NCBI GenBank assembly: GCA_021299835.1
Contig: JAJTER010000087.1
Location: 1-36,589, forward strand
Source: Saprospiraceae bacterium
GTDB taxonomy: Bacteria > Bacteroidota > Bacteroidia > Chitinophagales > Saprospiraceae
Length of the DNA stretch: 36,589 bases
Direction: 5' to 3'
Positions 1 to 36,589 of this stretch are shown piece by piece (the first letter of the stretch is position 1; the number at the start of each line of letters is the position of its first letter). Both the position numbers and the translations under genes were made by a program. Under the pieces are notes generated by a model. It searched no databases. It was given only the letters and a program-made list of their open reading frames with translations, and was not told the origin of the DNA.

Positions 1-282
1 ATCAAAAATCGTTTGAGTCTCTCCTGACCCTGACGCTACGATAAGCAGATCTCCTTCACCTATACCAGGCACTGTTGAATCTCCTAACGTATAAGCTTGC
101 AAACCCAAGTGGCCTAATCTCATTCCGAAGCCTCTGATAGCCATTCCAACTCGCCCTGCTCCACAAACAACTATTTTTTGTGCCTCTAGGATTTCGTCAA
201 TAAGCCTCTCAGCTTGATTATTATCCACTTTTGATAAAACTTTTTCAATTTCTTGCAGGATTATTCCAATTTTTGCTTTCAT
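1..282 (-). CDS. SIS-domain sugar-phosphate isomerase, HxlB-like, partial
   Basis: The reading frame starts with ATG at 282 and runs off the left edge, so only the first 94 residues are visible. They contain the start of a SIS fold: the CGAGRVGMAIRGFGMRLGHLG segment typical of 6-phospho-3-hexuloisomerase, and further on the ASGSGET phosphosugar-binding loop. HxlB converts 3-hexulose-6-phosphate to fructose-6-phosphate in the ribulose monophosphate pathway and is usually about 185 residues long. In Bacteroidota, close relatives also occur in sugar and polysaccharide loci, and the neighbouring flippase and WlbA-like genes fit that. The exact substrate cannot be read from the N-terminus alone. 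The SIS assignment is firm; HxlB is the best match by motif order. Confidence 0.8.
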   Translation of the reverse strand, partial: MKAKIGIILQEIEKVLSKVDNNQAERLIDEILEAQKIVVCGAGRVGMAIRGFGMRLGHLGLQAYTLGDSTVPGIGEGDLLIVASGSGETQTIFD

Positions 283-769
283 TTTTTGTTTGTGTAAATT
301 ATTAAAGTTTCGGTGTAAATTATCAGACCATTTTGTAAGGATATTTAAAACTGGTAAATAAATCTTGGTGAGATATTTGACTCAACCATGTATTTTAAAG
401 GTTTATAATAAAATATTTTAAAGTAATTAAAATTCACCTAATTTAGAGTTGTGTATAATAACTCTAAATTAGGTGAATTTTTGACTAATCCGGAAATTTG
501 CTTTTAACTATCTTATAATCTGGAAGTTATGATAAAAAATAGATTTTTATATAATTTTTATTTAGTTGATATTTAGTTTATGGCATCGACGAAACTTTAG
601 ACCCTTATTTAGCTGAATTTGATAAACATTGGTAAATGTCCTAGATAAAAAGAAAATCAATTAAACACCAAAATTTTGAATGAAATTCATTTTAATAATA
701 ATAAATATTTCTTCAAAATGATAGTAGAAAATTAATCTATAATTTTTGTAAATATTATTTTTATCAAAT
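283..769. other. AT-rich intergenic region with inverted repeats, no gene
   Basis: There is no credible gene in this 487-base gap. It contains a perfect 21-bp inverted repeat at 430-480, and a 13-bp inverted pair (614-626 with 760-772) whose right member supplies the stop codon of the truncated ABC gene. A 22-codon open stretch on the plus strand (570-635) is too short to call. The gap should also contain the promoter of the minus-strand isomerase gene, but I could not identify it. Confidence 0.6.
430..480. repeat. Perfect 21-bp inverted repeat with 9-nt loop
   Basis: The left arm (430-450) begins AAATTCACCTAATTTAGAG. The right arm (460-480) is its exact reverse complement, separated by nine bases. 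A T-run follows the right arm on the plus strand. It may be a bidirectional terminator between the ABC gene and the isomerase gene, or the remnant of a small palindromic element. The structure is certain; the function is inferred. Confidence 0.8.
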
Positions 770-2422
770 TCAATCATCCGCTAATTGTTCTATGCCTTCC
801 ATGACAGCTAATTCTGTATCGTTATCCAGGGCACTGGTGGCTTCGTCGAAAACAATGACCTGCGCATTTTTATAGAGTGCTCTGGCTATACCAATCCTTT
901 GACGTTGACCACCAGAAAGGCGAATACCTCGCTCTCCAACGAATGTATCGTATTTTTGAGGTAATGATTCTATCGTTTCGGCTATTTGTGCCTTTTGTGC
1001 CGCTTCCCTTACTTTAATCATATCAATTTTATCTAGTTCAACACCAAAAGCGATATTTTCCGCTAAAGAAGTATCGGATAGATAAATAGCCTGAGGTACA
1101 TGAGAAAGTATGACCTGCCAGGATCGATGATTATGATTATCAATGATGTTGTCATCAATTTTCAGATACCCTTTTGTAGGTATCAACAATCCCATAACCA
1201 CATCTAATAAGGTACTCTTTCCACAACCCGTAGTTCCAACGAAACCATAACGTTTACCCTTTTCAAGGGTCAAATTAAGATTTTTCAACACAATAGCTCC
1301 CCCTTGGCTATAACTGAAACTGAGATTTTCTAATTTTATAAACTTCTCAAATTTTATAGACTGTGGATTTAACTTATGAGCATGATCTGGGAAGGGTTGT
1401 TCCAGAAATTGTAAACCATCCTCAACCGATTCCTGAGCACCTCTCATGGCCGTCCAATTATAGTAAAAATTTTGTAAAGCGGGTAATAAACGCTGAGCGG
1501 CTAATGCCAGCGCTGCTAAAATAGGAATAGCCGCCATAAATCCATCGCCCTTCAATACCAGTTGATAAGAGATGATACAAATAAATATTATACCTAAAAA
1601 TTCAACAATTAATCTAGGGCTATTGCCCACAATTTGATTATTTGCTGCGGATTCATTATATCGTGATTGCGCTCTGTTAAAAATTTTGCCGTACGTTTCT
1701 TGTGTACCATCAATAAGAACATCCCTAATACCTCCAAGTCCCTCCTGTAAAGCTTTAACCATCTTCGGATATTCTCGACTTAACACAACTGAATTCGTCG
1801 CAAGTCTCTTTTTTACTAATAGAATAATTCCAGCATATAAAACACCAAATCCAAAGAATGCAGTTAATGCAGCGAAAGGGTTTATAGTAAATAATGTAAT
1901 AATTATCGCCATAATAGTCACACTTGATGAAATAAGGTTCATCAGTGGATTAATCAAACCGGTTAAAATGGCTGAAGCCTTATTTGTAATACCAGATATA
2001 ACCTCGCTACTATTCCTCGACACATGAACAGCATAAGGTTGATAAAGCGTTCTAATATAAATACTGCTACTAAATGCAGCAGAAGTCGCAGATCCAAGTC
2101 TTGTTTGAGCCCATAATAGCAATAATCTTAAGGCTATACCAACAAATATTAAAATACAGAATGCAATAGTAAAAGGCAAAAGGAGCTCTTCCTGAGTCTT
2201 GATACCCACAAAATTTATGAAAAACTGGGCAGATGGATGGTTAAATACCTTTTCTGGATTAGACAATACCCCTATGTATGGTAATAACGCAGAAATACTG
2301 ATGGCCTCCATGAAAGAAGCAACCGTCATCAATCCTAACAAAAGAATAAAATATACCTTTCTCCGCGGAGTAAGATTCCTCCAAACTCTTTTGAAATTAT
2401 TCTTTATCGAGGGTCTTGACAT
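770..2422 (-). CDS. PglK-like ABC transporter (flippase), C-terminally truncated
   Basis: This is a fused membrane and ATPase half-transporter. Hydrophobic segments lie near residues 24-50, 82-105, 160-202 and 270-310. The ATPase domain (about 357-550) has Walker A GTTGCGKST at 396-404, the signature LSGGQ at 502-506 and Walker B VIVFDEATSALD at 522-532. The closest family type is PglK and similar flippases that move lipid-linked oligosaccharides across the inner membrane, which fits the isomerase and WlbA-like neighbours. The protein stops at residue 550, before the H-loop histidine and the last 35-40 residues that such transporters need. No other frame downstream restores them. The product is therefore probably inactive, and the gene may be a pseudogene cut by a rearrangement at 760-772. 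Confidence 0.85.
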   Translation of the reverse strand: MSRPSIKNNFKRVWRNLTPRRKVYFILLLGLMTVASFMEAISISALLPYIGVLSNPEKVFNHPSAQFFINFVGIKTQEELLLPFTIAFCILIFVGIALRLLLLWAQTRLGSATSAAFSSSIYIRTLYQPYAVHVSRNSSEVISGITNKASAILTGLINPLMNLISSSVTIMAIIITLFTINPFAALTAFFGFGVLYAGIILLVKKRLATNSVVLSREYPKMVKALQEGLGGIRDVLIDGTQETYGKIFNRAQSRYNESAANNQIVGNSPRLIVEFLGIIFICIISYQLVLKGDGFMAAIPILAALALAAQRLLPALQNFYYNWTAMRGAQESVEDGLQFLEQPFPDHAHKLNPQSIKFEKFIKLENLSFSYSQGGAIVLKNLNLTLEKGKRYGFVGTTGCGKSTLLDVVMGLLIPTKGYLKIDDNIIDNHNHRSWQVILSHVPQAIYLSDTSLAENIAFGVELDKIDMIKVREAAQKAQIAETIESLPQKYDTFVGERGIRLSGGQRQRIGIARALYKNAQVIVFDEATSALDNDTELAVMEGIEQLADD

Positions 2423-2481
2423 GTAATTTAATATATTAATTAGGGCTATTCAGTTAGTGATTTTTTCTATGGAGAAATTAC

Positions 2482-2721
2482 TCAACCTGCAATTTGGACT
2501 GACTTAAAAACCAAATCCTCCTTAGGAATTGGTAAATTATCCTCTTTTAAACTTTCAAGATATAGTGCCACCGCTTCCGTAATATTCTCTACCGCTTCCT
2601 CAAAATTATCACCTTGTGAATGACATCCTTTTAAAATAGGACAAAAAGCATGATACCCACCCTCCATTTCTTTTTCAAAAATGACGGTATAATTATAAAT
2701 TTGAGCACTTTCTGATTTCAT
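2482..2721 (-). CDS. HicB-like antitoxin, orphan
   Basis: A 79-residue protein with the HicB-like fold: a YTVIFEKEMEGGYHAFCPILKGC strand pair, then SQGDNFEEAVENITEAVALYLE. HicB proteins neutralise the small HicA ribonuclease toxin and often repress their own operon. No HicA-sized gene lies on either side: 59 bases separate it from the ABC gene, and the HTH-nucleotidyltransferase remnant starts 14 bases upstream. It also lacks an obvious C-terminal DNA-binding domain, which is common for short HicB-like proteins. It is probably a solitary antitoxin, either a remnant or serving another role. Confidence 0.75.
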   Translation of the reverse strand: MKSESAQIYNYTVIFEKEMEGGYHAFCPILKGCHSQGDNFEEAVENITEAVALYLESLKEDNLPIPKEDLVFKSVQIAG

Positions 2722-2735
2722 TGTTTTCAGTTTTT

Positions 2736-3187
2736 TTAATCTAACAGATTCATATAAATGCCCACGTCCTCCAGCTTTTTTGCTGAAAACTCCTCCGGCC
2801 TGTACAAGCCTATTCTTATTTTTTTATCAATTAGATTTTCAACACGTTCAGTTAATCTGAACAGATAAGCTCGATCTACATTCCCCACTAATATCAGGTC
2901 AATAAATGGGGAATTTCTTCCCAATGCCAAATCACCTGTCAAATATACTTTTTCCAGATTTCCTAACTGATTCAAAACCATAATTTTGTCTTTGTATTCA
3001 ACTCTCCTTCGCATTCTTCAATCAAATGCATTTCAGAAAGTTTATTCAACTCAAGCCGAACGGTATTACTGCTGACATCCAACTCTTTTTCCAAACCTCT
3101 GAGAAAAACTTTGGTCTTTGGATTCAACAAAAAACGAGTGAGTAACTTAAGTCTTATTTTACCCGAAAAAAGCTGATCTAATATCAA
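2736..3187 (-). pseudogene. Winged-HTH/nucleotidyltransferase regulator, broken
   Basis: Two overlapping frames make up one gene. The N-terminal frame (3187 to 2972, TTG start) encodes a winged helix: LDQLFSGKIRLKLLTRFLL, then NTVRLELNKLSEMHLI. The C-terminal frame (to 2736) encodes the nucleotidyltransferase-like half, with EKVYLTGDLALGR and PFIDLILVGNVDRAYL. In Bacteroidota these halves are normally one protein of roughly 190-210 residues. Here the frames are offset by -1 and a linker of about 40 residues between the wing and the second domain seems to be missing. The N-terminal frame ends with a stop near 2972. Loss of function by deletion plus frameshift is the simplest reading. Two translationally coupled genes are possible but less likely. 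Confidence 0.7.
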
Positions 3188-3498
3188 AAATATCTATTTT
3201 ATTTAAGGTTTTTATACGCTTTCGCCCCGATGAGTCGCAAAGTACTCTTCCAGGTGATGTATTATTGAGTAGTAAAAATACAAAAATTAATGCAATATTA
3301 AAAATAATTTATATTATAAAAATACTCGCCTTGCAAAATAACCACAAAACCAAACCAAAACCGTGACTCAAAACCTTTATTTGCCGAAAATATTACATTG
3401 GAACCTGTCGGGGATAAGACGCGAAGCATCGCGTCTCTACAAATAACTCGCCATCTATACCAAAGACCAACTCATATGGTATATCGACAGGAGCTAAG
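3188..3498. other. Intergenic region with repeat fragment
   Basis: No gene is visible. The left part is AT-rich. The right part (about 3361-3444) matches the outer tail of the interspersed composite repeat seen in region 3, including its hairpin. Confidence 0.6.
3361..3444 (+). repeat. Fragment of composite repeat, outer-tail hairpin module
   Basis: The segment holds ATATTACATTGGAACCTGTC followed by the hairpin AGACGCGA-AGCA-TCGCGTCT (3417-3436) and TCTACA. The same order occurs beside the full repeat copies at 23.6, 25.7 and 32.7 kb. Here the central palindrome and the rest of the element are absent, so this is a solo tail. Confidence 0.75.
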
Positions 3499-4050
3499 TT
3501 ATCCTCCAGGTAATATATAATCAGCCAATGCTTTTTTGATATTATTTTTCATTGTTTGCCAGGAAGTATTATGGAACATAAATGGCATTTCCTACTCATC
3601 GGCATCATCAAAAAAAATAATACTCTTTAAAGCGAAAAAGAGAGAACTGTCACTAAATTTTTGCAAATAAAAATCCAGTATCTGGTTTAATGTGAAAATT
3701 TTTAGTAACTCATTTAAATCAATAAAATCTTTTTTTGAACCTCTATTTATAATTGCTGCCATTTTCATCGCAGCAATTTCTTTTGAACTAGCTAATCGTA
3801 AATTATCCTCAACCAATGGATTATCAATCCATTCGTAAGGATAAAAAACTATATCTATTTTAACATCATTTAAAAATAATGAGTCAATTTTTTCATTCCC
3901 AAAAAAATCTAAATCTATTGATTATCGATGCCCATGTATTAAGGCTAAAGCTGTTCCACCAACCAGGCGATAATTCTGAAATAAAACAGATTCATTTATT
4001 TTATTTAATAAATCCAATGTTGGCTTGTCAACGACCTTGTATTGTAACAT
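3499..4050 (-). pseudogene. AbiEii-like nucleotidyltransferase, copy 1, two nonsense codons
   Basis: Read from ATG at 4050, one frame continues through to TAA at 3499, with two internal stops: TAA at 3922-3924 (codon 43, where copy 2 has K) and TAG at 3592-3594 (codon 153, where copy 2 has Q). The frame encodes the nucleotidyltransferase core RLVGGTALALIHGHR-stop-SIDLDFFG, then EWIDNPLVEDNLRLASSKEI and GSKKDFIDL. These are hallmarks of the AbiEii/AbiGii toxin family, which transfers nucleotides in abortive-infection toxin-antitoxin systems. About 24 residues after the SIDLDFFG motif are also deleted in frame compared with copy 2 (6135-6679). It overlaps the DUF6922 gene by 46 bases. The gene is certainly dead. 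Confidence 0.85.
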
Positions 4051-4292
4051 CTAAATGCTTCTTTTGGTGTATTTGAAATGGTTGCAATAAAATTTAAATC
4101 CTTAGGACTCATTGTTCGAAAAGTTTTTGCAGTGTTAACAATTTCCTCTAACGTATATACCCTAACAATACAAAGCCATTCATCCATATTACCTCTTTCA
4201 ATTACTCTTTCTATGATTGTTTTTTTATTTTTTTCCCAACACATTTTACTATTATCAATATCCCAAAACAGATGTTTAGATAATAATTCCAT
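4005..4292 (-). CDS. DUF6922 protein, copy 1, probable AbiEii partner
   Basis: A 95-residue open frame with the DUF6922 pattern: MELLSKHLFWD at the start, IIERVIERGNMDEWLCI, FRTMSPKDLNFI and the conserved FRCY near the end. DUF6922 genes in Bacteroidota commonly sit directly upstream of AbiEii-like nucleotidyltransferases. By position it is the candidate antitoxin or regulator, although the biochemical role is not established. The related copy at 6634-6954 begins twelve residues earlier at an ATG that is ATT here (4320-4322), so the start has probably moved to the internal ATG at 4292. Its 3' end overlaps the broken toxin gene by 46 bases. It remains open although its toxin is destroyed. Confidence 0.75.
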   Translation of the reverse strand: MELLSKHLFWDIDNSKMCWEKNKKTIIERVIERGNMDEWLCIVRVYTLEEIVNTAKTFRTMSPKDLNFIATISNTPKEAFRCYNTRSLTSQHWIY

Positions 4293-4373
4293 CGGATTAT
4301 CAGGTATTTCAGGTAGCGTTGAAATCTTAACTTTATAATTTTTTAGGCTTAAAAAACAGGAGATTATCTTTTT

Positions 4374-4482
4374 TTAACCTAATAAAGATAAGCATTTTTT
4401 GAATAACATCGCTCTCCAATGCTGATAACCAAGCTTTTCATGACGACATTGTCCAATATAACCAAAATAATGGTCACGCAAC
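4374..4482 (-). pseudogene. HEPT gene remnant, copy 1
   Basis: On the minus strand the frame reads HEKLGYQHWRAMLFKKC. This joins EKLGY from the middle of the intact HEPT protein (7011-7475) directly to GYQHWRAM near its end. About 45 codons, including the catalytic RX4HXY motif, are gone. The flanking DNA (4316-4415) also aligns with 6948-7050, so this is the third gene of a duplicated block. A short conserved GGxTATC sequence at both joining points suggests deletion by microhomology. Sequence upstream of 4482 no longer resembles HEPT. Confidence 0.65.
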
Positions 4483-4664
4483 CGCTACAAAATCTGGTAA
4501 CCATAATTTAGGACAACCAGGATTGCCCCTACGGGTGAGGTACTACATAATTGGCTTGTACCTGATTGCGTTCGGTTTTGTTATAAACAAGGTCCGTCTC
4601 TTTTCCAGTTTTCTCTAAAAGACGCTATATAGTGTCAAACAATGATGAAAAACAAGCTTTACGT
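4483..4664. other. Intergenic, no gene seen
   Basis: Together with the HEPT remnant this fills the gap between the DUF6922 gene and the truncated ATPase gene. It contains a TTGCCCCTACGGGTG stretch (near 4524) similar to other short GC-rich repeat pieces in the window. I see no open frame or counterpart of mntA here. Confidence 0.4.
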
Positions 4665-5780
4665 TTAAAAACCTATTAATCCTTTAAGATATTGGTCAAA
4701 AAAGGCTCTTTTTAACTCCCTGTTTGGGAATTTTAATTTAAATACCTGCTCCTGGTCAACAATGGCCGTATCTCTAATGGCCAGATACCCACTTTGAAAA
4801 AGAAGAGATATGGGATCAATATTGTCAATATCAAAAGCATCTAAAATCTCAGGTGTAACCTTAATATTCTCAAAATCGGGTGCAAAATATTTAATTTTGA
4901 TTAATAGTCCAACGTGGTATGTAAGAGTGCCCGTCCTAAACCAGTAATTTTGAAACATGAATCTTTTGTTTGAAAATGAAAGAATATCGTATGGATTGTA
5001 AACAGATTCCGAACCTGCCCAGTTAAAACCATAATACCATTCTTTTACTTCCTCCGGGTCACAGTCGGCAAAATATTCCCTGAAATAATGTTGGAGTTCC
5101 TTTTCTGTAAAACCAAAAACAGAAGAATATGTTTGGCTAATTGTAATATCATTAAGATGGTTCAAACCACTACAACTGCGCCCTTTTAAAAATTTGGTCA
5201 CGCCTGTCATAAATATGAATTGTAGATTGGCATCCTGGCTTTTAAAAACTGAAAAAAGATTATTCAATCCAAATAACAACTCTTTTGCCGTTGATAAATT
5301 ACCAATATTGTCAAATATAGGTTTTTCGTAATCATCAAACAATACCACTACCCTTTGGCCATATTTCTCTCTTGCACCTTTTATTAAATCTGCAAATCTG
5401 CCACTAATGCTTTTATTTACGGTCGAAATTCCAAGATTTTCCTCATTAAACAAAAGGATTTCATGAATTTTTTCATCTAAATCTTTCCCGCTTTTCAGCA
5501 TACCCTCTGCAAAATCAAATTTGATGACTGGATATTTCTTAGTCCAGTCCCATTTGTCGTAAATATACAGACCCTCAAATAACTTTTGGTTCCCCTCAAA
5601 AATCTCCTTTAAGGTGTCAACAAACAGACTCTTCCCAAAACGGCGTGGACGGGATAGTAAAAAACGACCAGGCGATTTTATGAGATTGAACGCATATTCT
5701 GTCTTGTCAACATAGATACTATTCGATTCCAGTAAAAGACTTAAAGTACTTATCCCCAGTGGAAGATTTTTTAGGTTCAT
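4665..5780 (-). CDS. AAA-ATPase-like protein lacking its nuclease domain
   Basis: This belongs to the AAA-ATPase-like family (PF09820 type), normally followed by a PD-(D/E)XK nuclease domain (PF08011 type). It shows the usual opening LPLGISTLSLLLES, YVDKTEYAFNLI, the Walker A variant SRPRRFGKSL, a Walker B region VVVLFDDYEKPI (the family usually has DEYD), and the FGFTEKEL and YNPYDIL motifs. The family start is best placed at the ATG at 5780. The open frame extends to 5855, but that extension covers a palindrome. The protein is about 371 residues long and stops at KGLIGF, where the nuclease domain would begin; the full paralogue at 8489-10042 has 517. It is a truncated, possibly regulatory or dead, copy. 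Confidence 0.8.
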   Translation of the reverse strand: MNLKNLPLGISTLSLLLESNSIYVDKTEYAFNLIKSPGRFLLSRPRRFGKSLFVDTLKEIFEGNQKLFEGLYIYDKWDWTKKYPVIKFDFAEGMLKSGKDLDEKIHEILLFNEENLGISTVNKSISGRFADLIKGAREKYGQRVVVLFDDYEKPIFDNIGNLSTAKELLFGLNNLFSVFKSQDANLQFIFMTGVTKFLKGRSCSGLNHLNDITISQTYSSVFGFTEKELQHYFREYFADCDPEEVKEWYYGFNWAGSESVYNPYDILSFSNKRFMFQNYWFRTGTLTYHVGLLIKIKYFAPDFENIKVTPEILDAFDIDNIDPISLLFQSGYLAIRDTAIVDQEQVFKLKFPNRELKRAFFDQYLKGLIGF

Positions 5781-5835
5781 ATATTTTATATTTTCTTCAA
5801 TATACGTCCTTTTCAAGGAAGATGTATGAAAATCC

Positions 5836-5873
5836 ATTCCGTAAAGACGATGCATGCATTGTCTTTACGGAAT
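5836..5873. repeat. 38-bp near-perfect palindrome upstream of the ATPase gene
   Basis: The arms ATTCCGTAAAGAC (5836-5848) and GTCTTTACGGAAT (5861-5873) are perfectly complementary. The spacer GATGCATGCATT is itself palindromic except for its outermost pair. It lies 56-93 bases upstream of the preferred ATPase start at 5780, so it could be an operator or a terminator. The structure is certain; the role is inferred. Confidence 0.75.
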
Positions 5874-5885
5874 AATATGGAAAAC

Positions 5886-6017
5886 TCACAAGGTTAGCTT
5901 TGCTAAGTCTGTGTATGGAAGGATAGTCCTCCCATGACTTCTTTTCTCCATCTGATTTCCATCATAGATGACATAACCGCCTTCTTCGCCTAATCGCAAC
6001 CACTTTAAATTATTGCA
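5886..6017 (-). pseudogene. Possible C-terminal gene fragment, unidentified
   Basis: A 43-codon frame opens after TAG at 6018-6020 and ends with TGA at 5886-5888. It reads KWLRLGEEGGYVIYDGN followed by QMEKRSHGRTILPYTDLAK. Codon use looks more protein-like than the surrounding sequence, and the fragment has no start codon of its own near its beginning. I do not recognise the family. It may be the tail of a gene lost by rearrangement, or chance. Confidence 0.25.
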
Positions 6018-6046
6018 CTAAAAATTGAACTTTGGACCTAGCTGAT

Positions 6047-6097
6047 CGAAAAATCATGATTTTTCGTGCAATACGGGAATTAGATTCCCGTATTGCA
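6047..6097. repeat. Two abutting perfect palindromes
   Basis: CGAAAAATCATGATTTTTCG (6047-6066) is a perfect 20-bp palindrome. It is followed without a gap by a hairpin with 14-bp perfect arms, TGCAATACGGGAAT (6067-6080) and ATTCCCGTATTGCA (6084-6097), and a 3-nt loop TAG. They lie 37 bases past the stop codon of the copy-2 nucleotidyltransferase pseudogene, on its downstream side. A terminator or the end of a mobile element are both plausible. Confidence 0.75.
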
Positions 6098-6134
6098 AGG
6101 TTATTGATTGAACAAAAAGAATGAGGTGGTTCAG

Positions 6135-6679
6135 TTATCCTCCAGGTAATATATAATCAGCTAATGCTTTTTTGATATTATTTTTCATTGTCTGCCAGGA
6201 AGTATTATGGAACATAAATGGCATTTCCTGCTCATCGGCATCATCAAAATAGGCAAGGCTCTTAAGCACCAGAAAAATAGAACCATCGTGGTATTTTTGA
6301 GAATACAAATCAATTAAAGTAGATAGCGTGAAATTTTTTAAAATAAAATATAGGTCGATAAAACCCTTTTTACTACCTCTACCCATTATTGCATTTAACT
6401 TCTTTAGCGGGGGGTCTTAATATCATTGATTAAGAGGCTATGAATATTTTTTGAATTCTTTAGAAGGACGACTTCACCAAGGGTCTTTAATTCATCTATC
6501 AAAATGTCAAACTCAACGTTTAAAATACCAAATAAATCAATATCAATTGATTTTCTATGTCCAATCTGAAGGGCTAAGGATCTCCCACCAACTAAGCGCA
6601 TTTCGCTCAATATATCCAAGGATTGCAGTTGTTTTAATAATCCCAGTGTGCCTTCATCAACTGTTTCGTAGTGTAACAT
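6135..6679 (-). pseudogene. AbiEii-like nucleotidyltransferase, copy 2, deletion plus frameshift
   Basis: The first frame (6679 to 6404) has the intact nucleotidyltransferase core RLVGGRSLALQIGHRKSID, then IDLFG, and ends abnormally at INDIKTPR. A second frame (from about 6404 to 6135) resumes with KKLNAIMGRGSKKGFIDLY and continues to the family C-terminus KKALADYILPGG. Compared with copy 1, about 31 residues between NDIK and the AAMK helix are missing, and the join shifts the frame beside a run of six C bases. The missing part is different from the one missing in copy 1, so together the two copies reveal the full ancestral protein. It overlaps the upstream DUF6922 gene by 46 bases, as in copy 1. 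Not functional as read. Confidence 0.8.
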
Positions 6680-6954
6680 CTGAAATTATTTATAGGAAGT
6701 CCAGTTATATTTACCAAAAATGCCAGTGCTTTTGGATCTAATGTTCTAAATTGAGTAGCTACCCTGCCAATTTCAGTTAACCCATACCACGCTGTAATTA
6801 AATGCCAATCATCGATGAGCCCGTATTCCAACACTCTGTGTATAATAAAACTTTTGTCCTTTTCAACCTCAATTTTTGTTAGAGGGGTGTCCCAAAACAG
6901 ATGTTTCGATAATAATTCCATCGGATTATCAGTTATTTCGGGTAGCGTTGACAT
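6634..6954 (-). CDS. DUF6922 protein, copy 2, probable AbiEii partner
   Basis: A complete 106-residue DUF6922 protein: MSTLPEITDNPMELLSKHLF at the start, IIHRVLEYGLIDDWHLI, FRTLDPKALAFL and FRCYTTKQL near the end. It is about as long as family members usually are, and no defect is visible. Its last 46 bases overlap the start of the broken nucleotidyltransferase, the same overlap as in copy 1, which supports an originally coupled two-gene unit. In AbiE systems the upstream gene encodes the antitoxin and autorepressor, and DUF6922 would fill that place here. That role is inferred from position only. Confidence 0.8.
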   Translation of the reverse strand: MSTLPEITDNPMELLSKHLFWDTPLTKIEVEKDKSFIIHRVLEYGLIDDWHLITAWYGLTEIGRVATQFRTLDPKALAFLVNITGLPINNFRCYTTKQLMKAHWDY

Positions 6955-7010
6955 CTTAACTTTAAAAATTTTTAGTCTTAAAAAACAGGAGGTTATCTTT
7001 TTTTAACTAA

Positions 7011-7475
7011 TTAAAGATAATTAAATTCTTTTATTAACATCGCTCTCCAATGCTGATAGCCCTCTGCTAATTCAGCGGCCGCAGTAATAGCTGCTAAAAT
7101 GGCAGCAAATCTTACAGCCTCGTTGTCAGGATATTCATGAGATAAACGGTTCCGAATTTCACGCCAGCGAAACCAATTATTAACATCGAGATACCCAAGT
7201 TTTTCAAGACGATTTAAGCAATCAATCATCCCCCAGTCCTCGTATATTTCAAATAAAGCCGATAAAGTTGCAGGAACCAGCCTTTGACCTATCGCATCTT
7301 GCAACTTAGAAAAACGAAAAAGCAACTGATCCAGTATTCTTAGTTGATTAGGGTCTTTTTCAAGTCCCGCTAAATCAACTACTTTAAAATTTTGCCAATC
7401 GGCTAAGGCACTTTCAAGAACTGAAAGATGACGATCAGCCTCCCAAACAGCCGTTTTTAACTTATTATCATTCAT
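7011..7475 (-). CDS. hepT: HEPT-domain toxin, HepT-like
   Basis: A 154-residue helical protein of the HEPT (nucleotidyltransferase substrate-binding, HI0074-like) family. The diagnostic RX4HXY motif is present as RNRLSHEY (R108, H113, Y115). In characterised MntA-HepT systems, HepT is a ribonuclease-type toxin, and MntA silences it by adding AMP to the tyrosine of this motif. The start codon overlaps the end of the MNT gene by four bases (7472-7475), the usual coupling. All catalytic residues are present, so this is the one toxin-antitoxin pair in region 1 that looks complete. A deleted relative of this gene survives at 4374-4482. Confidence 0.88.
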   Translation of the reverse strand: MNDNKLKTAVWEADRHLSVLESALADWQNFKVVDLAGLEKDPNQLRILDQLLFRFSKLQDAIGQRLVPATLSALFEIYEDWGMIDCLNRLEKLGYLDVNNWFRWREIRNRLSHEYPDNEAVRFAAILAAITAAAELAEGYQHWRAMLIKEFNYL

Positions 7476-7798
7476 TCCACAGGTATTTTTGCAATAATTA
7501 TACCTTTTTCTCTTGCTTTATGAACAATTGGTCGTTCATCGGGACAGTCCGTTGGTACGATTAACACATCTATTTTCTGCTCTCCCAATATTCGATATAG
7601 CCTGGCCAAAAACCTATTTCGCTTATCCACCAAATCGTCAGGAGCTAAAACATCTGGCGTTTCAACAAGCAAATCAATATCACCACCCCGGCGATGGTCA
7701 TTTAATCGCGAACCAAATAATCGAACCATAGCGCCGGGTGAAAAAAAGACCTTTGCTGAATCTTCAATTGCTTTAATTTCTGTGTCCGTTAAACGCAT
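7472..7798 (-). CDS. mntA: MNT-domain nucleotidyltransferase antitoxin, MntA-like
   Basis: A 108-residue minimal nucleotidyltransferase. It has GSR at 29-31 followed by GGDIDLLVE, giving metal-binding D40 and D42, and a later KIDVLI strand carrying the third acidic residue (D77). These are the catalytic features of MNT proteins, which act as antitoxins by AMPylating the HEPT toxin. It is translationally coupled to the HEPT gene downstream through a 4-base overlap. A plausible Bacteroidota promoter lies about 50 bases upstream at 7850-7879. Nothing suggests damage. Confidence 0.88.
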   Translation of the reverse strand: MRLTDTEIKAIEDSAKVFFSPGAMVRLFGSRLNDHRRGGDIDLLVETPDVLAPDDLVDKRNRFLARLYRILGEQKIDVLIVPTDCPDERPIVHKAREKGIIIAKIPVE

Positions 7799-7849
7799 AA
7801 TAAAGAATTAAAATAAACTCAGGAGAAAAAATCAAATAATAATTTGACC

Positions 7850-7879
7850 TAAAGATACGTCATTAATATTAAACCCAAA
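7850..7879 (-). promoter_or_regulatory. Candidate Bacteroidota promoter of mntA-hepT
   Basis: On the minus strand a TTTG box (7876-7879) is followed after 18 bases by TATCTTTA (7850-7857). The Bacteroidota consensus is TTTG, about 18-20 bases, then TAnnTTTG, so the last base of the -7 box deviates. A start just downstream would leave a leader of about 45 bases before the mntA ATG. Confidence 0.5.
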
Positions 7880-7917
7880 AAATGTTACAAATAACCTACC
7901 TATTCATAACAAATACG

Positions 7918-7960
7918 CACCCTCTAATCCTCGAAATCCTGTAAATCCTGATTCAAAACC
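7918..7960 (+). repeat. Fragment of composite repeat, right-arm end
   Basis: The segment ends CCTGTAAATCCTGATTCAAA, the right-arm end of the interspersed composite repeat, preceded by a decayed CCTCTAATCCTCGAAAT stretch. It sits between the mntA start and the next nucleotidyltransferase gene, a 249-base gap with no gene. Confidence 0.7.
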
Positions 7961-8047
7961 ATAGCTATAAGCACACCAAAAACCAAAACAAAACCTCCCT
8001 TTATAAATAATTACAGATTTCTTTATATATGTTCTCGCATCGCTATT

Positions 8048-8464
8048 TTATATGCTTCTTCCATAATGTTGTTTATGATATAAATAGTCAATTTCCCACA
8101 TAGATGTGATTCTGTTTTCCTCCCGTGCAAGGCGATACGCATTTTTTACATATAACACTTTTCCTGTTGTAACGATTGAAAGTGCCAATGGAATGGGAAT
8201 ATGATTAATATCTGCTACTGATAGCCGGTTTTCTGGCCATCCCAGGGCATCAATCCAATCAAAAGCAAGCAATTCAGGCTGCAATCGTTTGTCCCAGGCG
8301 TCCTCAGGAAACGAATTAAAGGCTACGGCCAAATCGTAATCACTATGTTCATTAGCCGTCCCTTTGGCTTGGGAACCATAAAGCCAAAGTACGTCAATGC
8401 GGGCATCTGATTTTGCCAAAGCAATCAATTTTTCAATTATATTATCCTCTATTGGTGTAATCAT
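8048..8464 (-). CDS. MNT-type nucleotidyltransferase, orphan
   Basis: A 138-residue nucleotidyltransferase of the longer MntA type. It carries GSQAKGTANEHSDYDLAVAF, with the GSxxxG loop and paired aspartates of the active site, and a C-terminal region that ends HKQHYGRSI. Its length matches characterised MntA antitoxins of about 139 residues, which are paired with a HepT toxin. No HEPT gene lies downstream; the 249 bases beyond its stop hold only repeat remnants. It is 24 bases downstream of the ATPase-nuclease gene. Either the partner was lost, or it acts in trans on another HEPT such as the one at 7011-7475. Confidence 0.8.
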   Translation of the reverse strand: MITPIEDNIIEKLIALAKSDARIDVLWLYGSQAKGTANEHSDYDLAVAFNSFPEDAWDKRLQPELLAFDWIDALGWPENRLSVADINHIPIPLALSIVTTGKVLYVKNAYRLAREENRITSMWEIDYLYHKQHYGRSI

Positions 8465-8488
8465 TTTAACATCGGATGTAATGATGAA

Positions 8489-10923
<2,435 letters not shown>

Positions 10924-11499
10924 CTATTCATTTTTATGAATAAATGCATCGGTTATTTCATCCATACGTTTTAATTTAAGGACAAAATCACCCTTTATCC
11001 GACGTCGAAACTCATTTAATTTGTGCAATGAATCATCAATTTCATCAGGAATAATAAATTCAAGCCATTCTCTCATTCTTTTAGCCAGCGTGGGAGATTT
11101 CCCCTTTGTTGAAATGGAAATTTTCAAATGCCCTTTTGTAACGATACTCCCCATATAAAAATCGCATAAATGCGGTGTATCAGCAATATTCACCAGAATT
11201 CCTTCTTTTTGGGCATCCTTTGAAACCTTGACATTCACCTCCTTATCGTCGGTAGTGGCAATAACCAACTGATGGCCTTTCAAAAAAACCGATGCATATT
11301 TTTCATTAATGATGGTAACCTCTTTGTCAGCAATGAAGGCCATAGTTTCATCTCTGACCATTGGCGAAACTAAGGTAACTATAGCTTGCGGACTCGATTT
11401 AAACAAGAAGGTTAACTTTTCCAGGGCTACAAATCCGCCTCCAACAATTAAAATGCGGATATTTTCAGGTTTAATGAAAATGGGATAAAGATCATTCAT
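10924..11499 (-). CDS. Precorrin-2 dehydrogenase / sirohydrochlorin ferrochelatase
   Basis: A 191-residue protein like the N-terminal half of CysG or Met8. It opens with MNDLYPIFIKPENIRILIVG, carrying a GGG NAD-binding loop (20-22), and has VNIADTPHLCDFYMGSIV, with the aspartate region used in catalysis, and ISISTKGKSPTLAKRMRE. It oxidises precorrin-2 with NAD and inserts iron to finish siroheme. It overlaps the upstream uroporphyrinogen methyltransferase gene by four bases, and that gene follows the siroheme-dependent reductase, so the three genes make the enzyme and its cofactor from one transcript. Confidence 0.9.
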   Translation of the reverse strand: MNDLYPIFIKPENIRILIVGGGFVALEKLTFLFKSSPQAIVTLVSPMVRDETMAFIADKEVTIINEKYASVFLKGHQLVIATTDDKEVNVKVSKDAQKEGILVNIADTPHLCDFYMGSIVTKGHLKISISTKGKSPTLAKRMREWLEFIIPDEIDDSLHKLNEFRRRIKGDFVLKLKRMDEITDAFIHKNE

Positions 11500-12263
11500 A
11501 TATAGGCAGGTATCTGATGAATTTGATTTTTAAATTGGACGATAGAGGATTTGACAATGGATCCAAAAATAAGCATAGCGGGCGCCTCTATCTCATTTTC
11601 AAAAACCTGCAATTCAATTTGTTCCAAATCGGAAAGCAAGGTTTTTTCATTGGGTAGGGTTCCATTGGAGATGACAGCAACAGGGTAATTCAATGGTTTA
11701 TATCGTTTAAAAATGGAAACAATTTCACCAATATTTCCCAGCCCCATAAAAACAATAACTGTTGCTGACGATTTGGCTGCTGGTAAAATATCCTTTGAAA
11801 CGGTACCCCTTGAAGTCGTCCCCGTTGTAACCCAGAAACTTTCCGCTACACCTCTTTGCGTAAGTGGGATTTTATGCCTGGCTGCAATACCACTGAAGGA
11901 AGAAATTCCCGGAATTACCTCTGTATCGATTTTTGCATTTTGGGCCATTTCGAGTTCTTCATTTGCCCTTCCAAATACAAAAACATCTCCCCCCTTTAAT
12001 CTGACCACCCGCTCTCCCTGACTAGCTAAGGTTACCATTTTAAGAGAAATATCCCGTTGTAAAATAGAATGTAACCCCGCTCTTTTGCCCACATACATTT
12101 TTATGGCTCTTTTATTATAATCAAGTAAATCCTTATGTATCAAAGCATCATAAAGGATATAGGTAGCCTGTTGAATCGCTTTTATCCCCTTTAAGGTAAT
12201 GAGTTCAGGATCGCCAGGGCCAGCACCGACTAATTTTATATTTCCTTTAATTAACTTGTTCAT
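11496..12263 (-). CDS. cobA: Uroporphyrinogen-III C-methyltransferase
   Basis: A 255-residue SUMT with the S-adenosylmethionine-binding P-loop VGAGPGDPELITLKG near the start, YVGKRAG, RLKGGDVFVFGR (about 88-99), PGISSFSGIAARHKIPLTQR and a C-terminal PAMLIFGSIV. It transfers two methyl groups to uroporphyrinogen III to make precorrin-2, the first committed step to siroheme. Length and motifs are normal. Its start overlaps the reductase gene by 17 bases and its end overlaps the next gene by four, showing tight coupling. The name could equally be given as sumT or the C-terminal part of cysG. Confidence 0.92.
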   Translation of the reverse strand: MNKLIKGNIKLVGAGPGDPELITLKGIKAIQQATYILYDALIHKDLLDYNKRAIKMYVGKRAGLHSILQRDISLKMVTLASQGERVVRLKGGDVFVFGRANEELEMAQNAKIDTEVIPGISSFSGIAARHKIPLTQRGVAESFWVTTGTTSRGTVSKDILPAAKSSATVIVFMGLGNIGEIVSIFKRYKPLNYPVAVISNGTLPNEKTLLSDLEQIELQVFENEIEAPAMLIFGSIVKSSIVQFKNQIHQIPAYI

Positions 12264-14316
12264 TTCTTTGATTTTTTATCCACTTAATGGTATTTGAGGC
12301 TGTATCCAAATAATTTTCAGCAAAAAGGAAAGTCAGTTTATCTGTCCTGTTCTTATCGATAAGCGCTTCAAATGAAGTACCAAATTCAGGGTTAAAATCA
12401 GGGAAGTGGATATCAAAAGCCTTTATAATGGATTCATGAGAGTTAACGGAAACATTTTTAGCGGTTAAAAGAGCTTTTGCTGCCCTAATTTGGGCGGCGT
12501 AAGCATGATAAACGGCATCACCAGGTTTACCCTCCTTTAAGGAATTTTCAGCCCATTCATACATTTCATCTGCTTCAAAAATCAAGGTTTGAATCAAATC
12601 TATCATCACACCGGCACACTCCCCCACACCGATAGCCTTTTCATATTTGGTTTCATTTCCCCAATCTATAAAATCAATGGGCGTTAACTGACTGGTATCT
12701 GCAAATGATTTTAGATGCTGGAAAAAATAATCAGCCGTTTTCCTATCGTAATATTCATTGAAATTTTCATTTTCAAGATGTCTATTTGAAAAATCATTTA
12801 ATATCCAACGCAAAACATCGGGAACTTTTCTGGATGGCACTTTCAGTAATTTGTCAGCAAAACGTCCAAATCCATTTCCCAAAAATCCGCCGCCCAGTAA
12901 AACTTGTGTAGCCGGGGCAATTTGATTTCCCTGCTGGATGGTCATACCCTGAAACCCAATATTGGCAATGGTATGTTGCCCACAAGCATTCATACAGCCA
13001 CTTATTTTAATGGTCAATTGATAATCGGTAATTAAATCCTCAAACTCTTCCTCAATCACACGTTTCAGTTCCGATGCCAACCCCATGCTGCTACCAATGC
13101 CGAGATTACATGTATCGGTTCCTGGACAAGCAGTAATATCATTAATACGTTCAAAACCAGGGGTTGCCAATCCTATTTCCTTCAAAGCCAAATACAAGGC
13201 AGAAATATTTTCTTCAGGAATATGCCTCAATAAAATACTTTGGGAAACGGTGAATCTACTATCATCACCAGCATAAATTTTGATGATATCAGCTAAAATC
13301 CTTGCCTTATGAGATGATATATTTCCATTTTCTATGGGAATGCCAACAGCAAATAAGCCAGATTGCTTCTGCTTGAACACATTGGTCTTAAACCATTTTT
13401 CAAAAAGTAAATCTGTCGGATTCGATAGGGCAAATAAGTTCGGTTGTGAAAAATGGGCAACATCAGATTCATTCAAAAGGGGGGCACTTTGATTATTTAA
13501 CTCAAGATTCACCCACTGCATAAACTGCTCCAATCCCACTTCCTTGATTAAAAATTTAAGGCGGGCCTTATTCCTTTTTACTCTTTCCCCATATCGGTCA
13601 AAAACCCTAATGACAGCTTCTGACATTGGAATAATTTGCTCTGCTGGAATAAAATCAAATAATATATCGGCACTTCTTGGTTGAGCACCAATGCCACCAC
13701 CGAGTAACATTCTAAAACCCTTAACATCATTTTCAATGACAGGAATAAATCCAAGGTCATGAAAATAGGTATATGCAGTGTCAGAAGCAGAACTTGAAAA
13801 CGCCACTTTGATTTTCCGTCCTAAATCCTGACAAATTGGATTTCTTAAAAAATAATGGAAGAATTGATTGGCATAAGGCGTTACATCAAAAGCCTCCTCT
13901 GGATCAATGCCTGCAAAAATAGAAGCTGTAATATTTCTCACTGTATTTCCACAAGCTTCTCGCAGCGTAATTTCATCCTTTTCCAATTCAGCCCATAATT
14001 CAGGTGTTTTGTCCAACGAAACATAATGAATCTGAATATCTTGTCTGGTAGTAATGTGTAAATTTCCCGTTGAATAGGTTTCAGAAACATCTGCTATACG
14101 AATCAATTGACGAGCAGTAAAACGACCTAAGGGTATTTTAATTCTGACCATTTGCACGCCATGTTGTCTTTGACCATAGACGCCTCTTGCCAAGCGAAGA
14201 CTTCTGAATTTTTCCTCTCCAATCAGGCCATTTTTAAAGGCATATATTTTCTTTTCCAGATCTAGAATATCCTTTTCGACTACTGGATTTTCAAATTCGG
14301 TTCTAAAACTTTGCAT
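12247..14316 (-). CDS. Siroheme-dependent sulfite/nitrite reductase with C-terminal HEPN domain
   Basis: A 689-residue ferredoxin-type reductase. It has two ferredoxin-like and two catalytic repeats, including RQHGVQMVRIKIP, GNLHITTRQDIQIH and LREACGNTVRN. The [4Fe-4S]-siroheme cluster ligands are C397 and C403 (ACPGTDTCNLG) and C441 and C445 (SGCMNACGQHTIANIGF). Residues from about 570 onward are a helical HEPN-type extension, common in Bacteroidota versions and absent from classical CysI/NirA. It reduces sulfite to sulfide or nitrite to ammonia by six electrons. The motifs do not decide which, and no cysH, cysD or nitrate gene lies nearby to settle it. First gene of the siroheme operon. Confidence 0.9.
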   Translation of the reverse strand: MQSFRTEFENPVVEKDILDLEKKIYAFKNGLIGEEKFRSLRLARGVYGQRQHGVQMVRIKIPLGRFTARQLIRIADVSETYSTGNLHITTRQDIQIHYVSLDKTPELWAELEKDEITLREACGNTVRNITASIFAGIDPEEAFDVTPYANQFFHYFLRNPICQDLGRKIKVAFSSSASDTAYTYFHDLGFIPVIENDVKGFRMLLGGGIGAQPRSADILFDFIPAEQIIPMSEAVIRVFDRYGERVKRNKARLKFLIKEVGLEQFMQWVNLELNNQSAPLLNESDVAHFSQPNLFALSNPTDLLFEKWFKTNVFKQKQSGLFAVGIPIENGNISSHKARILADIIKIYAGDDSRFTVSQSILLRHIPEENISALYLALKEIGLATPGFERINDITACPGTDTCNLGIGSSMGLASELKRVIEEEFEDLITDYQLTIKISGCMNACGQHTIANIGFQGMTIQQGNQIAPATQVLLGGGFLGNGFGRFADKLLKVPSRKVPDVLRWILNDFSNRHLENENFNEYYDRKTADYFFQHLKSFADTSQLTPIDFIDWGNETKYEKAIGVGECAGVMIDLIQTLIFEADEMYEWAENSLKEGKPGDAVYHAYAAQIRAAKALLTAKNVSVNSHESIIKAFDIHFPDFNPEFGTSFEALIDKNRTDKLTFLFAENYLDTASNTIKWIKNQRNEQVN

Positions 14317-14339
14317 GTGATTCGGGTTAAATGAGAGGA

Positions 14340-14347
14340 CAAAAATA
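14340..14347 (-). promoter_or_regulatory. Candidate -7 box upstream of the reductase operon
   Basis: The minus strand reads TATTTTTG, a match to TAnnTTTG, 23 bases before the ATG at 14316. No TTTG -33 box stands at the right distance, so an activator may be needed. A short hairpin (GCAAC...GTTGC, near 14408-14425) lies further upstream. Confidence 0.35.
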
Positions 14348-14564
14348 ATTATTATTTCTATAAATCCTATATAATTAGTAGAATAAATAAATTCATGTCA
14401 TTTTTAGCAACCTAGGAAGTTGCCCCAATAATTAACTCCATTATTTAATTTAATAAACAACTATAAATCACCACGATAAAATAGGGGAAAATAAAAAGGC
14501 AGATAGCTTATCGGTAAAGGAATTGGTCTAAGAAGATGCCCTTGCTCTATTGCCTTTAAACCAT

Positions 14565-17500
14565 TTAATATTTCACAAATCCCTTTACCTCTTCATTATT
14601 TCCATTTTTACAATGTATGAAATAATGTCCTGAGGCCAGGTGATGAAGGGATATTTTCTCGGAAATAGCAGATTCTGTGGTATTGTAAATGGTTTGATGC
14701 TGCACCATTTTTCCATCTTGCTGTATTATTTTTATGTGAATTGGATAAGGATTTGCTGTAATTTCCAAATGTAAAATTTCAGCAACTGGATTACCCATAA
14801 TCTTAAAAAAGGATATTTCCTCTTTTCTGAATTCTCTCGTTGGCGTCTGCACAGACAAGGAATTTAGTCTTAACAACAAAGGGTAATGGTCTGAGGTGGT
14901 AGTGGCATATTCAGGAATCCATTGGACTATTTCTTCCAACATTTGGGTACTCCCTTTTACATATCGATTTTCTAACTCATTGGAAATCATTACATGGTCA
15001 ACTACATCCTGATAACCTATTACAGAATTATATTTTGCTCTACTTAAAGGCAAACTCAAAGCAACATAGCGGTCTGAGTCTATCGAATCCTTTACTATAT
15101 CGTCGTATGATGATAACCGCGATGCTGTACCCTTGGAAATAGTTTCGTCCAGATCATCATTGTAATCACCGATAATCATGACATTTGCCTTACTAAATTG
15201 TTGGTCTAAAGTATCTTTCAGTTCTTTTGCGCCCGCCTTTCTTCTCAGGTAATCTTGTTCCGTGTCACCCGCTTTTCCATGAAGCCCTATGAGGTATAAT
15301 GGCTCCTGAAATCCTTGAAATGTGTTGGAATTTTTAATTTTTGCCTCCATAAGATAAGGTAATCTACCGCTGGCCCAATTTGCAAAAGCCGTTGAGCTAC
15401 TTTTCAGTAAACCTCTAAACTGAACTGCTTCCACCAGTGATTTCTTGAAAACGTAGGCTATTTTTTGACCAGACGGATAATTTGAATTTAATGAGTCCGT
15501 GGCATTAGAACAATAATCGGAAATAGAAACGCCATAACCATCCAATGATTGAATCATTCGGCGAAACCTTTGTACATCAACCACTTCGATGAATACATAG
15601 ATGTCTGCATCTAATCTATTCATGGTTTTTTTTATGTTTTGCTCTGCCAGATCGTCATCTTTAGGTCCAAAACCATTCGCAGGATTCCCAAACCAATTGA
15701 TATTCCAGCTTACTATATCCAGGGTATTTTCCGCAGGAATGGTATTACCATTTACTTCAACAGCAAATAATTCTGAATTATCAATTATAAAAATAATTTT
15801 ACCCTTATCTGAAACATTAGGTGTTTTTTGGTTATAACGGATAAATAAAGAAGGCAAAATGCCACTTAGTTCCGCTGGATTTATGGATATTTCTGTTGAA
15901 AAAATCTTATTATCTCTTGAAATTTCAAAATAGGAACTTGCTTTTATGAATACGTTGGAAGTCAGATTCAATATTTGATAATTTATCTCTTTTCCTTCAG
16001 TTGCGACACCAGGTTTTGCCTTATCGAAAGTAATTAAATTTAGGCTGTGCAAAACACCAATGGGTTTTGCCGGAATCATCAAATTATTGATTTTAACCTC
16101 GTCCAAAAACAGTTGACTAGCTCCTTTTTCTGCATTGGATAAATATTGAAAGGCGATATAAGTGTTGGCGGATTTATACTTAGTGATGTCCAAAGAGGCA
16201 ATCTGCCGCCAATTTTCATCTCTTAAAGTAGGATAAATTACCTCTAACTCCTTCCAGTTATTTGAACCAGGTTCAGGTCTGGAAGCCTGATTTACAGCAA
16301 TATACACTTTCAAAGGCATCCCTTTAAATCTACTTTTAATCGCGAACGATATGGAAGGATTTGTATAAAGCGACAAATCGAGGGAGGGTGAAATGAGCCA
16401 ATCATTATTATCTCTACCGCCAATGCCTGGCGTAAAACCATTTATGACGATACCATTATTTGATGGATAACCATCGGAGTTGCAACGCCAGGTGCTGTCT
16501 CCCAGTAAGTTATCCACTTGCCATTCGTCGATTAAAAATGAACTACATTTATTAAAGGAATATTCATAAATAGGCCAGTCATTGGTTGTGAAATTCCAGA
16601 TTTCCTTGGTATTAATGCCAGGAAATGTATTTCCCGACACATCAGAAAATAATCCTGCAGGTATTTCAACATCATAAGTTGTAGACAATTTGAGGTTTTC
16701 TAACTGGAAAGAGGCTGTATTTCCTGCAACATTGATTTGACTGGAGGGAATAACAGTAGCTATTTCGCGGGTATCTGATTTGCGTATAAGAATATTTCCA
16801 CTTCCAATTTTTATTGTTTTTGAAAAGGCAATACTAAAAGACGATGTAATATTTACCCCCTTGGCCATATTTTTTGGGAAAAGGGAAAGGATGGTAGGAT
16901 TTTCGTTGGTAGTGGCGCCTAAAATAGCTTCCATTTTAAAATCCTCTATACCCAAAGCATCATCAGCACCAGTAGCATTAAAGTCTTTCCATCTAAGATA
17001 AAATTTTTGACCTGGTTCAATATTTAAATCCTTGATAAGAAAAGTAATAAGCACTTTATTCTCTGGCAAATTACCATTTAACGGACCTACTGTTCCTGCT
17101 TTTACTGGAGCAACCAGATCGAGAGAATCTATATCCTTCCAGGTTCCATTAGATAAATTAGTAGCATCAAAACTAATCTGAAAATCCAATCTATCTATTC
17201 TATTTAATGCACCAAGCCGCCATTGTTCTCCTGTATAAGTTACTTTTAATTCTGAAAAAGAAGAAGATGTTGCATTAGTAAAGCCAACGCCAAGAGCAGA
17301 AATCAAGGAACCAGATTGAAGGCAACCCAAGGAGCGATCCTCTGCATCTATCACACCAAAACTATAAGTATCCCCTGAATTTGCAGTTCCATTAGATGCT
17401 GTATATAAACCATTTGCATTCGTTCCGGACTCTTCGAGCAACCAGCCAGTTGGCAGAATATTACTATTACCTGTTTTTACCAGCGAATTAAAATTTTCCA

Positions 17501-17597
17501 GATAATTACTTTCGATTAACTTAATTTGAGCAAAATGAGCCTTACTTAATAAAATAAATAGTATTAAGAATGGTATTGATTTAGTATAGGTCGGCAT
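14565..17597 (-). CDS. Secreted endonuclease/exonuclease/phosphatase with Ig-like and T9SS sorting domains
   Basis: A 1010-residue exported protein. The signal peptide (1-23) ends at HFAQ. A lamin-tail-like or choice-of-anchor region follows (25-225), then a Big_5-type Ig domain (about 232-337), a second choice-of-anchor or jelly-roll region (345-510) and an Ig-like linker (510-620). The endonuclease/exonuclease/phosphatase domain (625-910) has WNINWFG at 631-637, E671, GDYNDDLD at 810-817 and SDHYP at 902-906, which match the catalytic Asn, Glu, Asp/Asn and His positions. Residues 930-1010 resemble a type A sorting domain for type IX secretion. A cell-surface or released nuclease or phosphatase is likely, perhaps for DNA or phosphate scavenging. 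It stands alone and diverges from the OmpA gene. Confidence 0.85.
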   Translation of the reverse strand: MPTYTKSIPFLILFILLSKAHFAQIKLIESNYLENFNSLVKTGNSNILPTGWLLEESGTNANGLYTASNGTANSGDTYSFGVIDAEDRSLGCLQSGSLISALGVGFTNATSSSFSELKVTYTGEQWRLGALNRIDRLDFQISFDATNLSNGTWKDIDSLDLVAPVKAGTVGPLNGNLPENKVLITFLIKDLNIEPGQKFYLRWKDFNATGADDALGIEDFKMEAILGATTNENPTILSLFPKNMAKGVNITSSFSIAFSKTIKIGSGNILIRKSDTREIATVIPSSQINVAGNTASFQLENLKLSTTYDVEIPAGLFSDVSGNTFPGINTKEIWNFTTNDWPIYEYSFNKCSSFLIDEWQVDNLLGDSTWRCNSDGYPSNNGIVINGFTPGIGGRDNNDWLISPSLDLSLYTNPSISFAIKSRFKGMPLKVYIAVNQASRPEPGSNNWKELEVIYPTLRDENWRQIASLDITKYKSANTYIAFQYLSNAEKGASQLFLDEVKINNLMIPAKPIGVLHSLNLITFDKAKPGVATEGKEINYQILNLTSNVFIKASSYFEISRDNKIFSTEISINPAELSGILPSLFIRYNQKTPNVSDKGKIIFIIDNSELFAVEVNGNTIPAENTLDIVSWNINWFGNPANGFGPKDDDLAEQNIKKTMNRLDADIYVFIEVVDVQRFRRMIQSLDGYGVSISDYCSNATDSLNSNYPSGQKIAYVFKKSLVEAVQFRGLLKSSSTAFANWASGRLPYLMEAKIKNSNTFQGFQEPLYLIGLHGKAGDTEQDYLRRKAGAKELKDTLDQQFSKANVMIIGDYNDDLDETISKGTASRLSSYDDIVKDSIDSDRYVALSLPLSRAKYNSVIGYQDVVDHVMISNELENRYVKGSTQMLEEIVQWIPEYATTTSDHYPLLLRLNSLSVQTPTREFRKEEISFFKIMGNPVAEILHLEITANPYPIHIKIIQQDGKMVQHQTIYNTTESAISEKISLHHLASGHYFIHCKNGNNEEVKGFVKY

Positions 17598-17684
17598 GTA
17601 AAAAAATAAGTGATTTATAATTTTTAAATATAAAACAACACTTTTAATAAAAATGATAAAATGATTAAAAATTTATTAAAATTA

Positions 17685-17716
17685 TTTTTTGAAAAATATT
17701 TATTCTTTTTATTTTG
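17685..17716 (+). promoter_or_regulatory. Candidate promoter of the OmpA-type gene
   Basis: TTTTTTG (17685-17691) and TATTTTG (17710-17716) are 18 bases apart, near the Bacteroidota TTTG / TAnnTTTG pattern but one base short in the -7 box. The ATG is at 17734, so the leader would be very short. Confidence 0.3.
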
Positions 17717-17733
17717 TAATTAAAATATAGGCT

Positions 17734-18724
17734 ATGAGAAATTTAACCATACCCCTACTTCTTTTTATTTTAACCAGGATGAATGGACAAATTCCTGAGA
17801 AAAGTTATGCGAAATTTGATTTTATACCAGGAGAAAAGGTCTTATTTGATGATAATTTTCAAAATGAGAGTCCTGATGAAATTCCTTCCTATTGGGAGGT
17901 AACAGGAGGAAGAGTGGAAACATCAATAATAAATGGTGAAAAAGTATTGGGTTTTTTAGACCAAAACGGAGCTGCCAATCTTAGATTAAAGAAAAATACC
18001 ACCCTGGGAAATAGATTGACTTTTGAATTTGAATACCTGTGGCGAAATAATAAATCATCGTGGATTGATGCATATAATGAAGGCGTTTTTTCATTTTTCC
18101 GGGAAGTATAATATGGGTAAGTTAATGCCTGAAACAAGTAATATTTATGAAGATTTATGTGATAAATGGGTAAGGGTTTCCATTTCAGTAACTGAAAACT
18201 CTTTGAGAGTTTATTTGAATGCACAACGGGTATTAAATGCTCCTATAAAAACCGGAAAACTTAGAAATTTTCATATTGAAGGAGATGGTGTTTCTATAGA
18301 AGAAAATGGCAGTCAACTTTTTGTAAGGCAAGTTAGATTAGCCGAAGGTGGCATCGATCCTTATAAAACTCTTTCTATAGATGGTAAAATTATTGCTCGC
18401 GGTATAAATTTTGAATCGGGAAAATCTACACTGAAACCTGAAAGTCTTGGTGCTTTAAACAATATCGTTCAAATGATGAATGCTCATCCAGAATTAAAAT
18501 TTGAAGTTTCAGGTCATACAGATAGTGATGGAAACGATGCTTCTAATTTAAATTTGTCAACTGAAAGAGCTATTGTTGTAAAAAATAAACTTATTTCTTT
18601 GGGTATATCCGGAGAAAGATTAACTACCAAAGGATATGGTGAAACCAAACCTATTTCGGATAATACCTCTTCTGAAGGAAAAGCCAATAATAGAAGAGTT
18701 GAGTTTTTGAAAATAAATTCTTAA
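17734..18724 (+). pseudogene. OmpA-family outer-membrane protein with one-base frameshift
   Basis: The first frame gives a signal peptide (LLLFILTRMNGQ) and the start of a laminin/concanavalin-like domain (KVLFDDNFQNESPDEIPSYW), then stops at 18111. A second frame continues the same domain (SGKYNMGKLMPETSNIYEDL) and ends with a complete OmpA C-terminal peptidoglycan-binding domain: INFESGKSTLKPESLGAL, VSGHTDSDGNDASNLNLS, ERLTTKGYGETKP and NNRRVEFLKI. Removing one T from the T6 run at 18086-18091 joins them as GVFHFSGKYNMG, a continuous protein of about 329 residues. It may be a sequencing error, a phase-variable tract or a real pseudogene. If intact it would tether the outer membrane to the cell wall. 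Confidence 0.8.
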
Positions 18725-18736
18725 TTTTTTTTTCAA

Positions 18737-19621
18737 CTATAAGTGGGGTTCAATATGTATGAGTACATGACCAAGTTGCGGTATTTCAGCCCTCAAGGTA
18801 TCTTTTAGTTGATGCGCTAAATTATGCCCATCTGTTACAGAAATGGAACCATTAACTTTGGCGTGCAAATCAACATGATAAATCATTCCTACTTTTCGAA
18901 TAAAACATTTTTCGGTAGCTATGATGCCATCCACCGTCAAAGATATCCTTCGAATATCCTCCACAAGATCATCATAAAAATGCTCATCCATTATTTCACC
19001 TAAAGCAGGTCTGAAAATCAGGTAACTATTGTAAAAGATAAATCCTGAGGCAAACAATGCAGCCCAATCATCTGCCGATTCATAACCTTTTCCTAACATT
19101 AAAGCAATTGAAATACCAATAAATGCTGCAATAGAGGTAATAGCATCACTCCTATGATGCCACGCATCAGCTTTTAAAGAAGAACTATTGGTTTCTTTAC
19201 TTTTTTGGATTACAATTCTAAAAGACACTTCTTTCCAGGCAATAATTAATGCTAAAACAATAAGCGTCCATTTTTCAGGTAAAGCATGAGGATTTCTTAT
19301 ATTTTGGATGCTTTCGTGGGCAATGAATGTGGCGGAGATTACTAAAAAGCCCACCAATAAAAAGGTAATTAAAGGTTCAATTTTTCCGTGGCCGTAGGGA
19401 TGATTTTTGTCTGCAGGTTTATTGGCATATTTCAATCCAAATAACACCAAAATAGAGGAAAATATATCCGTGGTTGACTCAATAGCATCGGCAATGAGCG
19501 CATAAGAATTTCCAAAAAAGCCAGCAAAGCCTTTAACCAGCGCTAAAAAAAAATTCCCAACAATACTAAATACAATCGTATTTATTGCTTTCTTTTCATT
19601 ACTTAAGGTTGTCTCAAACAT
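18737..19621 (-). CDS. Cation diffusion facilitator metal exporter
   Basis: A 294-residue CDF transporter with about six membrane segments and a cytoplasmic C-terminal domain. The transport-site motifs are DAIESTTD (D45 to D52) in helix 2 and DAWHHRSD (H155, D159) in helix 5. The HPYGHGKIEPL segment between helices 2 and 3 is typical. The C-terminal part (VDGIIATEKCFIRKVG, YHVDLHAKV, LGHVLIHIEP) is the ferredoxin-like metal-sensing domain. Such proteins exchange protons for zinc, iron or manganese; the metal is not decidable here. Its 3' end faces the OmpA gene closely, only 12 bases apart. Confidence 0.9.
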   Translation of the reverse strand: MFETTLSNEKKAINTIVFSIVGNFFLALVKGFAGFFGNSYALIADAIESTTDIFSSILVLFGLKYANKPADKNHPYGHGKIEPLITFLLVGFLVISATFIAHESIQNIRNPHALPEKWTLIVLALIIAWKEVSFRIVIQKSKETNSSSLKADAWHHRSDAITSIAAFIGISIALMLGKGYESADDWAALFASGFIFYNSYLIFRPALGEIMDEHFYDDLVEDIRRISLTVDGIIATEKCFIRKVGMIYHVDLHAKVNGSISVTDGHNLAHQLKDTLRAEIPQLGHVLIHIEPHL

Positions 19622-19637
19622 GAGGGTAATTTAGTCT

Positions 19638-20234
19638 TTATGTTGGAAAAATTTCTTCCAATGAAAAACTTAAATCAGGAAAAATGCGGGAATGAAGGAT
19701 ATCAGGGGAATGAACAGCTGGAAGACCTACAAATTTGCCCTCTTCATTTAGTAAATAGGGCAAAACAAAAGAATCAATGGGATGAAAAATCCAATATTCT
19801 CTCACCCCTGCCAATTCATACACCTCAAATTTATCTTTCATATCTCTTCGACTATTACCTGGAGATAGAATTTCCACCACCAAATCTGGCGCCCCTTTTG
19901 CTCCCTTCTGATCTAATTTCTCCTGGTCACAAAAAACAGACAAATCAGGTTGCACGACCGTCGTATATTTTCCTTTCTTGATACCGACGGGTAATCTGAC
20001 ATCAAAGGGAGCGGGATAATATTCGCATGATTTTGATTGAAAAAAAATACCAAATAAGGTATTTAGGTTTCTGATAACCGTCTGATGAAGCCTATTCGGC
20101 GCAGCCATAGGTAAAACCTTACCAAAAATAAGTTCTACCCTTTCGGTGAATAGCCATTCATAATAATCATCATACGTATATTCTACTGTGCTGTCACAAA
20201 CCTGACTAAGTTGGGTGATTTTTTCCTTGTACAT
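19638..20234 (-). CDS. Uma2-family (DUF820) nuclease-fold protein, tandem copy 1
   Basis: A 198-residue Uma2 protein with the restriction-endonuclease-like fold. Putative active-site residues are D97 in VQPDLSVFC, E121 in DLVVEILSPGNS and K133/K135 in DMKDKFEVYE. It has ERVELIFGKVLPMAAPN near the start and REYWIFHP near the end. Uma2 genes are multiplied in cyanobacteria and some Bacteroidota; their target is unknown. It is very similar to the next gene. The main differences are around residues 55-70 and the short N- and C-terminal ends, so the pair is a recent tandem duplication. Confidence 0.85.
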   Translation of the reverse strand: MYKEKITQLSQVCDSTVEYTYDDYYEWLFTERVELIFGKVLPMAAPNRLHQTVIRNLNTLFGIFFQSKSCEYYPAPFDVRLPVGIKKGKYTTVVQPDLSVFCDQEKLDQKGAKGAPDLVVEILSPGNSRRDMKDKFEVYELAGVREYWIFHPIDSFVLPYLLNEEGKFVGLPAVHSPDILHSRIFPDLSFSLEEIFPT

Positions 20235-20261
20235 ATTAATTTTTTTGAATGTATATAAAGC

Positions 20262-20867
20262 TTATTGAAAAATTCCTTCCAATGAAAAACTTAAATCAGG
20301 AAAAATACGGGAATGCAGGATATCAGGGGGATGAACGGATGGAAGGCCTATAAATTTTCCCTCTTCATTTAGTAAATAGGGTAAAACAAAGGAATCAATT
20401 GGATGAAAAATCCAATATTCTCTTACCCCCGCCAATTCATACACCTCAAATTTATCTTTCATATCTCTGCGGGAATTGCCTGGGGAAAGAATTTCCACCA
20501 CCAAATCTGGCGCCCCTTTTGCGCCCCTTTGATCCAATTTTTCCTGGTCACAAAAAACAGATAAATCAGGTTGAACGACCGTGGTAAATTTCCCTTTCTT
20601 GATGCCAACTGGTAGTCTGACATCAAAGGGAGCTGGATAATATTCGCATGACTTTCCTTTAAAAAAAGGATGAAATATCCCTGTTAGATTTCTTGCCATT
20701 GTTTGATGAATCCTATTTGGCGCAGCCATAGGTAAAACCTTACCAAAAATAAGTTCTACCCTTTCAGTAAATAACCATTCATAATAATCATCATACGTGT
20801 ATTCTACTGTACTTTCACAAACCTGACTAAGTTGTGTGATTTTTTTCTCCTTTACCTTTGGTTCCAT
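20262..20867 (-). CDS. Uma2-family (DUF820) nuclease-fold protein, tandem copy 2
   Basis: A 201-residue near-twin of the neighbouring Uma2 protein with the same candidate active-site residues (VQPDLSVFC, DLVVEILSPGNS, DMKDKFEVYE) and an intact frame. Differences cluster at RNLTGIFHPFFKGKSCEYY, where the other copy has RNLNTLFGIFFQSKSCEYY, so the two copies have diverged in one patch while the rest stayed nearly identical. The two lie 27 bases apart in the same orientation, downstream of the SPFH and ribbon-helix-helix genes. Function is unknown beyond the nuclease fold. Confidence 0.85.
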   Translation of the reverse strand: MEPKVKEKKITQLSQVCESTVEYTYDDYYEWLFTERVELIFGKVLPMAAPNRIHQTMARNLTGIFHPFFKGKSCEYYPAPFDVRLPVGIKKGKFTTVVQPDLSVFCDQEKLDQRGAKGAPDLVVEILSPGNSRRDMKDKFEVYELAGVREYWIFHPIDSFVLPYLLNEEGKFIGLPSVHPPDILHSRIFPDLSFSLEGIFQ

Positions 20868-20937
20868 CCTTATTCTATTTTCAGCAAGGTAGGCAGAAAA
20901 GCATGAGAAGTCAAGGACAGTTTACCAATAATATCAA

Positions 20938-21126
20938 TTAATTAATTTGTTGATTATCCTCTGAATTTTTCAATTTTTTGGGATATCTGCCTGCCTTTTT
21001 AAGCGCATTTGAAATGATGTATTCCAATTGACCATTGGTACTTCTGAATTCATCTTCCGCCCATTTTTCCAATGCTTCGGAAATAGCCGGATCAATTCTA
21101 AGGACAAATGCTTTTTTTGTTGCCAT
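20938..21126 (-). CDS. Ribbon-helix-helix (Arc-like) DNA-binding protein
   Basis: A 62-residue protein: MATKKAFVLRIDPAISEALE, then KWAEDEFRSTNGQLEYIISNA, fits the strand-helix-helix fold of Arc/MetJ-type regulators, and a basic tail (KKAGRYPKKLKN) follows. It starts one base after the SPFH gene's stop codon, so the two are probably cotranscribed. Small RHH proteins next to SPFH genes recur in Bacteroidota and actinobacteria. It may repress its own operon, or work with the membrane protein in an unknown way. Its DNA target is not visible. Confidence 0.8.
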   Translation of the reverse strand: MATKKAFVLRIDPAISEALEKWAEDEFRSTNGQLEYIISNALKKAGRYPKKLKNSEDNQQIN

Positions 21127-21127
21127 T

Positions 21128-22033
21128 TCAATGAAGAGTACCTGTATTTATGACTGGTTTAACTGAATCGTCTGCACATAATACAACCAATAAATTACTT
21201 ACCATGGACGCCTTTTTATCATCATCGAGTTCAATAATTTCCTTTTCTTTAAGAGATTCCAAGGCTAGTTTAACCATCCCTACGGCACCTTCAACAATTT
21301 TTTGTCTTGCCGCAATGACGGCAGTGGCTTGTTGTCTCCTCAGCATGGCACTGGCAATTTCAGGTGCATAAGAAAGATTAGAAATTCTCGCTTCGATGAC
21401 TTCAATACCTACTAAAATTAACCTTTCAGCTATTTCTGTTGCCAATGTATGATTAATTTCGTCAATGCCTGATCGCAAACAAATAACATCAGGTTCAGAC
21501 TCATCAATATTATCATAAGGATAAGTATGAGCTAATTTTCTTAGGGCAGATTCCGTTTGAATTTTAATAAATCTTTTATAAGATTCTTCAGGGTTATTTT
21601 TTCCGATCCCTGTTGATGGATTAATATCCTTTAAAGTTTCCAAATCAAAAACAGCTTTATAAGTGTCAATCACTTTCCAAACTACGATAGCACTGATTAA
21701 AATAGGATTTCCTTGCTGGTCATTAACCTTAATCACCTCCGATTCTAAATTCCTAATACGAAGAGATACCTTTTCTTTATTGTAGAACGGATTAATCCAG
21801 AAAAAACCATTTCCTTTTACTGTCCCAATATATTTTCCAAAAAATATAAGCACTCTACTTTGGTTAGGTTCAATGGTAAATAATCCGATTAGCCATATTA
21901 TACCCACTATAGGCAATAAAAACAACACGTGTATTTCCCCCGTAAAAACCATAATAATGGGAGAGAAAATCATTCCAATCCCAAGAAATAAATGTAAAAA
22001 ACCATTGTTTGCTAAAGTCAGCTCTTTTTCCAT
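21128..22033 (-). CDS. SPFH/band-7 domain membrane protein
   Basis: A 301-residue SPFH protein. Two hydrophobic segments at the N-terminus (about 13-30 and 33-52) anchor it, followed by FTIEPNQSRVLIFFGKYIGT, the NPFYNKEKVSLRIRNLESEV and GNPILISAIVVWKVIDTYKA signatures, and a coiled-coil part with ISNLSYAPEIASAMLRRQQA. Proteins of this kind form ring or cage assemblies in the membrane (compare HflK/C and flotillins) and organise proteases or transporters. It is coupled to the ribbon-helix-helix gene and has a textbook promoter upstream. The specific partner is unknown. Confidence 0.9.
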   Translation of the reverse strand: MEKELTLANNGFLHLFLGIGMIFSPIIMVFTGEIHVLFLLPIVGIIWLIGLFTIEPNQSRVLIFFGKYIGTVKGNGFFWINPFYNKEKVSLRIRNLESEVIKVNDQQGNPILISAIVVWKVIDTYKAVFDLETLKDINPSTGIGKNNPEESYKRFIKIQTESALRKLAHTYPYDNIDESEPDVICLRSGIDEINHTLATEIAERLILVGIEVIEARISNLSYAPEIASAMLRRQQATAVIAARQKIVEGAVGMVKLALESLKEKEIIELDDDKKASMVSNLLVVLCADDSVKPVINTGTLH

Positions 22034-22054
22034 TTTGATATCATTTTAATATCA

Positions 22055-22084
22055 CAAAGATACTAAATAAATTGAAAGTACAAA
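22055..22084 (-). promoter_or_regulatory. Promoter of the SPFH operon
   Basis: The minus strand has TTTG (22081-22084), then 18 bases, then TATCTTTG (22055-22062), an exact match to the Bacteroidota -33/-7 consensus. Transcription would start about 12-16 bases before the ATG at 22033. This is the clearest promoter in the window. Confidence 0.7.
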
Positions 22085-22086
22085 TA

Positions 22087-22404
22087 TTATTTATAATCTT
22101 CCCTGACTGGTGAAAAAGTATCCATTATTTTACAATTCGTCAAAGCCCTTCCTCCATGTGGAATATTAGACGGAATGACACAAATACTCCCCGGGAGGCA
22201 GTGAAAAGTTTCCTCGCCTACGATTAACTCAAATTCACCTTCTAAAACCTGTGTCGTTTGTTCATGAATGTGGGCGTGCATGGGTAATATTGCGTCCAGC
22301 TCAATTTCCCAGAATCCAATAGACAAGTTTTCGGTATGAACGAAACGACCGTTAAAGCCCTTAATTATTTCCTTTGTGGGTAAGGAAGAAATATCAATTT
22401 TCAT
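22087..22404 (-). CDS. Cupin-domain protein
   Basis: A 105-residue single-domain cupin. The first motif supplies metal ligands H43 and H45 plus Q49 or E48 (PMHAHIHEQTTQVLEGEFEL), and the second supplies H83 (PGSICVIPSNIPHGGRAL). Small cupins of this type bind a metal and often act on sugars or small metabolites, or have no known substrate. It is transcribed away from the NagX-like gene, with 75 bases between the starts. No neighbour reveals its role. Confidence 0.85.
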   Translation of the reverse strand: MKIDISSLPTKEIIKGFNGRFVHTENLSIGFWEIELDAILPMHAHIHEQTTQVLEGEFELIVGEETFHCLPGSICVIPSNIPHGGRALTNCKIMDTFSPVREDYK

Positions 22405-22479
22405 AAGTTGTTATCTTTTTATAAATGAATCATTAAAAATATTTAAATTTAGGTAGGAAGCACTTATAAAAAACCTAAA

Positions 22480-23583
22480 ATGACAAATAAAACCATCGAC
22501 CGTTACCTTTCCCTGGATGTATTTCGCGGATTTATCATGTTTTTACTGATTGCAGAATTTACAGGAATTTTTGATTCCCTCATCGATGAAAAAAATCCAA
22601 TACCCTGGTTGGCTTCATTTAGTCATCAATTTCATCATCATCCCTGGCATGGGCTTTATTTTTGGGACTTGATTCAACCATTTTTCATGTTTATGGTAGG
22701 TGTTTCCATTCCATTTGCCGTGAAAAACAGAAAAGCGAATGGAGAAACTGACAAAGAAATATGGAAGCATGCTCTTCAGCGCAGTTTTTGGTTATTATTT
22801 TTAGGATGGGCGCTATATTGTATTGGGCCGGGAAAAATAGTCTTTAAGTTTCAAAATGTCCTTGCCCAATTATCCTTAACCTATTTAATTGCTTTTTTAT
22901 TAAAGGATTTTAACCGAAATATACAGCTCGTCATTTCCATATTGCTGCTCATCTTAACAGAAATTTTGTATAGAAATTGGCAAATAGAAGGCTTTAATGA
23001 ACCCTTTTCACCGAGTAAAAATTTTGGCACATGGTTAGACTTACAATATGGGGGAGCAGATATAAGAGGCAGCTGGGTTTCGTTCAATGCAATACCTACT
23101 GCGGCACATACGATTTGGGGAATGATGGCAGGTATTTGGTTACTTCAGAACGAACCGAAGGGTTCCATCCTAAAAAATCATTTACCCTTAATTCTTTCCG
23201 GCGGACTTTTGCTCTTGGTTGGATATTTGGGTGATTCCTTTACCCCAATCATTAAGCGGATTAGCACCTCCACTTTTGTTCTTGTAAGTGGTGGCTATAC
23301 TTTATTGTTGCTGGTATTTTTTGAATGGCTGGTAAGAACTATAAAATGGAATGCATCTTTTTCCCTTTTACAGTATATCAGCATGAATGCCCTTTTCATT
23401 TACCTGTTTGCCCATATTGGTGGCGGAGAGTTGATTGAATCCTGCATTCTGCCTTTTTCAAATGCCATTTTATCGTGGAGTGGCACCTGGTTTAGTGAAC
23501 TGGTGTTACAATTATTAGTTTTATCCGTTTTTGTTCTTATTTGCAAATGGATGTTTGACCGAAAAATATTTTTAAAGATATAA
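22480..23583 (+). CDS. NagX-like membrane acyltransferase-family protein (DUF5009)
   Basis: A 367-residue polytopic membrane protein with the opening YLSLDVFRGFIMFLLIAEF, the conserved WDLIQPFFMFMVGVSIPFA motif and about ten hydrophobic helices. It matches the DUF5009/NagX family, related to heparan-alpha-glucosaminide N-acetyltransferase, in which a loop histidine is acetylated and passes acetyl groups across the membrane. In Bacteroidota these genes commonly occur with glycan-use genes. Here it stands alone with a composite repeat directly after its stop, so the substrate is unknown. Confidence 0.85.
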   Translation: MTNKTIDRYLSLDVFRGFIMFLLIAEFTGIFDSLIDEKNPIPWLASFSHQFHHHPWHGLYFWDLIQPFFMFMVGVSIPFAVKNRKANGETDKEIWKHALQRSFWLLFLGWALYCIGPGKIVFKFQNVLAQLSLTYLIAFLLKDFNRNIQLVISILLLILTEILYRNWQIEGFNEPFSPSKNFGTWLDLQYGGADIRGSWVSFNAIPTAAHTIWGMMAGIWLLQNEPKGSILKNHLPLILSGGLLLLVGYLGDSFTPIIKRISTSTFVLVSGGYTLLLLVFFEWLVRTIKWNASFSLLQYISMNALFIYLFAHIGGGELIESCILPFSNAILSWSGTWFSELVLQLLVLSVFVLICKWMFDRKIFLKI

Positions 23584-23587
23584 AAGA

Positions 23588-23933
23588 GGTGACGACGATG
23601 GCGTGGCTATGCCCTGTAATGGAAGTAAATCCTGTAAATATAAGTTTTGAATCAGGATTTTCAAGATTTTCAGCATTAACTATAACGTCTCCGGTTTGGG
23701 AGGAAGGTTATTATTAAAAAGTGATTCCATTTTAAATCCTCTCGCCGCTGCGTTACGCAGCGGCGAAAAAAAGGGCATAAAGTAATCCTCTACGAAAACC
23801 CATTATACCCATACCAAAGACGTCCTCTATAATCCTGAAAATCTTGAAAATCCTGATTCAAAACCAGGTGAAAGCGTGCGAATATTACATTGAAACCTGT
23901 CGGGGAGAAGACGCGAGGCATCGCGTCTCTACA
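23588..23933 (+). mobile_element. Composite palindromic repeat, copy B
   Basis: Module order: a GGCGTGGCTATGCCC left end; a left arm starting TTTTGAATCAGGATTTTC (from 23644); a central hairpin at 23742-23766 with 12-bp perfect arms TCGCCGCTGCGT and ACGCAGCGGCGA; a right arm ending AATCCTGATTCAAAACCA (to about 23866); and a tail with the hairpin AGACGCGA-GGCA-TCGCGTCT. The two arms are imperfect inverted copies of each other, so the whole 23644-23866 part can fold on itself. It carries no gene. It lies between convergent genes and is the same orientation as copy C. Confidence 0.8.
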
Positions 23934-24029
23934 TTATGACATTCTGCCGTCAGGGGGTCAGGTATGAAATGGGGATTTTTTTTAGGATAGGTCAGATAAA
24001 CTATTTTTAGGTCAGAATGGCATTCGCTC
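23934..24029. other. Short spacer after copy B, no gene
   Basis: It completes the 446-base gap between the NagX-like and ATPase-nuclease genes. It contains GGCATTCGCTCCTACA, similar to the short hairpin unit at 26247-26265. Confidence 0.4.
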
Positions 24030-25592
24030 CTACATAGCATATAAAATAATCTCCTTGTTGTCAACAACATGTACTTCCCGACGGATGCGGTCTTCCCAGG
24101 ATAATTCAGCAGCGCTTTTCTTTTCGAGAAATACCATATATCCTGTTTTTTGACCCAATCGGTCCAAGTAACGGGCTAATTGTTGAATGCCATGTGGTTC
24201 GGAACGCGCGTCGTGGTGCATTTTTATTTCTATCGTTATAACCTGTGATTTCCAGAAAATGACTAAATCTGTCCGTCCATTTCCCGTTGCCATTTCTCTT
24301 TCGATGCGTCCTCCCCCATTGATAATCCGTTGCAAAAAAGCCATTAAAAATAATTGATGTCCAGCCTCTTTATATTTATATCTATCTATCCATGATTCTG
24401 AATTCCATCGATAAAAATCTGTAAATGCGTCCAGTAATTTATCCATATTCAGCGTACCATCTTTATTTATATACCAACTCGTTTGGGCTATGTCCTGATT
24501 GATACTTACAGAAAAGCCTATGGTCAGAATGCGAGTTATGATTTCTCTATAAATCGGATTGGCAAATTGAATAGGATTCCCCGTACTGATAATACCTAAA
24601 TCGCGGCAATAACGGATAGCATCATCCGCTCCATCAAAGGCAGGAGAATCACCCGTGATGATACTCATAATAATAGGTCGAACCCGGGGATCATCTATCT
24701 TGTCCGCTAAGCTATCCAGATGGGTTTGACGCTGTTCGATGAGCCGCTCTTTGGCTAGCTCAATCAAGTCCAGAGTGATTTCTTGGGTATAATCATTCTT
24801 GAGAAGCTCCCTTACCACCTCATTGGCCAACGCATTCGTCAACCAGGGTTGTCCACCAGAATAGGCATATAACTTTTCTAATACTTCCTCAGAAAAAACC
24901 TGACCAGTATCCTGCGTGTGTTGGTCCAATAATCCACGCACTTCCTCTTTTGAAAATGCAGGTAAAAAAAAAGATTTTGCTTTTATATTAAAAGGCGACC
25001 CTGAACCTATCGACGGATTATCTGCCCGGGCCCGCATGCGAAAATCACGGATATCTCGCAGGCCTACTAAGGCAATAGATTGAGGGAAATGTTTAGGACG
25101 GGTTTGAAAACCATCCCTTAATTGACGTAAAGTAGAAATAAGTACGTCGTCATAAAGAGCATCCACCTCATCAAGCAATAAAACCAAGGGTTTGTCAAGA
25201 AAACGACTCCAGTCAGTCAGATAATTCCTAAGTAAAATATTACTAGAGGAATAACTATTTGGATTGGGGGGCATTAAATCTGGGGGTAAAAAAACTTCTG
25301 CAGTCAAATACAAAGATTGTATAAACACCTCATTGGCCGTTTCCACGGTGATACTGTTATAACCCGCTGATTCCAAAGAACATACCACAGATACATAATT
25401 TCCTTCCTTATTCAGACGATGAGCCAAAGCGTGCAAGAAAGTAGTTTTACCCGTCTGCCGGGGAGCATGAATGAGAAAATATTGCATATCGTCAATCAAA
25501 ACATGTATGTCGTCATACATATTCCTGAAGGGATCGACCATGTAGTGTCTTTCCGCATTACACAGACCAGTGGTGTTGAATATTCTTCTCAT
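24030..25592 (-). CDS. AAA/STAND-like ATPase with C-terminal PD-(D/E)XK nuclease
   Basis: A 520-residue protein. The ATPase domain has Walker A APRQTGKTTF (about 43-52) and Walker B PLVLLLDEVDALYDD (about 134-148), then a winged-helix region (FSKEEVRGLLDQHTQDTG, YSGGQPWLTNALANEVVREL). The C-terminus carries the nuclease signature GRTDLVIFWK, then ITIEIKMHHD, with acidic D, E and K placed as in PD-(D/E)XK enzymes. It resembles archaeal-type or STAND ATPases and is a different lineage from the two AAA-ATPase-like proteins in region 1. The gene is alone, flanked by direct copies of the composite repeat (B and C). A role in defence or in mobility of the unit is possible but unproven. Confidence 0.82.
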   Translation of the reverse strand: MRRIFNTTGLCNAERHYMVDPFRNMYDDIHVLIDDMQYFLIHAPRQTGKTTFLHALAHRLNKEGNYVSVVCSLESAGYNSITVETANEVFIQSLYLTAEVFLPPDLMPPNPNSYSSSNILLRNYLTDWSRFLDKPLVLLLDEVDALYDDVLISTLRQLRDGFQTRPKHFPQSIALVGLRDIRDFRMRARADNPSIGSGSPFNIKAKSFFLPAFSKEEVRGLLDQHTQDTGQVFSEEVLEKLYAYSGGQPWLTNALANEVVRELLKNDYTQEITLDLIELAKERLIEQRQTHLDSLADKIDDPRVRPIIMSIITGDSPAFDGADDAIRYCRDLGIISTGNPIQFANPIYREIITRILTIGFSVSINQDIAQTSWYINKDGTLNMDKLLDAFTDFYRWNSESWIDRYKYKEAGHQLFLMAFLQRIINGGGRIEREMATGNGRTDLVIFWKSQVITIEIKMHHDARSEPHGIQQLARYLDRLGQKTGYMVFLEKKSAAELSWEDRIRREVHVVDNKEIILYAM

Positions 25593-25596
25593 TTGG

Positions 25597-25604
25597 CAAA
25601 GATA
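25597..25604 (-). promoter_or_regulatory. Candidate -7 box of the ATPase-nuclease gene
   Basis: The minus strand reads TATCTTTG four bases before the ATG. A transcript from here would be leaderless or start inside the gene, so the true start codon may be further downstream. No -33 box is visible. Confidence 0.35.
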
Positions 25605-25671
25605 CGCCTTTTTGATGTGGGATGTAGAGGATGTACGAAGATGGAGAAGAGGGATAACTTCGTTCTGGGTG

Positions 25672-26162
25672 TTACGAAGATGGCGGGGCTATGCCCCTAT
25701 GTGATGAAGAAGGGGTGAGTTACAGTAATCCTCTACGAATACCATTACACCTAGACCAAAAACTTCCTCTGTAATCCTCAAAATCCTGTAAATCCTGATT
25801 CAGAAATTATTTATGGGAAACATCCCAATTAACAAGTATGAACCCAGTCTTCGGGGGAAATTATGCGCGCTGCAGTCATTGGTTTTGAATCAGGATTTTC
25901 AAGATTTTCAGGATTAATTATAACGTCGTTGGTTTGAGTGGAAAGGTTATTATAAAATGGGGTTTTCGTTTTCTAGTCTTTCGCCGATGCGTAACGCATC
26001 GGCGAAAAGAAGGGTGAAAAGTAATCATCTACAAATAAACATCATTCCCAAATCGACGACGTCCTCTATAATCCTGTAAATCCTGATTCAAAACCAGGTG
26101 AAAGCGAATAAATATTACATTGGAACCTGTCGGGGAGAAGACGCGAGCATCGCGTCTCTACA
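25672..26162 (+). mobile_element. Composite palindromic repeat, copy C, with nested half copy
   Basis: The left end ACGAAGATGGC is followed by the hairpin GGGGC-TAT-GCCCC (25685-25697). A nested partial right arm (25723-25800) interrupts it, and the main element resumes at about 25832 with CCCAGTCTTCGGGGGAAATT. The left arm starts GGTTTTGAATCAGGATTTTC at 25881. The central hairpin is at 25981-26005 (arms TCGCCGATGCGT and ACGCATCGGCGA). The right arm ends at about 26095 and the AGACGCGAGCATCGCGTCT tail follows. It fills most of the 734-base gap between the ATPase-nuclease and DUF5682 genes; no gene is present. Confidence 0.8.
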
Positions 26163-26326
26163 GGGTATTCGAAACCTTATTAACTGGATGACCTGATGCT
26201 GGGTTACATTGTTCCGTAAATAGGGAAATGCGCCTGTATCACGGGAGGGCGAATGCGATTCGCCCCTACAATATGGTATAATATTTTGCAACTATGCTAA
26301 AAGTAAACCTACCTGAAGACCACACC
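26163..26326. repeat. Spacer with GC-rich hairpin unit
   Basis: It contains the hairpin GGGCGAAT-GCG-ATTCGCCC (26247-26265) followed by CTACAATATGG. Related GC-rich GCATTCGC / CCCCTACA pieces occur near 4524 and 24018, so this is a second, shorter repeat type. No gene is seen. Confidence 0.55.
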
Positions 26327-28534
26327 TCAACCCAATATTTGCTGAAATAAAGGCAAAAATTCCTTTATTTGGGGGTCATCCAGGCTAAAGGGTATATCTG
26401 ATTTAGGTAGCTCTTGTTTTGATTTGGACACTCTTTCCCAGATGTCTTGTTTTGCACTAACAGTAAATAGCGAAAAGGTGCGTCTGAGCAAGGGTAGGAC
26501 TTCGGGAAAATGGTCTTCTTTGATATCGGTAATCCACTGGTTGATTAAATCAAACATTTCCTGTTGATATTGTAACAAATACACTCCTCTTTTGAAAAAG
26601 CCTTCCAACCAGGCGCCAACTTGCAAAGGTTCATTCCCTTTTGAAAAAATCAAGGTCATTTTTGTCAGAATAAAATCTATGTCTAATCTATCTCTTTCCA
26701 GTAAAAGTCTCATAACCAATCCATTAATCCTCATATTTACACCGTCTAACTGAGCTGTAGTCAAAAGGGCATTTTCCCAAAGAGAAACAAATTCATTACC
26801 CTCCAATAGATAAATGGCGGCATGAGCATCGGATATTTGCTGCTCCATTATTTCCGCTGGCTCGTCGGCCAATTGATACGTTGCCTGGGGAAGCCCCGAA
26901 CAAATAGCAGGAATGATGGTATTTAACCATTGGTGCAATTTTTCTGGATAAACCGTTCGGTGGCTCGGATACCGCATAATTCTCACTAAAATAGGCAGCG
27001 ATTGCAAAAATTGGGAAATATCAGGAATGTCCACCGCCAGGGATCGCATTTTCAAAGAAAGAGTATCTACCAAGTTTTCAATGCCTGCAAGCATACATTT
27101 TTCCAAATAATGCACCAGCGTCAAGGTATCTGAAGCATTGAGAATAGCCGCCTCCATCTTCTTCTCAGCGGCTCTGGCAATCGTATTTCCCCACATACCT
27201 TTATCAATCAATTCTATGGTATAAATGGGCCTCCATTTTAATCGCCAATTTTCATGAAAACCTCCTTTCACCTGATCAGAAACAGCCTCTAAAGTACCCC
27301 AGGGAATGTCTAAAATATTGAGTTGATGTAGTAACAGACTGGCCATCCGATTGGCATTTACCCTTACATCTAGTTGCTTTCGAATGCTCTGTGTACTCTC
27401 AAATTCATTCTTTAATCTTGCGGTTTTTATTTGTTTATTTAAATCCGATTGTAATGGGGTCTGAGGAATATTAGAAGGAACCTGGCCTACTTTATCTCCA
27501 ATAATCCATTTAGACTGAATTTTTGCTATTAAAATATCTTTAGGTAATTGAAGGACAGATTCCAGTGCCAATTGGAGTTCATCCAGTCCTGCGTCGGGTT
27601 TATCTCTTAAATAGGAAAGATTGGAAGACAAGGCTAAAATAGCTTGCAAATGGGCTGGAGAAACATCAAATCCCTCTTTTCTGAACAATTTTGCAATGTG
27701 AATGAGCCAAATAGAAGGGGCATCTATTTGATGATTATATAACATTTCGTACCATGCGGGGGCCAACACTCCGGCTCCATACCCTGATTGTCTGGCTAAT
27801 CGGTCGTAACTCCATGGAATCCAGGTTCCTGCAATTTTAACTTTTGATAGACCGGTGAGCAGTGATTTGTCCTGTTTAGCCGTTATTTTGTTCCATTCCA
27901 ATAACGCTGGAATATGCCATGCACCGCAAACAACTGCTATTTTATTATAATTTTTCGCCATTTCGCTTCTAATCAGCTGACGCATCCAGGCTTCCCTCAA
28001 GAGCGTTTCCCTCGATTCCGTTCTATTTAACTGACCCCTCACTTCGATCATTACCTCCTGAAGGCCTTTAAAAACGTCCTCGTCTTCTCTTATTTGCTCG
28101 AAGGTGTGTTCCCACCAACGTTCGCTATCGGTATAACCCGATAATTGAGCCACCTGAGAAAGCGGATCCTTAACATAATTATCACGGATAATTTCAGTTT
28201 CCTGGGAAAGCGGCAACATCAAAGCAGCAGGCAAATCGAAGGGTATTAGGGGAATACCTCTTCTATTTGCAAAGGAGATGGCAATCCATTCTGGCGAAAA
28301 ATGAGCAAATGGAAGAATGAGACTATTTTTCAGTTGAAGGGGCTCATAAAGCAGGAGCGCAATAGGAGGAATTAGCCCCGGATCATTAACCGACGCAAAT
28401 AAATCGCTTGTTTCAGCAGGAGCTTCAATTATAATAGCATCCGGCTGCCATTTTTCAAGAAACCGAAGCATTCTTCTGGCAGAGCCTGGCCCGTGGTGCC
28501 TAATGCCAAGGAACTGAATTTCAGGCACTGACAT
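26327..28534 (-). CDS. DUF5682 family protein
   Basis: A 735-residue protein with the DUF5682 N-terminal signature IQFLGIRHHGPGSARRMLRF, then KWQPDAIIIEAP. This is the start of a TraB/ChaN/EreA-like fold in which conserved His and acidic residues are thought to bind metal. VVCGAWHIPALLEW follows near residue 210. The rest is mostly helical. Comparative-genomic work places DUF5682 with MoxR ATPases and, usually, vWA, SWIM and DUF5691 genes in predicted NTP-dependent conflict systems. Here it directly follows the MoxR gene, with the ATG abutting the MoxR stop, and the other partners are absent on both sides. Function is inferred from that association. Confidence 0.82.
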   Translation of the reverse strand: MSVPEIQFLGIRHHGPGSARRMLRFLEKWQPDAIIIEAPAETSDLFASVNDPGLIPPIALLLYEPLQLKNSLILPFAHFSPEWIAISFANRRGIPLIPFDLPAALMLPLSQETEIIRDNYVKDPLSQVAQLSGYTDSERWWEHTFEQIREDEDVFKGLQEVMIEVRGQLNRTESRETLLREAWMRQLIRSEMAKNYNKIAVVCGAWHIPALLEWNKITAKQDKSLLTGLSKVKIAGTWIPWSYDRLARQSGYGAGVLAPAWYEMLYNHQIDAPSIWLIHIAKLFRKEGFDVSPAHLQAILALSSNLSYLRDKPDAGLDELQLALESVLQLPKDILIAKIQSKWIIGDKVGQVPSNIPQTPLQSDLNKQIKTARLKNEFESTQSIRKQLDVRVNANRMASLLLHQLNILDIPWGTLEAVSDQVKGGFHENWRLKWRPIYTIELIDKGMWGNTIARAAEKKMEAAILNASDTLTLVHYLEKCMLAGIENLVDTLSLKMRSLAVDIPDISQFLQSLPILVRIMRYPSHRTVYPEKLHQWLNTIIPAICSGLPQATYQLADEPAEIMEQQISDAHAAIYLLEGNEFVSLWENALLTTAQLDGVNMRINGLVMRLLLERDRLDIDFILTKMTLIFSKGNEPLQVGAWLEGFFKRGVYLLQYQQEMFDLINQWITDIKEDHFPEVLPLLRRTFSLFTVSAKQDIWERVSKSKQELPKSDIPFSLDDPQIKEFLPLFQQILG

Positions 28535-29614
28535 TTACAATAATTCTCTGCAGGCCCGGTAGAGATCTTTCCATCCGTCTCTATCTTTGACCACTAATTG
28601 CAAATAATCTTTCCAAATGGGCAAATCATTATGGGTATCTTTAACAATGGCGCCGGAAAGAGCGGCAGCAATATCTGTTGCTTTCAACTGTCCGTTTCCA
28701 AAATGGTAGGCAAGCATTTGACCGCTATAAACAACTTCAATAGCCTCGGCGGTACTTAAAGTTGAGGAAGGGGATTTCAATTTTTGCTGACCATCAATGG
28801 TTTGGCCATTTCTTAATTCTCTGAAAATAGTGACAATTCTCTTTATTTCTTCCGTTGGGGTCGGGAAAGATTCCATTCCCAACTTTTTAACCGATTGCTC
28901 TACTCTATTTTTTATGATCAATATTTCTTCCTCTATCGTCTCGGGCAAAGGCATATAAACCATATTAAATCGTCGTCTTAATGCACCTGATAATTCATTT
29001 ATCCCTCTGTCGCGATCATTCGCCGTAGCAATTAAATTAAAACCATTCTTAGCCTGAAGGGTATCATTCAATTCCGGAATGGGCATTATTTTTTCTGAAA
29101 GAACGGTAATAAGTGCATCCTGAACTTCAGCGGGCAAGCGTGTTAATTCCTCTATTCGCACCAAAAGACCTTGCTCCATGGCATGGAAAACGGGACTTGG
29201 CACTAAAGATTCGCGGTCAGGACCATGGGACAAAAGCCTGGCATAATTCCAGGTATATTTTAATGCCTCCTCGCCTATACCCGCCGACCCCTGCACTAAA
29301 TAACCTGAATGACCACTAATAGCTGCTGCCAAGTGCTCAGCAACCCAGGTTTTTGCCGTTCCTGGTACTCCAACGAGTAAGAGCGCGCGATCTGTTGCTA
29401 AGGTAGCTACTGCCACCTCAATCAAGCGTCTCGAACCTATGTATTTTGGTGAAATAATAGTTCCATCAGACAATGTTGCCCCCATAAGATATTGGACAAC
29501 AGCATGTGGCGATAATAACCAGGAAGGCGGCCTCGGCTTTGAATCCTCCTGTTTTAGTGCCTGTAACTCGTCATTAAAAATACTTTCCGCCCGAGGTCGA
29601 AGGATTTCACCCAT
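28535..29614 (-). CDS. MoxR-type AAA ATPase
   Basis: A 359-residue MoxR-family ATPase. Walker A is in LLVGVPGTAKTWVAEHL (about 79-95). The Walker B region reads GLLVRIEELTRLPAEVQDAL, with E-E instead of the usual D-E, a variant I recall from the DUF5682-linked subgroup. The sensor-1 region is NLIATANDRDRGINELSGAL, and an arginine finger follows in LRRRFNMVYMPLPET. MoxR proteins work with vWA-domain partners as chaperones that remodel or activate other proteins. The next gene is DUF5682, contiguous. Upstream, the DUF3299-like gene ends only 12 bases away, so it may share the metal-transport transcript. Confidence 0.88.
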   Translation of the reverse strand: MGEILRPRAESIFNDELQALKQEDSKPRPPSWLLSPHAVVQYLMGATLSDGTIISPKYIGSRRLIEVAVATLATDRALLLVGVPGTAKTWVAEHLAAAISGHSGYLVQGSAGIGEEALKYTWNYARLLSHGPDRESLVPSPVFHAMEQGLLVRIEELTRLPAEVQDALITVLSEKIMPIPELNDTLQAKNGFNLIATANDRDRGINELSGALRRRFNMVYMPLPETIEEEILIIKNRVEQSVKKLGMESFPTPTEEIKRIVTIFRELRNGQTIDGQQKLKSPSSTLSTAEAIEVVYSGQMLAYHFGNGQLKATDIAAALSGAIVKDTHNDLPIWKDYLQLVVKDRDGWKDLYRACRELL

Positions 29615-29626
29615 CTGAAATGGATT

Positions 29627-30094
29627 TTAGTTAGGTTTACTTACTAAAACGGCATCGGATAGACTATATATCAAACGATTAATATCATTATCGTTTAAAC
29701 TTAATTTTCCTTTAATGGTAATGGATTCAGCCGTATATTTAATAGGTTCCTGAGAAAACACCTCCATAACCGTTTCAGGTCCGGCGCCGCCACAAAAGAA
29801 ACACATACTGTAAGGGAAAGCTGAGAACACAAATTCCTTATGATTTTTATACCCCTCCACTGGAATGATATATCCCTTTATTTCAACGGTTTTACCTTCA
29901 AGCACCTTAATTTCCTCACTGAAAATGGGCACATCGACCTTAAAACCCAGAGATTCGTCCATTACTTTTTTGTAAGTGATTTTACCTAACGTCTGCCACA
30001 GATTTTTTGCTCCCTGAGCAGAAAGAGAAGTAGATGAAAATACAAAAAATAATCCTGTAACCAGAATAGAACATTTTAACGCTTGCCTTATCAT
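29627..30094 (-). CDS. DUF3299-like exported protein
   Basis: From ATG at 30094 it encodes a 155-residue secreted protein. The open frame extends to 30133, but the internal ATG gives a proper signal peptide (MIRQALKCSILVTGLFFVFS, then STSLSAQ). The mature part has VEIKGYIIPVEGYKN and the conserved FPYSMCFFCGGAGPETVMEV motif with two cysteines, which marks DUF3299-like proteins. Such proteins often sit next to LolCDE/MacB-like ABC genes, in some bacteria within zinc-responsive clusters. It follows the broken permease gene. A periplasmic metal-handling role is possible but inferred. Confidence 0.78.
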   Translation of the reverse strand: MIRQALKCSILVTGLFFVFSSTSLSAQGAKNLWQTLGKITYKKVMDESLGFKVDVPIFSEEIKVLEGKTVEIKGYIIPVEGYKNHKEFVFSAFPYSMCFFCGGAGPETVMEVFSQEPIKYTAESITIKGKLSLNDNDINRLIYSLSDAVLVSKPN

Positions 30095-30104
30095 AATTTT
30101 TTGT

Positions 30105-31273
30105 TTATCCTTTATTGTCAGCCAAAGTGGCATGAATATCTGTTTTACTTGCTTGAAAAGCAGGAATAATGGCGGCTATGATACCAATAACCAAAGATCC
30201 GCCAAATATATATATTTCTTCCTTTAGAAAAATAGCCGCCGAAAAATCATACCGATAACTTTTCTCCAAAAAATCGGCCAATAAAACCATCGAGCCATGA
30301 CTCAGTGAAATACCACAAAAATAACCTAAGACAGCGATAATAATTCCTTCAAAAATAATAAGCTGAAAAAGGAAACCCGGTCTGGCACCTAAGGTTCTCA
30401 TAACCGCTAACTCATATTTTCTTTCTCTTAGGGAACTAAACAAAGAAATGAAAATACTTAATCCTGAAACGAAAATTATGAGTAAAGCCATCGCTTTTAA
30501 AGCCTCCTCGCCTACGCCAAGCAAGGTATATAATCGATTAATTTCAATGGCTGGCGTGGCCGCCTGAAAATTAGTATTTTCATTAATATTTCTTGCCATA
30601 TTTAAGGCTTGAATATTTCTTCTTTTAAATTTCACCAATAACGAAGTAATACTTTTATCTTCATAAGATGTTAAAGGTAAATCCTCGGAATGCTCCGCTT
30701 CCTCGTGTTCATGGTCATGCTCTGCTTCGTTATGTTCCGTAGATTCTTCTGCCTCGTGGTCGTGCTCATCATGGACTTCCCAGATACTTTGTGTTTTAGT
30801 TACAATTAGTTGATCAATGACAGACCCCGTTTTTTCCAGTATGCCCACACAACCTCCATATTTTCCTCAAAAAGCTTACCATCGGCAAATTTTGCCTCAT
30901 ATAGATCGATAAAACCAGTGTTTGTTCCAACTATTCTATATCCCCTGTGACTATCGCCCAAAGAAAGGGGAATAGCACTTTTAAAAATGGGATGTTTAGG
31001 ATTCAGGAATGCTTTAGATTCTGAAACAGGCATATTTCCCGTAGGGGCGTCCAAATGGTATAAACTACTTAATATTAGCTGCAAAGGACTGCCTTTAGCG
31101 CCAATAACTAAGTCAATCCCTGCAAAATTCTTTTCAAACTTGTCCTCCAATTGGACATTCACCAATAAAAGCAAAGAGATGAGACCAACGCCCAATGCGA
31201 AGAGCACCAGGTTTAGGACTAAATTTAGCGGTTTATTCAGAATGTTTTTCCAACTTAAATGCAAAATATTCAT
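30105..31273 (-). pseudogene. MacB/LolE-like ABC permease, His-rich, broken by deletion and frameshift
   Basis: Two frames form one FtsX-type permease. The N-terminal frame (31273 to 30806) has an N-terminal membrane helix (NLVLNLVLFALGVGLISLLL) and the periplasmic domain (IDLVIGAKGSPLQLILSSLY), and runs into WAYWKKRG and a stop. The C-terminal frame resumes at VGILEKTGSVIDQL, has a histidine-acid stretch (HDEHDHEAEESTEHNEAE), and ends with three membrane helices (ALLIIFVSGLSIFISLF, GIIIAVLGYFCGIS, LVIGIIAAIIPAF). In relatives, EENMEVV is followed by 30-40 residues (LGAEVAKK...) before VGIL. Those are missing and the join changes frame. The His-rich loop suggests zinc or another transition metal. 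Not functional as read. Confidence 0.8.
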
Positions 31274-31306
31274 AGACTACTCTTTCAATTCTCCTTACAA
31301 GAATCC

Positions 31307-31936
31307 CTATTTTAATAATAATTGTTTATGAAAAGCAGAAGTTAATCTGTTATCATGTGTAACCACAAGCAAAATCGCCTTTACCGCCTCTGCAGATTCC
31401 TTAAGTAAATTTTGTACTTCAGTACTATTTTTGTCATCCAGTGCCGAAGTAGGTTCGTCTGCCAGAATCAACCGGGGCTGATTAACAACAGCGCGGGCAA
31501 TGGCCACCCTTTGCTGTTCCCCCGCACTTAATCTATTGGGTTTTTGATTTGCCTTATGAGCGATTTGTAATCTTTCCAAAAGATCCATTATCTTCTTTTT
31601 GTCTAAAGATTTCCCACCCAATTGCTGTGTCAATAGCAGATTTTCCATAACGGAAAGAGACTGAACCGCATGAGCCTTTTGAAAAACAATACCTATGTTT
31701 TCCCCTCTGAATTTATCTAATCTGGCGGCTGAAATAGTAGCATAATTAAAATCACCTAAAGTCACATTACCTTCGGTTGGTGATAATAATCCGCCTAAAA
31801 GATGCAATAAAGTAGTTTTTCCCGAACCAGAAGGACCGAGAATTAACCATTGGTCACCTTGTTCTGCCGTAAAATCAGGAAACCGAATGGGGGTAGATCC
31901 TGAATATTGAAAGGATAGATTTATTGATTTAAGCAT
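31307..31936 (-). CDS. LolD/MacB-type ABC transporter ATPase
   Basis: A 209-residue stand-alone ATPase: Walker A GPSGSGKTT (about 34-42), Q-loop near NIGIVFQKAHAVQSL, signature LSAGEQQR, Walker B LILADEPTSALDD and H-loop in LLVVTHDNRL. All motifs are intact. It belongs to the subfamily that drives FtsX-type permeases for lipoprotein release, macrolide efflux or metal-linked systems. Its partner permease lies just downstream but is broken, so the ATPase may have no functional partner here. First gene of the minus-strand run that leads through DUF3299 to MoxR and DUF5682. Confidence 0.88.
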   Translation of the reverse strand: MLKSINLSFQYSGSTPIRFPDFTAEQGDQWLILGPSGSGKTTLLHLLGGLLSPTEGNVTLGDFNYATISAARLDKFRGENIGIVFQKAHAVQSLSVMENLLLTQQLGGKSLDKKKIMDLLERLQIAHKANQKPNRLSAGEQQRVAIARAVVNQPRLILADEPTSALDDKNSTEVQNLLKESAEAVKAILLVVTHDNRLTSAFHKQLLLK

Positions 31937-31941
31937 AAGGG

Positions 31942-31949
31942 CAAAGATA
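31942..31949 (-). promoter_or_regulatory. Candidate -7 box of the ABC operon
   Basis: The minus strand reads TATCTTTG six bases before the ATG at 31936, with TTTG boxes 12 and 22 bases further upstream. The spacing to the start codon is short, implying a leaderless or near-leaderless transcript. Confidence 0.45.
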
Positions 31950-32005
31950 CATTTTGAATATCAAAGTTACACAAACCTCAATGAAGGATTATATTTCTTT
32001 TTTCT

Positions 32006-32013
32006 TATTTTTG
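32006..32013 (+). promoter_or_regulatory. Candidate -7 box of the lipoprotein gene
   Basis: TATTTTTG matches TAnnTTTG and lies 31 bases before the preferred ATG at 32044. This supports that start over the earlier ATG at 31954, which would lie upstream of the promoter. No clear -33 box. Confidence 0.45.
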
Positions 32014-32043
32014 CCATTTAATGGTAAAATAAATTATGAACGA

Positions 32044-32481
32044 ATGTTAACAAGGCAAAAAATCAAGGGGCATTTTGTTATGCTCTCTTTTTTCAGTATT
32101 TTTTTAGTCACTTCCTGTCAAAATGATGCTTCAACAAAAAATGAATCGTCTACAGAAAATAAAGAAGTTACAGCGCAAAAGACAACATTAAAAAATGTCC
32201 ATTTTGATTGTAGCATGGTCATGGGAAATGATAAAACGCTATTTTTAAGGTATAACAATGTGGCAACAGGCATGGGTGCAGTTTTGTCATGCAAGACCCT
32301 AGAGGCGAAAGATTTTAAAAATCGGAATATCCCCGTTGCCGCTTTAGCCGCTTGCTCTGTTGAATCGGCTCAAGGTAATACGGTTTATTACACCATTAAA
32401 AAGGGTGATGTTTTATATATTTTCAAAGAAAATGCAAATAGCAAAATGTATACTGAGCATCTGATTATTCCTCTTATCTGA
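32044..32481 (+). CDS. Small lipoprotein, unknown function
   Basis: From ATG at 32044 it encodes 145 residues: a basic start (MLTRQKIKGHF), a hydrophobic stretch and a lipobox FLVTSC, so the mature protein is anchored to a membrane through that cysteine. The linker is rich in N, S, T and E. The core (VHFDCSMVMGNDKTLFLRYN, then SCKTLEAKDFKNRNIPVAAL, AACSV) contains three cysteines that could form a disulfide. The frame is open from 31954, but that extension lies upstream of the candidate promoter. I do not recognise a family. It diverges from the ABC operon and ends in a strong terminator. Confidence 0.75.
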   Translation: MLTRQKIKGHFVMLSFFSIFLVTSCQNDASTKNESSTENKEVTAQKTTLKNVHFDCSMVMGNDKTLFLRYNNVATGMGAVLSCKTLEAKDFKNRNIPVAALAACSVESAQGNTVYYTIKKGDVLYIFKENANSKMYTEHLIIPLI

Positions 32482-32507
32482 TAAGATGTTCATTTCAAAA
32501 ATAATTA

Positions 32508-32543
32508 AGAGGGGCTGCCTAAAAAGGTAGCCTCTCTTTTTTT
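32508..32543 (+). terminator. Rho-independent terminator after the lipoprotein gene
   Basis: A 13-bp stem, AGAGGGGCTGCCT (32508-32520) with AGGTAGCCTCTCT (32525-32537), has an AAAA loop and two G-U pairs, followed by seven T. It lies 27 bases after the lipoprotein stop codon. Confidence 0.85.
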
Positions 32544-32684
32544 CTATTTTATATACTGGGTCATAGTGCCGCCAGGGGCTAAAGAAAAAATTAGAAAATT
32601 TTCTAAGATTATGCCCGATGGATATTTACCCCTAACACTTGGTTCTGAATCAGGATTTTGAGGTTTACGGGATTTCACGGTTTC
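32544..32684. other. Spacer with a partial repeat arm, no gene
   Basis: Part of the 668-base gap between the lipoprotein and gamma-glutamyltransferase genes. It ends with a decayed arm of the composite repeat (GGTTCTGAATCAGGATTTTG, 32641-32660). Confidence 0.5.
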
Positions 32685-33102
32685 GTAGAGACGCGATGCT
32701 TCGCGTCTTCTCCCCGATAGGTTTCGATTTAATATTTACCCCTAACGTCCGGTTTTGAATCAGGATTTACAGGATTTTGAGGATTACAGAGAACGTCTTT
32801 GTTTTGGGTATAGTGGTTATTTGTAGAGGATTACTTTTTAACCTTCTTTTCGCCGATGCGTAACGCATCGGCGAAAAGCCAGGAAATGAAAGCACCGTTT
32901 AATAATAATCCTCCCATGCCAACCATCGACGTTATGGTTAATCCTATACATCCTGAAAATCCTGATTCAAAACCTGAGGCTGCTGCGCGAACAATTTCCA
33001 CCGACGACAGGGTGTCTAGTCTTCGTATCAAACATAATGTTTATTCGTATATGCATACTATCGTGTAAACTCGCAGGGGCATAGCCCCGCCATCTTCGTA
33101 AC
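32685..33102 (-). mobile_element. Composite palindromic repeat, copy D, inverted
   Basis: All modules occur in reverse order and orientation relative to B, C and E: the tail hairpin first (32686-32712), then an arm starting GGTTTTGAATCAGGATTTAC at 32751, and the central hairpin at 32846-32878 with 16-bp perfect arms (CTTTTCGCCGATGCGT and complement) around a single A. The other arm ends ATCCTGATTCAAAACC at about 32974. The CCACCGACGAC segment follows, and finally the outer GGGGC-ATA-GCCCC hairpin (33076-33088). It lies between convergent genes. It carries no gene of its own. Confidence 0.8.
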
Positions 33103-33149
33103 ACTCCACCGTCGTAGGGTCATAATGTTTTAGACAGCCCCTCGACATG

Positions 33150-34874
33150 TTAATACCCTGACACGCCGCCATCGAAACTGCGAGAATCGGCAGCGCCATA
33201 CCTTATTTTTGTAGTCGGATCTATATAAATGCCCATGGCTTGTCCTTGTCTGCCTCTTGAAACCGATGGGTGCCCCATAGCCTCATATAGTTTTTTCGTG
33301 TCTGGTGAAAATCCCCAACCTTCCATTGACGTTTGGTCGGGTAACCATTGATGATGAATACGGGGTGTTTCAATAGCCTCACCCATGTTCATGCTATGAT
33401 CGATTACATTTAAAATAACCTGTAAAACAGTGTTAATAATAGTCCGACCTCCCGGAGAACCAATCACCAAAACAGGTTTACCATCTAATGCAACAATAGT
33501 AGGTGTCATGCTCGAAAGCATTCTTTTATGAGGTGCCACCAAATTAGGCGGGGTACCAACCTGACCTTTTCTGTTAGTTACGCCAGGAACCGGATTAAAA
33601 TCGCCCATTTCATTATTCAAAAGAAAACCAGTACCATCGGCCATCAATCTGGAACCATAGCTATATTCCAGGGTGTAGGTAACAGAAACCGCATTTCCCC
33701 AGGCATCTACTACTGAAAAATGGGTCGTTTCATCACTTTCCTTAGGCAAATAAAGTGACCCAAAAGCAGCGCTATCACTTTTTGATGCTTTATCCATTTG
33801 AATAGAAGCAGCCAATAATTCAGCATAATCCTTGCTTATTAATTTTTCAATCGGCATATCCTTATTAAAGTTAGGATCACCGATATACTGAGCTCTGTCT
33901 GCAAAAGCTCTGCGCATTACTTCCGTAAGAACATGCAGATATTCGGCACTATTGGGACCCATTTTCCGCAGGTCATATTTTTCCAGCATATTCAGCATTT
34001 CCATAATAGCTACGCCACCTGAGCTAGGCGGAGGCATACCGATAATATCGAAACCTCTGTAATTTCCAATAATTGGTTTAAGTTCCTCCGCTTCATAATT
34101 AGCCAGATCTTTGGCTGTTATGATACCCCCATGTTTTTTCATATAAGCCTCCAGCAAAGCAGCGGTTTCTCCTTTGTAAAAACCGTCCCTTCCTTGTAAT
34201 TGAATTCGTTTCAGTGATGCTGCCAAATCAGGTTGTTTCCAAAGTTCACCTGGCTTATATAATTCTGTACCATTTTTAAGAAAAGCCTTTTTTGCCGCAG
34301 CAAATACAGGCTGTTTTTGTTTTTGAAAATAGCTTAGAATATCTTGCATATCCCAGGTAGAAGGAAAACCATTTTCTGCCAGTTCAACAGAAGGTTTTAC
34401 CAAATCAGCCCAAGGTTTAGATCCCAGTTTTCCATGTGCCATCCATAAGCCAGCTACTGTACCGGGTACACCAACGGAAAGAGGGCCTTCATGATTTGAA
34501 TTATCTTTAATCTGACCATTTGCATCGAGATACATTCTTTCGGAAGCAGCCTGAGGCGCTTTTTCGCGAAAATTAAAGGTAGTGGAAGTACCGTCAGCGC
34601 CGTGATATACCATAAATCCTCCACCGCCAATGTTACCCGCAGAAGGAAGCGTTACAGCCAATGCAAAAGCCGTAGCAATAGCAGCATCAACAGCATTTCC
34701 TCCATTTTTAAGCACCTGCATTCCAGCTTGAGATGCTAGATAGTGACTACTCACCACCATTCCGTTTTTTGCCGGGGCGGGAATACGACCATGTTGACCA
34801 CTCAGCGTATTTAACGGAACAGCAAGGACTAAGCTAATTATCCAAAGGCTAAAATTAATTTTCGTCATCATCAT
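33150..34874 (-). CDS. ggt: Gamma-glutamyltransferase
   Basis: A 574-residue periplasmic Ntn hydrolase with an N-terminal signal sequence (FSLWIISLVLAVPLNTLSG). Conserved features include GGNAVDAAIATAFALAV, LPSAGNIGGGGFMV, VGVPGTVAGLW and PPPSSGGVAIMEML. The self-processing site is at TTHFSVVD, with the nucleophile T383 beginning the small subunit. MLSSMTPTIV holds the oxyanion serines, and GSPGGRTIINTVLQVI follows. It cleaves gamma-glutamyl bonds of glutathione and related peptides, yielding glutamate and cysteinyl-glycine. Length and motifs are normal. It stands alone, divergent from the GH1 gene. Confidence 0.95.
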   Translation of the reverse strand: MMMTKINFSLWIISLVLAVPLNTLSGQHGRIPAPAKNGMVVSSHYLASQAGMQVLKNGGNAVDAAIATAFALAVTLPSAGNIGGGGFMVYHGADGTSTTFNFREKAPQAASERMYLDANGQIKDNSNHEGPLSVGVPGTVAGLWMAHGKLGSKPWADLVKPSVELAENGFPSTWDMQDILSYFQKQKQPVFAAAKKAFLKNGTELYKPGELWKQPDLAASLKRIQLQGRDGFYKGETAALLEAYMKKHGGIITAKDLANYEAEELKPIIGNYRGFDIIGMPPPSSGGVAIMEMLNMLEKYDLRKMGPNSAEYLHVLTEVMRRAFADRAQYIGDPNFNKDMPIEKLISKDYAELLAASIQMDKASKSDSAAFGSLYLPKESDETTHFSVVDAWGNAVSVTYTLEYSYGSRLMADGTGFLLNNEMGDFNPVPGVTNRKGQVGTPPNLVAPHKRMLSSMTPTIVALDGKPVLVIGSPGGRTIINTVLQVILNVIDHSMNMGEAIETPRIHHQWLPDQTSMEGWGFSPDTKKLYEAMGHPSVSRGRQGQAMGIYIDPTTKIRYGAADSRSFDGGVSGY

Positions 34875-34968
34875 TTTAAAATTACTTCTCTAATGTATGC
34901 TAAAAATACCTAAATTAGGAAAAATCTAATGTACTTTTATTTATTTACCGGCGCAACCAATTTTTTGA

Positions 34969-36276
34969 ATGAAATGGCTACCTCTACTTTTACTTTGCAT
35001 TTTACCACATATAACGCAATCTATGCATAAATTTCCACCTGAATTTTTATGGGGTACCGCCGCTTCGGCCTATCAGACAGAAGGTAATAATATCAATAAC
35101 GATTGGTACCATTACGAGCAAATAGAGTCTAAAAAACCTGAAAATAAGAGAAAATTAGCTGGAATTTGTGGTCAGGCAACCATGCAATGGCAAAATTATG
35201 AACAAGATTACGATTTAGCTCAAAAAATGGGCGTAAAAATTCATCGACTTTCCATAGAATGGTCCCGCATTTTTCCAACCCCTGACAAACCCGATGAAGA
35301 AGCATTAGCCATTTATAAAAAACAATTGGTCAGTCTTCACCAACGAGGTATAAAAACCATGGTTTGTCTTCACCATTTTACCATCCCCATCTGGGTACTG
35401 CAAAAAGGAGGCTTCCTGAACAGAGAATATTTTCTAAAGCAATTTCAACAATATCTGGAAGTTGTCATTCCCTATCTTGCCGATGAGGTCGATTATTGGC
35501 TACCGATTAATGAGCCCAACATAGTACCTTCTGCATCCTATCTGATAGGAATGTTTCCCCCTTATAAAAAAAATATTTTCCAATACCTGAGAGTTTATCG
35601 GCTGATGATTGAAATGCATGCTGCTGCGTATCATGTGATTAAAAAACACGATAAGCAAGCGCCCGTTGGCGTCGCTTTCGCGTACATGCACTTTCAACCG
35701 TTCAATGCAAAGAATAAATGGCAACAATTCTTAAGTTATTTGTCTGACAAATGGGCAAACAGGATTTTCTTTGAAGCCGTTGTCAACGGACGTTGGTCAT
35801 TTCCCCTTGGTTGGGGAGGTGCCGCACCTGAAGTTAAAGGGACCCTCGATTTCACTGGATTAAATTACTATACAACGCTCTATTTGAAAAATACAGGCCC
35901 GGTACCTTTCAAAAAAGGGGATGTGATAACAGATATGGGTTGGGTCGTTTATCCTAAAGGGATCTATGCCATTCTACATCAGCTATTTAAAATAACAAAT
36001 AAGCCAATTATTGTTACTGAAAATGGCACTGCTACAACAGAAGAATCGTTCCGGATTGATTATTATAAAAGTCATTTAACTGAAATTCATAAGGCTATGT
36101 CGGAAGGAGTACCTGTGAAGGGATATATGGCCTGGAGCCTGACCGATAATTATGAATGGCAACATGCTTATTCCAAAAAATTCGGATTAATTTCTATTGA
36201 TCCTATTTCTATGGAAAGAACCTTGAAAAAAAGTGGCTGGTGGTACAAGGAAGTGATTGAAAATAATGGATTTTAA
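34969..36276 (+). CDS. Family 1 glycoside hydrolase (beta-glucosidase type)
   Basis: A 435-residue GH1 enzyme with an N-terminal signal peptide (LPLLLLCILPHITQS). The family opening FPPEFLWGTAASAYQTEG is followed by IEWSRIFP, the acid/base motif NEP (E182), FTGLNYYT, the nucleophile motif TENG (E351) and YMAWSLTDNYEW. GH1 members cleave beta-glucosides, galactosides or related linkages. Export is uncommon for GH1 and points to a periplasmic or envelope role, perhaps trimming oligosaccharides outside the cytoplasm. Both catalytic glutamates are present. Substrate specificity cannot be read from the motifs. Confidence 0.92.
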   Translation: MKWLPLLLLCILPHITQSMHKFPPEFLWGTAASAYQTEGNNINNDWYHYEQIESKKPENKRKLAGICGQATMQWQNYEQDYDLAQKMGVKIHRLSIEWSRIFPTPDKPDEEALAIYKKQLVSLHQRGIKTMVCLHHFTIPIWVLQKGGFLNREYFLKQFQQYLEVVIPYLADEVDYWLPINEPNIVPSASYLIGMFPPYKKNIFQYLRVYRLMIEMHAAAYHVIKKHDKQAPVGVAFAYMHFQPFNAKNKWQQFLSYLSDKWANRIFFEAVVNGRWSFPLGWGGAAPEVKGTLDFTGLNYYTTLYLKNTGPVPFKKGDVITDMGWVVYPKGIYAILHQLFKITNKPIIVTENGTATTEESFRIDYYKSHLTEIHKAMSEGVPVKGYMAWSLTDNYEWQHAYSKKFGLISIDPISMERTLKKSGWWYKEVIENNGF

Positions 36277-36278
36277 GT

Positions 36279-36589
36279 AACGAAGAGGACGGGACTATGC
36301 CCCTTGTAAGTTTATACGAAATAATCCATTTACGAATAAACACCCAGTCGTCGGTGGAAATGATACGCGCGGCAGCCACTGGTTTTGAATCAGGATTTAC
36401 AGGATGTACGGGGTAACTATAACGTCGTTGGTTGACATGGGAAGATTATTATTAAACGGTGTCATCATTTCCCGGCTTTTCGCCGATGCGTAACGCATCG
36501 GCGAAAAGAAGTGTAAAAAGTAACCCTCTACAAATAAAAACTATACCCAAACCGAAGACGTTCACTGTAATCCTCAAAATCTTGTAAAT
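36279..36589 (+). mobile_element. Composite palindromic repeat, copy E, cut by window end
   Basis: It starts three bases after the GH1 stop codon: ACGAAGAGGACGGGACTATG, then CCCAGTCGTCGGTGGAAATG, the arm GGTTTTGAATCAGGATTTAC (about 36383), the central hairpin with 16-bp arms at 36476-36508, and the right arm running to the window end. It has the same orientation as B and C. It fills the last 313 bases; no gene is present. Confidence 0.8.

What the first reader, a model, noticed from the sequence alone, without database searches (positions are those of the whole stretch)
23588..36589. A composite, self-complementary repeat family of about 0.35-0.5 kb with at least four copies in 13 kb
Copies B, C, D and E share the same module order: a GGGGC-TAT-GCCCC outer hairpin, a GTCGTCGGTGGAAAT-like segment (not clear in B), a GAATCAGGATTT arm, a GC-rich central hairpin, an inverted arm, and an AGACGCGA...TCGCGTCT tail hairpin. 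One copy is inverted as a unit, and fragments occur at 3361-3444 and 7918-7960. There is no internal gene. Modular order plus whole-unit inversion suggests a non-autonomous mobile element, or a structured RNA/DNA device spread between genes. All copies lie at gene ends, B and D between convergent genes.
Basis: partly seen in the sequence, partly recalled or inferred. Interest (0 to 1): 0.75.

Follow-up and report, generated by a model that had tools for sequence, protein, structure and literature searches.

The report
Palindromic repeats related to nuclease cassettes
The repeats are a large family of gene-less palindromic DNA elements whose ends match inverted repeats that bracket a small nuclease-like gene (called GxxExxY) in related bacteria, which points to a little-known type of selfish bacterial DNA.

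Summary
The repeat family is real. Copies B, C, D (inverted) and E share a 220-nt imperfect palindrome; 128 BLAST pieces lie in this 4.0-Mb assembly, and each of the seven genus genomes has 42-65 matches. Module order is polar: R lies 5' of the core in 57 of 114 copies, 3' in none. The GGGGC-TAT-GCCCC 'outer hairpin' is probably separate: degenerate copies stand at sister sites without the element. Sister species have empty or short sites and variable arrays.

The one RAYT-type gene has other palindromes. Instead the core's ends match terminal inverted repeats (TIRs) beside GxxExxY (PD-(D/E)XK-type) genes and gene-less palindromes in distant Bacteroidota. GxxExxY flanks match each other beyond controls, and in two searches TIR versions stayed with the genomes whose gene bears them. 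TIR-bounded genes occur in the same genus, some with ends multiplied in tandem.

Best reading: non-autonomous derivatives of a nuclease-encoding TIR element, analogous to REPIN/RAYT with an unrelated enzyme. Mobilisation by the nuclease is inferred: no target duplication was found, this assembly shows no TIR-bounded copy, and arms do not covary within copies.

The parts
23644..23933 (+). Copy B: palindromic core (about 23644-23865) plus tail T with AGACGCGAGGCATCGCGTCT hairpin (23908-23932); no R segment
   Evidence: profile hit 295 bits; sequence
25707..26162 (+). Copy C: extra half core (25707-25805), R segment (from 25847), core (about 25882-26097), tail T (hairpin 26138-26161)
   Evidence: profile hits 293 and 69 bits; sequence
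32620..33012 (-). Copy D, inverted: T unit with its own arm (about 32640-32684) and hairpin (32685-32709), core (about 32751-32977), R segment (32994-33008 and around)
   Evidence: profile hit 320 bits; short sites in G121, G123, G124
36334..36589 (+). Copy E: R segment (from 36347) and core, cut off by the contig end
   Evidence: profile hit 192 bits; present in G048 and G120, absent in G124
3358..3440 (+). Fragment: core 3' end plus tail T
   Evidence: profile positions 206-289, 47 bits
7885..7961 (+). Fragment: 3' half of the core (one arm)
   Evidence: profile positions 148-224, 39 bits
25977..26009 (.). Central GC hairpin of copy C (equivalents 23738-23770, 32846-32878, 36476-36508); the part with clear within-copy covariation
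   Evidence: (family D8)
33076..33088 (.). GGGGC-TAT-GCCCC 'outer hairpin' near D (exact copy also at 25685-25697, imperfect near 36290-36302): probably a separate repeat
   Evidence: degenerate copies at sister sites lacking D

Best explanation
The copies are non-autonomous (gene-less) palindromic elements, relatives of a small mobile cassette made of one gene for a GxxExxY-type PD-(D/E)XK protein (PF13366/TIGR04256) between terminal inverted repeats built of several 9-11-nt words. The window's arms (TGAATCAGGATTTACAGGATT...) are one version of those ends. Shown: the end match, locus-specific TIRs around many but not all GxxExxY genes tested, the same TIR version on gene and gene-less palindromes in single genomes, empty or short sites in sisters, and tandem multiplication of cassette ends. 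Inferred: the nuclease recognises its TIR or hairpin, cuts there or at a target, and host repair or replication copies the element or its ends into intergenic gaps; repeated end-copying builds the modular arrays seen here. In this genus the family expanded greatly, and many copies may now be passive relics kept where they do least harm, often between convergent genes.
For: Copy number and spread: 128 BLAST pieces in the own assembly, matches in all 6 same-genus genomes, 122 distinct complete cores. Ends: arms of all 4 window cores against TIRs of GxxExxY loci in G395 and G150 score above all 1000 shuffles; the 20-mer arm (up to 1 mismatch) is in 17 of 296 phylum genomes, own included, with 0 for the reversed control; several distant copies are inverted pairs. 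Cassettes: mean flank self-match in 30 g2-type and 29 g1-type loci exceeds all 2000 permutation means; 19 of 30 and 12 of 28 exceed the 99% level of 212 control genes, which come from window-genus loci. Linked variants: G093 TIR 29 hits, 0 in 19 other genomes, 7 gene-less inverted pairs; CGAATT version 4 and 4 in G498 and G236, 1 weak in G398, 0 in 17. Arm-positive genomes hold strong g2 homologues (E <= 1e-30) 11 of 16 against 47 of 279, Fisher p 1.4e-5, not corrected for phylogeny. Same genus: TIR-bounded gene in G120 and G048 (related end version) and in G124 (another version), with ends repeated at 183 and 139 nt in G120 and 171 nt in G124. Mobility: sites D, E and L117 empty or short in sisters.
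Against: No clean target-site duplication was found. Empty sites are not base-exact: G121 and G123 carry other repeats at site D, and loss rather than gain is not excluded there. The own assembly has only a g1-type GxxExxY gene without visible TIR and a short, partial one. The genes nearest to exact window arms (L119, L058) lie between palindromes, not inside one TIR pair. The TIR of the same-genus cassettes (CACGGATT version) is near the shuffle limit against cores B and C (0-1 of 1000 shuffles as good). 5 of 16 arm-positive genomes lack a strong g2 homologue. A first test found no arm motif in 31 GxxExxY loci. In one search the own partner is the single best match in only 7 of 30 and 11 of 29; 11 of 30 and 16 of 28 loci stay below the 99% control level. 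Arms do not covary within window-genus copies. Of 8 plasmid-borne GxxExxY genes, 3 scored 36-45 and 5 scored 15-22, among the latter Persicobacter, the closest relative of L119 there. The structure model was poor (pLDDT 46).
Confidence: 0.6

Rival explanations
1. Classical REP/REPIN elements moved by a RAYT (TnpA-REP); the GTAG-tagged tail hairpin would be the REP.
For: The tail reads GTAG-AGACGCGA..TCGCGTCT, a GTAG-tagged hairpin; REPINs are inverted pairs and form tandem clusters (PMC3116915, abstract and passages).
Against: The one Y1 transposase gene found in the assembly is flanked by other palindromes. The core and its arms show no GTAG tag; the tail is incomplete or absent in 87 of 153 complete cores.
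Confidence: 0.12
2. Domesticated RNA or DNA structures at gene ends (terminators, mRNA 3'-end protectors, supercoiling buffers), conserved for host function.
For: Central GC hairpin has compensatory changes (z 11.3; CG to TA in 9 and 11 of 122 copies at two pairs); 40 of 73 occupied gaps are convergent against 14 of 123 unoccupied.
Against: Orthologous sites are empty or of different length between sisters; the hairpin has Ts before and As after it, not a T run after; no Rfam match at gathering scores; outer arms do not covary. Gap counts use a simple ORF caller and include orthologous sites, so the test is inflated, and avoidance of promoters is also expected of tolerated insertions.
Confidence: 0.15
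3. Passive repeats: slippage, foldback duplication and homologous recombination spread ordinary intergenic DNA with no enzyme of its own.
For: Tandem multiplication of ends and units, variable array lengths; no target duplication seen.
Against: Dispersal to many intergenic gaps, distant taxa sharing exact arms, and gene-linked TIR variants are not expected.
Confidence: 0.13

Closest known systems
REPIN / RAYT system (REP doublets and REP-associated tyrosine transposases; PMC3116915 abstract and passages, PMC3733652 passages)
   Same: Gene-less palindromic intergenic elements in high copy, an enzyme gene beside or inside the same repeats, several versions each linked to its own gene, tandem clusters
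   Different: Enzyme is a PD-(D/E)XK-type protein, not an HUH tyrosine transposase; ends are multi-word TIRs without GTAG (the GTAG hairpin is only in the optional tail)
MITEs derived from insertion sequences (e.g. MITECca01 of Cardinium, PMC9769881, passages)
   Same: Short, no ORF, terminal inverted repeats shared with a gene-bearing parent
   Different: Proposed parent encodes no known transposase; target duplication not shown; arrays are modular
GxxExxY proteins (TIGR04256 / PF13366 PDDEXK_3)
   Same: Gene family inside or beside such TIRs in the same genus and elsewhere
   Different: Window elements carry no gene; I found no paper that gives the family a function or mobility
Rpn (recombination-promoting nuclease) proteins (PMC5350276, PMC10327210; search listing only; their PD-(D/E)XK fold is recalled)
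   Same: Nucleases that have been linked to DNA mobilisation
   Different: Different family; I recall no TIR-bounded gene-less derivatives

Membership tests
MITE (non-autonomous TIR element) | Terminal inverted repeats, short, no ORF, many copies | tested here: met
   220-nt core with about 30-nt TIRs, 122 distinct complete copies; no ORF of 100 aa or more in the window copies
MITE (non-autonomous TIR element) | Gene-bearing parent with the same TIR | tested here: inconclusive
   TIR-bounded GxxExxY genes in same-genus genomes have a related (CACGGATT) or other end version; the window arm version stands beside genes in G150 and G395; none found in the own assembly
MITE (non-autonomous TIR element) | Target-site duplication | tested here: inconclusive
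   none clean at D or E; a loose ~27-nt resemblance at L117 by eye
REP/REPIN with RAYT | RAYT gene flanked by the same repeats | tested here: not met
   the one Y1 transposase gene found has other palindromes
REP/REPIN with RAYT | GTAG (or CGTC) tag at the hairpin foot | tested here: inconclusive
   GTAG present on the optional tail hairpin only
GxxExxY-associated TIR elements (proposed) | Ends match TIRs of GxxExxY cassettes | tested here: met
   above all 1000 shuffles for all 4 cores against G150 and G395 TIRs; weaker for B and C against the same-genus L301 TIR
GxxExxY-associated TIR elements (proposed) | Nuclease acts on the ends | not testable with these tools
   needs biochemistry
Known structured RNA | Match to an Rfam family | tested here: not met
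   0 matches in the window at gathering scores

The most novel reading that the evidence does not exclude
GxxExxY PD-(D/E)XK genes are the cores of an undescribed class of bacterial mobile element: TIR-bounded single-nuclease cassettes, with multi-word TIRs that diversify together with the gene, that insert in core operons, restriction-modification and surface-sugar loci, multiply their own ends in tandem, and spawn gene-less palindromes; the window shows an extreme expansion of such palindromes.
Probability: 0.45. Interest if true: 0.85.

Novelty: new variant of a known kind. Interest (0 to 1): 0.7.

Why it matters
TIGR04256 genes occur in 80 of 120 genomes searched in this family, with no function that I found in print. 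If they are mobile nuclease cassettes that move palindromic repeats, a protein family of unknown role and several families of unexplained intergenic repeats get one testable explanation, and an enzyme class unrelated to RAYTs would be shown to drive REPIN-like repeats.

Tried and rejected
RAYT partner: not supported in this assembly. Simple link 'arm motif near any GxxExxY gene': rejected at first, 0 of 31 loci (L031, L032, L129-L157); revived only after other genomes showed that TIR words differ by locus, so the TIR tests were designed after seeing examples; searches then searched whole genomes for copies not seen before. The names g1 and g2 mean 'found with L031 or family-model best scorers' and 'found with the L119 protein'; I built no tree. 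Folding of the long arms as a maintained structure: not supported. '0 of 436 profile hits inside an ORF' is not used as evidence: copy C's core has stops in all six frames. Phage or plasmid carriage: no match of the copy C core-plus-tail in plasmids or phages; the arm 20-mer is in 4 stretches of viral contigs; the L119 protein gave no relative in viral contigs, the alignment A1 one; L031's protein none in phages. PDB: one irrelevant match at E 0.36. AlphaFold from 3 sequences: too poor, so no fold search was run. Literature: ten searches; sequence words, GxxExxY and PDDEXK_3 gave nothing relevant. The unit count double-counts starts and is not used. One search's 128 matches are BLAST pieces on both strands, not copies.
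Full report
WHAT IS THERE. The window is contig C67 of a 4.04-Mb, 205-contig assembly. Named records with the arm are mostly MAGs labelled Haliscomenobacteraceae, Saprospiraceae, Haliscomenobacter hydrossis or Bacteroidetes. One search finds long direct and inverted matches among 23.6-24.0, 25.7-26.2, 32.6-33.0 and 36.3-36.6 kb. A profile built from nine copies hits B, C, D (minus strand) and E with 192-320 bits, plus fragments at 3358-3440 and 7885-7961. The loci then in hand gave 378 non-overlapping hits, 153 with a complete core, 122 distinct (loci overlap and were de-duplicated by sequence). The core is a 220-nt imperfect palindrome, TTTTGAATCAGGATTTACAGGATT...AATCCTGTAAATCCTGATTCAAAA, with a central hairpin CGCCGATGCG-TNA-CGCATCGGCG. 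Of 114 distinct cores with enough flank, segment R lies 5' in 57 and 3' in 0, tail T 3' in 47 and 5' in 9, both R 5' and T 3' in 27, neither in 35 (orientation comes from a profile that includes the tail, so only the R polarity is independent). So the order is shared, but most copies are not the full composite.

STRUCTURE. Within-copy pairing compared with pairing after permuting copies: core positions 100-110, the GC hairpin, z 11.3; positions 80-100 z 2.4 and 3.2; positions 0-30 z -0.2 to 0.6; 30-40 z -5.1; over all pairs 0.682 against 0.677. So the hairpin is maintained copy by copy, the outer arms are conserved as sequence. CG to TA changes occur in 9 and 11 of 122 copies at two hairpin pairs; at pair 105-117, 28 of 122 are mismatched CT or AG.

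DISTRIBUTION AND MOBILITY. In one search (40 genomes, own included) the 7 genomes of the genus have 42-65 matches each; of the 33 others only G015 matches (4 matches, best E 5.6e-5). Two window genes have orthologues at 96-98% and 92-99% protein identity in six sisters. Between flank matches, site D spans 519-694 nt in the window against 130 in G123, 131 in G121 and 94 in G124; site E spans 614 in G120 against 67 in G124; L117 512 against 64 in L058. Many other orthologous sites are occupied with different array lengths, for example 1764, 840, 941 and 2043 nt. At D a degenerate form of the outer hairpin (AGGCATAGCCCT, GGGCATAGACCT) with its neighbouring sequence stands in G123 and G121 without the element, so it is probably a separate repeat. 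Among 196 intergenic gaps in window-genus loci, 40 of 73 with an element are convergent and 5 divergent, against 14 and 44 of 123 without (simple ORF caller, orthologous sites not removed).

PARTNER GENE. The one Y1 (RAYT-type) gene found in the assembly is flanked by TGACCCCTCCGGGGTCA and GCCGCCAGGG palindromes, not by this family. In 296 phylum genomes a 20-mer (up to 1 mismatch) occurs in 17, own included; the reversed control is 0 in all. In several distant genomes these arms form inverted pairs bounding short palindromes, TTGTCTGAATCAGG...CCTGATTCAGACAA, and some stand directly beside a GxxExxY gene (L223, L228/L239, L238). GxxExxY proteins hit PF13366 PDDEXK_3 and TIGR04256; D67, E77 and K79, which I take as the active site, are invariant in 25 aligned sequences.

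TIR TESTS. I took the 30 loci that the tool fetched for the best homologues of the L119 protein, one per genome (160 of 395 genomes match at E <= 1e-15, so these are the top of the list), and L031 plus the 29 fetched best-scoring loci of the family model (29 of 30 had enough flank). Upstream against reverse-complemented downstream flank scores 33.0 on average against 22.4 for mismatched pairs (highest of 2000 permutation means 28.8), and 28.2 against 17.9 (25.5); the own partner is the single best match in only 7 of 30 and 11 of 29. Against 212 control genes from window-genus loci, 19 of 30 and 12 of 28 exceed the 99% level. The TIR words differ by locus: AGGATT, AGAATT, CGAATT, CACGGAG, CGCAGAG. 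In G093 the gene's TIR has 29 hits (up to 3 mismatches) including 7 gene-less inverted pairs 51-60 nt apart, and none in 19 other genomes; gene-less copies show matched changes in both arms, for example GTCAC with GTGAC (L282) and GTAAC with GTTAC (L284). The CGAATT version (up to 2 mismatches) occurs 4 times each in G498 and G236, once in G398, not in 17 others, G349 of the same genus among them.

SAME GENUS. In G120 (L300) and G048 (L301) a GxxExxY gene lies inside TIRs TTTGAATCACGGATTTAGAGGATTAATGGATTT. These are orthologous places (92-95%). In G120 the upstream end is repeated 3.3 times with period 183 and the downstream end, gene 3' part included, 4.1 times with period 139; G048 has about two and one. 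In G124 (L299), with another TIR version, TIR plus 5' gene part is repeated with period 171. I take this end multiplication as the likely source of the modular arrays; that is inference. The D T-unit arm aligns with the L301 TIR above all 1000 shuffles, and all four window cores do so with G150 and G395 TIRs; cores B and C are at the edge against L301 (0-1 of 1000), and no core matches the G093 TIR.

CONTEXT OF THE CASSETTES. ORFs next to the 30 L119-type loci: 12 of 59 HsdS, 3 N6 methylase, 3 HsdR; next to family-model loci: 9 of 54 GDP-mannose dehydratase/epimerase, 2 HsdR, 1 HsdS. There was no set of random genes as a control, so this is descriptive. Named cases: fabD-[GxxExxY]-fabG in Sphingomonas parapaucimobilis against a junction without it in S. 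paeninsulae, and radA-[GxxExxY]-FAD gene in Bacteroides finegoldii against Parabacteroides distasonis; Phocaeicola massiliensis has a different, longer stretch between radA and the FAD gene. These pairs are different species at about 72% DNA identity, so the junctions are not base-exact. Of 8 plasmid-borne genes tested, 3 have flank scores of 36-45 and 5 have 15-22; viral contig L312 scores 26.

MECHANISM. Shown: shared ends, gene-linked end versions in the genomes tested, presence and absence at orthologous sites, end multiplication. Inferred: the nuclease acts on the ends or hairpins, and repair copies them. Not shown: cleavage, transposition, target duplication. In the own assembly the GxxExxY genes are one without visible TIR (L031) and a short one matching residues 29-92, so the window's copies may now be immobile; the assembly is fragmented and could hide a copy.

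LITERATURE. REPINs and RAYTs were read as abstract and passages (PMC3116915; PMC3733652 passages). The Cardinium MITE paper was read as passages. The GxxExxY search gave two papers; the passage of PMC8934634 concerns annotation near a reverse transcriptase, the other was seen in the listing only. PDDEXK_3 gave none; arm, tail and TIR words gave none relevant. The library lacks most subscription journals, so absence from print is not established.

CHANGES AFTER CHECKING.

Noticed in passing
window 8048-8464 (-) and 7472-7798 (-): MntA-type antitoxin (NF047752) and a second nucleotidyltransferase-like gene: a possible type VII toxin-antitoxin cluster
   Followed up: no
L319 (fabD/fabG, Sphingomonas parapaucimobilis) and L317 (radA/FAD gene, Bacteroides finegoldii): GxxExxY cassettes with TIRs sit between core genes whose junction lacks them in other species (L323, L321)
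   Followed up: partly
L250, L255, L253: The GxxExxY reading frame runs on through the downstream TIR, giving C-terminal tails such as NPVNPDSDK
   Followed up: no
L033: The RAYT-type gene found has its own palindromes (TGACCCCTCCGGGGTCA, GCCGCCAGGG); GCCGCCAGGGGC also occurs near site D (window 32569)
   Followed up: partly
window 19646-19945 and 20267-20566; 3497-3680 and 6133-6316: Direct repeats of 91% and 84% that look like duplicated genes or gene pieces
   Followed up: no
window 26258: Another GTAG-tagged palindrome (ATTCGCCCCTAC / GTAGGGGCGAAT), a separate REP-like repeat
   Followed up: no
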